64,000 nt of DNA from Candidatus Panguiarchaeum symbiosum (GTDB lineage: Archaea; Asgardarchaeota; Njordarchaeia; Njordarchaeales; Panguiarchaeaceae), in NCBI GenBank assembly GCA_024720975.1, contig JANJXX010000003.1, positions 1-64,000 on the forward strand, read 5' to 3'. Both the position numbers and the translations under genes were made by a program. Below are positions 1-64,000 of the stretch, in pieces. How positions within the stretch are numbered: the stretch's first letter is position 1; each line of letters begins with the position of its first letter. The notes below the pieces were generated by a model. The model ran no database searches and was not told where the DNA came from. It saw nothing but the letters and a program-made list of their open reading frames with translations.

Positions 1-255
1 AGAAATGATTTTATTAGAAGCCATAACATACAGCAGCCGTAATAACATGTGTATCATCAGAATACTCGGAACACTAAGATTTTCCGCTGAAGGATATTAA
101 TACTGAAGAATGTATCATTAATTCTATAGAAAGTTTAGGCGTCGGATTTTGGCCAAAAAAAGATACGCATACCTAGATAATCATCACAGGCTCGGAAAAA
201 GTCGTTAAAATTTATTAAGCATTTATAACATTGTATAATGCTATGATTTAACCAG

Positions 256-1008
256 TTGTCGAATTTGAATCCAAAGATATTAGCGATTATACCGACATTG
301 GATGATGACCCCTCGGACACCATAAGGAGCTTATTACATCAAACAATTAAAGTTTCCCAAATTTTTGTTGTCGTGGGATCAAAAAGGTTATACGAAAAAT
401 TAGTTTCAACTAATGAAAACAAAGATATTGTGAAGATTTTTTACGTCAAACCAGATTTTCGGGATCCTCTCGGAAAGAGAGTTGCTAAAGCCCTTAATTA
501 TGCTTTATCTATGGTAGAATTGAACAACTATGACTATTTGCTGAGGGTGGACGCGGACACTGTCTTGCCAAAGCGCTTCATTGAGGAAAATATAAAGGTA
601 AACGCTGATTATGTTGGCAAATCTGGATATGCCATGCTATTAAAAATGAACTGTTTCCTCAGAGTTTTTAAAGGGCGATTTATTGAAGTTGCTTTCGAAG
701 ACACGCACATGGGGCTTAAACTTCTCAGCCAAGGGTATAGCGTGCAATCATGGGCATTGCCACCAAAATTAAAAAGGAAAAGCGGTGCTCACCACTCATG
801 GAGATATTACTTTATCCGTGGGATGGAGCTGTATAAGCTAGGCTATGAACCTGTCCACATGGTTGAACTTATCCGTCATGACATTAGAAATATCTTTGCA
901 ATTTTAGGCTACTTTGCAGCTATAATCAAAAGGGCTCGACGCTACGATATCGCGAGCTGGGTTTTTAGAGCGCAATTGAGAAGACTCCTCTATGGAAAAG
1001 GAAAATAG
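256..1008 (+). CDS. Family 2 glycosyltransferase
   Basis: 250-aa ORF (TTG start) beginning ILAIIPTLDDDPSDTIRSLLHQT and containing LLRVDADTVLPKRFIEEN, typical of GT-A/GT2 enzymes. Confidence 0.75.
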   Translation: MSNLNPKILAIIPTLDDDPSDTIRSLLHQTIKVSQIFVVVGSKRLYEKLVSTNENKDIVKIFYVKPDFRDPLGKRVAKALNYALSMVELNNYDYLLRVDADTVLPKRFIEENIKVNADYVGKSGYAMLLKMNCFLRVFKGRFIEVAFEDTHMGLKLLSQGYSVQSWALPPKLKRKSGAHHSWRYYFIRGMELYKLGYEPVHMVELIRHDIRNIFAILGYFAAIIKRARRYDIASWVFRAQLRRLLYGKGK

Positions 1009-1202
1009 ATACAGTCATGTAGACAATATATTATAAAAGGCCTTAATGTAAGTATGGTAGGGGTATCTGGGGAGATATTGGATATGTATAGTAAAGTCTG
1101 TGAAACCAACTGCTATTTGTGATACTCATTATTCACCATTCAAAGATTATTCTTTTGAATTAACTAAGCAAGTCGCGTTCTAGAACATTCAGAAAAGTCC
1201 AA

Positions 1203-1451
1203 TTAAGAGTTCTTGAGTCTCATTCTCTTGTCCTCCTCAGGGTTCATCAGAGGGCTCATTGGAGTTAGCTCCTTTCGGGGAATCCATAACTCCCCACACA
1301 TCCTAAGGAATGTTTTCCAAATGTTTATTGATGCATTTTTCTGCCTATCTATTATAAGACCGCACCTAGGGCACTTGAAGACCGCCCCTTGGGTCTTTAT
1401 TGTAGTACCCGCATTTGGGGCAGGCCTTCGAAATACATTAATATCCTCCAT
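1203..1451 (-). pseudogene. C-terminal remnant of an IS200/IS605-family TnpB (OrfB zinc-ribbon) protein, frameshifted
   Basis: FKCPRCGLIIDRQKNASINIWKTFLRMCG matches the TnpB C-terminal zinc ribbon. The first knuckle (SKACPKCGYYNKDPRG) is readable only in a different minus frame at about 1380-1430. Confidence 0.8.
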
Positions 1452-1917
1452 ATCTACTAATTATTTAAATCTACCTATTTTGAAACTGCCGACTTCGGCA
1501 ACTTTCTTAAATTGAGAAGAATAAAAATGGAAACAATTTGCAAACTTTTCAAAATGTAGAGGACGAAGTAAAAGGATTCCTATATAAGCTCGCTATTATA
1601 TTTTTATACGTTTGCATTTATAACCGATACCCTTAGCTTTCAATTCTCTTTGTGAGATTCCATAAATAAATGTAAAAGTGTTATATAAAGTCAACTATTT
1701 TAAAACTATGCAACGCCCAACCACCATTCATAAAAAGCACACTTCCATTCCCTGAGTCAATTAATAGAGTTTGATTTGAGCAAGGCTAAGAACTAATCAT
1801 CATAAAAACACTTGATTCTGAGGATCTGCAATTATTAGCTGCATTTACACTTTCCGTGAGGCTAGTGAGTCTATTATAAATGCAGAAAGTTAATAGCTAA
1901 CTTTAGTTAACTTCCTG

Positions 1918-2478
1918 GTGATTAACATCGAATATCGTGATGTTGACCAGGAAAAAATTGTGGTCGGAAAAAATGTTGGTGAGTCTAGGGAAAAAATTTC
2001 CGATCGTGGTAGCTCTAGTAGTGAATGCTTTGTTGAAAAAATCTCCCTATTCACCGGTGGCGGCTTACTAAGTGTTGTTGAGATAATTAGAGATGAAGCA
2101 AAGATCATTACCGATTGGCCGGAAGAAATGACAATAGAGTCAATGAAATTCACTGCCGAAGTCTTAGATAAGTCTAGGAAGATGAAAAGAAACTTGTTTC
2201 TTGGGAAATCATGGGTCTTATACGTACCAGAAGGCAGCCAGTACATCTTATTAATCAAAGTTACCTCTAGAAGATATTTCATCCCAACAACTGGTCTGTC
2301 TCGGAGAATATGTGAAAAACTAAGAAGTATCCCTGAGGAAGCGTACACTGCAGGAGAGCTGATCGTTGATACCTTAAAAGAAGTCTTCAAATGCAACTTT
2401 AAAGTAACAGTAGGTCGGTATGAGTCATTACATAAGGAGATATTTGTACCTCTGGCGGAGCTCGTAGAACTTACGTAG
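1918..2478 (+). CDS. Hypothetical protein
   Basis: 186-aa ORF directly upstream of the nicotinate phosphoribosyltransferase gene on the same strand; no recognised motif. Confidence 0.5.
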   Translation: MINIEYRDVDQEKIVVGKNVGESREKISDRGSSSSECFVEKISLFTGGGLLSVVEIIRDEAKIITDWPEEMTIESMKFTAEVLDKSRKMKRNLFLGKSWVLYVPEGSQYILLIKVTSRRYFIPTTGLSRRICEKLRSIPEEAYTAGELIVDTLKEVFKCNFKVTVGRYESLHKEIFVPLAELVELT

Positions 2479-2542
2479 GGTCGTGCATATTTGTGCAAAA
2501 ATCAAAAATTAGATTAACTACTGCTAGAGTTTTTGTTACTTA

Positions 2543-3772
2543 ATGGTGAAGCGAATGAGCTTCGATCGACGCTTCTTCATAGCTTCTGAAGAGGACATAA
2601 AGAGTTGCAAAGTCACGGATATATACTTTATTCGTACAAAGGAAATTTTAGAGAGGGATGGTTTTGGTGACGTCGTCGTAGCTGCTGAATTTACTATTAG
2701 CTCCCTTCCAAATGATTACAAATGGCTTGTTTTTGCTGGAATGAGAGAAGTTCTTCATCTTCTTGAAGGTCTCCCTGTTGATGTGTACGCCATACCGGAG
2801 GGGACTATAATTCCATCTAGGGATCAGAACAATGTCAGAATTCCTGTGATGACTATAATTGGACCATATTCAAAATTTGCCACATATGAGACTCCAATAT
2901 TGGGATTTCTGGCTGCCGCATCTGGTTATGCTACTAAAGCTGCTAGGTTGAGGAAGAAAGCTGGAAGCGTACCCATAATTAATTTTGGTGCTAGAAGGAC
3001 CCACCCAGCAATAGCGTCCGTATGTGATTTTTACTCCTATATTGGTGGATTTGATGCTGTCTCCAATGTATTGGGGGCTGAGATTTTGGCGAAGAAGCCG
3101 ACTGGAACTATGCCTCATTCACTACTGATAATATATAGAGTCATGAAAGGAGATCATGCTTATGGCTGGAAGGCTTTTGATGATTACATGCCCCCAGACG
3201 TTCCGAGAATAATGTTATGTGACACGTTCTCTGATGAAGTTGAGGAGAGTATAAAAGCCGTTAAAGTCATCGGACCTGATAAAATTTACGGCGTTAGACT
3301 GGACACTCCCAGTAGCAGAAAAGGAAATTTTGCTGAGATACTAAAGGAGGTCAAGTGGAAATTAAAGATTGAGGGTTTCGAGCGCGTTAAGGTATTTCTC
3401 TCAGGCGGAATAAATGAGGACAACATTGAGGAGTTAGTTAAAGCAGGTGCCGATGGTTTTGGCATTGGATCTGCTATTGCAAATGCACCATTCATTGACT
3501 TTGCCATGGATATAATCGCAGTAAAGAAAAACGAAGATTGGATCTATATATCCAAGCGAGGGAAGTTCAGTGGTTTGAAACAGGTATGGAGGTTCATAAG
3601 ACCAGACGGAATTAAGTATGAGGTCACGCTTAGAGAGGAAAAACCCGCTGCAGAAGATGCTGAGCCTCTCCTTGAAAAGTGGATGGAGAATGGTAGGATC
3701 ATAAGAGAATTTCCCACACCAGATCAGTCGAGGGATTATGTGCTGAAACAGCTGAAATATTTTGATTTGTAA
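2543..3772 (+). CDS. Nicotinate phosphoribosyltransferase-like protein
   Basis: 409 aa with FGARRTHPAIA, GTMPHSL and the phosphate-binding end VFLSGGINEDNIEELVKAGADGFGIGSAIANA. Confidence 0.85.
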   Translation: MVKRMSFDRRFFIASEEDIKSCKVTDIYFIRTKEILERDGFGDVVVAAEFTISSLPNDYKWLVFAGMREVLHLLEGLPVDVYAIPEGTIIPSRDQNNVRIPVMTIIGPYSKFATYETPILGFLAAASGYATKAARLRKKAGSVPIINFGARRTHPAIASVCDFYSYIGGFDAVSNVLGAEILAKKPTGTMPHSLLIIYRVMKGDHAYGWKAFDDYMPPDVPRIMLCDTFSDEVEESIKAVKVIGPDKIYGVRLDTPSSRKGNFAEILKEVKWKLKIEGFERVKVFLSGGINEDNIEELVKAGADGFGIGSAIANAPFIDFAMDIIAVKKNEDWIYISKRGKFSGLKQVWRFIRPDGIKYEVTLREEKPAAEDAEPLLEKWMENGRIIREFPTPDQSRDYVLKQLKYFDL

Positions 3773-3773
3773 T

Positions 3774-3788
3774 CCCTAAAAATTAGGG
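3774..3788. terminator. Candidate hairpin between convergent genes
   Basis: Perfect inverted repeat CCCTAA-AAA-TTAGGG starting 2 nt after the stop codon of the 2543-3772 gene, in the convergent gap before hisS. Confidence 0.4.
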
Positions 3789-3821
3789 GTAGGGAGTTTT
3801 CTAATTTAACTCGAGAACTTC

Positions 3822-5144
3822 TTACGATGATGAAGAAATAAGCTGTATGACTTCCTCTAATGTGAGATTTTCATAGCGTCGCTGATTCTCGCGATCAAAT
3901 ACAGTGAATCTATTACTCTCCTTTTCCTTGTGTCCTATAAAGATTACATAAGGTATATTTTTGCTCTCGCAATATTCTCTTTGCTTCCTTTCCTTCCTTC
4001 GCATAAGATCCACCTGGGTTGCTATGCCACTATCTCTTAGCCTGTTAGTAATTTCCCAGCAGAATTTATAGAGTCCGGGATCAAGGCAAACCACACAGAC
4101 GCTCGTGTATGTTTTTTTGTCTAGCTTAAATAAGCCGAGTTCCAATCCAGCATCAATAATTCTCTCGATTCCAAATGATGTTCCAGTTGCCGGCAGGTCT
4201 GGACCGCCATATCTTTTAATTAGATCATCATATCTCCCACCGCCAGTCAACGATCCTATCTTTGGTTCTTCAACATATGTCTCGAATATTGGTCCAGTGT
4301 AATAGTCTAGACCTCTAACCATACTCAGATCAAATACTACTCTCTTGTGGTCCTTTATCAATTCGAACATTTCTTCTAGGTGCTGAACAGCTACTTTTAT
4401 TTTCTCATTATTAGGGAATCTAGAGCTTATTTCGCTCAATATGTCATTATAGTTGCCACTTATCAGAATCGTATTCATTATGCGATCTATATGATCCTGA
4501 GGTAGCTTAAGTGCCTCAAGCTCACTTCTTACACCATTAACGCCAATTTTGTCTAATTTGTCTATTGCCCTGAAAATAGCCAGCATGCGCTCTCTACCAT
4601 AGCTTCCAAGCCCCAGCCCCTCCTCGAAGATTCCAGTTAGGAGTCTGCGATCATTAACTCTTATGGTATATCCCGTTATGTTAAACGCTGACATGACGTC
4701 TATTATTAGATTTATGATCTCAGCATCTGCCTCAGGATATGGCGAACCAATAATATCCGCATCACACTGCCAAAATTCTCTGTATCTACCCTTCTGTGGA
4801 CTCTCATGCCTCCAAACCCTACCGATGTGATATCTCTTAAAGGGGAGTGCAACTGAACTGGAAGCAACAAACCTCGCTAGAGGAACTGTTAAGTCATATC
4901 TGAGTGCGAACCAAGTCTCACTCCAGGGATCCTGGAACTTGTAAACGAGCTTACTCTCGACTTCATCACCATACTTTCCCTTTAAAGTTTCCCAATATTC
5001 GATTGCTGGAGTTTCAAATGGATCGAATCCATACTTGATAAAGACCTTCTCGATAGTTGCCATAACCCTTTTCCTTAAAATCATGATGTCAGGTGGAAAA
5101 TCACGAAATCCTTTCGGTACCTTATAGATTGTCATAGGTTCCAT
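3822..5144 (-). CDS. hisS: Histidyl-tRNA synthetase
   Basis: 440 aa. Class II aaRS motifs: VPKGFRDFPP, motif 2 RVWRHESPQKGRYREFWQCDADIIG, histidine motif RGLDYYTGPIFE. Confidence 0.95.
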   Translation of the reverse strand: MEPMTIYKVPKGFRDFPPDIMILRKRVMATIEKVFIKYGFDPFETPAIEYWETLKGKYGDEVESKLVYKFQDPWSETWFALRYDLTVPLARFVASSSVALPFKRYHIGRVWRHESPQKGRYREFWQCDADIIGSPYPEADAEIINLIIDVMSAFNITGYTIRVNDRRLLTGIFEEGLGLGSYGRERMLAIFRAIDKLDKIGVNGVRSELEALKLPQDHIDRIMNTILISGNYNDILSEISSRFPNNEKIKVAVQHLEEMFELIKDHKRVVFDLSMVRGLDYYTGPIFETYVEEPKIGSLTGGGRYDDLIKRYGGPDLPATGTSFGIERIIDAGLELGLFKLDKKTYTSVCVVCLDPGLYKFCWEITNRLRDSGIATQVDLMRRKERKQREYCESKNIPYVIFIGHKEKESNRFTVFDRENQRRYENLTLEEVIQLISSSS

Positions 5145-5279
5145 CCTAATGCAGACTTAGTTCTCATTACTGAAAGATATTATATAACTGCTTATTGATA
5201 ATTTGCACTTATTACATAAGTGGTTGTTCATGTTGCTTTAGATTTGTCTGGGTATTTTAGATAACGAGTATTATCAACA

Positions 5280-5324
5280 CGGGTTTCCCTTGGCACCTGC
5301 TCACAGAAAGATGCCTAGGACCCG
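5280..5324. other. Imperfect intergenic hairpin (possible structured RNA or terminator)
   Basis: CGGGT/ACCCG closing stem, TTC bulge, then CCTTGGCA/TGCCTAGG (one mismatch) around a 16-nt loop, in the gap between hisS and the restriction gene. Confidence 0.35.
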
Positions 5325-5428
5325 GAATATAGAAATAACCCGAACAACTAAGAAAAACCAAAAACTAAACAACCAATACATAACAGCACATATCAATGTG
5401 CTGGTTTGCAGCTGAAGGATAAAGCAAT

Positions 5429-6181
5429 CTATTTTACGAGCTCGAACAAAAGAGTTTCCATATCATCCACTTGCTTGATCTTCTTAATGAGTAAGTTGAA
5501 ATCTCTTCTGCCTCCGTACTTTTCTCTATACAATTTTACTAGGGACTCGTATCTCGTTGGATCTGTTATTATTACATAGTCAATTACGTGCAGTATTATG
5601 TATCTATTCGATTCGTTCCTAAGCTCATAATCCTTATCTATGGTTATAAATATGATCTTTATGTTCTTAGTGTTAACATGTTTCTCTAATTCTCTTTTCC
5701 AAAAAGCTGTCTCAGTCAGTCTTTCCCTTAAACTTGTCTTACAGGATGCTATAGCTTTAACAAGTTGGTTATTCTTGTCAACAATTAATAAGTCTACATC
5801 TGGAAGAATATCATTCCAGTTCCTAATAACGATCTGATCTCTATATGCATCGACTTCGTGTCCTCTAACCACTTGTAATAAGTTTCTCAATTGGGAATTG
5901 TCTATAACTTGCTTAATAGCCTCAAACACGGCATATTCATATAAAACTCCCTTGTATGTTTTCCACGCTTGGTCGGCACTTCTTAAGTTCTTGTAGAATT
6001 GGTTTAAATCACGGCGAATTTGAGTTTCAGATATCCTTTCAAAGCATTTAACTGCCTGTAAGTAATCTCCCTGAAAACCTTTGGTCACTATATTCTTGTA
6101 GCAGTTAATTAAATGATCTAAAGCATCTTTCTTATATCTATACCCTCTCCTCATCATGTCACGCACTCTTACTGAGAACAT
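5429..6181 (-). CDS. Type II restriction endonuclease (BsaWI-like)
   Basis: 250 aa with PDVDLLIVDKNNQLVKAIASCKTSLRERLTETAFWKREL, a PD-D/S-C-K-type nuclease core. It lies 8 nt downstream of a DNA methyltransferase gene on the same strand. Confidence 0.75.
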   Translation of the reverse strand: MFSVRVRDMMRRGYRYKKDALDHLINCYKNIVTKGFQGDYLQAVKCFERISETQIRRDLNQFYKNLRSADQAWKTYKGVLYEYAVFEAIKQVIDNSQLRNLLQVVRGHEVDAYRDQIVIRNWNDILPDVDLLIVDKNNQLVKAIASCKTSLRERLTETAFWKRELEKHVNTKNIKIIFITIDKDYELRNESNRYIILHVIDYVIITDPTRYESLVKLYREKYGGRRDFNLLIKKIKQVDDMETLLFELVK

Positions 6182-6189
6182 TGTGGTGT

Positions 6190-7029
6190 TTATTTAAAGT
6201 ACTCGTACAGCTTTACGTGGTTGATACCAGCTTCTTTCTTCAGTCTCTGCACTGCTGTATCACAATACTTCCTCTCTATCTCGACACCTATCCCCCTCCT
6301 ACTCGTCAGGGCTGCCGCCACCAGAGTGGTTCCACTCCCAAGGAAGGGATCTAACACCACGTCGTCTATATAAGTGAAGAGCTTTATGCATCTCTTCGGC
6401 AGCTCAACGGGAAAGGGCGCTGGGTGCCCAACCTTCTTTGGGTTCTCCCCGGGGAACGTCCACAGGCCGTTGGTCCACTCTATGAACTCTTCTCTAGTTA
6501 TATCCGATATACCTTGCCTGACCTTCTTCCACTTCTCCTTATACATCACTACTACGACCTCCACAGGAGCTATCACGTATGGAGCGCTAGCGGAGCACCA
6601 ACTACCCCAGGCCGTCCTTCTGGATATGTTTCCCTCGTTCCACACAATCGTGGTGAAGTACCTCCAGCCGACGCGCTTAGCTACCTCAACTATGTCCGCG
6701 TAGACGCTCTGGAAGCCCTCTTCATCCCTTCCTTTACTCTTGTCCAGTGGGATGTTGAGGCAGAGCCTCCCATCGGGCTTCGCAAGCTCTAAAGCCTTAG
6801 CAAGCCACTTCTCCGTGAACTCTAGGTACTTATCGTAGGGGATGTCGTCTCTGTAGATCCCGTATTTGATGTCTACGTTGTATGGCGGGGAAGTAACTAT
6901 TAGGTCGATGCTTCCGTTCTCTATCAGGTTGGTAGAGAGAAAGTCATCGTTTATAACAGCTATCCTACCATCACGAGAGACAAACACAACGCTATCATCA
7001 ACCTTCTTAAGCGGCAGTTGTCCGAACAT
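6190..7029 (-). CDS. Site-specific DNA methyltransferase (beta class, amino-MTase)
   Basis: 279 aa with TSPPYNVDIKYG (motif IV) near the N-terminus and DPFLGSGTTLVAA (motif I) near the C-terminus. Confidence 0.92.
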   Translation of the reverse strand: MFGQLPLKKVDDSVVFVSRDGRIAVINDDFLSTNLIENGSIDLIVTSPPYNVDIKYGIYRDDIPYDKYLEFTEKWLAKALELAKPDGRLCLNIPLDKSKGRDEEGFQSVYADIVEVAKRVGWRYFTTIVWNEGNISRRTAWGSWCSASAPYVIAPVEVVVVMYKEKWKKVRQGISDITREEFIEWTNGLWTFPGENPKKVGHPAPFPVELPKRCIKLFTYIDDVVLDPFLGSGTTLVAAALTSRRGIGVEIERKYCDTAVQRLKKEAGINHVKLYEYFK

Positions 7030-7611
7030 TGTACTTAATCACCATCACCAATGATTCTCATCCTTCCTCCCTCACCTCTATAGCTATTGGTTCATTGGGG
7101 GCTTTCTAGGACAACAGAGTCCTCATCCTAAGCGCGATCACTATATCTTAGGCATAAGTCCATTCAGTGCTCTACTCATTAAATACAGAATACGCTAAAA
7201 CATTCATAAAGATCCATCTATTTGGGAGCTGCTGTTCAACCTCTGTAGTTCAGCGACTTTTGTTTTCAAGCAGAGATTTCGCAGTTGCACTTTAGGCAAT
7301 TAGAGTATCGGTTTCTCTTTTGTTCTAAGTACCTATAGCAGCTAAAAACCGTTTAAGGGCTTCCATAGAGGAAAATAGTCCAAGCTATAAGACGAATAAA
7401 GCCCTTTTGCTAAAGCTATATCCAACAATCATAGCACGAACAGGCTTTATATGTGTCGATATCAACTATAGCTATTGATTGACTGCTGTTAGTATACTTA
7501 CAAATTTTTACTCATCAATTTTTGATAATTTGAAGCTGTATTAACTGATACGAAACTATCACTAGAGGCGTAATGCAAGATACAAGTCTTTTGCAGTTGT
7601 GCTAATTATAG

Positions 7612-9489
7612 GTGCGTTCAATGATAAGAATTGTCGTAGATGGACACAGTCTCTCTATCGATCATCTAGAGCTCATAGGCTATAAGAAGGCAAGTGTAGA
7701 GATTTCTATGGAGGCGCTAAAGAGGCTGGAGGATACAAGAAGATTCATTGAAGATTCTGTTAGAAGGGGGGAAGTATTTTATGGAATTACAACAGGTTTT
7801 GGAATCCTGGCTAGTAAAATAGTAGAACCGGACTTAGCTGAGCAGCTTCAACTCAACTTGTTAAGGAGCCATAGCGTTGGGGTAGGTGATTATGCACCAG
7901 AGCCTTTAATTAGAATGACAATGGCAATAAGGATGAATACGCTAGCTAAAGGAGCTTCGGGGGTTAGACCTGAGATTCTTTACTTGTTCAGAGAGTTTCT
8001 AAATAGGCACGTTTATCCCCTTGTTCCTATAAAGGGATCCGTTGGAGCTAGTGGAGATTTGGCGCCTCTATCGCATCTTGCTTTGGCATTGGTTGGCGAT
8101 CCTGTGGCAGAGGTAATCTACAAGGGCAAGAAATATTCTGGAGAGAAGCTAAAAGAGCTTCTGCTTGAGGAGGTGTATGCTGATCTTCCAGATAACGTCA
8201 AAAAGAACCTTGGAATTCTTGAGCACAATTCACGGGCGAATGAACCTCTGATAAGATTGAGCTACAAGGAAGGCCTTGCTTTGAACAATGGAACTGCTTT
8301 CTCTGCTGCATTACTGGCCGACGGGATTATTAAACTTAAGAAAATACTAAAGCTGGCAACAACATCTCTAGCGTTGAGTTTAGAAGGGCTTGCTGGATTT
8401 AAAGATCCATTTACACCTGAGATTCTTGAGTCTGAGTACAGCAGGAATTTTTCGAAAAGCGTACTGGAACTTATTAAAGGATCGAAACTTGTGAGGTCTA
8501 ATAGTGATACTGCGAATATAGCCTCAATAGCTAGGATAGAGATTTCTAGAGATCACGTCGAAATGACACTCAGGAAAGATATCCTGAGGGGATATGGGAT
8601 ATACCCATTTGAGCTTCTTAAGAATTTGTCAAGACTGAGCTCGGAAGGTATTGATTATTATGAAGACGAAAACAATGTTTATTTGACTTTTAGAGAAGTT
8701 AATGTAGATGAGCTCAATGATAAACTTAAGTCCGTTGCTTGGAAGGATTTAGGATTAATTCAGGATCCATACTCCATTAGATGCTCTCCGCAGATTTATG
8801 GTTCTTTCTTAGAGGCACTAGATTTTGCCAAAAATATACTTGAGAGAGAAATTAACACGGCCTGTGATAATCCACTGATAGTGAGTATTGACGAAAAATA
8901 CTCGGTGATTTCATGTGGAAACTTTCATGGACAGGCAATTGGACTAGCGAGTGATGTATTGGCAATAGCTATAGCAACTCTCTCTAACATCATAGAGAGG
9001 CGAGTACAGCTGCTACTTGACTCTAGATTCAATAGGGGACTTACTGATTGCTTGATACATCCTAGAAGCACACCTGGGGTAAACTCTGGACTTATGATGG
9101 TCCAATACACAGCAGCGGCATTAGCTGCTGAGAATCGAGCATTGGCTAACTCATTTAGTGTCCATTCAATACCAACATCAGCCAATCAAGAGGATATTGT
9201 TAGCATGTGCACCAACGCAGCTTTAAGACTGCAAGACATGATTGAGAATCTAATAAACGCAATTTCGATAGAGGTAGTAGTGGCTCTACAGGCAATATTC
9301 CTGAGAGCTGAGATACTGAAAAATAAAATTGAGAACCTGCTCGGATCGGGAACAAGAGAAGCTGTTAAATTCTTCACGGAAGCTGTCCAGGAATCGGGGA
9401 TAAGTCTCCCACTGAAAGAGGATATATATCTAAAGTCGTACTTAGATGCAGTACGTGACGCTATCCTACGCAAACTTGAGGAGCTTTAG
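7612..9489 (+). CDS. hutH: Histidine ammonia-lyase (MIO enzyme), unusually long
   Basis: GSVGASGDLAPLSHLALALVGD (ASG MIO motif), YGITTGFG, LLRSHSVGVGD, QDPYSIRCSPQ, CGNFHGQ, TSANQED; 625 aa. Confidence 0.88.
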   Translation: MRSMIRIVVDGHSLSIDHLELIGYKKASVEISMEALKRLEDTRRFIEDSVRRGEVFYGITTGFGILASKIVEPDLAEQLQLNLLRSHSVGVGDYAPEPLIRMTMAIRMNTLAKGASGVRPEILYLFREFLNRHVYPLVPIKGSVGASGDLAPLSHLALALVGDPVAEVIYKGKKYSGEKLKELLLEEVYADLPDNVKKNLGILEHNSRANEPLIRLSYKEGLALNNGTAFSAALLADGIIKLKKILKLATTSLALSLEGLAGFKDPFTPEILESEYSRNFSKSVLELIKGSKLVRSNSDTANIASIARIEISRDHVEMTLRKDILRGYGIYPFELLKNLSRLSSEGIDYYEDENNVYLTFREVNVDELNDKLKSVAWKDLGLIQDPYSIRCSPQIYGSFLEALDFAKNILEREINTACDNPLIVSIDEKYSVISCGNFHGQAIGLASDVLAIAIATLSNIIERRVQLLLDSRFNRGLTDCLIHPRSTPGVNSGLMMVQYTAAALAAENRALANSFSVHSIPTSANQEDIVSMCTNAALRLQDMIENLINAISIEVVVALQAIFLRAEILKNKIENLLGSGTREAVKFFTEAVQESGISLPLKEDIYLKSYLDAVRDAILRKLEEL

Positions 9490-10782
9490 CATCTGCAGAG
9501 TCACTGTATAGCCTACAAATAGCATTGCAATAAATAGTACAACGTAGATCGCGACTCTAACAATGAGGCTTCTTTCACCGCCGCCATACTTTACGTAAAT
9601 TATCTTGTTCAGTATACCAGCAGTTAGCGCAGTGGTTAATATTAATAATGCATATTCCATTTCAATTTCTCCTGCCCATAGTAGGGACACTATGGCTAAT
9701 TCCACGCCACTGACTGTATAAAAACCACTTAAAAACGCAATTAGTACTGAGTATTCACGACCAAACATGTTAGCTATAACAATAGCTACGCTCACCGCAA
9801 ATAGTATAAAAGCAAATTTTGCTGCAGAGCTATACGAAAGTGGATTTCTCAGGACCTCGGTTCTCTCCTCTACTATCTGGATACTATACTTACGAAGTCT
9901 AGATGCGAGATTTATGATACCCACAGCTATTGCTGGAAGTGCTGTTATTGCAAAGAGATACACTATTGCTGGCGTCATAAAGGCCAAAACGACTAAATAA
10001 AGGAGTGTCCTAACTATTAGGGTTATTATCACAGCAACTATCGCCGTAACTGCAAACGAAATATCCATGTTTGCTTTGAATTTATTGTAAATCCTTGTAA
10101 TTTCAACTGTAGTTGCCTCACTGTGCACAAACGCACCCACACTAGCAAATAATACAAAACCTTTTCTCATTCCAAGGTGCCTGATTATGACGTAGCTTAG
10201 AAATTGCACTACCAAAATGAAGACGAGAAATATAAAGTAGAGCTGTATGTTAAGAACTCCAAATATTAACACTGGGGGTATTATTGGTAACACTACTAAG
10301 GCCAGCAGGCCTATTGTAAGTGCGGAGGTTAGTTCTCTATATTCCAGCGATGCAAGAATGCTCTTTACAGCATACTTTGAGGATAGCACTGCCGTGATGA
10401 AAACTGATAATACTATAGCCCAATAGAACATACCTAAACCAACTATAACGCCAAGCATATATGATAAAAAGGCAGCTATAGCTGTTGTTTCATGTATGCC
10501 TTTCTTTACAGTTGCCTGGTACAATAGGAGAACAACTGACCATGCCAAGACTGCACCAAAGGATATCAATACAAGATACTGTATTCCAAATTCCCTCTCA
10601 ATCGTAGTTGCGGCAGCCCCCAGAAGACTTATTAAGCCAAAGGTCCTCACGCCTGGAACCTCCTCCTCTGGCCCATGACCTTTCACGAATTGTCTCTCCA
10701 AGCCTATAATGCTACCGACTATGAATGCTACTACGAGTTTGAATTGTATTGTTTCGGCAATCGATGATAAGGCACCAAACAT
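9466..10782 (-). CDS. MgtC/SapB-DUF4010 family membrane protein
   Basis: 438-aa polytopic protein with N-terminal VGSIIGLERQFVKGHGPEEEVPGVRTFGLISLLGA (MgtC-like). Confidence 0.8.
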   Translation of the reverse strand: MFGALSSIAETIQFKLVVAFIVGSIIGLERQFVKGHGPEEEVPGVRTFGLISLLGAAATTIEREFGIQYLVLISFGAVLAWSVVLLLYQATVKKGIHETTAIAAFLSYMLGVIVGLGMFYWAIVLSVFITAVLSSKYAVKSILASLEYRELTSALTIGLLALVVLPIIPPVLIFGVLNIQLYFIFLVFILVVQFLSYVIIRHLGMRKGFVLFASVGAFVHSEATTVEITRIYNKFKANMDISFAVTAIVAVIITLIVRTLLYLVVLAFMTPAIVYLFAITALPAIAVGIINLASRLRKYSIQIVEERTEVLRNPLSYSSAAKFAFILFAVSVAIVIANMFGREYSVLIAFLSGFYTVSGVELAIVSLLWAGEIEMEYALLILTTALTAGILNKIIYVKYGGGERSLIVRVAIYVVLFIAMLFVGYTVTLQMLKLLKFA

Positions 10783-10876
10783 CTTCTTTTATCACACTTC
10801 GTATGAACAGAGAGTATTATAGAAAGAATAAGATACCTAATAAATAAAAATCTCAACATATTTGCGAGCCTGACGG

Positions 10877-12859
10877 GTGTGCAATACCTTGAATAAGACC
10901 GTCTTTTGTCCACGAGATTGCTATGACACTTGCATATATGAGGTTAAGTATGATCCAGAGCCCAAGCTCATCCACACAGGCAAACCAACGATTAAACTAT
11001 CATGCCCTAGAGCTGAGAAAGATTTTGCTAGAGTGTCATCACCCGATCGCATCCTACACCCGTATATTGCTGTAAGCAAAAGGGAGGGAAAAAGGAAAAG
11101 AGTCTCCTGGTCATATGCTATAGGACTCATTGTTAATAAGCTTAAGGAAACACTTAAGGCCTATGGTGCTAGCAGAATTCTCTTTCTAGACTACGCAGGT
11201 AATCGAGGGATTTTCACACGATACTTAGCACAACGCCTTTGGTATTTTTTAGGCGCTGCCAGAGTGGACTATACAATCTGCAATGGGGCCGGTGCAAGGG
11301 CACTTATGTTACATTATGGGAGCACATATGGTGCATTACCTCAGCACATGGAACAAGCAAACATCCTCGTCTACTGGGGATTTAACGCTGCCATAACAAG
11401 TCCACACAATTTTTTCTATGCCCTTAGCTTGAGAGAACGCAAGCATGTGAAGATAATAACCATTGATACATTAAAGACAGAAACTGCAAAGCTCTCAGAT
11501 ATATGGCTACAGCCTCGATATGGGACGGACACATATCTCGCCCTTGGAATTGCCAGTTACTTGATACAGAACGAACTATACGATCGAGAATTCATTGAGA
11601 AACATACATATGGATTTGAGATGTTTAGAAAGTATGTGAGGGGTCTAGACCTCAACACTGTTTCAAATAAAACTAAAATACCGAAGGACGATATAATTGA
11701 ATTTGCTGAACTTTACAGCGAGAAAAAGCCAAGCATAATATTTATAGGCTATGGTCTTCAGAGGAGAATTGGTGGAGGCGAGGCAGTAAGGGCAATATCA
11801 CTTCTTCCTGCGCTAATAGGGATCCACAGAGGCTTCTACTACTCAAATACTGACGGACTGCTAATAGACATACAGTATCTAACGGGATCATTTTTAGGAG
11901 TACCATCTAGAATAATACCGCAATCAAAAATAGGGGAATACATATACAATGGTGAGTTCAAGTTTATATACATACACTTAACAAACCCAGCTGCAACGCA
12001 TCCAAGAGCAGATCTAATAAGAGAAGGCCTGCTTAGGGATGACGTCTTTGTAGTTGTACATGAAACTCATTGGAGTGACACTGCAAAACTAGCTGATGTT
12101 GTTCTACCAGCACCCACTTGGCTCGAAAAGCGTGATGTCGTATTTAGCTTCTGGCACAACTATATAGGATTCAACAGACCAGTATTAAATAAACCTAACA
12201 CATTAAAAACCGAGCTAGGGGTCATGAGATTGATTGCTAAGGGCCTCAATATAAAAGAGAAACTGATATACGAGAGTCCAGTGAGAGCACTTATCAAAGC
12301 CATTGGTAGGAGTATCTACGAAGAACTTATTACAAAAGGTTTTACTACACTTCCCTATCGCAAACTTAACGAGTACCAAACACCATCTGGCAAGATAGAG
12401 TTCTATAGTAATAAGGCAAAGGAATTCAACCTCAGTCCATTGCCTAAGCCAATCGAAGTACATCCCCCGCCAGACTACCCATACATACTCATATCATCTG
12501 CCCATCCAAGGTATACTCACACGCAATTTGAGGATGTCTATGGTCCCATACCACCAATAATCGAGATATCAGAAGAAGACATGGAGAAGCTATCAATAAC
12601 TGATGGAGAAAGTGTGATTGTAAGCAGCAAAAATGGGAGCGTTGTACTAATGGCTAAAGAGAGTGATAGAGTTCCACCTGGGGTGGTATTTGCGTATAGA
12701 TCATGTAAAACTCTCGACGGGAAAAGATTGAACTGCATAACAAACGACGAGACAAATGAACTTGGAGGAGCTACAATAAACACAACATTTGTATCAATAA
12801 TTCCACTTCGTTGCACTAATACATCCAAATTCAAAAGTCTTGTCTCCTATGAGGAGTAG
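10877..12859 (+). CDS. Molybdopterin (bis-MGD) oxidoreductase, DMSO reductase superfamily
   Basis: 660 aa. N-terminal FeS motif CPRDCYDTC...LSCPRA; later HETHWSDTAKLADVVLPAPTWLEK and C-terminal MoCo-binding region. Confidence 0.85.
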   Translation: MCNTLNKTVFCPRDCYDTCIYEVKYDPEPKLIHTGKPTIKLSCPRAEKDFARVSSPDRILHPYIAVSKREGKRKRVSWSYAIGLIVNKLKETLKAYGASRILFLDYAGNRGIFTRYLAQRLWYFLGAARVDYTICNGAGARALMLHYGSTYGALPQHMEQANILVYWGFNAAITSPHNFFYALSLRERKHVKIITIDTLKTETAKLSDIWLQPRYGTDTYLALGIASYLIQNELYDREFIEKHTYGFEMFRKYVRGLDLNTVSNKTKIPKDDIIEFAELYSEKKPSIIFIGYGLQRRIGGGEAVRAISLLPALIGIHRGFYYSNTDGLLIDIQYLTGSFLGVPSRIIPQSKIGEYIYNGEFKFIYIHLTNPAATHPRADLIREGLLRDDVFVVVHETHWSDTAKLADVVLPAPTWLEKRDVVFSFWHNYIGFNRPVLNKPNTLKTELGVMRLIAKGLNIKEKLIYESPVRALIKAIGRSIYEELITKGFTTLPYRKLNEYQTPSGKIEFYSNKAKEFNLSPLPKPIEVHPPPDYPYILISSAHPRYTHTQFEDVYGPIPPIIEISEEDMEKLSITDGESVIVSSKNGSVVLMAKESDRVPPGVVFAYRSCKTLDGKRLNCITNDETNELGGATINTTFVSIIPLRCTNTSKFKSLVSYEE

Positions 12860-12944
12860 AAACAGAAGAAAACTATCAGCTGCATTTTAGAACTTACTCT
12901 TCAAAATTGGGAATACTTAAAGTGGTTGTTTGGAAAGTACGCAG

Positions 12945-14222
12945 TCATAGTATCAGGAATGGAACATATATTAGCATGTTTACTACTGTTATTAGCGCCC
13001 CAATCTTCATAAACTCAGTGAATGTTATGGTTCTACTATACCTAGATTCTAATACCTCTAGAATGATAATATTAGATGCTGCCCCGAGCAGCGTTAGGTT
13101 CCCAGCTATCGTTGATGCACAGGCTAGAGTGAGCCATGCATTTATGTCCTGTCCAACATATCCAATGCTCTTCATGTAGCCTAAGTAAAGATTCGCTAGC
13201 GGTACGTTACTTAAAACTTGGCTAAGAAGTATTGCAATCAGCGAGATAGCGACTACTTCTTGCAGTAGGGGCATCTTTTGCGGATGTATTATGCCTATTA
13301 CTGGTTGCAAAACAGCACTTCTCCATATCCCCTCCATTGCTATAAACATTGCTATGAAGAATATTATTGTTCCCCAATCAATCCCTGAAATTATTTTTCT
13401 GGGCTCTGTCGATAGTGCATAGATTATAGATGCTACCACGAATGGTATGAAGCCTCTGTGTTTCACATGCGGTAAGCCGAAAAGTTCGAATATATCGTTG
13501 ATTAACAATGCAGCAATGGTTATTAGGAGTCCCACTCCAGCTAGTATTGCATCTCTTCTATTTTTGATTGCCTCATGAGGAATTAACACTATGTATATCT
13601 GCTTGTTCTCAATCCTGTAGAATCTTATTATTAGGAATGTTGAGATTACTAAGTTTATTATTGTCGGCACTAGCAAGTTCCTTAGGAAGAATATGAATGG
13701 CGCCATCATGCCTGATCTTACAGCTACTAAGATATTTTGAGGATTACCAATTGGAGTAGCTGTAGAACCTATCGTCAGCGAAAATGCGAGTAAAAGAAAC
13801 ATTATTTTTGCATCGACACCTATAAATTTGGCTATTGTATATGCGATTGGTGGACCCATCAATGCAACAGCATCATTAGTTGCGAATGCAGCTATAAAAC
13901 CAAACATGAATGCAGAACCAAACATCGCCCCATAGCGCGATTTAAACTTTGATAAGAAGTAATAGGCTATGGCTGTTAACAGACCAGATTGATCAGCAAG
14001 AGCTACTAAACTGAACATACCTATAAGGAAGAGTATAACGTCGAGCTCAATAAGCTCACCAATTTCGTCTATGCCAATGAGATCTGTAACTACAGTTATA
14101 AACGCAGCAAGAGTCATAATGCTCCATATTGGAATGCGTGGCTTCTTACTTCGCAGAATAAGAGCTGCTATCAAAAACATGATTATGCCAAGTCCAACCA
14201 GGGGTTTATAGTTTATAGCCAT
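12945..14222 (-). CDS. ArsB/NhaD/SLC13-type anion permease
   Basis: 425-aa polytopic protein with FATNDAVALMGPPIAYTIA and STATPIGNPQNILVA motifs of the ion-transporter superfamily. Confidence 0.8.
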   Translation of the reverse strand: MAINYKPLVGLGIIMFLIAALILRSKKPRIPIWSIMTLAAFITVVTDLIGIDEIGELIELDVILFLIGMFSLVALADQSGLLTAIAYYFLSKFKSRYGAMFGSAFMFGFIAAFATNDAVALMGPPIAYTIAKFIGVDAKIMFLLLAFSLTIGSTATPIGNPQNILVAVRSGMMAPFIFFLRNLLVPTIINLVISTFLIIRFYRIENKQIYIVLIPHEAIKNRRDAILAGVGLLITIAALLINDIFELFGLPHVKHRGFIPFVVASIIYALSTEPRKIISGIDWGTIIFFIAMFIAMEGIWRSAVLQPVIGIIHPQKMPLLQEVVAISLIAILLSQVLSNVPLANLYLGYMKSIGYVGQDINAWLTLACASTIAGNLTLLGAASNIIILEVLESRYSRTITFTEFMKIGALITVVNMLIYVPFLIL

Positions 14223-14513
14223 ATTGCACTCCCTTGGTCAATTTCTATTAATACAAGGACAATGTCACAAGTCGACAACAATGATTAGAGTTTTTGATAC
14301 GTATAAACAAATATTACAATAGCCACAAGGTAAGAAAACTGTGAAAACTAACTAACAAAGAGCATCAAGTCCCACATAAATTCCCTTTGCAAAGTAATCT
14401 TTGCAGACGAGTTCTGAACTTCTGAAACGATTTCCCAAGATCTTCTTAGATGCGAAACAGAAAATTATATACTTTAAAGTAGTATCTATAGTTTTGCGCC
14501 TAACTGATCACGC

Positions 14514-15176
14514 GTGATTATAGTGGACTTGAGCAAATTGAAGGGCGAGATCATAAGGGTTGGCCGCCTCTTAATTAGGAAAAATCTTACCGTTGGCTCT
14601 TCAGGTAATATTAGCGTTAGGATCCCAGGTGAAGACAGGATAATAATAACCCCTAGCGGCGTGCCATTCAGAACAATGCTACCAGAGGAGTTAGTTATTA
14701 TTGATCTTGACGGAAGGGTAATTGAGGGAAAGAAAAAACCGTCTTCGGAGCTGCCTCTTCATCTTAAAATTTATAAGAGTAGACCAGATGTAAACGCGAT
14801 AATACACGCGCATACTATATATTGCTCAGTACTTGCTGCAACACAAACGCCAATACCCCCGATACTCGACGAGATGATTTTCTTCATAGGTGGGGACATC
14901 TTAGTTGCAAAATATGCGCCACCCGGTACTGAGGATTTGGCAAGGAATGCCCTTGAGGCATTAGGGACAAGAAAAGCTGTAATTCTAGCAAATCATGGGG
15001 TTGTAGCATGCGGGCGTGACCTTGAAGATGCTTTAGAGACTTTGGTCCGTGTTGAGAGAATCTCTCAAATATATATACTAGCAAAGCTAATTGGCGAGCC
15101 AAAGAGGCTGCCAGATGAGGTAATACGACGCGAAATTGAGGCTTACGAGCTCCGCAGGGAGGGCAAAAGCCTATGA
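14514..15176 (+). CDS. Class II aldolase/adducin family protein (L-fuculose-phosphate aldolase-like)
   Basis: GNISVRIPGEDRIIITPSG, zinc-binding AIIHAHTIYCS and VILANHGVVACGRDLEDAL. Confidence 0.85.
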   Translation: MIIVDLSKLKGEIIRVGRLLIRKNLTVGSSGNISVRIPGEDRIIITPSGVPFRTMLPEELVIIDLDGRVIEGKKKPSSELPLHLKIYKSRPDVNAIIHAHTIYCSVLAATQTPIPPILDEMIFFIGGDILVAKYAPPGTEDLARNALEALGTRKAVILANHGVVACGRDLEDALETLVRVERISQIYILAKLIGEPKRLPDEVIRREIEAYELRREGKSL

Positions 15177-15341
15177 GATAGTCCTTAAGGTCCTGCCAAA
15201 TTGGCTTGGATTAACCATGTTCTTGTTGACTCTTGCAGTTAGAGTCTATATACTAAGTGGTTAAGAACCCGAAATTTCTATAAATTATTTCTCTCAAGAG
15301 TTGTAAGCACCGAGATTGAGCGTTCTTGTATGGTAGATTAG

Positions 15342-16253
15342 ATGAATGTAAGGGAGGAAATTCTTAACCTTAAGAGAGAGCTGAACGCTGCTATCTTAGC
15401 CCACAACTACCAGCCGTATGAAGTACAGGAAATAGCTGACTTCGTGGGAGATTCATTAGAACTCTCTCTACTCTCAACGAAATTAGATGCTGAGGTTATT
15501 GTATTTGCTGGAGTAAGATTCATGGCCGAACAAACTAAGGCTCTTAACCCTAACAAGAAGGTCCTAATGCCAATTCCTAGTGCCCTTTGCTCGCTTGCGA
15601 GTTTGGTCACTGTTGAGATGATAAAGGAGTATAGAGAAAAATATCCGGGCGCACCACTAGTCGTGTATGTGAACTCTCCCATTGAGGTAAAGGCAGAAGC
15701 TGACTACATAGTTACGTCTGCCAATGCCACGAAGCTTATCTCAAAGCTGAATTCAGACACAATTTTATTCTCTCCTGATGCAAATTTAGCTCATTATGTT
15801 GCTAAGGTTACGGGAAAGAAAGTTATTGCAATTCCACCAACTGGACACTGCTACGTACATTTACTAATAACTCCTTATGACATTCTGGAGGCAAAAAGAA
15901 AGTATCCAGATGCTATAGCTTTGGTTCATCCTGAGGTGCCGCCGGAGGCTCAAGAACTCGCCGATTATATTGCTGGAACTTCTGGTATGATAAAATTTGT
16001 CTCACGGAGCGACCACAAGAAATTTCTTATAGGCACGGAGACTGGAATGTTAAACAGACTTAGGAGAGAATTTCCTGATAAGGAATTTTATCCAATAGTT
16101 CCCAATGCTGACTGTATTGGAATGAAAAAGATAACACTTGAGTCTATATATTATAGTCTTAAGAACCTCGTCTATGAAGTTGTAATAAAGGAGGAGTACA
16201 TGCATAAAGTTCGTCGAGCTCTCGATAGGTCATTTGAAATCTTAGGTGTTTGA
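15342..16253 (+). CDS. nadA: Quinolinate synthase
   Basis: AILAHNYQPYEVQEIADFVGDSLELS, VYVNSPIEVKAEADYIVTSANA, GTETGMLNRLRREFPDKEFYPIVPNADCIGMKK. Confidence 0.95.
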   Translation: MNVREEILNLKRELNAAILAHNYQPYEVQEIADFVGDSLELSLLSTKLDAEVIVFAGVRFMAEQTKALNPNKKVLMPIPSALCSLASLVTVEMIKEYREKYPGAPLVVYVNSPIEVKAEADYIVTSANATKLISKLNSDTILFSPDANLAHYVAKVTGKKVIAIPPTGHCYVHLLITPYDILEAKRKYPDAIALVHPEVPPEAQELADYIAGTSGMIKFVSRSDHKKFLIGTETGMLNRLRREFPDKEFYPIVPNADCIGMKKITLESIYYSLKNLVYEVVIKEEYMHKVRRALDRSFEILGV

Positions 16254-17112
16254 TTTGTTGCCAGAGATTTTTGCAAAAAAATTTTTGGAATGGCTTGAAG
16301 AGGATGCACCATACGACGACATAACAACAATGCTGTTGGATAATGAGTGCTTTGAGGCTATATTATTGGCAAAGAGTGATGGTGTTGTAGCTGGATTGGA
16401 TCTGTTAGCAGAGACTTTGATTAAGTTTGGACTCCATGTTGAACAGTTTAAGAGAGATGGAGAAGAGTTTTCTAGCGGGGTAATATTGGCAACGATACGA
16501 GGGGACGTGAGAAAAATCCTGACGTTTGAGCGCACGCTGCTCAATATATTGAATAGACTGTGCGGGATCGCCAGACTAACAAGAATGGTTGTGAAAAAGG
16601 CCAAGGCGGTGAACCCTAATGTAAGAATCGCTGCAACTAGAAAGACTACACCAGGTTTAAGATTTCTGGAGAAGTATGCAGTTAGCGTTGGTGGTGGAGA
16701 CACCCACAGGTTTAGCCTGAGCGACCAGATACTTATAAAAGATAACCATGTACGTGCCATAGGAAGCGTAGAGGAGGCTATCAAAAGAGCTAAAAGTAAA
16801 GCTAGCTTCTCCCATAAAATCGAGATAGAGGTTTCATCTGTTGAGGACGCCTTAAAGGCAGCTGAGCTTGGTGCGGACATAATAATGCTAGATAACATGT
16901 CCCCAGGGGAGATAAGACTTGTAGTCAGCGAGCTTAAGAGGAGAGGATTAAGAGACAGAGTACTCCTGGAGGCATCAGGCAGAATAAATTTAGAAAATAT
17001 CGAAGAGTATGCTTCCACCGGAGTTGATGTGATATCTCTAGGAATAATTACACATTCGGCACCATCATGCGATATTAGTCTAGAACTTACGAAGCAGTGC
17101 ACGACCAGGTAG
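16246..17112 (+). CDS. nadC: Nicotinate-nucleotide pyrophosphorylase (carboxylating)
   Basis: RTLLNILNRLCGIARLT, AATRKTTPGLRFLEKYAVSVGGGDTHRFSLSDQILIKDNH; overlaps nadA. Confidence 0.95.
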   Translation: MFDLLPEIFAKKFLEWLEEDAPYDDITTMLLDNECFEAILLAKSDGVVAGLDLLAETLIKFGLHVEQFKRDGEEFSSGVILATIRGDVRKILTFERTLLNILNRLCGIARLTRMVVKKAKAVNPNVRIAATRKTTPGLRFLEKYAVSVGGGDTHRFSLSDQILIKDNHVRAIGSVEEAIKRAKSKASFSHKIEIEVSSVEDALKAAELGADIIMLDNMSPGEIRLVVSELKRRGLRDRVLLEASGRINLENIEEYASTGVDVISLGIITHSAPSCDISLELTKQCTTR

Positions 17113-17173
17113 TTATATTAGCATTATTGATAATCAATTTTGGAGGAGTTTAGTAGTCTTGAGATAAAAAATT

Positions 17174-19159
17174 CTATTCTTTGTTAGTGCTACTTGATGC
17201 CGTAGGTAGCACTGAAGGGGCTTGAACTAAGAGTGCATCTATCATCGAGATTATCTGCTTGGGCTCGTTGTTAGTAAGTATTATTGCACCCGATGGGCAT
17301 GCTGCAGCACAAGTACCGCAGCCTTCGCAAGCTGCATCAATGATCTTAGCTCCCTCTGGTGTCATTTCGATAGCGTGATATGGACATAATTGTACACATA
17401 CTCCGCATCTAGAGCACGGCTCTTTGTTCACTCTTGCTATCAGGGGCTCCCTCTCTATGTAATCTTTGGAGAGAATTTCTACTGCTTTCTTTGCTGCTGC
17501 ACTGGCTTGCGCTACAGAGTCCTGTATATCTTTAGGACCTTGTGCCACTCCCGCTAGGAATATTCCTTTTATTGGCGATTCTACCGGTGCCAACTTTGGA
17601 TGTAGTTCTTGTAGAAAGCCGTTTTCATCCAGTGGTATCCTAAGCACATTTGCTATCTCTTTTGTATTGGGTACTATTCCTGTTGCCAGAACAACCATAT
17701 CAAATGGGAGGGTCATTGGTTTTCCAGTTATTGTATCAACCGCATGCACTATTAATTGATCTCCTTTTTGAACTATCTTTGAAACTCTTCCACGGATGTA
17801 TTTCACCCTACCCTCTTGCTGAACTCTCATGATGAATTCCTCATATTTCTTTCCTGCAGCCCTTATATCAATGTAGAATATGTATGCCTCACCATCAGGC
17901 ACCAAGTGCTTGTATAAAAAGGCGTGTTTGGCCGTGTACATACAACATATTCTAGAGCAGTAAGGTAAATGCTGAAGGTCTCTCGATCCAACACACTGAA
18001 TAAATGCTATCCTCTTGGGAATTTTACCATCACTGGGTCTTCTAAGTTCGCCTCCTGTTGGTCCTGTAGACGATATTAACCTCTCAAATTGAAGGGAATC
18101 TATAACATCCTCCAGTCTTCCGTAACCGTATTCTCCAATTTTTTCCTTTGGATATAAATCGTAGCCAGTTGCGACAATTATCGCTCCCACGTCCTCTTCA
18201 ATAATCTCCTCCTTGTCAAAGAGGTTTATCGCCTTTTGTTCACATACCTTCGCACATTCATTGCAGCGAGCTGTTCCAACACCGTGACAATGACTGGCGT
18301 CTATAACGTAAGCTGCAGGAATTGCTTGCGGGAAGGGTATGTATATCGCTTTTCTCACGGTTAGGGACCGGTTATAGTCCTTATCAAGAACTATCTGTGG
18401 GCAGACTTTTTCGCATTCACCACACATGTTACAGGCTCCTATATCAACATATCTGGGATTCTTTCGGATCTTGACCTTAAAGTTACCAATTGAGCCGCTT
18501 ACTTCTATAACCTCAGAGAGAGTATATATTTTAATGTTTGGATTTCGTGCGACCTCGGCCATTTTGGGTGTTAGAATACATTGAGCACAATCAAGCGTTG
18601 GAAAGGTTTCAGATAGCTGTGCCATTCTGCCACCTATCGTTGGGGACTTCTCGACAAGTATTACTTCAAATCCGTTATTGGCTACATCTAGGGCAGCTTG
18701 TATTCCAGCTATGCCTCCGCCTATGACTAAACACTTTTTCTTTACACTGCTTCTAACTTTCTCTAGGGGTTGGTCTCCAGCAACCTTGTTTACAGCACTC
18801 CACATGATTCCCAATGCCTTTTTAGTAGCTTCATTTACATCATCATGAACCCAACTATTCTGCTCCCTTATATTCGCCATCTCAACCTTGTACGGATTTA
18901 ACCCAGCACTGACGGCCGCAGTTCTGAATGTCTCTAGATGCATACTTGGCGAACAAGCAGCAACAACAATACCCGTTAGCCCATGTTTCTTTATGGCCTC
19001 ACGAATGATATTTTGTCCAACACTTGAGCACATATATTTGTACTCTTCAGCGTGGACTACAAGCGGATGTTTTCTTATTTTATCAACAACTTCCTTGACA
19101 TTGACTGCCCCAGCTATGTTTCTTCCGCAGTGACAAACAAATACTCCTATTCTCTCCAA
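17174..19159 (-). CDS. hdrA: Heterodisulfide reductase subunit A (FAD, multi-FeS)
   Basis: 661 aa: VCHCGRNIAG, CLVIGGGIAGIQAALDVA, DCAQCILTPKM, CNMCGECEKVCP, C-terminal double ferredoxin CSRCGVCVQLCP / CEGCGTCAAACP. Confidence 0.95.
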   Translation of the reverse strand: MERIGVFVCHCGRNIAGAVNVKEVVDKIRKHPLVVHAEEYKYMCSSVGQNIIREAIKKHGLTGIVVAACSPSMHLETFRTAAVSAGLNPYKVEMANIREQNSWVHDDVNEATKKALGIMWSAVNKVAGDQPLEKVRSSVKKKCLVIGGGIAGIQAALDVANNGFEVILVEKSPTIGGRMAQLSETFPTLDCAQCILTPKMAEVARNPNIKIYTLSEVIEVSGSIGNFKVKIRKNPRYVDIGACNMCGECEKVCPQIVLDKDYNRSLTVRKAIYIPFPQAIPAAYVIDASHCHGVGTARCNECAKVCEQKAINLFDKEEIIEEDVGAIIVATGYDLYPKEKIGEYGYGRLEDVIDSLQFERLISSTGPTGGELRRPSDGKIPKRIAFIQCVGSRDLQHLPYCSRICCMYTAKHAFLYKHLVPDGEAYIFYIDIRAAGKKYEEFIMRVQQEGRVKYIRGRVSKIVQKGDQLIVHAVDTITGKPMTLPFDMVVLATGIVPNTKEIANVLRIPLDENGFLQELHPKLAPVESPIKGIFLAGVAQGPKDIQDSVAQASAAAKKAVEILSKDYIEREPLIARVNKEPCSRCGVCVQLCPYHAIEMTPEGAKIIDAACEGCGTCAAACPSGAIILTNNEPKQIISMIDALLVQAPSVLPTASSSTNKE

Positions 19160-19161
19160 TC

Positions 19162-20040
19162 TTATCCCTCCTTTCCGACCATTCTATCTAATAGGTTCTT
19201 AATTTCTGGTTCGAGCGCATCATCTAATCCAAAAGCATAGGCTATAAGTTCAGAAACGTAAAGAATTGGTAGCTCAAGGCCTCTAAGCTCTTTTCTTCTT
19301 CTCTTCTGGCCCTCCTCAAGATTATACGCACATAGTGGGCATGTGGTCACAATGAGCTTTGCACCATAGTCACTAGCGGACTTAACGATCTCCTTCGCTC
19401 TATCCCAAACGTATTCTGGTGCGCTGACAACATTAAAACTTCCGCAACACTCATTTCTATATGGGTAATCGACTGGATTTGCATTGAGCCTTAGCAGCAG
19501 TTCCTCTATAATTACTGGATCTTCCGGATCATCTATTGCAACCTCTCTGGGTCTGAGAATCAAACAACCATAGAATGATGCTACGTTTAATCCTTTCAGG
19601 TTTCTTTTGACCTTATCTCTTATTTTATCATACCCGAGGATATCACGCAGAATCTCCAGAAAATGCATTATTCTCAGTTTTCCCTCATAGTTAGAGGGTT
19701 CGTCGGATAGGAATGCATTTAATTTCTGGGCTGCATCTGGATCATTCTTGTATAGGTTGTCCGCCATTTTAAGGACGTGATTACACATAGAGCATAAAGT
19801 CAGAAGGATGTTCTCTGTATTACTCTTTTTCATTGTTAGTTCTGACCTTATGAGAGTTCTTATGGAAGCGACAGCTTGGATCACTGTATCTTTAGGTAGA
19901 TTGTAGGTCGCACCGCAACAAATCCAGTTTTCGACTTCAATGGGCTCTATACCTAGTACTCTTAATACCTGCAGTGATGCTTTTTCGTCTCTCAATGCTG
20001 TCGCTTTAACTGTGCATCCAGGGTAGTACAGAATCCTCAT
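19162..20040 (-). CDS. hdrB: Heterodisulfide reductase subunit B
   Basis: Two CCG-type cysteine motifs: YYPGCTVKAT...WICCGATYN...LCSMC and FYGCLI...NECCGSFN...TCPLC. Confidence 0.93.
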   Translation of the reverse strand: MRILYYPGCTVKATALRDEKASLQVLRVLGIEPIEVENWICCGATYNLPKDTVIQAVASIRTLIRSELTMKKSNTENILLTLCSMCNHVLKMADNLYKNDPDAAQKLNAFLSDEPSNYEGKLRIMHFLEILRDILGYDKIRDKVKRNLKGLNVASFYGCLILRPREVAIDDPEDPVIIEELLLRLNANPVDYPYRNECCGSFNVVSAPEYVWDRAKEIVKSASDYGAKLIVTTCPLCAYNLEEGQKRRRKELRGLELPILYVSELIAYAFGLDDALEPEIKNLLDRMVGKEG

Positions 20041-20049
20041 ATAATCACC

Positions 20050-20415
20050 TCATGTGTACTTCCTACCAGCGGCAACTAGGGCTATCGGAGGAAGCTTCTC
20101 TAGATCCTCAACTTTTCTTAGATCAATTGTTTGTTGTTGGGCTCTAACCTTAATTGTTCTAAGTCCTTCCATAATTCTGGCGACGTCAAGATTTCGCGGA
20201 CATCTGACTGAGCAAGTGAAGCATGTGGCGCATATCCATATAGATTTTGCATTGAGTGCATTCATATCATTTAGTTGAACCATATGGATTACTTGGTAGG
20301 GAAGATGGTCCATTTTATCTGCCATCGGACAACCAGCACCACATTTGCCACAGAAATAGCATAAATATACATCTTCTCCCGTTATCTCAAGGATTTTATC
20401 TGCCAGATTTGTCAT
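20050..20415 (-). CDS. hdrC: Heterodisulfide reductase subunit C
   Basis: 121 aa with CYFCGKCGAGCPMADKMDHLP and CATCFTCSVRCPRNLDVARIMEGLR. Confidence 0.93.
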   Translation of the reverse strand: MTNLADKILEITGEDVYLCYFCGKCGAGCPMADKMDHLPYQVIHMVQLNDMNALNAKSIWICATCFTCSVRCPRNLDVARIMEGLRTIKVRAQQQTIDLRKVEDLEKLPPIALVAAGRKYT

Positions 20416-20972
20416 TTCTTTTCACTCTCCACAAGCTTCCTACCATATTCATATCCTACTTCAAAGGCTCTCACGTTTAAATCTACATATCGACCTCTTA
20501 CCCCTTCTATAACGCTCCTCTTTACAGTCTCCTTATCGATTAAGTTAGATATTGCCGTGAATGCACCTATCATTACAATGTTGGCAACAATCCTCCTACC
20601 GACGCTTTCAGCCATTTTTGTGGCTGGAACTGCATAAATCTTTGCTTTTTTAGCTCTTTCGTCAAGTGTTACAAGATCATTGTCATATATAAGAACTCCA
20701 CCAGGCTTCAATAGATCTATGTATGAGTCATAAGCCTCTTGATACATAACTATTAGATAATCTGCATTTCTAACTAGTGGACAATCTACTTCCCTCTCAC
20801 AATCAATGACAACTCTAGAGGCGCATCTACCTCCTCTTGCTTCTGGACCGTAACTTGGAAGATATGTTGAATTATATCCTCTCAACATTGCGGCGTTTCC
20901 GAGTATCCAACCGGCGAGCAGTATTCCCTGTCCTCCGAATCCTCCAATCAGAATTTCTATCCTACTCATCAT
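20412..20972 (-). CDS. korC: 2-oxoacid:ferredoxin oxidoreductase gamma subunit
   Basis: IGGFGGQGILLAGWILGNAAMLRGYNSTYLPSYGPEARGGRCASRVVI is the diagnostic gamma-subunit motif. Confidence 0.92.
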   Translation of the reverse strand: MMSRIEILIGGFGGQGILLAGWILGNAAMLRGYNSTYLPSYGPEARGGRCASRVVIDCEREVDCPLVRNADYLIVMYQEAYDSYIDLLKPGGVLIYDNDLVTLDERAKKAKIYAVPATKMAESVGRRIVANIVMIGAFTAISNLIDKETVKRSVIEGVRGRYVDLNVRAFEVGYEYGRKLVESEKK

Positions 20973-22414
20973 GATCGCCCTATTGTTTTTATAAGTTCTC
21001 CGTTTGAGTTGTAAATGCTAACATAAACCCTTATTCCGCCTGGAATGCTATGTGTCGAACACGCTAAGCATGGATCATAAGCCCTAAACGCCATTTCTAT
21101 CATGTTTAATACTTTGTCATCGAATTTACCAGCTGTTAGAAGCTTTGAGGCAACCTTCTTTATGTCTAGGTTTATTGATGAATTATTCATTGTTGTAGGG
21201 ATTATCAAATTCACTTTAGTAGTTATTCCTCGCTCATCCGCCTCGTAATGATGTATTAAGAGACCACGAGGAGCTTCAACCACTCCGACGCCAAAGCCAC
21301 TGAATTTACCATCATAGTTTACGACATCCCTAGACAACAATTCGCTATCCTCCACAAGCTCAAACATTCTTTCAGCTGCATACACCATCTCTATAGCCCT
21401 AGCGAAATGATATGCCATCGTATGATGAGCAGGTTTTCCAAAGGTTTCTACGAATTGTTTGTAGTACTCTTGTGCTTTCTCTGTTGCAAAGCCGTTGGAG
21501 GCGTTCAACCTGCCCAAAGGACCAACTCTATATATTCCGCTACTCGTATCAATTCCCCTCCACCCAATCTTTTTCAGATATGGCATCTTTGTGTAGCTCC
21601 ATTCAACAACTTTTTCTCCGATGTAATCTAGATAATCTTTGGGCTCGAAGACAAAGGCCTCGTTTCCTTTCTTATCAACAACTCTAATCCTACCATCGTA
21701 GAAGTTCAACTTATTATTCTTATCCACGAGACCTGCGTAATATGTTTCCAGATGATAGTAATCCCCAAAGATTATGTCCTTATACTCACTCCTTTGCAGA
21801 ATTCCATTGAGAAGCTCAACAGTCTCCGTCGAGAACTTAAGAAGCTCCTTTGCATAATTCCTAATTTCCTCGACCTCCTCCTTGGAGAGAGATTTACTTA
21901 CGCCGCCGGGAATCGCAGTCACAGGGTGTATGGCTTTTCCTCCGATAATTTCCTCAATCCTAACAATTTTATCTCTCATCTCAAGAACTTTCTTAACCAA
22001 TTCAGGATTACTTTTGTATAGACCTACTAAACTCCGCTCTCGCCTGGGAGCGCCTGGTGACAGAGCAAAATCTGGTAGTGCTAATGCGTATAGATGAACT
22101 GAGTGACTGTCTAATATATGTGCGCAATAACCCAGTTCCCTTATTTTCTTAGCAGCAGGCGTAGGTTCTCTGCCAAATACCATGTCGACGGCCTTTGCTG
22201 ATGCCATGTGATGAGCCCATGGACAGACTCCACAGATTCTGGTTACTATTCCTGGTAGTTCTTCTACGGGTCTTCCAACGCAGAATTTCTCGAAGCCTCT
22301 AAACTCGAGTACTTGAAAGAATGTATCCTTTACTTTCCCTTTTTCATCCAGAAATATCTTTATCTCAGCTTCTCCTTCAAGCCTTGTCGCCGGACTGATT
22401 TTAATTATGCTCAT
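20969..22414 (-). CDS. mvhA: [NiFe] hydrogenase large subunit (Mvh/F420-non-reducing-like, group 3)
   Basis: L1 RICGVCPWAHHMASAKAVD and L2 DPCLACSTH followed by a C-terminal extension. Confidence 0.92.
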   Translation of the reverse strand: MSIIKISPATRLEGEAEIKIFLDEKGKVKDTFFQVLEFRGFEKFCVGRPVEELPGIVTRICGVCPWAHHMASAKAVDMVFGREPTPAAKKIRELGYCAHILDSHSVHLYALALPDFALSPGAPRRERSLVGLYKSNPELVKKVLEMRDKIVRIEEIIGGKAIHPVTAIPGGVSKSLSKEEVEEIRNYAKELLKFSTETVELLNGILQRSEYKDIIFGDYYHLETYYAGLVDKNNKLNFYDGRIRVVDKKGNEAFVFEPKDYLDYIGEKVVEWSYTKMPYLKKIGWRGIDTSSGIYRVGPLGRLNASNGFATEKAQEYYKQFVETFGKPAHHTMAYHFARAIEMVYAAERMFELVEDSELLSRDVVNYDGKFSGFGVGVVEAPRGLLIHHYEADERGITTKVNLIIPTTMNNSSINLDIKKVASKLLTAGKFDDKVLNMIEMAFRAYDPCLACSTHSIPGGIRVYVSIYNSNGELIKTIGRS

Positions 22415-23400
22415 TCTCTCCTCACCATTCTAACCAAGCGGCTCAAACCCAGTGTGAATCTATAAAATAATCCTGCTGGGTCCATGATTGTAACTCTCTT
22501 GGATAATTCATCATCTGAGAGCTTAGGTTCATTCTCTATTTCCACCAATGACGGTAAAGCACTAACAAGCTTAGCTCCAACATCGTATATATTCGGAGCC
22601 GGGCCCATACAGCCTCTACAAGGCATATTAGCCTTTATGCATGGTGAACCGCATCCACCTCTAGTAGCTGGACCAAGGCATATAGCTCCTTGAGCCAAGA
22701 AACACTTGCTCGGATCTAACCTTACTTCGTGAATCCTCTTAAATCTATCTATGACTATTTTCTCGGGCTTTTCCCTCGGGCACTCATCACAAAGAGTTCT
22801 TGTCCCAGCAATGACTGTTCCCTTTTCTAGACTTATTCTCCCCTCAAAGTACTTGATAAGCTTGTTTACAGCCTCTGAAATTATCTCCTTAGGCGGCGGA
22901 CAACCTGGCACGTATACATCAACATCAATAAAATCATCGACTTTATAATTAATCTCAACGAGTTTGGGAGCGGTAATTTTATATGGATTTGCCTTGCTTT
23001 CACCTGGGAGTATCCTTTCCTCGTTGATAGTTGATGGTGACTTTAAGTAGGCTTCATTAAGAACCTCTTCAAGCTTGTATAAATCGGCAAGACTTTGCAC
23101 TCCACCAAAGCATGCACATGCACCAAATGCAACTTTAATCTTAGCCTTGCTAGCAACTCTTTCTATGATCTCCTTGTGTTTTTCTGTTCTGATGCTTCCC
23201 TGGAAGAGTGCTATGTCTATGCTTTCTAACTCATCGAGATCTTCTTCCTTAAAATCCATTGCTATGGGCCAGAAAACTATATCAGCCAGGCCAATAACAT
23301 CAATTAAGTTCTTATGCAGATCAACTAGTGCCATGTCACAACCGCCGCAAACTTCTCCAGGAACGACAGCTATCTTGAGCTTTCTACTCATGTTTATCAC
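22411..23400 (-). CDS. mvhG: [NiFe] hydrogenase small subunit (MvhG-like)
   Basis: CGGCDMALVDLH, FGACACFGG, PGCPPP, CLGPATRGGCGSPCIKANMPCRGCMGP. Confidence 0.92.
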   Translation of the reverse strand: MINMSRKLKIAVVPGEVCGGCDMALVDLHKNLIDVIGLADIVFWPIAMDFKEEDLDELESIDIALFQGSIRTEKHKEIIERVASKAKIKVAFGACACFGGVQSLADLYKLEEVLNEAYLKSPSTINEERILPGESKANPYKITAPKLVEINYKVDDFIDVDVYVPGCPPPKEIISEAVNKLIKYFEGRISLEKGTVIAGTRTLCDECPREKPEKIVIDRFKRIHEVRLDPSKCFLAQGAICLGPATRGGCGSPCIKANMPCRGCMGPAPNIYDVGAKLVSALPSLVEIENEPKLSDDELSKRVTIMDPAGLFYRFTLGLSRLVRMVRRE

Positions 23401-23821
23401 CTAAGGGACCAAGTTTCCTTATCTCTTCAGTAAATTCTCTAGCCACCTCGGCAAACTTTTTGCCTTCCGTAGCAGAAATCCATTCAAGCCTGATTCTCTG
23501 TGGCTCTATACCAATCTGCCTTAGGAGTTCTTTCATAACAGAAACTCTTTTCAAGGCCTTGAAATTACCCCTAAGGAAGTGACAATCACTAGGAGTGTGG
23601 CATCCTCCTATCAGTACACCATCCGCTCCCATTTCAAAAGCCCTAACAATAAACTGCATGTCGACACTTCCAGAGCATGGAACTGTTATAGGAAGGATGT
23701 TAGCTGGATACTTCAGCCTGCTAACACCAGCAAGGTCGGCGCCGGCTGATGCACAATACTTGCACAGGAATGCAATTATCTTAGGCTCCCAATTCTTATT
23801 CCTCTCTTCCATTAAAAACAC
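23384..23821 (-). CDS. mvhD: Methyl-viologen-reducing hydrogenase delta subunit (MvhD/FlpD-like)
   Basis: FLCKYCASAGADLAGVSRLKYP, PCSGSVDMQFIVRAFEMGADGVLIGGCHTPSDCHF. Confidence 0.93.
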   Translation of the reverse strand: MFLMEERNKNWEPKIIAFLCKYCASAGADLAGVSRLKYPANILPITVPCSGSVDMQFIVRAFEMGADGVLIGGCHTPSDCHFLRGNFKALKRVSVMKELLRQIGIEPQRIRLEWISATEGKKFAEVAREFTEEIRKLGPLGDKHE

Positions 23822-23842
23822 CTAAGGACTAAAGTTGAGGAC

Positions 23843-24700
23843 TTATTGCAGATCACTTCTCCTTAATTCTTTCTGTGCTATTTCAATCAGTCGCCTTATC
23901 CTATCATCAAATGACTCCTTCCCTTCAATCTTAACAAACTCTCCTATTATAAATTTCTTACCCCATACAATATCTGCTTCACGAGGATCTGGATTTTTAA
24001 CATAAACCGCATTTTCTTTGAGATATCTGAGGTTGTCGAGAGGGTCTGGAAGGGCATTCCTTCGTCCAAAATCTGTTGGGCAGGTAGATATAACCTCTAT
24101 GACTCTAAAGCCCTTCATTTGAAATGCTGTTTTGATACTTTCAGTAAGATTACGCAAATGATACACTGTCCACCTAGCAACATAAACTGCACCACTTGCT
24201 GCGGCCAGCCAGACGGCATTAAATGGTGGCTCAGTGTAGTTTCCATATGGCGTAGTTGTTGTTCTCACGCCTTCTGGTGTTGTTGGTCCCACTTGTCCTC
24301 CGGTCATACCATAGTTAAAGTTATTCACTAATATCACTAGTATGTCGACGTTTCTCCTCGCAGCATGTATAAAGTGATTTCCTCCTATTGCTAGTAGATC
24401 ACCATCACCAGAAATTACCACTACATGCAGGTCTGGTCTAGCTAATTTAAGACCCATAGCAAATGGTATTGGTCTACCATGCGTCGTATGAAAGCCATCG
24501 TAGGCCCAGTAACCACTCGCACGCCCGGAGCAGCCAATTCCAGAAACAATCACAACTTTCTTTGGATCAATATTTAACTCCTCTATTGCCTTTGCAAATG
24601 CATTAAATATCATCCCCATACCGCAACCAGAGCACCATATGTGGGGGAGTCTTTCTGATCGGACAAATTTTTCTATAGGATGTACTAGCGCCGTGATCAT
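23843..24700 (-). CDS. korB: 2-oxoacid:ferredoxin oxidoreductase beta subunit (TPP-binding)
   Basis: WCSGCGMGMIFNAF, GIGCSGRASGYWAYDGFHTTHGRPIPFAMGLKLARPDLHVVVISGDGDLLAIGGNHFIHAARRN. Confidence 0.93.
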   Translation of the reverse strand: MITALVHPIEKFVRSERLPHIWCSGCGMGMIFNAFAKAIEELNIDPKKVVIVSGIGCSGRASGYWAYDGFHTTHGRPIPFAMGLKLARPDLHVVVISGDGDLLAIGGNHFIHAARRNVDILVILVNNFNYGMTGGQVGPTTPEGVRTTTTPYGNYTEPPFNAVWLAAASGAVYVARWTVYHLRNLTESIKTAFQMKGFRVIEVISTCPTDFGRRNALPDPLDNLRYLKENAVYVKNPDPREADIVWGKKFIIGEFVKIEGKESFDDRIRRLIEIAQKELRRSDLQ

Positions 24701-25852
24701 TTACTTCACCTCTAAAATTTTCCCGAGCACCTCCTCTGGGAAGATCCATCTACCACCATAATTCCCAACCCAAAAAACTTCAGACCTTCCTTTTGAAGCC
24801 CTTTCGACCTCTCGTGTTATCTGTCCTTCATTAATTTCGGCTACGATGAATTTCTTGACTTTTTTAGCGAGCTCAAAGATAACTTCATCAGGGAATGGCC
24901 AAATTGTTTTGAGCTGCAAAAAACCGACTTTTATCCCTTCCTTTCTAGCCATATCAACTGCACTCTTTGCACTTCTAGCTGCAGATCCATAGGAGACTAC
25001 AACTATATCAGCATCCTCGCACTTATACATCCTATAATCAATTATCTCATGCTTTCTCTTACGTATCTTGTCCAACAACCTTCGCACTAGTACATTTTGC
25101 ACCTCTGGATCCGCTGAGGGATATCCTCTCTCGTCATGGGTTAGGCCTGTCGATTGTATTCTGAAGCCCTCCCCAACTGGTGCCATTGGTGGAACTAAGT
25201 CGTCATCTGCCTTGTATGATAGGTAACCATTTGGATCTTTGGCAAGCTTTCTATTAATTATTATAACATCCCTTGGATCAGGAACGACAACTTTTTCATA
25301 CATGTGTGAAATGCCTTCATCAGCTAGTATTATTACTGGCGTTCTGAACTTTTCTGAGAGATTAAACGCCATTATTGTTAGATCGAAAGCCTCTTGCACA
25401 GTGCTCGGCGATAGAGCTATTATTTCATACGGACCATGAGATCCCCACTTGGCTTGCTGAACATCACCCATACCTATCATCGTTGGTATGCCCGTTGATG
25501 GACCAGCCCTTTGCACGTCCACTATTACTATTGGAACCTCCATCATTACAGCTAAACCTATGTTTTCCTGCATAAGTGAGAATCCTGGACCTGATGTAGC
25601 AGTCATTGATTTTAGTCCTCCCCACGAAGCACCGATTATCGATACTATAGAAGCTATTTCATCCTCCATCTGCACAAATATCCCTCCAACCTGAGGAAGG
25701 CGCCAAGATAGTCTTTCAGCTATTTCATTTGATGGCGTTATCGGATAGCCCGCATAGAACCTACAACCAGCAAATATTGCTGCCTCGGCTATAGCATCAT
25801 TTCCACTCCAGAAATACATCCCAGGTTTAACTTCTCCCACCAAATTCATCAT
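24701..25852 (-). CDS. korA: 2-oxoacid:ferredoxin oxidoreductase alpha subunit
   Basis: GNDAIAEAAIFAGCRFYAGYPITPSNEIAERLSWRLP, TATSGPGFSLMQENIG, VDVQRAGPSTGIPT. Confidence 0.93.
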   Translation of the reverse strand: MMNLVGEVKPGMYFWSGNDAIAEAAIFAGCRFYAGYPITPSNEIAERLSWRLPQVGGIFVQMEDEIASIVSIIGASWGGLKSMTATSGPGFSLMQENIGLAVMMEVPIVIVDVQRAGPSTGIPTMIGMGDVQQAKWGSHGPYEIIALSPSTVQEAFDLTIMAFNLSEKFRTPVIILADEGISHMYEKVVVPDPRDVIIINRKLAKDPNGYLSYKADDDLVPPMAPVGEGFRIQSTGLTHDERGYPSADPEVQNVLVRRLLDKIRKRKHEIIDYRMYKCEDADIVVVSYGSAARSAKSAVDMARKEGIKVGFLQLKTIWPFPDEVIFELAKKVKKFIVAEINEGQITREVERASKGRSEVFWVGNYGGRWIFPEEVLGKILEVK

Positions 25853-26165
25853 CTGATTCTATCGGAACACTAAATATTGCAAAGTCAGGGCATATAAGAG
25901 AACAAAAACCGCAAGCTATACACACCTTAAGCGGGGGTTCCTCAACAACAACAGGATAATGATAACCCCTCTCATTGACATCCTCAGACTTCACAAGAAC
26001 CTTTGAAGGACAATTATCAATACAGAACCCACATTCCTTGCACCGCTCCTTGATAATATAAACCTTCCCCCTCCTTATTGGTACCCTCCTCTGCTCAATA
26101 ATCTTTATTCTCCTCTCCTCCTCGAGCTCGGCCAAACTTTTACGGAATGACATTTCAAGCACCAT
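25827..26165 (-). CDS. korD: 2-oxoacid:ferredoxin oxidoreductase delta (2[4Fe-4S] ferredoxin) subunit
   Basis: CKECGFCIDNCPSKVL and CIACGFCSLICPDFAIF; overlaps korA. Confidence 0.9.
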   Translation of the reverse strand: MVLEMSFRKSLAELEEERRIKIIEQRRVPIRRGKVYIIKERCKECGFCIDNCPSKVLVKSEDVNERGYHYPVVVEEPPLKVCIACGFCSLICPDFAIFSVPIESDDEFGGRS

Positions 26166-26170
26166 ACACC

Positions 26171-26181
26171 TTAATATATAA
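26171..26181 (-). promoter_or_regulatory. Putative archaeal TATA box for the kor-mvh-hdr operon
   Basis: TTATATATTAA on the minus strand, about 20-28 nt upstream of the internal korD ATG at 26153, consistent with a leaderless start at MSFRKSL. Confidence 0.45.
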
Positions 26182-26372
26182 TAACGAAGACGAAATAAAT
26201 ACAGATTTTATATACATAGACAAATACACAAGGAAAACTCAATAAATTGCCAATCCGTCAGGATTATCCTAAACAACCTTGCATGCAATATTTAATGATA
26301 ATGCTCAATAAGGAGTTTTATATAGCGCAAAAGATGCTCTCTTTTAATTAGAAAAACCGAAAGGTTAGCCTC

Positions 26373-26870
26373 ATGAAGAATGATGTAGAATCTACCACCT
26401 TAGAAGCAATCGAAGAATTTCACAAAAGATTCTACCCAGAAGCCAGAGTACAACTCCTCGGCACAGGTCCTGATGGAAGGATAGCAATATTGTTCACTGG
26501 CAACATGTGTCTCACTTGTGGTATGTCAGATTATTTTGTAGACTTCTTAGAGATACTGAAATCCCGCCTCAGCACGGAATACTGCATCGAAGACTTCAAA
26601 GAACTTGATGATGAAGGAACAGCTTGGATTGTTATCTATACTCCAGCTAGACTCGCGGGAGAGGTTAAAATGCTCCAGAAGAATTATTATCTTCGATCCA
26701 AAAGCCAAGAACAAGATAAAAACTATACCTTAAGAAAATTAAGTGCTAGGATGGTATTGCAGAGGTTTCCAATGTTGAAGGTTAGTGCTACTAGAGGTAG
26801 ACTTCGGTCTAGAAGCTACTTTGTTACAATAGTGGTAGGGTATCGGCTGATGTTGTTAAGGAGTGCATGA
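26373..26870 (+). CDS. Hypothetical protein with CLTCGM motif
   Basis: 165-aa ORF, ILFTGNMCLTCGMSDYFVDFLEILKSRL; the C-terminus looks atypical and may be truncated or frameshifted. Confidence 0.45.
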   Translation: MKNDVESTTLEAIEEFHKRFYPEARVQLLGTGPDGRIAILFTGNMCLTCGMSDYFVDFLEILKSRLSTEYCIEDFKELDDEGTAWIVIYTPARLAGEVKMLQKNYYLRSKSQEQDKNYTLRKLSARMVLQRFPMLKVSATRGRLRSRSYFVTIVVGYRLMLLRSA

Positions 26871-27184
26871 TGGAATAGTTGGGAAGGTTGAGAGAAAAGT
26901 GAAGTATAATAGTGTTCAGAGTGTTCTCTCAGAATTTTTTTCCTCGAGTATGAGCTATGAAAACTTTGGTTATGTGTTTTCCGTGGATGTTTGCTTCTAA
27001 GTTTTTGGTTTTTCGCATTTTGGCATCTTATATTTTCTATTTTAAGGGCTCAATTAGCTTTGATTTTCTGTCATAAATTGTCATTATCTTACGCTTGCCT
27101 GCTCTAACCTCTTCTTTGAGCTCTCACTATTTAGAGAGGAAGAAAGTTAAAAATATAAAAAATGAAGGGAGTTAGTTGGGACTT

Positions 27185-30100
27185 CTAGGTTTTCAACGCT
27201 AGTTCCTTTCTTATGAGCTCAACTATGTACTCTTTCCTATCAGGGGCCTTGTACTTGAATATGCCTTTCTCAATGAGCTTCAGTATCTTTATTACCTCTC
27301 TCACTTGCCAGGGTAGAGACCACCATGAAATGAGCTTATAACTACCGTAGGCAAACATCACCAGGAGTATTGTCAGCATTGGATACAGGAACATGTTAGC
27401 GATGTATATATATCCGATGCCTGGTATGTGTATTCTTGTGGAGCCTGATAAGTAATCCACCGCTACTACATACTTTAGAATATCATAGACGAATTTGTCA
27501 GCCGGTATCTCCCGGCCGTACATTTTCACGGACTTTACAAAGATTACTACTTCCCACTTATATCCTGGTGGAAACACACCCCAATCAACCACGATCCTGA
27601 ACACTCCAGCGCCTATCCTAGTGGCACTGTATATTCTAAACATTTCGGCCTCTATACTACTAACGTTCGCAATCACTACTGCATCATCAACTGGGAGATT
27701 TCCGTGATATACAAAGACGTCGATTTCTGTGATTTTATGCTCGTCTATAAATTGAATCCTAGTGATTTCTTGTGGAGGTTCTTTTGCCACAGTTATTTCG
27801 ACAGAAAACTTGTCTATTATTAATGTAATTATCTCTTTTTGTTCTTGGTGATACTGTTTCAAGAAGTACAACTCTATCTTGATTGATATGGGTAATTGAA
27901 TGTCAGTTCCCAAAACACCTGACAGCATTTCCAGTATTTGAACCGTATCAATTTTTAGCACATAGGAACCGACTTTACTGTCAAATACGAGAGTGCCCCT
28001 ATATAGGACGTTTTCTCCATAATATATTATGTAGGTGGCATTAGCATCAGTAATGGCTTGAACTTCACCACCCTTATAGCAGAAATATGAGATGCTCATA
28101 TTGAGATATTCGCCATATTCAAGTGCAATATCTTTTTGCGGAACGATGAGATACGTCGGTACAGAACTTATCGTTAAGGATATCTCCAAACGTTGTGTCT
28201 TGTAGTTCTCCTTGAATAGTGTAACTATTATTCTATAGTTACCCGTGCTCATATTATGTGTAAAGTTCAACTTTAGCAGGTAATCGCTCCCATATGGTTC
28301 TAACTCACCAGTCCGAACCGGGGTATCTTGTCCGAAAGGTAACACCATATAACTAGCTATCGCTCCGATTATTTTTTGTGGTGGTGAAGTCTCACTATCG
28401 TAATAGGATAAGAGTATGTAAGAGGTGTCACCCCATATTAGCTCTATTGATGTTGCGTTTGCCGTGGCAAATGTTTTTCTCGGGTTTATTTTTATCATTA
28501 TTGAGAGAAATCTTCCCTCGTAGTATTCTTTGCTGAAGTAAATCCTAGCCGTGAACTCGCCAACACCTAATTGGTGTACTGGTATGCTGAACATATATTT
28601 AGAATCTGTTTCCACCAGACTGCCTTCAGCCAGGAGCTCTTGCGTAATTGGATTAATTATTTCGAATCGAGTCACTGCATTTGAAACAAGCACTCTCCTT
28701 CTACTATCGTTATAATAAATCGACAAATTGTAGTTTTCCATTTGCCATGGTGTTTCCACATATGTCTGACTGAATAGCTCAGTTGGTCTTGGGTTAACCA
28801 CTAGCGTTATGAAATATTCTGATTTTGAGTAGTTTCCTTTGGATGCTGTGATAGTTATCATATACGCTCCGGTTGGGTATTTGAATGATGACAACGCAAA
28901 TATATACTCGTTGTCTTGCTGTACTAACATCCCCTCAAAGGATGTTGGTCCGGAGAACAAAATTCTAACACTTGCATCAGGTAAATAACTGTCATTCAAT
29001 GCATCCTGGAAGTATAATCTAACGCAAAATTCTTCGTCCCAGTATATGGTAGATGTTAACGCTGCCACTACAATTTTTGTGGGTCTAGGTTGAACCATTA
29101 CTGCAATTAAAAGCGGTTGTGGTCGCTGGTACTTATTGCCATATGCGTCAATAAAGTATTCCCTTCCACCAACTGTTGTTGTATTGACATCTATTACCAG
29201 GTAGTACATCTCCCCAGCTGGTAGTCCATATGTTGATATGTTAATACTGTATGTGCCCAGGGATACCTTACACATTTTTAGAGTGCCAAATCCCGGAACT
29301 ATTGTACCATTCTTCGCATAAACAATCTTCCATGTTACATTATCAGCGGCATCTACAAGGTTTACTTCGCTTATTATTGCCACCTTAGTGTATATGTTAC
29401 CTCCCCAATACAGGCTATATGAGTATGAACCTTCTCTAAGCTCTATTCTAAGTGGGGGAGGAGCTGTCGCATCAAGATCTATGAGAATCCATGTTTGACC
29501 TTGGGTCACATTGATGAGAGCCCATCTAACCATTGTTATATTATTACCATAAATGTCTTTCACGGGAGTCTTGTTAGTATAAGTTAAATTGTAGCTGTCG
29601 AAGTCAAATTTGTAGCTTACGGTTATGTTCCAAATGCCCCTTGGGATGTACACATCAAGATGTCCAGTAAGGTTGGTACTCGCGTAAGCTATTGTTTCAT
29701 TGAATCGAACCAGAGCTCCTTGGAGTATCCTCCCTTCCGTGTCATTGCATTGTATAATCACTCTTACTAGGTGGGGGAACTGGTAGAAACTACTTATCGA
29801 GAATGTTGTATATGGTATCGTCGAAAGATCCAAATCCTCTACTATGCTGTGTATATTATTCGCACTAGAAAGTGTTATGTTTAGAGTGTAGTTATCGTAT
29901 CTAGGAACATCGAACGTTACTTTTCCTGACCAATCTGTATAGCCCGCACTGACTATAGCTTCGGATGTTTTGTTAACCAATGTTACTTGTGCATTAACAA
30001 CTGGACCATTATCTCCATCCGCCACATTATAGGTTACTTGCAAAGTGAATCGCTCAGTTTGAGCTATTGATATTAGTAGTGGGGCTCGAAGTCTTAAAGC

Positions 30101-32323
30101 CATATATTCTATTGTTGATGAGCCACTTTCTGCGGCGAAAATCACGGCATACTTGGCTCTTATCCAGTCTCCCGAGGACGCCGACATGCCAAGAATTCTT
30201 ATCGCCCATAAGATATAGTCTTCATCCGTTGACGGACCTTCGCCCTTGTTTCCCCAGTATAAGTCCCTGTATTGAAAGCTACCCACATTGACCTCAAGTG
30301 AAATGTTTACGAAGCCTACTGCTCGATTAAATGTGCCATGATATAATGCTATCCAGTTCCAGTTACCATTGCCTTCATAGTCTTCTGTTTCAGCGAATGG
30401 AGGTTCAAAATACAATTCCACTGTGATATCATCATTTGAACTCCCATCGTCAGGATCATAATAACTCCCGTCATAGTAGTGCACGAGAATAGCATAATAC
30501 CCGCCTGTTTGCGGGATTATGTTACGAGTTAGTGGTGGAGGAGCACCAGATGTGTCTCTTATCCACTCCGTACCATCCGGGAGGTATATATGGTAGTGAA
30601 CTTTTGCATATTCGAGATTCCACCATATCCTAATATCGTAGTCATCTCCTCCTGTTCGCGGCATGGGAAGAATGAATGCTACTAATTCATTGTCGGCGAA
30701 ATATCTTTTTGCCCAACCACCGACAGAGTATCCGACATTACCTTCCCTACTTGTATCTATTGTTCTCGGATAAGTTGGATAGTAGTTATAGTTACAATAT
30801 GCAGAATATCGGCTAGTGTATATGAATTGTTCACTAGTAAAACTACCAGTAAAAGTTGCAATTGTTTGTCCTGTACCTGTGTTGGTTACTGTCACAGTGA
30901 AGCTTGCTGATGCACCTTCGCTGCAGTAAGCCAGAACAACAATTATCCATCGCTCATTTTCAGTTGCTACGCATACTTCCTCCTCAGTATAATCTTGGGA
31001 TACGACGAACCCATCTAGCTTGTCCCATAGGCTATCATATCCTTCAATCAAGAAGCCCCTCTCTGAATATACAAATACATCTAAGTCTACGTAACCGGAC
31101 CATGTTAAGCGCACACGGTATTGTGTATTTTTCGTCAATACTGGGGTTATAAAAGCTCTCAGATTGTTAGTCAAATCTTCTCTGCCCCAATCAGGATTTT
31201 TTGCCGACTTAGTCCAGGGCAACCCTTCGCCTAAAATTACGGTGCTAGCTGGCGTTGCTACACGGTCATATACTACATCAGCAGCATCATCTTGGTCGAA
31301 TATATATGCTCCGATCCAATAATTGGCATTGGGAACGTCATTAGCTGTCCACTTAACATAAGCTTCGACAAGCCAACCGAAGGCCAGAAATCTATAAGTA
31401 AAGTTTGCTTTAGCAATAGTTGAACCACTTGTATCGTATATTGGTGCATTTATTACTTTGTATAATATAAATATAGGGCCGTTTTGTGTTTCCGTATCAA
31501 TAAATCTACTCTCCGGCTGGCTCGTGGCATTCGCATCTCCAAATGGGTTTGCAAGAGATGGATTACGGGATATGCCTATATCATTCATCGGTGATGTATA
31601 GAGGTTTAGGCTTGTTGATGCTTCCGTTATCTCAAGTATTCTACCACCGGTCCATACATACCTCGCTCCTATTTGTCTTCCAGGTGCTAAAACCGCCTTG
31701 GAGTAGCTCTGACCAGCTATTGTATATATGGGCTGTCCGGTACTTGGATCAGTTGATACTGATAGCATTACTTGAGTTGGAAATACTGGTCTACCAACAG
31801 GTTTGGTATCATAGTATATATAGTATTCAGCTGAGCTACCAGCGCCGACAGTCGCGAGGAATGTTATCGTCGCAGACATCATGTGTGTTTGATTGCCAGT
31901 ACTATTCCAAATTTGAAATACCACAATGCCTCCAGTTTTGTTGACTAATCTTATTCCCTGCCTGTTTGCACATGGGTTGAATTTTACGTAAACATCAACG
32001 GGCCAATTAATTCTAGAATATCCTGCAGGTTCAGTTACGGTTATGTTTATCCTGTAGTTATAGCTTATGTTATGCCACTCTCCGGGATAATGCTCTCCTC
32101 CAACGCCTTCTCTCATTTCTACGTTTGATAGCTCAACTTTCACAAAGTTAGACGCATTAACCGGCGTTAGGCTACAACCTCTTCCAGGGATTCTCTGAAT
32201 TCTGACTTCTTTTTTAGGACTGTCCAATTTTAAAGTGCTGCTAATCCTATGCTCGTATGTGAAAGCTATGACTTGCACTGCTAGTATATATATCAATAAC
32301 ACACATAAGAGTCTACTTCTCAA
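27185..32323 (-). CDS. Large membrane-anchored surface protein with tandem Ig-like repeats
   Basis: 1712 aa with N-terminal signal peptide, many N-x-S/T sequons, repeats beginning PRPT/PRKT/SVPT, C-terminal TM helix and basic tail. Confidence 0.8.
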   Translation of the reverse strand: MRSRLLCVLLIYILAVQVIAFTYEHRISSTLKLDSPKKEVRIQRIPGRGCSLTPVNASNFVKVELSNVEMREGVGGEHYPGEWHNISYNYRINITVTEPAGYSRINWPVDVYVKFNPCANRQGIRLVNKTGGIVVFQIWNSTGNQTHMMSATITFLATVGAGSSAEYYIYYDTKPVGRPVFPTQVMLSVSTDPSTGQPIYTIAGQSYSKAVLAPGRQIGARYVWTGGRILEITEASTSLNLYTSPMNDIGISRNPSLANPFGDANATSQPESRFIDTETQNGPIFILYKVINAPIYDTSGSTIAKANFTYRFLAFGWLVEAYVKWTANDVPNANYWIGAYIFDQDDAADVVYDRVATPASTVILGEGLPWTKSAKNPDWGREDLTNNLRAFITPVLTKNTQYRVRLTWSGYVDLDVFVYSERGFLIEGYDSLWDKLDGFVVSQDYTEEEVCVATENERWIIVVLAYCSEGASASFTVTVTNTGTGQTIATFTGSFTSEQFIYTSRYSAYCNYNYYPTYPRTIDTSREGNVGYSVGGWAKRYFADNELVAFILPMPRTGGDDYDIRIWWNLEYAKVHYHIYLPDGTEWIRDTSGAPPPLTRNIIPQTGGYYAILVHYYDGSYYDPDDGSSNDDITVELYFEPPFAETEDYEGNGNWNWIALYHGTFNRAVGFVNISLEVNVGSFQYRDLYWGNKGEGPSTDEDYILWAIRILGMSASSGDWIRAKYAVIFAAESGSSTIEYMALRLRAPLLISIAQTERFTLQVTYNVADGDNGPVVNAQVTLVNKTSEAIVSAGYTDWSGKVTFDVPRYDNYTLNITLSSANNIHSIVEDLDLSTIPYTTFSISSFYQFPHLVRVIIQCNDTEGRILQGALVRFNETIAYASTNLTGHLDVYIPRGIWNITVSYKFDFDSYNLTYTNKTPVKDIYGNNITMVRWALINVTQGQTWILIDLDATAPPPLRIELREGSYSYSLYWGGNIYTKVAIISEVNLVDAADNVTWKIVYAKNGTIVPGFGTLKMCKVSLGTYSINISTYGLPAGEMYYLVIDVNTTTVGGREYFIDAYGNKYQRPQPLLIAVMVQPRPTKIVVAALTSTIYWDEEFCVRLYFQDALNDSYLPDASVRILFSGPTSFEGMLVQQDNEYIFALSSFKYPTGAYMITITASKGNYSKSEYFITLVVNPRPTELFSQTYVETPWQMENYNLSIYYNDSRRRVLVSNAVTRFEIINPITQELLAEGSLVETDSKYMFSIPVHQLGVGEFTARIYFSKEYYEGRFLSIMIKINPRKTFATANATSIELIWGDTSYILLSYYDSETSPPQKIIGAIASYMVLPFGQDTPVRTGELEPYGSDYLLKLNFTHNMSTGNYRIIVTLFKENYKTQRLEISLTISSVPTYLIVPQKDIALEYGEYLNMSISYFCYKGGEVQAITDANATYIIYYGENVLYRGTLVFDSKVGSYVLKIDTVQILEMLSGVLGTDIQLPISIKIELYFLKQYHQEQKEIITLIIDKFSVEITVAKEPPQEITRIQFIDEHKITEIDVFVYHGNLPVDDAVVIANVSSIEAEMFRIYSATRIGAGVFRIVVDWGVFPPGYKWEVVIFVKSVKMYGREIPADKFVYDILKYVVAVDYLSGSTRIHIPGIGYIYIANMFLYPMLTILLVMFAYGSYKLISWWSLPWQVREVIKILKLIEKGIFKYKAPDRKEYIVELIRKELALKT
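28160..29100 (-). repeat. Tandem ~100-aa protein repeats within the surface protein
   Basis: Repeat starts QPRPTKIVV, NPRPTELFS, NPRKTFATA and SSVPTYLIV spaced about 300-320 nt apart; each continues with a Y-W-x-(D/E)-x-(Y/F)-x-L-x-(L/I)-Y-(F/Y)-x-D-like strand. Confidence 0.6.
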
Positions 32324-32658
32324 TAGAGAACACCAGCATTAGCAATTGATATATATAATGACATTACAAATTTTAGTATTAATGTATACGTTCGCTTACA
32401 TTTGAACGAAAATTGAGAAAACATACACGACTTCAAAATGCTTTATTGTGTTGGACTTAAAAGTAGGATTGCATGAACTTTTGGACACTTTAAATTGTTC
32501 TAGTATTGTATTCTGATCTAAGTCAGTTTAGTTGGTAAAATCTTGGCATCAACATATATTATTCGTATATATTTTGATTATGTTGATTATATAATTCCTC
32601 TTAGAAATCTTAGAAATGGTGCATTCAAGTATCGTCTTCATTAGGTCCTGGTTTCTGG

Positions 32659-33396
32659 TTGGTGAATCTATTGCAAGATAAGACTGAGCAGATACCAATG
32701 AAAGAGGTTAAGCCTCGCATGGTTACTATTTACTACATGGGGAAGGCTTACCAAGTTCCTGAAGGAATAACTATTATCAAAGCTCTGGAGTACATCGGTT
32801 ACAGGTTGGTGCGAGGTGTTGGATGCAGGAGTGGATTCTGTGGTGCTTGTACTACGTTCTATCGGAAGAAAAATGACTATAGACTGTATTCGGGTTTAGC
32901 TTGTCAGACTCCAGTCGAGGATGGCATGTACTTAACGCAACTACCCTTCATTCCGGCTGAGAGGAGAAGATATAGGATTGAGGACGCCAAGGCTGATTTT
33001 CATTTTGTGCTGTCTCTTTATCCTGAGATTGCTAGGTGTGTTGGATGCAATTCATGTACTAGGGTTTGTCCTCAAGAGATACAAGTTATGGATGCCGTTC
33101 AGGCGATACTCAGGGGTGATCTAGCAAAGGCTGCAAAAATGGTCTTTGATTGTATCTCTTGTGGGGCTTGTAGTATGAGGTGCCCTGCTGAGATTGTGCA
33201 TTACAATGTCTTCCAACTTGTTAGGAGGTTGTATGGTAAGTATATTGCTCCAAAGGCGAAGCATTTAGCAAGTAGGGTTGAGGAGATACAAAACAATTAT
33301 TACGAGGAACAATTTAAGAAGCTGTTCTCCATGAGTGTTAATGATTGGAAGGTTTTGGCGGAGAAGCTTCAGAAGAAGGAGAGTATAACCATATGA
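32659..33396 (+). CDS. Succinate dehydrogenase/fumarate reductase-type iron-sulfur subunit
   Basis: N-terminal [2Fe-2S] CRSGFCGACTTF...C, then CVGCNSCTRVCP and CISCGACSMRCP; followed 1 nt later by the flavoprotein gene. Confidence 0.85.
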   Translation: MVNLLQDKTEQIPMKEVKPRMVTIYYMGKAYQVPEGITIIKALEYIGYRLVRGVGCRSGFCGACTTFYRKKNDYRLYSGLACQTPVEDGMYLTQLPFIPAERRRYRIEDAKADFHFVLSLYPEIARCVGCNSCTRVCPQEIQVMDAVQAILRGDLAKAAKMVFDCISCGACSMRCPAEIVHYNVFQLVRRLYGKYIAPKAKHLASRVEEIQNNYYEEQFKKLFSMSVNDWKVLAEKLQKKESITI

Positions 33397-33397
33397 G

Positions 33398-35050
33398 GTG
33401 AAGAAAATGAAGCATCCGGGTTACCCGCCTGAATTTTGGGACTCAATAGAGAGAGTTGAAGAAACTCGCGATAAGAGGCTAAAAGAGAAATTTCCAAAGA
33501 TGTCGGTGACTGAAAGAGAGGATATTGTACGCAAATATCACCCAGATTACAAGGAGGGTACAAAGAGGCCTGTTCGCGTTGGAGCCTATAAGGGTCAGCT
33601 AGCACCTCATGAGGTCGCAGATTTGCTTGAGGCTCATGCCTTGATAAACCCAGATGACGTAGATTTAAGCAATGTAGACTATGACACTGACGTATTAGTT
33701 ATAGGCGGCGGTGGTGCTGGGGCATCTGCAGCATTGTGGGCTAATATAAGTGGTGTTCCGGCAGATCAAATCTTAATAGTCACAAAGCTAAGATTTGGAG
33801 ATTCAAACACGAAGGGAGCCCAGGGTGGTATACAAGCGGCTGATAGAGAGTATGACTCTCCCATATACCACTTCCTGGATGTACTATATGGAGGTCATTT
33901 TACGAATGATCCAGAACTCGTAAAAATTCTTGTCACTGAAGCACCACTAATAATAAAATTCCTAGAGGACTTAGGTGTTATGTTTGATAAAGAATCTAAC
34001 GGAGTAATGATCGAGGTTTCAGGTGGAGGATGTAGCAGAGACCGCATGCACTCCTGTGGTGATTACACAGGACTTGAAATAATGCGCGTATTAATGGACG
34101 AAGTTCTCAATAGAGGGATACCAGTCCTAGAATTTTCTCCTGCTGTTGAGCTCATAACTGATGACCGAGGGCAAGTAGCAGGAGCTGTTGTTATGAATCT
34201 TGAGACAGGAAGATACCACGTGGTACGTGCTAAAGCAACAATAATAGCAACTGGTGGCTTTGGAAGGCTACACATACAGGGCTTTCAAACATCTAATCAC
34301 TACGGAGCAACTATGGATGGCGTCGTTTTGGCTTACCGAGTTGGAGCTCAATTGAGAGATATGGATGCTGTTCAATATCATCCAACTGGTGCAGCGTGGC
34401 CTCCCCAACTCGCTGGTCAGCTAGTAACTGAAAAAGTGCGCTCGTTAGGTGCCCAGCTAGTAAATGTCAATGGCGAGCAATTCGTATACGAGCTAGAACC
34501 AAGGGATACTGTATCTGCTGCTATAATTCGCGAGTGTGAAGAGAGGAAGAGGGGCATAAAGACTATAGTGGGTTGGGGCGTTTGGCTGGATAGCCCGATG
34601 ATCGAGATAATACATGGTGAGGGAACTATAGAAAAATTCTTACCGGCGATGTTTAGGCAATTTAGGAGGTATGGGATTGACATAAGAAAGGAGCCAATAT
34701 TGACCTATCCAACACTCCACTATCAAAATGGAGGTATTCTGATAAACCAGTACACGCAGGTCCTAGACGCCGAAAGAAAACCAATACCTAATCTATTCGC
34801 TGCTGGTGAATGCACAGGTGGTGTACATGGAAAGAATAGGCTAATGGGCAATAGTCTACTAGAGATAACAGTATTTGGTCGTCGTGCAGGAAATTTTGCA
34901 GCTAAACATGTGAAGAATGTCTCCCTTGGTAAGCTAACATTAGATCATGTAACCAAATGGGAGAATATGCTCAAAGAAGCCAAGATAAGAAGCAGTAAGA
35001 AGGCACCAATAATTCTTCCGGACTATCGAGGAGACATGATATTTAGGTAA
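33398..35050 (+). CDS. Fumarate reductase/succinate dehydrogenase-type flavoprotein
   Basis: DTDVLVIGGGGAGASAALWA, SNTKGAQGGIQA, DAVQYHPTGAAWP, HYQNGGI, LFAAGECTGGVHGKNRLMGNSLLE. Confidence 0.88.
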   Translation: MKKMKHPGYPPEFWDSIERVEETRDKRLKEKFPKMSVTEREDIVRKYHPDYKEGTKRPVRVGAYKGQLAPHEVADLLEAHALINPDDVDLSNVDYDTDVLVIGGGGAGASAALWANISGVPADQILIVTKLRFGDSNTKGAQGGIQAADREYDSPIYHFLDVLYGGHFTNDPELVKILVTEAPLIIKFLEDLGVMFDKESNGVMIEVSGGGCSRDRMHSCGDYTGLEIMRVLMDEVLNRGIPVLEFSPAVELITDDRGQVAGAVVMNLETGRYHVVRAKATIIATGGFGRLHIQGFQTSNHYGATMDGVVLAYRVGAQLRDMDAVQYHPTGAAWPPQLAGQLVTEKVRSLGAQLVNVNGEQFVYELEPRDTVSAAIIRECEERKRGIKTIVGWGVWLDSPMIEIIHGEGTIEKFLPAMFRQFRRYGIDIRKEPILTYPTLHYQNGGILINQYTQVLDAERKPIPNLFAAGECTGGVHGKNRLMGNSLLEITVFGRRAGNFAAKHVKNVSLGKLTLDHVTKWENMLKEAKIRSSKKAPIILPDYRGDMIFR

Positions 35051-35179
35051 GCCACCTTTTTTATCTATCCCCAAGACCTAGCCTGCAGGGTAGCAGACTT
35101 TGAGAAAGCGAACTTCTTATAAGCAATTTAAACCAATAAATACCATTAACTTACTCAAGGAAGTTTACCATGATCTCTG

Positions 35180-36241
35180 GTGCGTGTATTGATAAAGAAA
35201 GCATTGCGAAGAATTTATAAAGACAAGCTTCGGCTCTTGATGGGAAGATTATCCGAAGAGTATAACATTTTCAGTCCAAAGCTTGTGGAGGGAAGGATTA
35301 TCTTTGACCGCATAGATGACGTCTCAGAGATCATTAATGAATATCACACAAGGCCGGTTCTGCCTGTGAAAAAGCTTTTTCTACCTCAGAGAGAGACTCT
35401 ATTCGAGTATGAGATAGTTGACAATGATGTTATCATCAGCGATAAACTAGATCTTGTTGCTAGAGAGAAAAGATGCATTTTTGGAGTTAGAGCTTGTGAT
35501 ATTGCAAGTCTCCAAATTTTAAGGAGATTCTTTAGCAGGGGGCCAGGCGATCCCTACGTTATTGGCAGACTTAGTAACTCCATGATAATTGGAATTATGT
35601 GCAATAGTGTCTTTCCGTCATGCTTCTGTCATTTCACCGACAGTGGACCCCTGCCAAAAGATGGATTTGATCTCTTTCTTGTTGACGTTGATGACTATTT
35701 CATCGCAATCATTGGAAGTGAGAGAGGGAATCAAATTGCTTCAAAGAACGAGGATATATTTCTTGATGCAAACAAGGACGATGCTCTGGCTATAGATAAT
35801 AAGGTTAAAGAAATTGTTTCGCTTATGAAATCACCACCAGTAGTTGATCAAATGGTTTTATATGACGCCTTCGTTAGGAGTTTCAATCTAGACTTCTGGG
35901 AGGACTATGCTAAAAAATGCCTCTCCTGTGGTAAATGTAACTTTAATTGCCCGACGTGCTATTGTTTTGATATCTTTGACGAAGTAGATCTTGACCTTCG
36001 GAAGGGAAGACGCGTTAGAGTGTGGGATTCATGCCACTTTCTAAGTTTCACTAGAGTAGCAAGTGGTGAAATTTTCAGAAGGAACCGGAGTTCAAGGTTA
36101 AAGCAGAGAGTCTATCACAAATTCGTATACTCAGTTAATGACATAGGTCTAATTTCATGCGTCGGTTGTGGGAGATGCTTCGAAGTATGTCCAGCATCTA
36201 TAGACCTACGAGACATTATTACGAAGGTCCTGTGTGGTTAG
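35180..36241 (+). CDS. hydB: Sulfhydrogenase beta subunit-like (AsrA/HydB-type FeS protein)
   Basis: IFGVRACDIASLQIL, CLSCGKCNFNCPTCYCFD, CVGCGRCFEVCPASIDLRDI; heads a HydBGDA-ordered cluster. Confidence 0.88.
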   Translation: MRVLIKKALRRIYKDKLRLLMGRLSEEYNIFSPKLVEGRIIFDRIDDVSEIINEYHTRPVLPVKKLFLPQRETLFEYEIVDNDVIISDKLDLVAREKRCIFGVRACDIASLQILRRFFSRGPGDPYVIGRLSNSMIIGIMCNSVFPSCFCHFTDSGPLPKDGFDLFLVDVDDYFIAIIGSERGNQIASKNEDIFLDANKDDALAIDNKVKEIVSLMKSPPVVDQMVLYDAFVRSFNLDFWEDYAKKCLSCGKCNFNCPTCYCFDIFDEVDLDLRKGRRVRVWDSCHFLSFTRVASGEIFRRNRSSRLKQRVYHKFVYSVNDIGLISCVGCGRCFEVCPASIDLRDIITKVLCG

Positions 36242-37076
36242 CATGAAGAACCCATATATTCCGACGAAAGCTATCATAACGCACATTCGAAATGAAACAC
36301 CTGACACAAAGACTTTCAGGATAAGAATTCTGGATCAAAACGAGTTTAGTTTCACTCCCGGTCAATTCATTCAACTCAGCGTCTTCGGCTTTGGTGAAGC
36401 GCCTTTCTCAATTGCTGGATCAACAAATGAGAAAGAGCTAGAAATTACTGTGAGGCGGATCGGAACAGTTACTGGAGCGTTATTCAGAAAAAATGTTGGT
36501 GATATCGTTGGAGTGAGGGGTCCTTTCGGTAAGGGCTGGCCCATTGGTTTAATGCTGAGGAGGAACATTCTCATAATAGCTGGTGGACTTGGATTAGCTC
36601 CACTCAGGTCACTGGTGCACTACATCATTCTAAACAGGGAGGAATTCGGCAAGGTTTACCTCCTTTATGGCGCTAGGACGCCAGCTGACCTTCTTTATAA
36701 AGACGAATTCAACACGTGGAGCAGGTATATAGATCTCCACTTAACTGTTGACAAGGGCGATAATTATTGGAAAGGAAGAGTTGGTCTTGTTACAATTCTA
36801 CTTGATGATGTAAGTGTCGATACCGAAGATACGATAGCACTGCAATGTGGACCTCCTATAATGATGCACTTTGTCTCGAAGAAATTAAAGAGCCTAGGAT
36901 TTCCTGATGAGAATATTTATCTGTCCCTAGAAAGGCTAATGAAGTGTGGCATGGGCTTTTGTGGTAGGTGTACCGTAAGCGGCAGATATGTTTGCATTGA
37001 GGGCCCAGTCTTCTGCTACGCCGACATTAAGAGCTTTATAGAGGCGATTCCGGAAGCAGGTGTTGAGCATGCATAA
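36234..37076 (+). CDS. hydG: Sulfhydrogenase gamma subunit-like FAD/NAD(P)-binding protein
   Basis: FNR-type fold: FTPGQFIQLSVFGFGEAPFSI, LIIAGGLGLAPLRSLV, C-terminal [2Fe-2S] MKCGMGFCGRCTVSGRYVCIEGPVF. Confidence 0.88.
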   Translation: MVSMKNPYIPTKAIITHIRNETPDTKTFRIRILDQNEFSFTPGQFIQLSVFGFGEAPFSIAGSTNEKELEITVRRIGTVTGALFRKNVGDIVGVRGPFGKGWPIGLMLRRNILIIAGGLGLAPLRSLVHYIILNREEFGKVYLLYGARTPADLLYKDEFNTWSRYIDLHLTVDKGDNYWKGRVGLVTILLDDVSVDTEDTIALQCGPPIMMHFVSKKLKSLGFPDENIYLSLERLMKCGMGFCGRCTVSGRYVCIEGPVFCYADIKSFIEAIPEAGVEHA

Positions 37077-37764
37077 ATTAAAAGTCGGAATTTACTCACT
37101 ATCATCCTGTGAAGGTTGCATCGTCCAAATTCTAAACCTGGAGGAGAGGTTACTAGAGGTCTTAAACCACGTCGATTTAGTCGAATGCAGAGTCCTTGGG
37201 CTGAAGCATGATGACGAAGTTGATGTAGCTTTCGTCGAGGGATTTGTTAGCAGTGATGAAGAAGCAACCAAAATCAAGGAGATAAGGGGGAGAAGCAGGA
37301 TCCTTATAGCCTTAGGCGACTGCGCTTATTCAGGCATGAGATTCGTCGCGAAAGATTTCGGAACCTCCACTATTAGAGCTGATCCTATAAACATGTACGT
37401 TAACGTTGACTACCACCTGCGAGGCTGCCCGATAGATTCCGAAGAATTCCTATCTTTGATCAGTGACTTAATTCACGGCAAAAAATTTAAGGAGAGCAGT
37501 AAGACTGTTTGTTCAGAATGTATCCTACTCGAAAATAAATGCTTGTTGGATAAGGGATTTTTGTGCTTAGGACCCATAACTAGAGGAGGATGTAATGCTA
37601 TCTGCATTGCAAATAATAAGGGATGTTTCGGTTGTAGGGGTTTAGGTGATGATGTCAATATTAGCGCTTTTATAGAGAGTCTTAAGAGTAAAGGCATAAG
37701 CATACCAAGTTACTTGCTAGGCCTACTAAAGGGTCCCGGTTATGGGAGTAGTCAGAATAGTTGA
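37060..37764 (+). CDS. hydD: Sulfhydrogenase delta subunit-like ([NiFe] hydrogenase small subunit)
   Basis: SSCEGCIVQILNLEE, ALGDCAYSG, RGCPID, CLGPITRGGCNAICIANNKGCFGCRG. Confidence 0.9.
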   Translation: MLSMHKLKVGIYSLSSCEGCIVQILNLEERLLEVLNHVDLVECRVLGLKHDDEVDVAFVEGFVSSDEEATKIKEIRGRSRILIALGDCAYSGMRFVAKDFGTSTIRADPINMYVNVDYHLRGCPIDSEEFLSLISDLIHGKKFKESSKTVCSECILLENKCLLDKGFLCLGPITRGGCNAICIANNKGCFGCRGLGDDVNISAFIESLKSKGISIPSYLLGLLKGPGYGSSQNS

Positions 37765-39037
37765 GCTACCTAGAATTGAAGGACACCTAGATGTGGAAAT
37801 TGAGATTTTAGGAGAGGACATCAGAGTTAGAGCCATGGCAAGAGAGGGGATTAGGATTTATGATATGATTTTGAGGGGAAGAGAGTACTCAGAGGTTCCA
37901 GACATAGTCTCACGAATGTGCGGTGTTTGCAGCGTCATTCATAGAGTAACCTCTGTAATGGCCATTGAGTCAGCACTCGGTATAACTCCCTCAGATGACA
38001 TTCTGGCACTGAGAGAGCTCGCTACAATTGGTGGGCATGTTCAGAGTCATCTCATTCACCTGTTTTACTTCATCCTCCCGGACGTTCTAGGTATTGATAG
38101 TTTTATCCGTCTCATAGATAAGAACCCAGGCTTGATCAAGAAAGTTATGCGCATTAAGGGTCTTGCGAATAGCATTATTGAGGCTCTTAGTGGCAGAGCT
38201 GTTCATCCCATTACAACAGTTAATGCAGAGACGAGTTTTTTACCAAGTAGGGATAAAGTCTACAGAATTCTGGACGAGTTAAAAGCCACCAAGAATATTA
38301 CTCTTGATATTTCCAAAATTTTCTTAGAAGCTGAATTTCCGGATATTCCTAAAGAGGAGAATTTTGTTTCACTTGCTAGTAGAGACTCCATCAATCTTTT
38401 AACGGGCAAAATATCAACTACTAGTGGAGTAATGGAGCCCCAGGCATTTTTGGAAAGGATCAATGCTATAGTTGAAGAATACTCAACAGCTCCTCATTTC
38501 TTGTTCGATGGAAAAGCATACATGGTGGGCTCTCTTTCTCGACTAAATAACAATTATCCATTGCTTAACGGGAGTGCTAGAGACCTTGCAAAGGAGTTCA
38601 ACTTAACTTTCCCTTCAAATTCTATATTCATGAATAATAAGGCCCAGGCCCTTGAAATTGTATATTTCCTTGAGAGAGCAGAGGAAATACTCGGGAGACT
38701 CCTTGAGAAAGATGAGTTGAAGTTGCAATCTGAGAAAAAACATGGCAACAACTTTGGTCTAGCAGCTACTGAGGCTCCTAGAGGACTTCTGATACACACA
38801 TATCAGCTAGAGAATGGAAAGATAATCTCTGCAAATATAATTACACCCACAGCCCAAAATCTTAAAAACATTGAGAAGAATGCTAGCGAGTACGTTAGAG
38901 CACTTCTCAACAACAACTTTGACCTAGGCGAAATTAGGAAACAGATCGAATTTTTAGTCAGGAGCTATGATCCCTGCATCTCTTGCGCCGCTAGGTTCAG
39001 AAAATCCAACAATCTGGGAAAAAAATTATATAAATAA
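37742..39037 (+). CDS. hydA: Sulfhydrogenase alpha subunit-like ([NiFe] hydrogenase large subunit)
   Basis: L1 RMCGVCSVIHRVTS and L2 YDPCISCAAR with a 13-residue C-terminal tail (FRKSNNLGKKLYK). Confidence 0.9.
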   Translation: MGVVRIVELPRIEGHLDVEIEILGEDIRVRAMAREGIRIYDMILRGREYSEVPDIVSRMCGVCSVIHRVTSVMAIESALGITPSDDILALRELATIGGHVQSHLIHLFYFILPDVLGIDSFIRLIDKNPGLIKKVMRIKGLANSIIEALSGRAVHPITTVNAETSFLPSRDKVYRILDELKATKNITLDISKIFLEAEFPDIPKEENFVSLASRDSINLLTGKISTTSGVMEPQAFLERINAIVEEYSTAPHFLFDGKAYMVGSLSRLNNNYPLLNGSARDLAKEFNLTFPSNSIFMNNKAQALEIVYFLERAEEILGRLLEKDELKLQSEKKHGNNFGLAATEAPRGLLIHTYQLENGKIISANIITPTAQNLKNIEKNASEYVRALLNNNFDLGEIRKQIEFLVRSYDPCISCAARFRKSNNLGKKLYK

Positions 39038-39090
39038 GCATTGTTTCAATAATTATTTTTATAGTAGCCATTTTGTTGTGATGCTTAAAG

Positions 39091-39106
39091 ATCGGGCAAA
39101 CCCGAT
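39091..39106 (+). promoter_or_regulatory. Perfect 6-bp hairpin abutting a ribosome-binding-like site
   Basis: ATCGGG-CAAA-CCCGAT followed immediately by GAGG and then ATG at 39115. Confidence 0.4.
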
Positions 39107-39114
39107 GAGGCCCC

Positions 39115-39828
39115 ATGTCAATTGATCAACAAGATAAGACTTTACTAAGCTTTAAATGCCCTGTTTGTGGGGAAGTAATAAAATTTACTGTTGAGGAAAA
39201 CAAGATCAAAAATGATCCCTCCGGAGTGTGTACTATACCTCTGCTTCATAATCCTCCTAACTACTCTCCCCATTTAATCGTTATAAGTATAGATCCACAT
39301 GGTTTTGTCCGTTCGGCTTACTTATACAAGCAACTTTATGTTATTGAAAAAACTGGAGAGGAGGAACTCACTAAATTGGAAAAGCGCATTGAGGAAGCTA
39401 AATTCGATGCGCACGAACTCGCTCTTAGTAAGGCATATGATGTTCTTAAAGAGACATACAAAATTATCCAAGCATTCCAAATGAAATATCGGGAGGACCT
39501 ATTCCTTGAGATCCTAGGTAACACTATAATCCACCATGTTATCAAAGGTGGAAAACTGAGATTAAATATTCCTCGCGATGCTACACTATCGGAGATAAGT
39601 AAGGAATGCGTTTTGAAGGTGCTGAAAATTTTCAGAATTGACGCCGACCTCTACTACGGACTGGGAGATACAGTCATCATTAAACACAGTGAATACCCAA
39701 TAGAGTTCATACGCGGCATTCTCAATGGGCTTCTAGTAAAAATAGGAGATTACATTGGGCAAAGTCTAATGTTGGTCACGGAGTCGCTAAACCCTATCCT
39801 ATTTCGAATAGAACCCTACTTGCCATAA
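39115..39828 (+). CDS. Hypothetical protein with N-terminal zinc-ribbon-like CPVC motif
   Basis: 237 aa, LLSFKCPVCGEVIKFTVEENK...; no family recognised. Confidence 0.6.
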   Translation: MSIDQQDKTLLSFKCPVCGEVIKFTVEENKIKNDPSGVCTIPLLHNPPNYSPHLIVISIDPHGFVRSAYLYKQLYVIEKTGEEELTKLEKRIEEAKFDAHELALSKAYDVLKETYKIIQAFQMKYREDLFLEILGNTIIHHVIKGGKLRLNIPRDATLSEISKECVLKVLKIFRIDADLYYGLGDTVIIKHSEYPIEFIRGILNGLLVKIGDYIGQSLMLVTESLNPILFRIEPYLP

Positions 39829-40015
39829 CTGGACCATTATAAGAGTTTATCTGCCATTATCGAACGAATGCGGAGAACCTCTCCAAACCCTTGCCCTTTA
39901 GAGTGAAGGTCAAAGCAATTAACAATTGATAAAAAAGGCAGTTATATTGAGGACTCATTTCTCCTAATGAGATACGGAAGACATACCATATTGCTCGATC
40001 TCACTTACTCAAATG

Positions 40016-41242
40016 TTAAAAGGGGAATATGCCCAGGCGCTTTCGCTTCTTCTTGCTGATGAGACCAAGACTAGCCATCAGGTTAGCGTGAAAGTTACCA
40101 ACTCCACTGATGAATCCCTGCTCACCGAACGTAAATGGCATGATAAATGGCACTCCTATGATTTTGCCGACTTCTTTAATCGATTCACCAATTTTATCTT
40201 TTATCGGAAACATTGTTCCCGCGCAGTAAGTAGTTAAGCAGAAAGCTAAGTTCTTGGGATCCTCTTTTATCGCTGATAAGCAGGCCCTAGCTAGTCGAAT
40301 TGGTCTCTCAATGAGAACTTTTTCATCGCCCTTTAGTAACCATATACGAGATCCTTCAGGAACTTCTGCAAATACTTCTATGCCACCCTCTGGAGTCGCA
40401 CGGCTGGGGTGTACAGAGATCCAATGTTCCACGCCCTTCACGGTGAACTTCCTAGCGAGTGGATAAAATGATGCTGGTCCCAATATGCTCTCCCCGGTTC
40501 TAAGTTTTTCTTCAAATACACGTTCTGTCCAAGTGTTGTAAACATCCCTTGCTGGGTTTCCGTCAATTTCTAGAATTACCCTCCCCTTTGACTTTGTTAC
40601 CACTCCACTCCACTTAAGTGCCGAGTATCCACTCATGTAGACAAACCCCATTTTGAGTTTGGTGTAGATAGCTGTCAGGGAAACGCCGTTCTTATAAACA
40701 TCCTTGCCACAGATGACTTTCCACTTGCCCTCCACGGTATTGTCGGCAGCTGATCCGCCATAGATTGGACACTTGCCGACAACGCTTTCGATACCAGCAA
40801 TAATTTGCTCTTCAAATGGCGGTGTTGGAGTCAACCAAATTAAATCAGGTTTCTTACCATTCTTACCTGCCGATCGCATTGCATTTTTAATGGCTTCTTC
40901 TCCCGCAACCTTAGCATTATCCACTATTAGTGCTCCTCCCACACCGAAGGTTATGTCCGTTGATTTAACTGCTAACGCACCCATAGTTTTATAGTTTGGT
41001 CCAATAATAAAACCATCAGGCGTCCCCACTCCTAAGGACGTAGTTAATCCATGTATCTTCACTTTGCCTCCAAATGCATTATACAATTCGTTAGCGACTT
41101 CTTCAACTGGATATTCGACCGTTAGTGCAAAGAATATGTAGTCAGGCGTTCCTATATCTTTTTCGATTTTTGATACAATTTCTTGAACGGCATCCCTATA
41201 ATCCTCCTTTATGCTATAAGCATAGGTAGCCTTAGTAACCAT
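40016..41242 (-). CDS. FIST domain (FIST-N/FIST-C) sensor-like protein
   Basis: 408 aa: VKIHGLTTSLGVGTPDGF, CPIYGGSAADNTVEGKWKVICGKDVYKNGVSLTAIYTKLKMGF, C-terminal FTFGEQGFISGVGNFHANLM. Confidence 0.75.
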   Translation of the reverse strand: MVTKATYAYSIKEDYRDAVQEIVSKIEKDIGTPDYIFFALTVEYPVEEVANELYNAFGGKVKIHGLTTSLGVGTPDGFIIGPNYKTMGALAVKSTDITFGVGGALIVDNAKVAGEEAIKNAMRSAGKNGKKPDLIWLTPTPPFEEQIIAGIESVVGKCPIYGGSAADNTVEGKWKVICGKDVYKNGVSLTAIYTKLKMGFVYMSGYSALKWSGVVTKSKGRVILEIDGNPARDVYNTWTERVFEEKLRTGESILGPASFYPLARKFTVKGVEHWISVHPSRATPEGGIEVFAEVPEGSRIWLLKGDEKVLIERPIRLARACLSAIKEDPKNLAFCLTTYCAGTMFPIKDKIGESIKEVGKIIGVPFIMPFTFGEQGFISGVGNFHANLMASLGLISKKKRKRLGIFPF

Positions 41243-41575
41243 AGGGGCACACCCAATTGCTACTATGGTATTACTTTAAAATTAAATTTAAATATCAGGA
41301 CAAACCCATACAGAAGTTTGGCCATTTTGAGATCCAAGCTTTAATAGATCGCTAATCCCGCCATCTATAAACACTATCTAACTTGCAACTGGCTTGGAAA
41401 TCAGGCCACTTACTCACGCTTTTCAATCTTCCGAAAGTTCTTAGAAGAACTTGTAACATTCGCTTAGAGATATGTTCTATTGGCTGTTGAGACAACTCCG
41501 AGTTCTAAAAATTACATTTAAAAATAAGCTCATTATAAGTTTTTCACGTGATTAGAGTTTTGCGTACGAGAAACT

Positions 41576-42892
41576 TTGAATGCTGTGCACCTCCAAAGGC
41601 TTTATGTTACTGAAGTTATTAGTTCTTCATTGTTTGTCGGTGTGATTATGGAGGGAAAAGATGTTGCTGAGAGAATAATATGGACAAATATTGTTGGGTT
41701 GACTCTTAGTTGGGTTATCTGGAATCCGTTTCAATTGGCTACTATGACTTATTGGCAGATCTTTCTTTTGGCACTAGGTGCAACACCTCCAATCATTGCT
41801 ATGATATCTGCAGTGTCTGAGATAACTTTATCGATTTCGCGAATTCCTGGTGGATACTTAGCTGATAAAATAGGTCGTAGGATTTTAATCGTTTCAATGA
41901 CGTACGTTATCTCACTGGTTTACTTAATCATGTATTTCGCAACTCGTTGGGAGCATATTCTAATAGCTAGTATAATAAATAACATAGCGCTCTTCTACCA
42001 ACCGGCACTTAATGCTATCATTGCAGATAGTTTGCCAAAGAGAAGGAGAGGTTTTGGATTCTCAATAACGAGCACTATTCCCGGTATAGCGAATATCTTT
42101 GCGCCCTATATTGCTCTTATTTACGTGACCAAATATGGTGTTGTAATTGGTACTCGACAATTATTACTCTTATCATGTCTAACCGGCCTAATCGCAGCTA
42201 CAGTGAGGTTAATTACGCTCAGAGAGACTATAAAAAGCGAGAACTTCGCTTTGAATAAAATCGGTAGTGATATTGTGATAGAGTATAGAGAGACCATCAA
42301 ATTAATATTCAGAGTGATGAAATTCCTACTTATAGGGCTTGCATTTGCTGGAATAGCTAGTGGACTTGCATATTTATCTCAGTTATACGCCCTCAACTAC
42401 TTAGCAATTAGCAAGGAAGGTTGGGCATATATACAAATTGCATCCATTACGCTCTTTTTGGTATTACCTTTACCATTCAGTATCCTTGTAGATAAAGTTG
42501 GTAGAAAGTTACCTATAGTCACCGCCGCACTCTTGGCCTCTGTATCATATTTCATGATGGCAATCGCTCCAGTAGGTGAAAGAGCCATCCGATATTTATT
42601 CGCCTCAGCTATACTTGGATCAATAGCTGGCGCCATGAACTCTGTCGCGCTATCTGCTGCTGAAGCTGATTTAATCTCGCAGGAGATTCGAGGAAAGGGA
42701 TATGCCATGATTGGCCTTATAAATACTTTTGTAGTTGCACTAGCTCAACTAACTAGTGGTTTGATATACATATCGCTAGGGCCGAGAGTTCCATTTCTTC
42801 TCGCTGCGATGTTTTCACTACTAGCATTTCTCGTATTCCTTAGAATCTCAGAAACTCTGAGAGGAAAACCACCAACAATTTCAACTCGTTAA
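41576..42892 (+). CDS. Major facilitator superfamily transporter
   Basis: 438-aa polytopic protein with RIPGGYLADKIGRRILIV (MFS signature). Confidence 0.85.
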   Translation: MNAVHLQRLYVTEVISSSLFVGVIMEGKDVAERIIWTNIVGLTLSWVIWNPFQLATMTYWQIFLLALGATPPIIAMISAVSEITLSISRIPGGYLADKIGRRILIVSMTYVISLVYLIMYFATRWEHILIASIINNIALFYQPALNAIIADSLPKRRRGFGFSITSTIPGIANIFAPYIALIYVTKYGVVIGTRQLLLLSCLTGLIAATVRLITLRETIKSENFALNKIGSDIVIEYRETIKLIFRVMKFLLIGLAFAGIASGLAYLSQLYALNYLAISKEGWAYIQIASITLFLVLPLPFSILVDKVGRKLPIVTAALLASVSYFMMAIAPVGERAIRYLFASAILGSIAGAMNSVALSAAEADLISQEIRGKGYAMIGLINTFVVALAQLTSGLIYISLGPRVPFLLAAMFSLLAFLVFLRISETLRGKPPTISTR

Positions 42893-42926
42893 ATTAATAG
42901 ATCTCAGGCTTTAATGGCTCCGTTTC

Positions 42927-43805
42927 TCATTTACCTCTAAGGAGTTCCTGGAGAGCCTCCCTAGCTGGTTTGTACACTTTTTTAAGAGGCCATTCCAACT
43001 CTAAGCCAGCAGCTTTAAGCCTACGGAGGGACATATCGTAGGGATCTACAACCTCTTCTTCGAGTAGGAGCAAGAGCCTGATATCAATATCAACGAGCCT
43101 CTTAAGCAGCGCAGTGCGCTCCTCTACAGTCATTATTCGTGGGTCTAGAGACATTGCCGCAACGTGCCATCTCTTTCCTAAGGTCTCTATTCCAGCTACA
43201 TCAACTATATTTCTTATGGCTTGGAATGGTATCTCGAAATTCTCCTTTCTGGCCCCGGTCTTTCTCTGAAAATCCTCCGGCGTCCCAGCCTTTAGGGATA
43301 GTCTTAGATAAACCTTGTCGAAGCTATTGAAAATCTTTTTCACATAATCCTTATCTATGCCAAATAAAATACCATTCGTCTCTAGTATGAATATTTTAAT
43401 ATTCTGGTCATCCTCTATATAATCAAGCAAACTAATCAAATGCGCCTTGCATAATGTAGGTTCACAACCTGATATCCTAGCCTTATGAATATTACTCTTC
43501 TTGGCAGAGCTAGCCATACACTCATATGCACGCTCGGGAGTATAAAATTCCCCATAAGTCTCAGGAAAGTCTCTCGAGGGACTAACCCAACAGAATACGC
43601 ATCTTAAGCAGCAACCAACTCCATATCCTGTAGCAATGCCACCATATACACCAGCAACATAGAATGCCGTGTACTTTCTGGCAGCATCTTTCTCTCTACA
43701 GACTATTTTCTCAGTAAGGCGTGCCAATTCTACAGCGTCGAATGGTTCCCAGTTCTTTGTAACAAAACGTGGATATTTAGAAATACCTTCTGACATTCTT
43801 TCCAC
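42927..43805 (-). CDS. Radical SAM protein
   Basis: GYGVGCCLRCVFCWVSPSRDFPETYGEFYTPE (CX3CX2C) and downstream SGCEPTLCKAHLISLLDYI. Confidence 0.85.
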   Translation of the reverse strand: MERMSEGISKYPRFVTKNWEPFDAVELARLTEKIVCREKDAARKYTAFYVAGVYGGIATGYGVGCCLRCVFCWVSPSRDFPETYGEFYTPERAYECMASSAKKSNIHKARISGCEPTLCKAHLISLLDYIEDDQNIKIFILETNGILFGIDKDYVKKIFNSFDKVYLRLSLKAGTPEDFQRKTGARKENFEIPFQAIRNIVDVAGIETLGKRWHVAAMSLDPRIMTVEERTALLKRLVDIDIRLLLLLEEEVVDPYDMSLRRLKAAGLELEWPLKKVYKPAREALQELLRGK

Positions 43806-43952
43806 TAATCAAAAATACTTAGAGACAATCTATACTTTTCCATCAAGATAAGGAAAAGCAATTTTTGTCTGTGAGAGAGCCCATTATAAGTGTTCATTAT
43901 CTAGAAATCTCAAAAGCGAGAAAAAAATAGAAGGTTAGCGAAATATGCATAT

Positions 43953-45848
43953 CTACGCTCTACGCCTTTTTATAAGTAGAGCTAATCCAACTATTGCTAC
44001 CACTGAAACTATTATGAGGCCAAAGATTAGTGGTTGTGAGATTATGTATTCTCCCATTTTCGCTGGCGTCACAACTTTCCAGGCTTGCTTATCAGAGAAA
44101 GATGGCGGGTCAGAGTCGAGTTGATCCCAGTAGACCACCCAACCAGGAGCCCTTACTTCTTCTGAGACCACCTTATTAATTATCAGCTTAAGAGAATAAT
44201 CCTGCAATGTTTCGTCGTCTAGTGAGCCATCTCCATCAGTATCGTATTTGAGCTTAACACTAAACTCGAAACCAGCCTCTACAAGGTACCCCGTGGACTT
44301 ATAAACAAGCCATATTCCTCCATAACCACTCAGGATAAATGGTCTTTCACCCGGATTAACATTCGTGTAATTTATTGAGAATGTAACATTTGCAAGGATG
44401 GTAAAGTGTCCCTGAATACTCTCAAGTACATCATAGTAACCATGCATATCGAACTCTGGCACGCGATATCCCTGAGATCTTGCTACAGCCAAGTAGTATT
44501 TGACAAATCTAGGTAAAACATCTGCTAGCGCATGTCCAACAAGCTGCAATTGACCATAGAGAATATCTTTATAAGGATACACTCTTATACCTCCCGGCAT
44601 TAGCATTGGACTGGCAAGATCGAACTGTTCTTTCTCTATCATGCTTCCGGATGATTCATTATAATAGTACACCTGTCCTTTGTATTCAGCAATGAGCCCC
44701 GTTGGATTAGCACAATATGTGAGGTTTACCCTTAGATTTTCAAAGGATTTAATAGATATAGGTACACCCGTTTTGTTTAGGATTTCCTCCAAATCTGGTG
44801 AGATTGAAATGTCAGTTACTTTGTATGCTATTACCTCACCAAAGTTCGTCCAGGGCTCTAGATCATGCGATTCAATATACTTTATTCTAATTTTTATTGA
44901 CCCGCTAACAGTCAGCCCAACAGATCCATACTGGTACGTATATATGGAGTATGGAACATTCTGAAAGTTCGCTGAGAGGTATAGATCCTTCAGAAGACCT
45001 GTTGTTAAATCATACTTAGCCTGAAAATCAATACTAAAAACTAGAAGCGAACCTTTAAGACTGAAAATAGCCTCGTTTCCGCTTTCGGTATACATGAAGC
45101 TTAAGCCATAATAACTTCCATTCCATTCAGAACCACATGCTCTTATAGCGTCGGGATCTCCAAGAATCATCCCTGGAGAGAATAAATCCATGCGCATTGG
45201 AACGGCATAAAGGGATCCTAGTAGTTCCGGCGCCTCAAATTGCTTTGGATGAATTTCTATGATGGGTGCAATAATATTCCTTAGCATATTTGATAATATG
45301 TCAACACTCCTGAGGTTCAGTCTAGGAATTAATATCTCACTGAGTGATCTTCCAAGCGACATAGCATATGGCGAGAAGCCATATTGCGCAAGCGGTGGCA
45401 ATGGGAACACAGATTTTTTCGGAATTGAAAATTCTAGGATTTTGGCTAGATCTTCATTCATCGGTATTTCTTCGCCAATTGCCCACTTAACTATACTTGC
45501 CAACGCTAGGAATAAATCTTTGGAAACAAGTATGTCCTTTTGTGTTTCTATAAATCCAGCTGCCCACACAATTTTATAGTAATCTGAATAGTTTTTGTTC
45601 CCTATGAATGCATAGTATTCTGAATCCTTAAATGCGCCTATGATAGCCTCTATACAGTTTGCTAGTTTATTTAAATCATTCTTAACTACAGAGTTGTCTG
45701 ATTCTATATCTATGGATAGCGAGATTTCTGGAACACTCCATTTGTGTACCTTATACGGCTCAACTCCTGGGATGGAAAAAGTTGGTGCTATTCTGACAAA
45801 GGCTGCCAGTAGTAGCACCATTATTAACACATAATATTTGCTCTTCAT
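43953..45848 (-). CDS. Secreted/membrane-anchored protein of unknown function
   Basis: 631 aa with N-terminal signal peptide (YYVLIMVLLLAAFVRIAPTFS) and C-terminal TM followed by KRRRA. Confidence 0.7.
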   Translation of the reverse strand: MKSKYYVLIMVLLLAAFVRIAPTFSIPGVEPYKVHKWSVPEISLSIDIESDNSVVKNDLNKLANCIEAIIGAFKDSEYYAFIGNKNYSDYYKIVWAAGFIETQKDILVSKDLFLALASIVKWAIGEEIPMNEDLAKILEFSIPKKSVFPLPPLAQYGFSPYAMSLGRSLSEILIPRLNLRSVDILSNMLRNIIAPIIEIHPKQFEAPELLGSLYAVPMRMDLFSPGMILGDPDAIRACGSEWNGSYYGLSFMYTESGNEAIFSLKGSLLVFSIDFQAKYDLTTGLLKDLYLSANFQNVPYSIYTYQYGSVGLTVSGSIKIRIKYIESHDLEPWTNFGEVIAYKVTDISISPDLEEILNKTGVPISIKSFENLRVNLTYCANPTGLIAEYKGQVYYYNESSGSMIEKEQFDLASPMLMPGGIRVYPYKDILYGQLQLVGHALADVLPRFVKYYLAVARSQGYRVPEFDMHGYYDVLESIQGHFTILANVTFSINYTNVNPGERPFILSGYGGIWLVYKSTGYLVEAGFEFSVKLKYDTDGDGSLDDETLQDYSLKLIINKVVSEEVRAPGWVVYWDQLDSDPPSFSDKQAWKVVTPAKMGEYIISQPLIFGLIIVSVVAIVGLALLIKRRRA

Positions 45849-46045
45849 TCATAGCCACCATGGTTCTATCCATAAGAAATTAAAAAGTTATTTATAAAAG
45901 CTAACGAAAAAAGGATACATAAAAAACACTCCATATCAAACTTCTCATTCACCATTGAAAAGCTCCTAAAAATTACACATACTTGTTAAAAACATTTCTA
46001 TGAGAATACTCCTATCCGCATGTAATTTGCTAACCGCCATTTTTA

Positions 46046-47290
46046 TTAGTAATTGGACTTTTTATATAGTACTATGGATAGGGGAATTCCTATAGAATAT
46101 ATTGCAACACCTAACCCTAGAATTACTGACATTAGTGTTATGTTCTTTTCTGCTCCTATCACCCACGAAATAATACCACCTGCTATGTCTCCAAGTGCCA
46201 TGAATATGATGCTTGCCAAATTTCGCACTGCATGGGCTTCTGACTCTCTCGTCTCAATGCTATATATTGTTGTAAGCGATATTAGTTCTAGATTTATGAT
46301 TGTCCAAAGCGGAGCAAGCCAGAATATTATAGATAATGTAAAGTCCCAGCTAAATACTAATAGGGCCATTAGCAAGGTTCTTATAAGCAGGGTACAAATA
46401 AGTATTCTCTCTTCGCCAAGTTTTTTGCTAACTGCCCCAACTAAATATGGTGCTCCAATACTTAAAATCCCACTCACACCAGAAAGTACACCATATAGAG
46501 TCTTGGATCCTACGATCATGTAGAACTTTATTATAAATACTAGGAAGTATAATGAAGACCCAAAACTTAGAACACCAACAATTGCAAGCAGGTATACTAG
46601 CAGGTTATCTTTGCTCGGTAAAGATAAACTCCAAGCAGCCTTAAAGGCTTCCTTAAAGGATATAGAACTTTCTGCAAAAATCTCACTGTAAGAGCCTATT
46701 ACTAGTAGACCTAAAAGTACTGACAAAATTGATACCAACAAGACTGGCTTTAAGCCAATGGTATCGACAAGTATACCTGAAACAAAGCTACCCAGAGTCC
46801 ACCCGATAGCGTCTGAAGCAACAAATATGCCCGACGCTAGGCTTACCCTCTCTCTGCCGAGAGATGTTGTTATTGCCGCGGCTAATGCACCGCCACCAAC
46901 TGATATACTAAGTCCTACCATCGCGGAGAACATGGCGATTGAGATGACATTAATGAATTTTGTCTCAACACATAGATAAAATGTGATGTATGCTGCAAGC
47001 AGAATGATTAATTCTATCACTATGAATTTCTTCCTACCAGTCCTGTCGGCGTATATGCCCAGAGCTCTAGAGAATGTGAGCATAACAAGACTTTGTGATA
47101 TGTATGTTATTGCCATCTCTAGAAAACTAAATCCGAGATCCCACATATATAATGGGAGAATTGTCCAGAATACCGAAATCGAAAACCCCAAAACTACTGC
47201 TGTTATTGATAGGCTTAATAAACCCGACCTCAAAGCAAACACCAACAAATCTGGTACTTGAAGATCGAAGACAGCAACAGAGTTTACCAA
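46046..47290 (-). CDS. Major facilitator superfamily transporter
   Basis: 414-aa polytopic protein with RALGIYADRTGRKKFIVIE. Confidence 0.85.
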   Translation of the reverse strand: MVNSVAVFDLQVPDLLVFALRSGLLSLSITAVVLGFSISVFWTILPLYMWDLGFSFLEMAITYISQSLVMLTFSRALGIYADRTGRKKFIVIELIILLAAYITFYLCVETKFINVISIAMFSAMVGLSISVGGGALAAAITTSLGRERVSLASGIFVASDAIGWTLGSFVSGILVDTIGLKPVLLVSILSVLLGLLVIGSYSEIFAESSISFKEAFKAAWSLSLPSKDNLLVYLLAIVGVLSFGSSLYFLVFIIKFYMIVGSKTLYGVLSGVSGILSIGAPYLVGAVSKKLGEERILICTLLIRTLLMALLVFSWDFTLSIIFWLAPLWTIINLELISLTTIYSIETRESEAHAVRNLASIIFMALGDIAGGIISWVIGAEKNITLMSVILGLGVAIYSIGIPLSIVLYKKSNY

Positions 47291-47371
47291 GCTGCTGGAA
47301 ATACGTTAGGTGCTTAAATCAAAAATTGAGATTTTTTTATTTCTTAGGTGTGAATAGGCGGTGCTCTTATT

Positions 47372-48544
47372 TTGGATCAAGAGGTAGTTTTTCCACTTGT
47401 CGCCTTCGTTGGACAGGACTTATTCAAGTTAGCCCTACTGGCTATAGCAGTTAATCCATCAATTGGAGGACTCTTAGTTAGGGGAGAAAAGGGCACTGGA
47501 AAATCCGTCCTGGTGCGGGCCCTGGCCGATGTTCTTCTACCAATAGAAGTAGTAGCCGATTGTCCATTTAACTGCGATCCTCACAACCCACTTCTAATGT
47601 GTCCACAGTGTCGTGAGCGTTATAATCGGGGAGAGAAACTGCCAGTGAAGCAGATGAAAATGAAGGTTATCACCCTTCCAATAGGAGCGACTGAGGATAT
47701 GGTTCTCGGCACAATAGATATCGAGAAAGTTCTCAAGGAAGGAAAACCGGCATTAAAACCAGGTATATTAGCGCGAGCAAATAGAAATATTCTTTACATA
47801 GATGAGATAAATTTATTGCCTGATCACTTGGTAGACATAATACTGGATGCTGCTGCAATGGGTTTTAACTACGTTGAAAGAGAGAACATAAGCTTCTCGC
47901 ACCCAGCTAAATTCATTCTAGTAGGCACAATGAACCCAGAAGAGGGTGACATTCGACCGCAACTACTAGATAGACTCTCACTGTGCGTGGACGTGAAGGG
48001 TATAGATTCTCCAGAACTACGCGCGGAGATTATTAAGAGGAATATGGAATTTCAGCTAGACCCCATAGCGTTTAGAGAGCGATACAAGGAGCAGACGGAG
48101 AATTTAAGAAATAGAATCGCCTATGCTAAAAGCCTCATAAATAGCGTTGAAATTAGTGATGCGATGATACTCCTAATAGCAAAACTATGTAGCACTCTTG
48201 AGGTTGACGGACACCGTCCTGACATCGTCATTGCTCAGACAGCAAGAGCTCTTGCAGCATTAGATGGAAGAGATAGCGTTGAACCTTCTGACATTCAAAT
48301 AGCAGCTCAGCTGGCTCTTATACATAGAACGCGAAAGGGTGGTCTTCTAGAGCCACCAACACTGGAAGAGATTGAGGAAGCATTCAAGAAAGCATTAAAA
48401 GAAGTAAAATCAAAGCTCACTATTAAAATCGAGGAACGCTACAAGACAGCCAGAGAGTACATCGAAAACATTCTCTTGACTCCTATAGTGCCTAAAGACA
48501 AAGGTAAAGTTTCTTTGAAGGGTGAACAGCACTTTTTTCGATGA
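47372..48544 (+). CDS. Magnesium/cobalt chelatase ATPase (BchI/ChlI-like AAA+)
   Basis: Walker A VRGEKGTGKSVLVRALADVLP-like, CPFNCDPHNPLLMCPQC insert, ILYIDEINLLPDHLVDIILDAAAMG, VGTMNPEEGDIRPQLLDRLSL. Confidence 0.9.
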   Translation: MDQEVVFPLVAFVGQDLFKLALLAIAVNPSIGGLLVRGEKGTGKSVLVRALADVLLPIEVVADCPFNCDPHNPLLMCPQCRERYNRGEKLPVKQMKMKVITLPIGATEDMVLGTIDIEKVLKEGKPALKPGILARANRNILYIDEINLLPDHLVDIILDAAAMGFNYVERENISFSHPAKFILVGTMNPEEGDIRPQLLDRLSLCVDVKGIDSPELRAEIIKRNMEFQLDPIAFRERYKEQTENLRNRIAYAKSLINSVEISDAMILLIAKLCSTLEVDGHRPDIVIAQTARALAALDGRDSVEPSDIQIAAQLALIHRTRKGGLLEPPTLEEIEEAFKKALKEVKSKLTIKIEERYKTAREYIENILLTPIVPKDKGKVSLKGEQHFFR

Positions 48545-49793
48545 AAGTGAGATACCCGATCAGATAAGAAAACTACCTCGAAAGTCAAAATCCTTGAATA
48601 ACCTGAAGAGCATCGATAAAGAGAACGTTGACAAATTCCTGAGTAGCGATAGGAAAAGGAGTATTCTAAAAGCATTCTTCAAAGCAAGATTACTCGAACA
48701 TATAAGACATTCAATACCAATCAGGGGTAAAATTAATATCAAGCCCGACGTTGAGTATTCAGAGCATGCACACGCAAGAAAAGCAAGACTAGGAGTAGCC
48801 AAAGTCAAAATTGTTGAAGAGGACTTTCCGATATTGGAGAAAGTCAGCATCAGGGATCTCTTGTCGATGCCATCAATAAAACGCGCAAATACAACAGCGC
48901 CAAAATTAAGGCGTATCCGTCCCATGCGTGCAGAAGGGAGCTATTATGGTCTGAATTACACAGCGACATACGGTTCTAGAGGATTCTACGTGTCTTACAC
49001 AATGAATAAGAAATTCCATAGTAGAATAGCGCTAGTACCGACACTAATATCAAGGCTTCTATATCAACGGGGAAAGGTGAGTTCGGGAGAAATAAAATTC
49101 GAGTTAAGAGAGGGAAAACAAAGGCTTCTACTTGTAATAGTCTTAGATGCAAGCGAAAGCATGCAGGCATTTATCCCCATAATCGCACGCACCCTATTAC
49201 GCTTTCATGAACGAGCATGGAAGCTGCGAAGCCTCACTGGCCTAATATCAGTACAAGAGAACACGACAAAAGTTCTAGTCTATCCAACGACAAATATTAA
49301 CAAAATTATTAGCGGCTTCTTCCAAGTGGAGTTCTGGGGTAGGACGCCACTTGCACTTGGCCTCCTTAGGGCATTCAGGCTGATATTATCTATGCATGCT
49401 AAGTCTCCTGATTTAGTACCTAGGGTCATTTTATTCTCCGATGGACTAGCTAACATACCTCTTCAAATACCGGTTGACAGAAATGTAAGAAATTACTTTG
49501 AATCTGATGCTCAAGCGGATGTAATTGCTGCTGCTAGACTACTTGCAAGAAGAAACGTAAAGCTAATAACTGTCAATCCATGGCACATTAACTACTGGCC
49601 CGCAAAGTATATAATATCCCCATCTGAACTTCTCAAAATTGCAACTAGAATCACCGGGGGTATTTACTTAGGCTTCAATTTAAGCCAGGAACATCCATCA
49701 ATAATACCACCCAGAATGATTAACATTGACGATGCCACCGTGGAGGAGCTCGTAGATAGGATCCTGTGTGCAATATTTAAGTCAATTAGCTGA
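48522..49793 (+). CDS. VWA-domain chelatase subunit (BchD/ChlD C-terminal-like)
   Basis: MIDAS DASESM, GRTPLALGL and FSDGLANIP; overlaps the AAA+ gene by 23 nt. Confidence 0.85.
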   Translation: MNSTFFDESEIPDQIRKLPRKSKSLNNLKSIDKENVDKFLSSDRKRSILKAFFKARLLEHIRHSIPIRGKINIKPDVEYSEHAHARKARLGVAKVKIVEEDFPILEKVSIRDLLSMPSIKRANTTAPKLRRIRPMRAEGSYYGLNYTATYGSRGFYVSYTMNKKFHSRIALVPTLISRLLYQRGKVSSGEIKFELREGKQRLLLVIVLDASESMQAFIPIIARTLLRFHERAWKLRSLTGLISVQENTTKVLVYPTTNINKIISGFFQVEFWGRTPLALGLLRAFRLILSMHAKSPDLVPRVILFSDGLANIPLQIPVDRNVRNYFESDAQADVIAAARLLARRNVKLITVNPWHINYWPAKYIISPSELLKIATRITGGIYLGFNLSQEHPSIIPPRMINIDDATVEELVDRILCAIFKSIS

Positions 49794-49913
49794 AGCCCAT
49801 GCAAAATTCATCAAGACTAGCTAGCAGAGTTAGTCGTGAAGAGTGAGATTAATTCCCTGCTAATTGATAATATCTTAAATCAGTAAGACTGAAATTCGTA
49901 TTCAGTAATCTAA

Positions 49914-50354
49914 GTGATCAATGTGAGTATAGAGAAACCCGAAAAGCCTGATGGTTTGTACCTATACGAAAACGGAGCCTGGATTCAAAAATCCCAAGAA
50001 GACTTCACTGAAGGAGTTCACATAGTATACTTTAACAATAAAGAGTGCTTCGCCTGCCTGTTATTTAATGCTACATGGAATAAATTCGTAGAACTGACTA
50101 ATTCAAGCAATCTAAAATTCTGGACTGTTATCTGCTCTTGGTTTGCCAAGAAGTGCTCAGATGATAGGGCCAAATGGTTATTCGAAAATTATCAAGTCAA
50201 ATCATCACCGACAATACTAATAATAAGAGACGGCGTCATAATAAAGACAATAAAGGGCTCCTTAAGCTTAGAGGAACTCGAGAAACAAATAAAAGACGTA
50301 CTTGAGGGAAAAGAGGAACAAAAGGAAGACCTAACAAAAAGATTTGTATGCTGA
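49914..50354 (+). CDS. Thioredoxin-fold protein
   Basis: 146 aa with ECFACLLFNATWNKF, cis-Pro-type YQVKSSPTILIIRDG. Confidence 0.7.
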   Translation: MINVSIEKPEKPDGLYLYENGAWIQKSQEDFTEGVHIVYFNNKECFACLLFNATWNKFVELTNSSNLKFWTVICSWFAKKCSDDRAKWLFENYQVKSSPTILIIRDGVIIKTIKGSLSLEELEKQIKDVLEGKEEQKEDLTKRFVC

Positions 50355-50359
50355 AAAAG

Positions 50360-51151
50360 TTATTGGGAAGCAGCATATGAGCTATAATAATCCTTGGAAA
50401 TTGCGAGAAGCATTGCACATCTCTTTGTAAAATTAAGTACTATTCCTACTCTTAGAGCCTTTTTCTCTCCACCTATGTCATTAAAAAGCGTTATCAGTGA
50501 TGGATAGCTAGGAGTAATACCACGCTCAGATAACAATCTCATTATATGTTCCTTTCCAAGACCGATCTTGCATCTGTACAGAGCTTTTATAAAGGCGCTG
50601 AAAGTGTAATATGTAAAACCGCGTAGCAAGTCTTCATAACTATACCATCTTTTTTCACTGCTAAGTTTACCTAGTAGATTCTTCGGTGAAACAAAGACTG
50701 AGAAAACTACTGCTAAAGGATCGAAGGTGTTTTCATAATATCTTGGTAGAACTATGAAAACATACTCTTTTCCCATTGCATCATTCCTTTCAGACATCCT
50801 TATAATTTCCTCAGCATCCAAATCATAGTAGAAATTCTTCTTATCATATTCCTCCGTCCCTTGTTCAAATTCCTCTGGAGTTGTGTATATTCCCTTAACC
50901 TCAAGCACAACAAACTTTAGGAAGTCTTCAGTCTGAATCCACTTGACGATGGAGAATTTAACATCAAAAGGAGCACCAACAGGACCAAGACCAACTACTT
51001 GAAAGCCAAGCAATCCTAGCATACTTTTAAGTGACCCGATTATCCAAAAATAGTAGCTGTAAGGACTCCTAATTGGTATCAACATAGCCACCAAGAAGGA
51101 TCCATTAACGGCAACTATTCGGTTAGTAGTGTAGATAATATTAATACCCAT
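50360..51151 (-). CDS. Hypothetical protein
   Basis: 263-aa ORF convergent with the thioredoxin-fold gene; no recognised motif. Confidence 0.5.
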   Translation of the reverse strand: MGINIIYTTNRIVAVNGSFLVAMLIPIRSPYSYYFWIIGSLKSMLGLLGFQVVGLGPVGAPFDVKFSIVKWIQTEDFLKFVVLEVKGIYTTPEEFEQGTEEYDKKNFYYDLDAEEIIRMSERNDAMGKEYVFIVLPRYYENTFDPLAVVFSVFVSPKNLLGKLSSEKRWYSYEDLLRGFTYYTFSAFIKALYRCKIGLGKEHIMRLLSERGITPSYPSLITLFNDIGGEKKALRVGIVLNFTKRCAMLLAISKDYYSSYAASQ

Positions 51152-51390
51152 TCTTAAAATAAATGTGTATATTAAAACATAAGGGGCATTGCTGGCTCTA
51201 AAAATTCCTGTTCATTTATCTACATGGATATCTAATTTTAAACATTCTTCAGCAAGACATCATTAGGAGTAGTAAAATAGAAATGACTTGATCCATTAGA
51301 GAATTGTGAGCTCGTAGATTCTCTATGCCCCAGCGCCTTTAATTTCCACAAGAGTGTGTATTTGGATTTTACTTTAAAGAGTCTTTATTC

Positions 51391-52812
51391 TTGTCTAGTT
51401 CGGTGTATTCCATGTGGGATCTTCTGGAATTTGCCGTTGAAGAGAGTCTGAGCCTTAACGCAAGCTTTGTTGAAGTTCGAGGCGAGAGGCAGACTTTAAC
51501 CACAATCAGATTTGTTAATAATGTTCTTAAGTCTGTGGAGTCAACGTCTTTGATTGGAATAGGAGTAACTGTCATTGTTGGTAAATCTAGGGGCCACGGT
51601 TTCACAAGTGTACTCACAAAGGAAGGTCTGAGGGATGCTATAAGGAAGGCTATAGATTCTGCTAAGGGATTGACTAAGGCTGCGGAACTTTCTGCTGAGC
51701 CTGCGGAGTATAAACCTAAAGAATATCACGGTTTTGTTCCTTCTAGGAATAAGGACCCAGAAACTACCGAGTTTGAGGAAAAGTTCGAAATTCTTAAAAG
51801 AGGAATAAATGAGATAAAAGGACTTGAGGGAATAGCATCTATTGCTGCTATTTATGCTGAATTACATGGTGAGAGATACTTTATAAATAGTGAGGGTCTA
51901 AAAAGATTCTGGAGACCACTAAGACACGGAATTCTCTTCCAAGTTGTTGCTAGAAAAGATGGAAATATCGGATCTGGACGTGAGTTATTTGCATCATCCT
52001 TCGGTCTGGAAGTCTATGAGAAAGAGAAACCTGAGGAAATCGCTATGAAGGCCTATAAAGGTGCTATTGAATCTGCTCAGGCAAAGACAATACAGCCGGG
52101 AAAATACCCATTAATAGCTGACCCCGACTTCGCCGGTGTTCTAGCTCACGAGAGTTTCGGGCATCTAACAGAATCTGACTATGTTGCTACTAAGGCTAGT
52201 ATACTGTACGGAAGACTCCATGAGCAGCTAGGATCAGAATACGCGACAATAATAGAATCTGGTGACCCCGTAAATTACGGATTTTTCATACCTTACGACG
52301 ATGAAGGCGTGGCTACTGAGAAAATAATCCTCCTCAACAAGGGGGTCTTGGAAAACTATTTGCACTCTCGTAGTACAGCTAAGCTCATGAATATGCAGCC
52401 AACTGGGAATGCTAGGGCGATAAACTTTATGTTTCCAGCGATAGTTCGCATGAGGAATACATACTTTGATTCTGGAGACATGACCAAAGATGAATTATTT
52501 GAACTTGTCAAGCGCGGAGTTTATGTTGAGGGAAGCACAGGCGGTCAAACAGAAGACACCGGAAACTTCACATTTGGTGCAAACAGAGCATACTATATTG
52601 AGAACTCCGAGATAGCATATCCGCTTAAGGGTGTTGTGGTTAGGGCTCACATACTTGACTTTTTAAGGAATATCATAGGAGCTTCAAAAGAGGTAATTGT
52701 TGGAACGTCCCCACTTGGAGGCTGCGGAAAGGCCGGTCAATCACCACTACCCGTGGGAGGAGGCGGGCCATATTTAGCCATAAAAGAAGCCTTAATAGGA
52801 GGAGGTGTGTAG
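51391..52812 (+). CDS. tldD: TldD family metalloprotease
   Basis: HESFGHLTESDYV zinc site (HExxxH), PTGNARA, EGSTGGQTEDTGNFTFGANRAYYIENSEI. Confidence 0.92.
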   Translation: MSSSVYSMWDLLEFAVEESLSLNASFVEVRGERQTLTTIRFVNNVLKSVESTSLIGIGVTVIVGKSRGHGFTSVLTKEGLRDAIRKAIDSAKGLTKAAELSAEPAEYKPKEYHGFVPSRNKDPETTEFEEKFEILKRGINEIKGLEGIASIAAIYAELHGERYFINSEGLKRFWRPLRHGILFQVVARKDGNIGSGRELFASSFGLEVYEKEKPEEIAMKAYKGAIESAQAKTIQPGKYPLIADPDFAGVLAHESFGHLTESDYVATKASILYGRLHEQLGSEYATIIESGDPVNYGFFIPYDDEGVATEKIILLNKGVLENYLHSRSTAKLMNMQPTGNARAINFMFPAIVRMRNTYFDSGDMTKDELFELVKRGVYVEGSTGGQTEDTGNFTFGANRAYYIENSEIAYPLKGVVVRAHILDFLRNIIGASKEVIVGTSPLGGCGKAGQSPLPVGGGGPYLAIKEALIGGGV

Positions 52813-52814
52813 AC

Positions 52815-54167
52815 TTGAATGAGAGGATAAATAAACTTATCAATATTGGGGAGAAAATAGTTAGTAAGAGGGATGAATTAAACGTAGATGATATTGAGAT
52901 ATATTTATACGAGGCTGATGTATTCAACTCCATAGTGATTAATAACTACGTTACATCGCAATCTGGAGTCGATGCCGGAGTCGGAATTCGTGTTTCTATA
53001 GGGAAGAAGGTAGCGTTTACATCTGTTTCAAGTATTGCTGAAGAGAGAATCTTAGAGGCTGCAAAACTTGCTGGTAAAATTGCAAAAGTTAAAGAGGAAG
53101 ATCCCAATTTCACACACTTGCCAGATCCAATGCGCGGTTATGAGAGGCATGGAATCTTCGACGCTGAGCTCGCATCCCTTAACCCAGAAGAACTTGCAGA
53201 CTACGTTTCAAAACTTGTTCAGGAATCAAAAAGAATACAAAACTTGAAAAAGATGAGTCTACACCTAACAAAAGGAAGCTATACCTATGCTGTGGTAAGT
53301 TCCAGAGGAGTTAATGTTGGCGATTATGGCACGATGATTTCCACGTGGTACGAGATAGATCTGAAGCGCAACGACAAAATAGGAAAGGGAATTGACTTCT
53401 ATATTTCCAGGAAATTCGATGAGGAAGCGCTATTCTCAACCATACCAAAAGCTGAGGCAATGGCACGAGAGGGACTCGAGGCAAAAAAGATTGCTGGGCC
53501 TCTCAAGTGTGATGCTGTAATCGATCCAATGATACTCTCGAGCATTTTGTGGCCCCTCGTATACAATGTATCAGCTTTAGCTGTGCAGGAGCAGAGAAGT
53601 AGATTCATAGGAATGATAGACAAGCAAGTTGCGAATCCAAATTTGACGATACTAGACGATGGCACGCTACCGGATGGTCTATCAACTAACATAAGCGATG
53701 ATGAGGGAATACCAATGCAGAGAAAAGTGATAATAGATCGTGGAATCCTTAAAACCTACCTCTACGATACATATACGGCATATCGGGAGAATAGACCAAG
53801 TACTGGGAATGCTAAAAGAAGGGACTATAAATCTCAACCTTCACCATCACAAACGAATCTTGTTATTGAAAGCACAACGAGCAAAAAACTCGAAGATATT
53901 ATAAGGGAAATTGATAAAGGCATTCTATTGCGAGGTATTGCCATGGGCTCGCATTTAATAGATCCAATTAAGGGATCAATGGCAATTACGTGCTTAAACG
54001 CACTATATATCGAGGGAGGCGAAGTTCGTTATCCCATCGAAGCCGTGAGTATGAGTGCCGATTACTTTGAATTCCTGAGAAATATGGACACAGCAGGTTC
54101 TGATCATAGGATAACTCCTGTTGGGAAGCTGCCTACAGTAGTTGTTAGAAATGTGTTCTTTAGCTGA
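52815..54167 (+). CDS. tldE: TldE/PmbA family protein
   Basis: Adjacent paralogue of TldD without the HExxxH motif: YRENRPSTGNAKRRDYKSQPSPSQTNLVIE, MGSHLIDPIKGSMAITCL. Confidence 0.9.
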   Translation: MNERINKLINIGEKIVSKRDELNVDDIEIYLYEADVFNSIVINNYVTSQSGVDAGVGIRVSIGKKVAFTSVSSIAEERILEAAKLAGKIAKVKEEDPNFTHLPDPMRGYERHGIFDAELASLNPEELADYVSKLVQESKRIQNLKKMSLHLTKGSYTYAVVSSRGVNVGDYGTMISTWYEIDLKRNDKIGKGIDFYISRKFDEEALFSTIPKAEAMAREGLEAKKIAGPLKCDAVIDPMILSSILWPLVYNVSALAVQEQRSRFIGMIDKQVANPNLTILDDGTLPDGLSTNISDDEGIPMQRKVIIDRGILKTYLYDTYTAYRENRPSTGNAKRRDYKSQPSPSQTNLVIESTTSKKLEDIIREIDKGILLRGIAMGSHLIDPIKGSMAITCLNALYIEGGEVRYPIEAVSMSADYFEFLRNMDTAGSDHRITPVGKLPTVVVRNVFFS

Positions 54168-54173
54168 TTCCTC

Positions 54174-54560
54174 TTATTTTTTGAATTCTAGTCCTAGCAA
54201 GTAGCCCAACATCCAATCAACATACTTACCATGAGCTTCGGCTTTGATTGTAACTATCTCTGGTACTGAATAAGGATGATTCTCCTTTAGATATTTTATG
54301 GCTTCCGAAACTTTCTCCTCTAAAGTTTTTATTATCAGTAGAAACTCAGGTTGTTTCTCAACTATCTTTTCCATCCAATAGTATGTTGACCTCACTGGAA
54401 AAACACTAACGCATGCAGCTAGCTTATTTTCAACGAGCTCCTTGGATAACCTATCAGCATCTTTTTCTGTTTCGACTGTTGTCATGATGATTATCAATAC
54501 TATCACCTCATTGCATAAGATTTGCAGCTGTTTCACAACTATATTTGATTGAAAGATCAA
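54174..54560 (-). CDS. cutA: CutA-like divalent-cation tolerance protein (true start likely internal)
   Basis: ADRLSKELVENKLAACVSVFPVRSTYYWMEKIVEKQPEFLLIIKT...HPYSVPEIV. Confidence 0.88.
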   Translation of the reverse strand: MIFQSNIVVKQLQILCNEVIVLIIIMTTVETEKDADRLSKELVENKLAACVSVFPVRSTYYWMEKIVEKQPEFLLIIKTLEEKVSEAIKYLKENHPYSVPEIVTIKAEAHGKYVDWMLGYLLGLEFKK

Positions 54561-54626
54561 TTATATTGTCTAAATGAAAAACCTACTTACAGTGAGTAGA
54601 ATAACTCTTGAGAATTCTGGTGACTG

Positions 54627-56117
54627 TTGTTGAGAAATAAACTGCACTACTTCTTTGCACCAAGGAGTATAGCCGTTATTGGTGCATCATCTCAAGTTGA
54701 TTCCCCCGGGTACGTAATATTTAAGAATCTACTTGACAATAGGCGAGCTGGCGTACTTAAAGCTAGAGTCTACGGCGTCAACATTAAGGGAGGAGTTTCT
54801 CTTGGTGAAAAATTGTATAGATCAGTAACAGAGATTCCAGATGAGATTGATCATGCAGTTATAGCTATTCCAGCGAAATTCATCCCAGATGTTTTGGACG
54901 AGTGTGGCAGAAAGAACGTGAAAGTTGTTACAATTATCAGTGGCGGCTTTTCTGAGATTGGAAATGTCGAACTAGAGAACAATGTCAGAGAGATAGGTAA
55001 AAAATATGGATTGAGAATAATAGGACCTAATGGACTTGGCGTTTATGACCCTTATACTGGTGTGGATACCCTTTTTATACCGAAAAGTAAGGACGTTGAT
55101 GGAAAGGAAATGATAAACCTCGCTCGGCCTCCTCGAGGATTTGTAGCATTTCTCACGCAGAGCGGTGCTCTTGGAGGTGCACTCCTAGACTACCTCTGTG
55201 GAGAAAATCTAGGTATATCTAAATTCGTGAGCTGGGGGAATAAAATCGATGTCGATGAGATTGACATGCTAGAATACTTAAAGGATGACCCTAACACGCG
55301 CGTAGTAGCTATATATGTAGAAGCATTAAAGGAGAGGGCAAGAGAGTTTGTTAGAATAGGCAGAGAATTCACCCTAATCAAGCCCATTGTTATCCTCAAG
55401 GGCGGTACAACAGAGGCTGGTGCCCGGGCAACACAAACGCATACTGCATCACTAGCTGGTGACTATGCTGTATACATTGGAGCCTTTAAGCATATGGGAG
55501 CCGTCATAGTTGAGTCAGTTATGGAACTTATGGATGCATCTAAGGCTCTTGCATTGCAGCCGCCTGCCCGTGGGAGGAACATTGGTATCATAAGTAATGG
55601 CGGCGGGCCAGGGATAATTACTGCTGATTTGCTTGAGAAGAGGGGACTAAGAGTACCTCCACTGTCGGATGATACTCTAAGGGAGCTTAAGCAAGCCATT
55701 AATGAGGGAATAATCCCCACAATAGCAACATTTGCAAATCCAATTGACATTAGCGGAACTGCTACTGATGAGGCGTATGTCAGAGCCACGGAACTTGTCT
55801 TAAATGATAAGAATATAGACTTAGTTATTATTCTAGCACTTCACCATCCGCCAACACTCACAAGCAAGTTGCCTGATAAATTAATATCAGTGGTAAAGGA
55901 TTCTAAGAAACCGGTCCTAGTTATGGACATTGGTCTTGGTGAGCTATCAGAATATGTTAGGAGACGATTTGAGGCAAGTAATATTCCAGCCTACGCACTC
56001 CCGATTCGGATCGTTAATGGTGCATGTGCACTAGTCAATTATGGTGAGTACTTAGCTAGGCGCGGTGCTTTAGATGAGTACATTGAAAAGTGGAGCCCAC
56101 CAAGGATATCTGGTTGA
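54627..56117 (+). CDS. ADP-forming acyl-CoA synthetase, alpha subunit
   Basis: FAPRSIAVIGASSQVDSPGYVIFKNLL, RIIGPNGLGVYDP, FLTQSGALGGALLDY, THTASLAGDYAVY, NGGGPGIITADLLEKRGL. Confidence 0.9.
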   Translation: MLRNKLHYFFAPRSIAVIGASSQVDSPGYVIFKNLLDNRRAGVLKARVYGVNIKGGVSLGEKLYRSVTEIPDEIDHAVIAIPAKFIPDVLDECGRKNVKVVTIISGGFSEIGNVELENNVREIGKKYGLRIIGPNGLGVYDPYTGVDTLFIPKSKDVDGKEMINLARPPRGFVAFLTQSGALGGALLDYLCGENLGISKFVSWGNKIDVDEIDMLEYLKDDPNTRVVAIYVEALKERAREFVRIGREFTLIKPIVILKGGTTEAGARATQTHTASLAGDYAVYIGAFKHMGAVIVESVMELMDASKALALQPPARGRNIGIISNGGGPGIITADLLEKRGLRVPPLSDDTLRELKQAINEGIIPTIATFANPIDISGTATDEAYVRATELVLNDKNIDLVIILALHHPPTLTSKLPDKLISVVKDSKKPVLVMDIGLGELSEYVRRRFEASNIPAYALPIRIVNGACALVNYGEYLARRGALDEYIEKWSPPRISG

Positions 56118-56889
56118 CCGGAGCAAAGAGATTGTCGGTGCCGAAATCATAAAGTCCGTCAGAGAGAATGTTCTTGTAAAGTCTATATATCTGCGGCCCT
56201 TCAGACCACTCGCCAAGCCAAAGCCCGGTCAGTTCGTTATGATCTGGGTTCCAAACATGGAGGAAATTCCTATGAGCGTGTCAGGTTTCTACGGAGATCA
56301 CTTTAGAATAAGTGTTGCTTCAGTTGGACCTACAACTAGAGTGTTAAATGAATTACCAGTTGGGACATTAGTGGGAGTGAAGGGATTCTTAGGGAACGCG
56401 TTACAGTTGGGGAATAAAAAATACCTGTTGGTTGGCGGGGGATATGGTGTGGCTCCGTTAGTTTATGCCATGGCAGGGATAAGAAATTCTCATGGAGAGG
56501 CGCAAATAGTCATTGGAGCTAGGACGAGAGATTTGCTCCTATTCTTAGATGAGGCAAAAAGATTTGGAAAGGTACACATATCTACAGATGATGGCTCGGA
56601 AGGGTTTCATGGAACTGCGCTAGACCTTGCAAAGGAAATACTCTCCTCAGAGAGTTTCGATGAGGTGATAGTATGTGGCCCAGAACCACTACTCATTGGA
56701 GTTTCGGAGCTATGCTCTGAGTATAATATCCAAGCCTATGTTCTTGCCGAAAGATATATGAAATGTGGAATTGGGCTCTGTGGTTCGTGTGTTTTGGACG
56801 GAAGTGGGCTCTTAGTTTGCAGGGACGGTCCGGTGTTTGATGCAAGAATATACCTTAAGGCTTTAAGAAGGAAAATATCAAAAAATTGA
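56074..56889 (+). CDS. PyrK-like FAD/[2Fe-2S] electron-transfer protein
   Basis: KPGQFVMIWVPNMEEIPMSVSGF, LLVGGGYGVAPLVYAM, ERYMKCGIGLCGSCVLDGSGLLVCRDGPVF; start uncertain because it overlaps the upstream gene. Confidence 0.82.
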   Translation: MSTLKSGAHQGYLVDRSKEIVGAEIIKSVRENVLVKSIYLRPFRPLAKPKPGQFVMIWVPNMEEIPMSVSGFYGDHFRISVASVGPTTRVLNELPVGTLVGVKGFLGNALQLGNKKYLLVGGGYGVAPLVYAMAGIRNSHGEAQIVIGARTRDLLLFLDEAKRFGKVHISTDDGSEGFHGTALDLAKEILSSESFDEVIVCGPEPLLIGVSELCSEYNIQAYVLAERYMKCGIGLCGSCVLDGSGLLVCRDGPVFDARIYLKALRRKISKN

Positions 56890-56927
56890 ACCTCTGATGG
56901 GAGGTCGCTGCTATCTAGGAGTTAGCA

Positions 56928-58694
56928 TTAGGCTTTTTCGACTTCTTTCTTCACTAACTCAATTTCTCTTCTTCTATTATCAGGCCATGTATCTGGAATC
57001 ATTGGATGCCAGACTTTATGCTTCTTAGCGACTTCGATTGCACGTTCGTAACCAGCATCAGCATGCCTGATTATACCGAGTCCAGGATCTGTCGTTAGAA
57101 CAGTTACTATTCTTTTGTCCATTTCTCGCCTTCCATCACATACTAGGCACATACCAGCATGAATGGATAACCCTATTCCAACACCGCCACCATGATGAAC
57201 CGCCACCCAGGAGGCACCAGCCACGGCATTGAGTAAAGCATTTAGGATTGGCCAATCTGCTACTGCATCGCTTCCATCTTTCATGCCTTCTGTTTCTCTC
57301 GTTGGAGAAGCAACCGAGCCAGCGTCTAGATGATCCCTACCGATCCATATTGGACCGGAGAGCTTACCCTCTCTAACCATTTCATTAATTATCTTGCCCA
57401 TTTTCGCCCTCTGACCATAGCCCATCCAGCATACTCTAGCAGGCAGTCCTTGAAATGCTATAAATTTCTGGGCTTTTTCTACCCAATTAACCAGTATTTT
57501 ATCATCCTTGAACTCTCTCTTTATTACCTCATCGAGCTCAATAATGTCCTCCGGATCGCCCACTAGCGAGGTATACCTAAATGGTCCTCTTCCCTCACAG
57601 AATAGAGGTCTTATGTACTTCTTAACGAATCCTTCAAATGCAAATGCCCCTTCGAATCCAGCATCATAAGCCTGCTGTCGGATGCCATTACCATATTCGA
57701 AGACAATAACTCCCCTCTTATGGAATTCTGTCATCGCTTTAACGTGTCTAACAACACTCTTCTTTGCGAGATATATGTACTCCTTGGGGTCTGACTCTCT
57801 AAGCTTATCGGCTTCTTCTCTAGATATACCTGCTGGATAATAACCTCTTAGTAAATCATGAGCAGCGGTTTGGTCAGTCATTATGTCTGGCTTTATACCC
57901 CTCTTAAGAAGCTCCTCATAAACATCTACGGCATTTGCTAACACAGCTACACTCAGAGGGTATTTTTCCGAAACCGCATTTTTAACCATTTCTACGGCTT
58001 CATCAATATCTTCTGTCCACTCCATTAGGTATCCATGATCGATGCACCTTTGAATTGCCTCCTTTCTCACCTCAGCAAAAAGACCAACACCATCATTCAT
58101 AACAACAGCCAAGGGTTGAGCACCACCCATCTCTCCTAAGCCCGCACTTAAGACAAACCTCCCTCTAAGAGTCCCTCCAAAAGGCTCAGCTGCTTTTGCT
58201 AGTGTCTCATATGTCCCTTGAATAATTCCCTGATGTCCTATGTATGCCCAAGCTCCAGCAGTCATCTGGCCAAACATTATTAGACCTTTCTGCTCTAGTT
58301 CTAGAAAATAATCCCAAGTCGCCCATCGAGGAACAAGTAGACTATTCGCCATTAAGACCCTTGGTGCATAGTCGTGGGTTTTGAAGACACCAACGGGCTT
58401 GCCACTCTGTATAAGTAGCGTCTCGTCTGGCTCCATCTCAAGTAGCGTTTCCACGATAACCTCTAGCGCATCCCAATTCCTAGCTGCTTTACCAGAACCG
58501 CCATATACAATTAGATTCTGTGGATCCTTGGCAACATCTGGAGCCAAAACATTAAATAGCATCCTAAGTGCTCCTTCTATCTGCCAATCAGCACAATGGA
58601 GATCTGGCCCTGTAATTATATCTATCTTCCTAGCTTTAACTTTGGCAATTATTTCCTGCTTTCTCTTAAGCTTCTCGAGATCATAAGCACTCAT
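56928..58694 (-). CDS. hutU: Urocanate hydratase
   Basis: 588 aa: [87 protein letters not shown]. Confidence 0.95.
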
Positions 58695-58847
58695 GGAATC
58701 ACCAAACGAATAATTGTAATTCTAATCTTATCATGAACAAATCGGAGATTTAATATTGCGGTTTATCTGCATCCTACTTTGTTGTGCAGACTTACACCTG
58801 ACTGCAGGCTTCAGCAGAATTCTCAACAATATCTTGGAAGTAACTAG

Positions 58848-60230
58848 TTAACAATTCGCATGAGAAACATTCCCATTACAATATAAGATTCGGTTACAGA
58901 TTTTGTCGCCAGATACTTTCACCACATATTCCGCCACAAGATCAATAAGTTTAGCTCTCTTCTCAGGATCCAATCTAGTGTCTAGGGATGCCTCGATTTG
59001 TATAACTCTAACCTGCGACAGTGAGCTATATCTCGTAACTGTATGTTTCCCTGCTAGTCCGAAGTCATTAACCCCAACGGTAAATTCTTTCTCCAGTGTC
59101 CTTTTTAGTTCAACGCATTTATCTTCAAACCCGCTGATACTCCTGCCGTAATCTGTTCCAAGTACGACATCTAAGCCAAGATTTCTCATCCCATGGATGT
59201 CTAATATCAGTACCCAATCATGTAACTTTCGGAGAACCTTTATTAAGTTCGTTATAAGTTCGTGATACTTCCTGTATACCCTTTTAGCATCGTCATCCTG
59301 AGGCTCATACGGCCGATTCAATTCGACGAAATTTCTGTACGCTCTACTTAAAACCCCCGATGGCAATATATGCCAATTGCTTAATTCGAAAGTTCTTCTA
59401 ATAATTCCCTCTGCTATATCGAGTGTGAAGCTATCCCCAAGCAGTCCTTGGTGAGCTGGCACGTTAGTAGGTCGGAGAAGTCCACCATGAGGTGCTGTAA
59501 TTATAACTGGTGAATTTCCAATAATCCACTTAATGTAAAGGTCACTTGAAAACTCAGAGTAACTGAATAGATAATTGCATATGCAATAAGAGTCAGGATA
59601 TTTGATGGATGTTGCTTTAAGTCCATAACCTTTCTTGTCTTTGCGAAAATAAATCTTAGCACTAATGGGTTCTGCTTTGATCATATTTTCTGCGGGAGTT
59701 ATCTTTACAGTTTTTTCAGTCCATCCATCAGAGCGATCAAAATAGTCAGCAAAATAACCTAATGCATTTGGATACACCTCCCCTAGAATGATGTCGTTAT
59801 CCTTAGTAATTGATGGAAGTTCAGATTCTTTCTGCCATGTCAGTGAGAAGCCCTTAAGAATTCCTTTGATGTGTGGTAATTCGCCTGAGGCTCCCCTATG
59901 AAGTTCACATGTGAATGGATTCCAGTAGCTTGAAAGCCCCTTACTATAAACGAATATTGTCATTCTTGGATCTGCTATCTCTAATGATATCTCCTTAGGT
60001 CCTTTGAGAGCAATATAAGCACTCTTATTCAGAGCTATGCGACTACCAGCCCTATTAGCAATCAAATCCATTGGAGCTACCGCTAATAAGATAGCATTCT
60101 TATTACATCTAGCAATGGCTAAAGCTCCGATTTTTCTGGCTATTTTCCTCGGCACGAATATTGTTGGAAAAGTATCTATGCGTGTTCTAATGATGCTAAA
60201 CTCGCTGATGTTCATTGACACAACCGACAC
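58848..60230 (-). CDS. N-formylglutamate amidohydrolase-like protein with an unassigned N-terminal domain
   Basis: C-terminal half has VIITAPHGGLLRPTNVP, LDIAEGIIRRTF, ELNRPYEPQDDDAKRVYRKYHELI, VLILDIHGM; adjacent to hutU on the same strand. Confidence 0.72.
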   Translation of the reverse strand: MSVVSMNISEFSIIRTRIDTFPTIFVPRKIARKIGALAIARCNKNAILLAVAPMDLIANRAGSRIALNKSAYIALKGPKEISLEIADPRMTIFVYSKGLSSYWNPFTCELHRGASGELPHIKGILKGFSLTWQKESELPSITKDNDIILGEVYPNALGYFADYFDRSDGWTEKTVKITPAENMIKAEPISAKIYFRKDKKGYGLKATSIKYPDSYCICNYLFSYSEFSSDLYIKWIIGNSPVIITAPHGGLLRPTNVPAHQGLLGDSFTLDIAEGIIRRTFELSNWHILPSGVLSRAYRNFVELNRPYEPQDDDAKRVYRKYHELITNLIKVLRKLHDWVLILDIHGMRNLGLDVVLGTDYGRSISGFEDKCVELKRTLEKEFTVGVNDFGLAGKHTVTRYSSLSQVRVIQIEASLDTRLDPEKRAKLIDLVAEYVVKVSGDKICNRILYCNGNVSHANC

Positions 60231-60237
60231 GTTTGGT

Positions 60238-61077
60238 CTAATCTTCTAGGATTTTCAAATCCTCTTCACTCAATCTCCATCCCATAGTGTCAATATTTTC
60301 CTTAATGTGATTTCGATTTTCCGACTTAGGTATTGCGACAACAAGGGGCTTTGAAATGAGCCAATTGAGTGCAATTTGTGCAGGAGTCTTCCCATATTTC
60401 TCCGCTAGCTTTATAACATTTCTGAGACGCAGAACTTCTCCGCGCTCAAGTGGGGTGTATGCCATTATGATTATCCCTTCTTTTTGACAGTATGGGATTA
60501 TTTCCTTTTCTGCACTACGGTCGAGTAGGCTATATTTCACTTGATTAACAACTATGTCCGTTACCGACAGGTAGCTTCTAGCTTCCTCGAGTAACTCTTT
60601 ATCAAAATTGCTAACACCAATATACCTGATTAGACCATCATTGTATAGTTTTTCCATTGCTCTCATTGTCTCTGATATGGGAATCCTAGGATTGGGCCAG
60701 TGCACTAGGTATAAGTCTATATAGTCAGTTTGAAGTCTCCGCAAGCTACCCTCTGCTGCCTTAACAAGTTTGTTATAGCTTAAATTTTCGGGTTTAACCT
60801 TAGTAGTTATAAAAACTTCCTCTCTGGAAAAACCCCTTAATGATTTACCTACAAGTTCCTCGGAATGGCCAGCCCCGTACAATTCTGCTGTATCTATTAG
60901 AGCTAGTCCTACTTTTTCTATACTGTACCCAATCCCGAATTTCAGTGCATCAATCCACAACGAATCCTTGCTATAATTTGGAGCGTAATTCCCTCCTATT
61001 CTCCACGTACCCATACCGATAGCTGGGATTTTGTCCATCGATCCCTTAATGGGTTTCAGATCTGAAGTATCTATCAT
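60238..61077 (-). CDS. Aldo/keto reductase
   Basis: IPAIGMGTWRIGG, LIDTAELYGAGHSEELVGKSL, DYIDLYLVHWPNP, IGVSNFDKELLEEA. Confidence 0.92.
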   Translation of the reverse strand: MIDTSDLKPIKGSMDKIPAIGMGTWRIGGNYAPNYSKDSLWIDALKFGIGYSIEKVGLALIDTAELYGAGHSEELVGKSLRGFSREEVFITTKVKPENLSYNKLVKAAEGSLRRLQTDYIDLYLVHWPNPRIPISETMRAMEKLYNDGLIRYIGVSNFDKELLEEARSYLSVTDIVVNQVKYSLLDRSAEKEIIPYCQKEGIIIMAYTPLERGEVLRLRNVIKLAEKYGKTPAQIALNWLISKPLVVAIPKSENRNHIKENIDTMGWRLSEEDLKILED

Positions 61078-61106
61078 CTAAGTTCTCCGCAATTTACCAA
61101 TTTTGA

Positions 61107-62987
61107 CTATTCAAGCCCAAGGCGATTTCTTATCTTTTTGACTAGTGGTATTGCGTCTTCTAAGCCTAGGTTCCTGAGGACTTCTGGTTTTGATACCCCG
61201 TATTCATCATATCCTATACCCTCGTAGTAAGCTTTCTTTAGTTCATTTACCTCTTGCTCATTAGCTTTCTTACCTTTGTGTGGGCCGCTCGGCAAAGGTT
61301 CATAAAACCTTGGTGGGTTGTCATCATGGACACGCGGATCCCATTGTATGTCTGGCCCTCCTAGCAATAGTAAAAGTCTTTGAATGTGTATTATGCGCGG
61401 CGCTGTCTGGTTTATCCATTCCTCCACAGTCATATTCCAGCCGGTAACTGAGTTTAGGAATTGTATTAATACATCAAAGTTTGTCCAGTACGTGAATGAA
61501 CATATCACTGCAGAATCAGTAAAAACGGCCTCTATCTCTCCCGCTGGTACTTTAGGATCACTGAAAGCCGCTGATGTATGATCTCCACCTTGGACGGATA
61601 CAGCATATCCTATTGGGGATGGGTAATCCTCTCCACTTCTTATTCCATGAGCGCCAACGGCTATACCCTTCACTTCGACAGCAAACCTTGCAGCGTCTAT
61701 GCCCTTGATTTTGCCGATTATCCTTGCAGCTCTGTGTGTTCCCTCGGCCAAAACGCCACCTATACCTTCTCTATTTGCTATCATTTGCATCAACTTAGCA
61801 AATGCATCGGTATCTCCCCACCTAAGCTCAAAGCCAACATCATTTTTGCTCAAAATTCCTTTCTCATATAACTCTGCTGCGAAGCCTAAAACATTTCCCG
61901 TGTTTATAGCATCAAGACCTAGTTCATCAGCTAGGTATGATAGGTATATTATCTCCTCAGGTTTGAATATTCCCAGGTTTGTCCCGAGATACGCCGCTAG
62001 TTCATAGTCTGGTGCGTCAGTCTTAGCACCCTTATATTTTCCATGACGTATGTAAGATATTTTCATGCAAGTAACTGGGCAACCATAATCACCCCAGTAC
62101 TTCTTTACCCAATAGCCCAACTCGAAGTTTACAACACTGATCTCTTTCCTATCATGCCACTCCTCTTGCCAGTTTCGAATAGGCTCACTTGAGGTTCTGT
62201 ACCCAAATTCATAGCCACCAGCTCCTGTGCCCCATGCTCTAAACGTTGTAATTTCTAGTAACTGATGTTGAATATCCCTAAGCAGTTTCTTATACTCCTC
62301 AAAATTTGCTACAGGTGGCAGAGGCCCATTTCCTTTGACAACAATTGCTTTTAAGTTCTTTGATCCCGCTACGGCACCGTATCCTCCATAACCTGCCGCG
62401 TGAACGAATTTTGCCATAATAGATGCAAATCTAACCTTTCTCTCTCCACCTCTTCCTATATAGAGAATCGCTGGTTCTTTCGGCAATCCACTTCTCCCTG
62501 CTAATTCTATCACCTCCCTGTGTGATTCACTCATTAACTCTGAGAGAAAGTCACTGGGACCTCTTCCCCAATATTTCCGAGCATCTTTAATATCGACATG
62601 GTCATCAACTAGTAAGATATACTTCGGCTCTTCCGCTCTTCCTCTGATAATCATTCCATCATAACCAGCTGCTTTGAGCTCAATAGCTACCTCACTTGAG
62701 ATTGTAGAACCCACCACACCATTGCTCTCAGGCGACTTGCCAGTTATACAGAGCTTTATTCCAGGATAGTAGCCTGAGAGAGGCCCTGTGAGAATCAACA
62801 ACAAATTCTCAGGACCAAGAGGATCTATTTCCTCCCACTTATCCCCAAGCTCTTTCCAGAGAATGTATGTTCCTAATCCTCGACCTCCGAGCCAATTCCT
62901 GTACACACCTTCTGAAAACTCCTTGACTCTTATCTTCTCCCTAGATAGATCTACTTCAAGGATCTTGCCAGTAAATCCATATGGCAT
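61107..62987 (-). CDS. Aldehyde ferredoxin oxidoreductase family (tungsten/molybdenum enzyme)
   Basis: 626 aa: YGFTGKILEVDLSREKI, NWLGGRGLGTYIL, LTGPLSG, DYGCPVTCMK, LGLDAINTGNVLGFA. Confidence 0.92.
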   Translation of the reverse strand: MPYGFTGKILEVDLSREKIRVKEFSEGVYRNWLGGRGLGTYILWKELGDKWEEIDPLGPENLLLILTGPLSGYYPGIKLCITGKSPESNGVVGSTISSEVAIELKAAGYDGMIIRGRAEEPKYILLVDDHVDIKDARKYWGRGPSDFLSELMSESHREVIELAGRSGLPKEPAILYIGRGGERKVRFASIMAKFVHAAGYGGYGAVAGSKNLKAIVVKGNGPLPPVANFEEYKKLLRDIQHQLLEITTFRAWGTGAGGYEFGYRTSSEPIRNWQEEWHDRKEISVVNFELGYWVKKYWGDYGCPVTCMKISYIRHGKYKGAKTDAPDYELAAYLGTNLGIFKPEEIIYLSYLADELGLDAINTGNVLGFAAELYEKGILSKNDVGFELRWGDTDAFAKLMQMIANREGIGGVLAEGTHRAARIIGKIKGIDAARFAVEVKGIAVGAHGIRSGEDYPSPIGYAVSVQGGDHTSAAFSDPKVPAGEIEAVFTDSAVICSFTYWTNFDVLIQFLNSVTGWNMTVEEWINQTAPRIIHIQRLLLLLGGPDIQWDPRVHDDNPPRFYEPLPSGPHKGKKANEQEVNELKKAYYEGIGYDEYGVSKPEVLRNLGLEDAIPLVKKIRNRLGLE

Positions 62988-62998
62988 CCGAGATCACT

Positions 62999-63532
62999 TT
63001 AATCAAACATTTTCTTAGACAACGCCAAGCTCTTTTCCCTAGGATCACCTGCAAATGTACTGAACACTGGACGATACAACCCCCTGTAAAGTTTTAGAGC
63101 ATTGTAGCCGGCTTCATTACATATCTTCACGCACTTAGGCTCGCCATTGCATAGATCACATATTACAACAGTCTTCTTGCCCTTCGGAATTCTCGGAACT
63201 TTCCCAGGACACGCTTCTATGCACTTACCACATCCAATACATTTCTGATCATCTACTATAACAGCGCCAGTCGCCTCATTGACACTAAGAGCCCCGACTG
63301 GACAACTTTTAACGCACGGATAATCTAAGCATTGAACACATAGATGCGGTACTGGAGCTCCATAAGCCTCCTCAAAAATCCTTATCCTCGATGCTTCTGG
63401 CCATATAGTGCCCTCATGTTCCAGAGCACAAACTACTTCGCATAGCCTACAGCCAGAGCAACTCCCATAGTCCACTAGTATCCATAATCTGTTTGCTTCT
63501 CTAACCAAGATAATCACCGACATTTTACGCAA
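62999..63532 (-). CDS. AOR-associated multi-[4Fe-4S] ferredoxin
   Basis: CSGCRLCEVVCALEHEG, CVQCLDYPCVKSCPVGALS, CIGCGKCIEACPGKVP, CDLCNGEPKCVKIC. Confidence 0.9.
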   Translation of the reverse strand: MRKMSVIILVREANRLWILVDYGSCSGCRLCEVVCALEHEGTIWPEASRIRIFEEAYGAPVPHLCVQCLDYPCVKSCPVGALSVNEATGAVIVDDQKCIGCGKCIEACPGKVPRIPKGKKTVVICDLCNGEPKCVKICNEAGYNALKLYRGLYRPVFSTFAGDPREKSLALSKKMFD

Positions 63533-63651
63533 ATAATTATTAGCAGAATTAGGGATTTAATAACTGCAACAACATTATGTAAATTTTTGCTATACGTAGA
63601 AAAAGCCTAAATCTGCTCATCAATTATTCAAAAAAACAAAAATTAGTTCGC

Positions 63652-64000
63652 TTAGTAGTTACCGTTACCGTCTGGCTCCAAGGCATCTGGTTCTCCATCA
63701 TACGAATCCATAAAGCAAATACCTGATATCGTTGCATTTTCAACAGTGCTTGCATTAGGATGAGGTTTAATTAGCCACTCTCCTTGCGAATCTTTGTAGA
63801 GAACTATTACACGCGTGTTGCTGTAGTCATGAAATGTCCATTGTACAGTACTTATTAACAGCACAATCTTACCAGCGAGTATATTGGGGTTCCAATCTCC
63901 TGATACTAGATAGAATCCTGGTGTATAGTAGTAAATTACCCACCAGAACATTACTATTTCAACTTCAAAGCTCATTAGAACCATGGACCATGCATCACCA
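63652..64000 (-). CDS. C-terminal part of a protein truncated by the window edge (hypothetical)
   Basis: The listed ORF stays open in frame to position 64000 (GDAWS precedes the annotated Met), so the true start lies outside the window. Confidence 0.5.
   Translation of the reverse strand, partial: GDAWSMVLMSFEVEIVMFWWVIYYYTPGFYLVSGDWNPNILAGKIVLLISTVQWTFHDYSNTRVIVLYKDSQGEWLIKPHPNASTVENATISGICFMDSYDGEPDALEPDGNGNY

Follow-up and report, generated by a model that had tools for sequence, protein, structure and literature searches.

The window, i.e. the first 64,000 nucleotides of contig JANJXX010000003.1 of Candidatus Panguiarchaeum symbiosum, contains on its minus strand, from position 26165 to 17174, ten genes in the order korD-korA-korB-mvhD-mvhG-mvhA-korC-hdrC-hdrB-hdrA (Table 1). 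The gene order given in the first-pass annotation was confirmed, as all ten open reading frames are found at these coordinates in the open reading frame list of the window and match, in that order, the Pfam and NCBIfam families ferredoxin/KorD, POR_N, TPP_enzyme_C, FlpD (MvhD), Oxidored_q6, NiFeSe_Hases, POR (gamma) for KorC, Fer4 (HdrC), CCG (HdrB) and HdrA. Every cofactor motif checked in the operon was intact.

Table 1. Features of the kor-mvh-hdr operon and of the frdBA genes in the window.
Feature	Coordinates	Strand	Description
candidate archaeal TATA box TATATAAAA	26206..26214	-	read by eye; ~45 nt before korD
korD	25827..26165	-	two-cluster ferredoxin subunit of 2-oxoacid:ferredoxin oxidoreductase; two CxxCxxCxxxC motifs
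korA	24701..25852	-	alpha subunit; POR_N + PFOR_II; PRK08659 551 bits (cut-off 411)
korB	23843..24700	-	TPP-binding beta subunit with [4Fe-4S] cysteines; TPP_enzyme_C
mvhD	23384..23821	-	[2Fe-2S] link from hydrogenase to HdrA; FlpD 172 bits
mvhG	22411..23400	-	[NiFe] hydrogenase small subunit; Oxidored_q6; aligns along its length to MvhG of 5odc
mvhA	20969..22414	-	[NiFe] hydrogenase large subunit; NiFeSe_Hases
korC	20412..20972	-	Kor gamma subunit; POR 130 bits; TIGR02175 93.3 (cut-off 81.1)
hdrC	20050..20415	-	two-cluster electron carrier, short form; eight cysteines in two [4Fe-4S] motifs
hdrB	19162..20040	-	two-CCG subunit, 292 aa; Frd-associated HdrB clade
hdrA	17174..19159	-	bifurcating FAD-dependent subunit; carries ferredoxin domains, not fused to MvhD
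frdB-like	32659..33396	+	Fe-S subunit, [2Fe-2S] + two [4Fe-4S]; Fer2_4 + Fer4; 245 aa; outside operon
frdA	33398..35050	+	TfrA-like fumarate reductase flavoprotein; conserved ~90-aa N-terminal extension

With negative values denoting overlaps, the junctions range from -26 to +21 nt (korD/korA -26, korA/korB 0, korB/mvhD +21, mvhD/mvhG -17, mvhG/mvhA -4, mvhA/korC -4, korC/hdrC -4, hdrC/hdrB +9, hdrB/hdrA +2), which supports the single transcription unit that had been proposed and shows that both 4-nt overlaps of korC, set apart from the other kor genes, with mvhA and hdrC are real. Also, the five terminator-like sites in the operon region are no excess over the 5.6 found in shuffled sequences. 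The promoter scan of this region used a sigma-70 model and is uninformative for archaea; the candidate TATA box might be the sole promoter of the whole operon. The identical ten-gene order occurs in G001 (locus L033), the other species of the genus, with 81% identity in both KorC and MvhA, and an assembly error or chance in one genome can therefore be ruled out as the origin of the arrangement. In relatives (L042, L157), the slot occupied here by korC between mvhA and hdrC holds a gene for a HycI-like hydrogenase maturation protease.

The kor genes encode all four subunits of a 2-oxoacid:ferredoxin oxidoreductase, namely alpha, TPP-binding beta, gamma and a delta subunit for two [4Fe-4S] clusters, each with its motifs, which in KorB are GDGD..NN, CSGC and GIGCSGR. 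The closest structures of KorA are 1yd7 and 8ys5 (2-oxoglutarate synthase alpha chain), the top structure match of KorB is 8ys5_C, the beta subunit of a 2-oxoglutarate ferredoxin oxidoreductase, and the top NCBIfam match of KorD is OGOR_delta. The NCBIfam equivalog cut-offs for 2-oxoglutarate were missed by alpha (400 of the required 579), beta (251 of 364) and delta (58.5 of 125). Judged from its context, the substrate is most likely 2-oxoglutarate, as SucCD and Frd are encoded in the genome and sucCD lies beside kor in a bacterial contig (L070, see below).

The components of an MvhADG-HdrABC complex are likewise present. MvhA carries both nickel motifs (RICGVCPWAH at 59 and DPCLACSTH at 447, corresponding to the patterns RxCGxCxxxH and DPCxxCxxH), and MvhD aligns with its counterparts in 7bkb (7bkb_F) and 5odc with the cysteines kept. 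HdrA, with its FAD and ferredoxin domains, scores 816 bits against the HdrA2 model and 659 bits against HdrA of 5odc (5odc_A, residues 3-641), and has a lysine aligned with Lys409 of 5odc as well as the four-cysteine motifs. HdrC aligns to residues 22-105 of its 5odc counterpart, and HdrB, which aligns to solved HdrB, contains two C-x(n)-CC-x(n)-CxxC motifs with ten cluster cysteines in all.

The only frdBA genes of the window (32659-35050) lie 6.5 kb upstream of the operon start on the opposite strand. FrdA is the sole FrdA/NadB-family protein of the genome; its top model is TfrA, at 343 bits and under the cut-off of 718, and its dicarboxylate-site motifs are retained in an alignment to solved SdhA. 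In the HdrB tree, HdrB of the window is nested within a clade of support 100/100, and frdBA follows directly downstream of hdrB in 14 of the 18 testable members of this clade, as found by an HdrB-seeded search that corrects for the bias arising from the retrieval of most Frd loci via FrdA. In G001, frdBA does not lie beside hdrCB, the genes upstream of it on its contig being unrelated, and a second HdrB copy is found at a contig end; in G002, a Mvh-linked HdrB belongs to the clade but has no Frd adjacent. FrdBA is probably the functional partner behind HdrB of the window, and fumarate may accordingly be the acceptor. While the first-pass annotation had left the disulfide or other substrate of HdrB open and had not linked the frdBA genes of the window to the operon, the linkage of the HdrB clade with frdBA makes FrdBA, rather than a disulfide, the most likely partner of HdrB.

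With respect to the rest of the genome, SucCD (above curated cut-offs), the alpha and beta subunits of fumarase and a group-3b-type hydrogenase cluster are encoded. The reported lack of methanogenesis genes in the window extends to the whole genome, in which neither McrA nor ComA, and hence neither MCR nor the coenzyme M synthesis expected with a methanogenic CoM-S-S-CoB heterodisulfide reductase, was found, with the reservation that the assembly is 81% complete and the remaining 19% may contain them. On these grounds a rearranged methanogen was rejected as an explanation, as was a coupling to the Wood-Ljungdahl pathway in the genus, CdhC being found in neither G000 nor G001. Citrate synthase was found in neither species of the genus. 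The Asgard affiliation was recognised from the ESCRT-II protein EAP30, which occurs in 50 of 59 genomes.

A survey of kor-hdr neighbourhoods reveals that the arrangement is not unique to the source genome, and that adjacency of kor and hdr recurs in several Asgard families and in Bathyarchaeota with varied gene orders, e.g., hdrCB-korDABC-hdrA-mvhDGA in f12, korDABC-hdrA-mvhDGA-hdrCB-frdBA in f18, korDABC-hdrA-mvhDGA in Bathyarchaeota (L069) and korB-x-hdrCB-korD in a genome of the same taxonomic order as the source (G003), with kor and hdr being divergent in G005. The Hdr-linked Kor proteins form one clade, a member of which lies away from Hdr in G002. Since the Kor-linked HdrB of f12 is of a different type and without Frd, the Kor linkage can occur in the absence of Frd. 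A bacterial contig (L070) carries hdrA, mvhDGA, frdBA, sucCD and kor on one strand. Linkage is weak in f6, where hdrBC and kor are separated by a gap of about 1.8 kb and the genomes have at least nine HdrB-like copies; a contig with hdrA-korDABC (G009) was discounted as evidence on gene order, because the genome is 12% contaminated and its Kor groups with f9. The recurrent linkage supports the earlier suggestion that Kor is functionally coupled to Mvh-Hdr.

There is in our judgement an even chance that the operon encodes an H2-linked, HdrA-based bifurcating module with a dedicated four-subunit Kor, most likely for 2-oxoglutarate, which serves the fumarate-succinate-succinyl-CoA-2-oxoglutarate arm of an incomplete TCA cycle. 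H2 would be split at MvhA and the electrons, relayed by MvhG and MvhD, would reach the FAD of HdrA, where each pair would be split. The high-potential electron would travel via HdrC, HdrB and FrdB to FrdA, reducing fumarate to succinate, and the low-potential electron via the ferredoxin domains of HdrA to KorD and KorB, either directly or through ferredoxin, so that succinyl-CoA provided by SucCD could be carboxylated to 2-oxoglutarate at Kor. According to textbook potentials, bifurcating fumarate reduction with H2 is exergonic by about -70 kJ/mol at standard H2.

As to the direction, the coupling of 2-oxoacid chemistry to H2 through HdrA had been proposed in terms of 2-oxoacid oxidation; the coupling as such is supported, but oxidation is only one option, and Frd, SucCD and Kor without citrate synthase suit the reductive synthesis of 2-oxoglutarate at least as well. 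In an oxidative run, Kor would oxidise 2-oxoglutarate derived from glutamate, SucCD would yield ATP, FrdBA would convert succinate to fumarate, and confurcation at HdrA would release H2 via Mvh for a syntrophic partner. The enzymes are reversible in principle, H2 evolution by a confurcating Hdr-Mvh was proposed in earlier work on Asgard archaea (PMC9723677), and the computed free energy is near zero or favourable at 1e-5 atm H2 and a high ratio of succinate to fumarate. However, the same run is computed to be strongly endergonic at ordinary H2, the group-3b-type hydrogenase cluster offers another outlet for H2, and, as citrate synthase was not found in either species, glutamate or an external supply would be needed as the source of 2-oxoglutarate; we consider the oxidative direction unlikely. 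That HdrB instead reduces a disulfide (a thiol pair, lipoyl or protein) as in the classical MvhADG-HdrABC complex, with Kor sharing only the ferredoxin pool and FrdBA being independent, would agree with the two intact CCG motifs of HdrB and its alignment with methanogen HdrB, with the position of frdBA outside the operon in the source genus and with the heterodisulfide presumed in the Asgard literature (PMC11291895). It appears improbable in view of the missing McrA and ComA and the frequent tie of the HdrB clade to frdBA, and the HdrB that lies beside GcvH- and lipoate-ligase-like genes is a more distant copy elsewhere in the genome (C23, 144 kb) and not that of the operon.

A further question is whether the products meet. 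The opinion is evenly poised on Kor and Mvh-Hdr being separate, co-regulated enzymes joined by diffusible ferredoxin, which would be compatible with either direction: clustering of pathway genes is common, and the L070 cluster includes sucCD, which needs no electron contact. On the other hand, the position of korC inside mvh-hdr with overlaps on both sides and that of hdrCB between korB and korD in G003 are suggestive of a pressure for co-translation or assembly, and Kor and Hdr might be in physical contact. That KorABCD, MvhADG and HdrABC, with FrdBA docked on HdrB, form one machine which passes low-potential electrons straight to Kor for the carboxylation of succinyl-CoA and high-potential electrons to fumarate is a tentative proposal that we regard as somewhat unlikely.

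The idea of a Kor-Hdr complex is already published for bacteria, and the operon described here is an H2-driven archaeal form of the coupling. In the rTCA cluster reported in 2019 from Thioflavicoccus mobilis and tubeworm symbionts, korABCD and tfrAB are interspersed with flxABCD-hdrABC, and a shared electron-bifurcating complex was proposed (Rubin-Blum et al., PMC6315080). Both systems have a Kor of four subunits, the genes of which are interspersed with those of HdrABC, as well as a fumarate reductase of the Tfr/Frd type, but the bacterial one is NADH-driven through Flx and belongs to a complete rTCA cycle that includes ATP-citrate lyase, whereas in the archaeal operon MvhADG hydrogenase replaces Flx, korC lies inside mvh-hdr and frdBA lies outside. 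In Pseudoclostridium thermosuccinogenes, a bifurcating fumarate reductase was proposed on a 'succinate operon' of fumarase, Flx-Hdr and Frd (PMC7282089); there, too, the Hdr complex adjoins fumarate reductase and fumarate is the high-potential acceptor, but the system is bacterial and NADH-driven, and the operon as described is without Kor. The six subunits, the motifs and the bifurcating flavoprotein are shared with MvhADG-HdrABC of methanogens (5odc, 7bkb), from which the source differs by the lack of MCR and ComA, a shorter HdrC, the Frd-associated HdrB clade and the Kor subunits in the operon. With Methanothermobacter TfrAB it shares an FrdA closest to TfrA as well as FrdB and HdrB matching the two halves of TfrB; however, frdB and hdrB are separate genes instead of encoding one fused TfrB chain, and FrdA, far under the equivalog cut-off, is in relatives linked to Hdr instead of CoM/CoB thiols. 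The coupling of a bifurcating Hdr to an oxidoreductase that fixes CO2 is known from the solved entry 7bkb, in which Hdr subunits are joined to a subunit of formylmethanofuran dehydrogenase and not to Kor, the link being structural there and only genetic here.

While Asgard papers, e.g., PMC11291895, assign Mvh-Hdr to an 'unidentified heterodisulfide', the association of HdrB with FrdBA points, for one clade of HdrB present in several Asgard families, to fumarate as a concrete acceptor that can be tested, and the bacterial contig L070 holds the entire arm from fumarate to 2-oxoglutarate in one string. If all components indeed formed one machine, a single flavin would drive two redox reactions in the reductive arm of the TCA cycle in an Asgard lineage, and a direct coupling would give the phylum closest to eukaryotes a route from H2 and CO2 to 2-oxoglutarate that needs no membrane gradient.

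All ten genes of the Kor-Mvh-Hdr operon were found on the minus strand where the first-pass annotation had placed them. The families it had named are borne out by family-model matches. The 4-nt overlaps on both sides of korC (mvhA/korC and korC/hdrC) are confirmed as well, a further 4-nt overlap occurs at mvhG/mvhA, and the extremes among the nine junctions are an overlap of 26 nt and a gap of 21 nt. Terminator-like sites are no commoner in the operon region than in shuffles, a candidate TATA-like stretch was spotted by eye about 45 nt upstream of korD, and the convergent nadC lies 61 nt from the end of hdrA. The simplest reading is that the ten genes would form one transcription unit.

With respect to the subunits themselves, MvhA keeps both nickel motifs, and HdrB has two complete CCG-type motifs with ten cysteines. 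Eight cluster cysteines are present in HdrC and two [4Fe-4S] motifs in KorD, while KorB retains the motifs for TPP and the cysteines. MvhG and MvhD each align with a solved counterpart, and HdrA aligns with solved HdrA along its length (659 bits), including a conserved lysine at the position of Lys409 of 5odc, which lies close to the flavin. The nearest solved structure to KorB is the 2-oxoglutarate ferredoxin oxidoreductase 8ys5, and to KorA 1yd7 followed by 8ys5. Since the Kor scores are below the curated 2-oxoglutarate cut-offs, the substrate assignment leans on context, by which 2-oxoglutarate is probably the substrate.

To survey the linkage of Kor and Hdr, 59 relatives were searched with KorC and the neighbourhoods then read. 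The second species of the genus (G001, locus L033) has an order identical to that of the window, and the Asgard family f12 has hdrCB-korDABC-hdrA-mvhDGA. In the Asgard family f18, genome G053 has korDABC-hdrA-mvhDGA-hdrCB-frdBA, and other f18 genomes have korDABC-mvhD-hydB-hydG-hdrA-hdrCB-frdBA, an NAD(P)H-type module replacing the hydrogenase; the presence of hydB-hydG at loci L039 and L041, where G053 carries mvhG and mvhA, suggests that the electron donors are exchangeable. In G005 korDABC is divergent from hdrA-mvhDGA-hdrCB-frdB, and G003, of the same order as the window genome, has a second, different interleaving, korB-x-hdrCB-korD, with frdB 2.4 kb off on the opposite strand. Among 80 named MvhA relatives, Bathyarchaeota locus L069 has korDABC-hdrA-mvhDGA. 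In the KorA tree the Hdr-linked proteins form one clade, moderately supported as a whole (SH-aLRT 89). The Kor proteins of families f2, f10 and f15, which are not linked to Hdr, fall outside it; that of G002 lies within it and is itself unlinked. On sequence evidence, a functional coupling of Kor and Hdr is quite probable. Kor linkage and Frd linkage overlap only partly, f12 combining Kor with a different HdrB type and without Frd, and are to be judged separately.

With the window HdrB as query against the same relatives, 19 matches exceed 200 bits (self included) and the next scores 144; they form a clade (support 100/100) in which the window HdrB is nested. At 14 of the 18 testable places, related genomes each being counted as separate, frdB and frdA (or frdB up to the contig end) lie directly downstream on the same strand, the exceptions being the genus's two operons, an Mvh-Hdr set of G002 without Frd, and G003. 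The window FrdA is the sole protein of its family in the genome, a separate NadB not being found there. Its dicarboxylate-site motifs (HPTG, TE, PRD, LHY or LHF, NRL) are kept in all aligned relatives, and its conserved 90-residue N-terminal extension is common even to a bacterium; more distant FrdA/NadB-type matches lack the extension, most starting near residue 95. FrdB has one [2Fe-2S] and two [4Fe-4S] motifs. From this we infer that HdrB may pass electrons to FrdBA. Because frdBA stands alone here, as it does in G001 away from the operon, the case for such a transfer is less strong in this genus than among the relatives, and for the window organism the balance tips only somewhat towards such a partnership.

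Features of the window and of related loci
Location	Strand	Feature
5429-7029	-	BsaWI-like restriction endonuclease adjoining N6/N4 DNA methylase
7612-9489	+	aromatic amino acid lyase family protein, 625 aa
10877-12859	+	formate-dehydrogenase-alpha-like molybdopterin oxidoreductase, score below curated cut-off
15342-17112	+	putative nadA and nadC (named from sequence), convergent with hdrA
17174-26165	-	korD-korA-korB-mvhD-mvhG-mvhA-korC-hdrC-hdrB-hdrA
27185-32323	-	1712-aa protein, probably secreted or surface, between operon and frdBA
32659-35050	+	frdBA, 6.5 kb before korD, directly before hydBGDA
35180-39037	+	hydB-hydG-hydD-hydA, a second [NiFe] hydrogenase cluster (group 3b-like sulfhydrogenase), next gene set downstream of frdBA
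L170, G000:C23 ~144.2-149.2 kb (window's genome, outside window)		second hdrB-hdrC-hdrA set, adjoining GcvH-like protein and lipoate-protein-ligase-like genes; possibly a lipoyl-linked Hdr system
L181, G001:C90:1-9990 (sister species)		second Hdr cluster of G001: three-gene [NiFe] hydrogenase set with FrhB-family (F420) subunit, then mvhD-hdrA-hdrA-hdrC-hdrB to contig end
L070, 258-21455 (bacterial contig)	one strand	hdrA (first gene, HdrA-like, 1503 aa), mvhD, mvhG, mvhA, frdB, frdA, sucC, sucD, kor

The contig that begins with the 64-kb window is 149,542 bases long and belongs to an assembly of 1.36 Mb that is 81% complete. This genome encodes SucCD above curated cut-offs and both fumarase subunits; citrate synthase, CdhC and, for coenzyme M synthesis, ComA were found neither in this 81%-complete assembly nor in G001. 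The lack of mcr genes noted for the window extends to the genome as assembled, where McrA was not found. ESCRT-II EAP30 is above cut-off in 50 of 59 genomes of the phylum and in 0 of 14 controls, a distribution indicative of Asgard archaea; it had no match in the whole genomes of G000 (the window's) or G001, unlike most of the phylum. The predicted gene set of L070 spans the complete fumarate-to-2-oxoglutarate arm. Since both L069 and L070 were retrieved via MvhA, their Mvh linkage is by construction, but that of the extra frd, suc and kor genes is not.

Most likely, Mvh would split H2 and HdrA would bifurcate the electrons, one branch running via HdrC, HdrB and FrdBA to fumarate and the other to Kor for the conversion of succinyl-CoA and CO2 to 2-oxoglutarate. 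With textbook potentials of +33 and -414 mV, and ferredoxin assumed to be at -500 mV (standard potentials uncorrected for temperature), bifurcating fumarate reduction is calculated at about -70 kJ/mol at 1 atm H2 and about 0 at 1e-5 atm H2 with a high succinate/fumarate ratio; the reverse, H2-evolving direction would therefore be feasible only at very low H2, and the reductive direction appears the likelier of the two, if not by far.

In bacteria, kor and tfr genes are interspersed with flx-hdr and a complex has been proposed (PMC6315080), as has bifurcation for an operon of fumarase, Flx-Hdr and fumarate reductase (PMC7282089). The structure 7bkb, in which Hdr subunits are joined to a formylmethanofuran dehydrogenase subunit, provides a precedent for linking Hdr with a CO2-fixing enzyme. 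An archaeal or hydrogen-driven version was not found in the open-access papers covered by the search. On sequence evidence, we file the operon as a putative hydrogen-driven archaeal form of the kind of Kor-Hdr coupling already proposed for bacteria.
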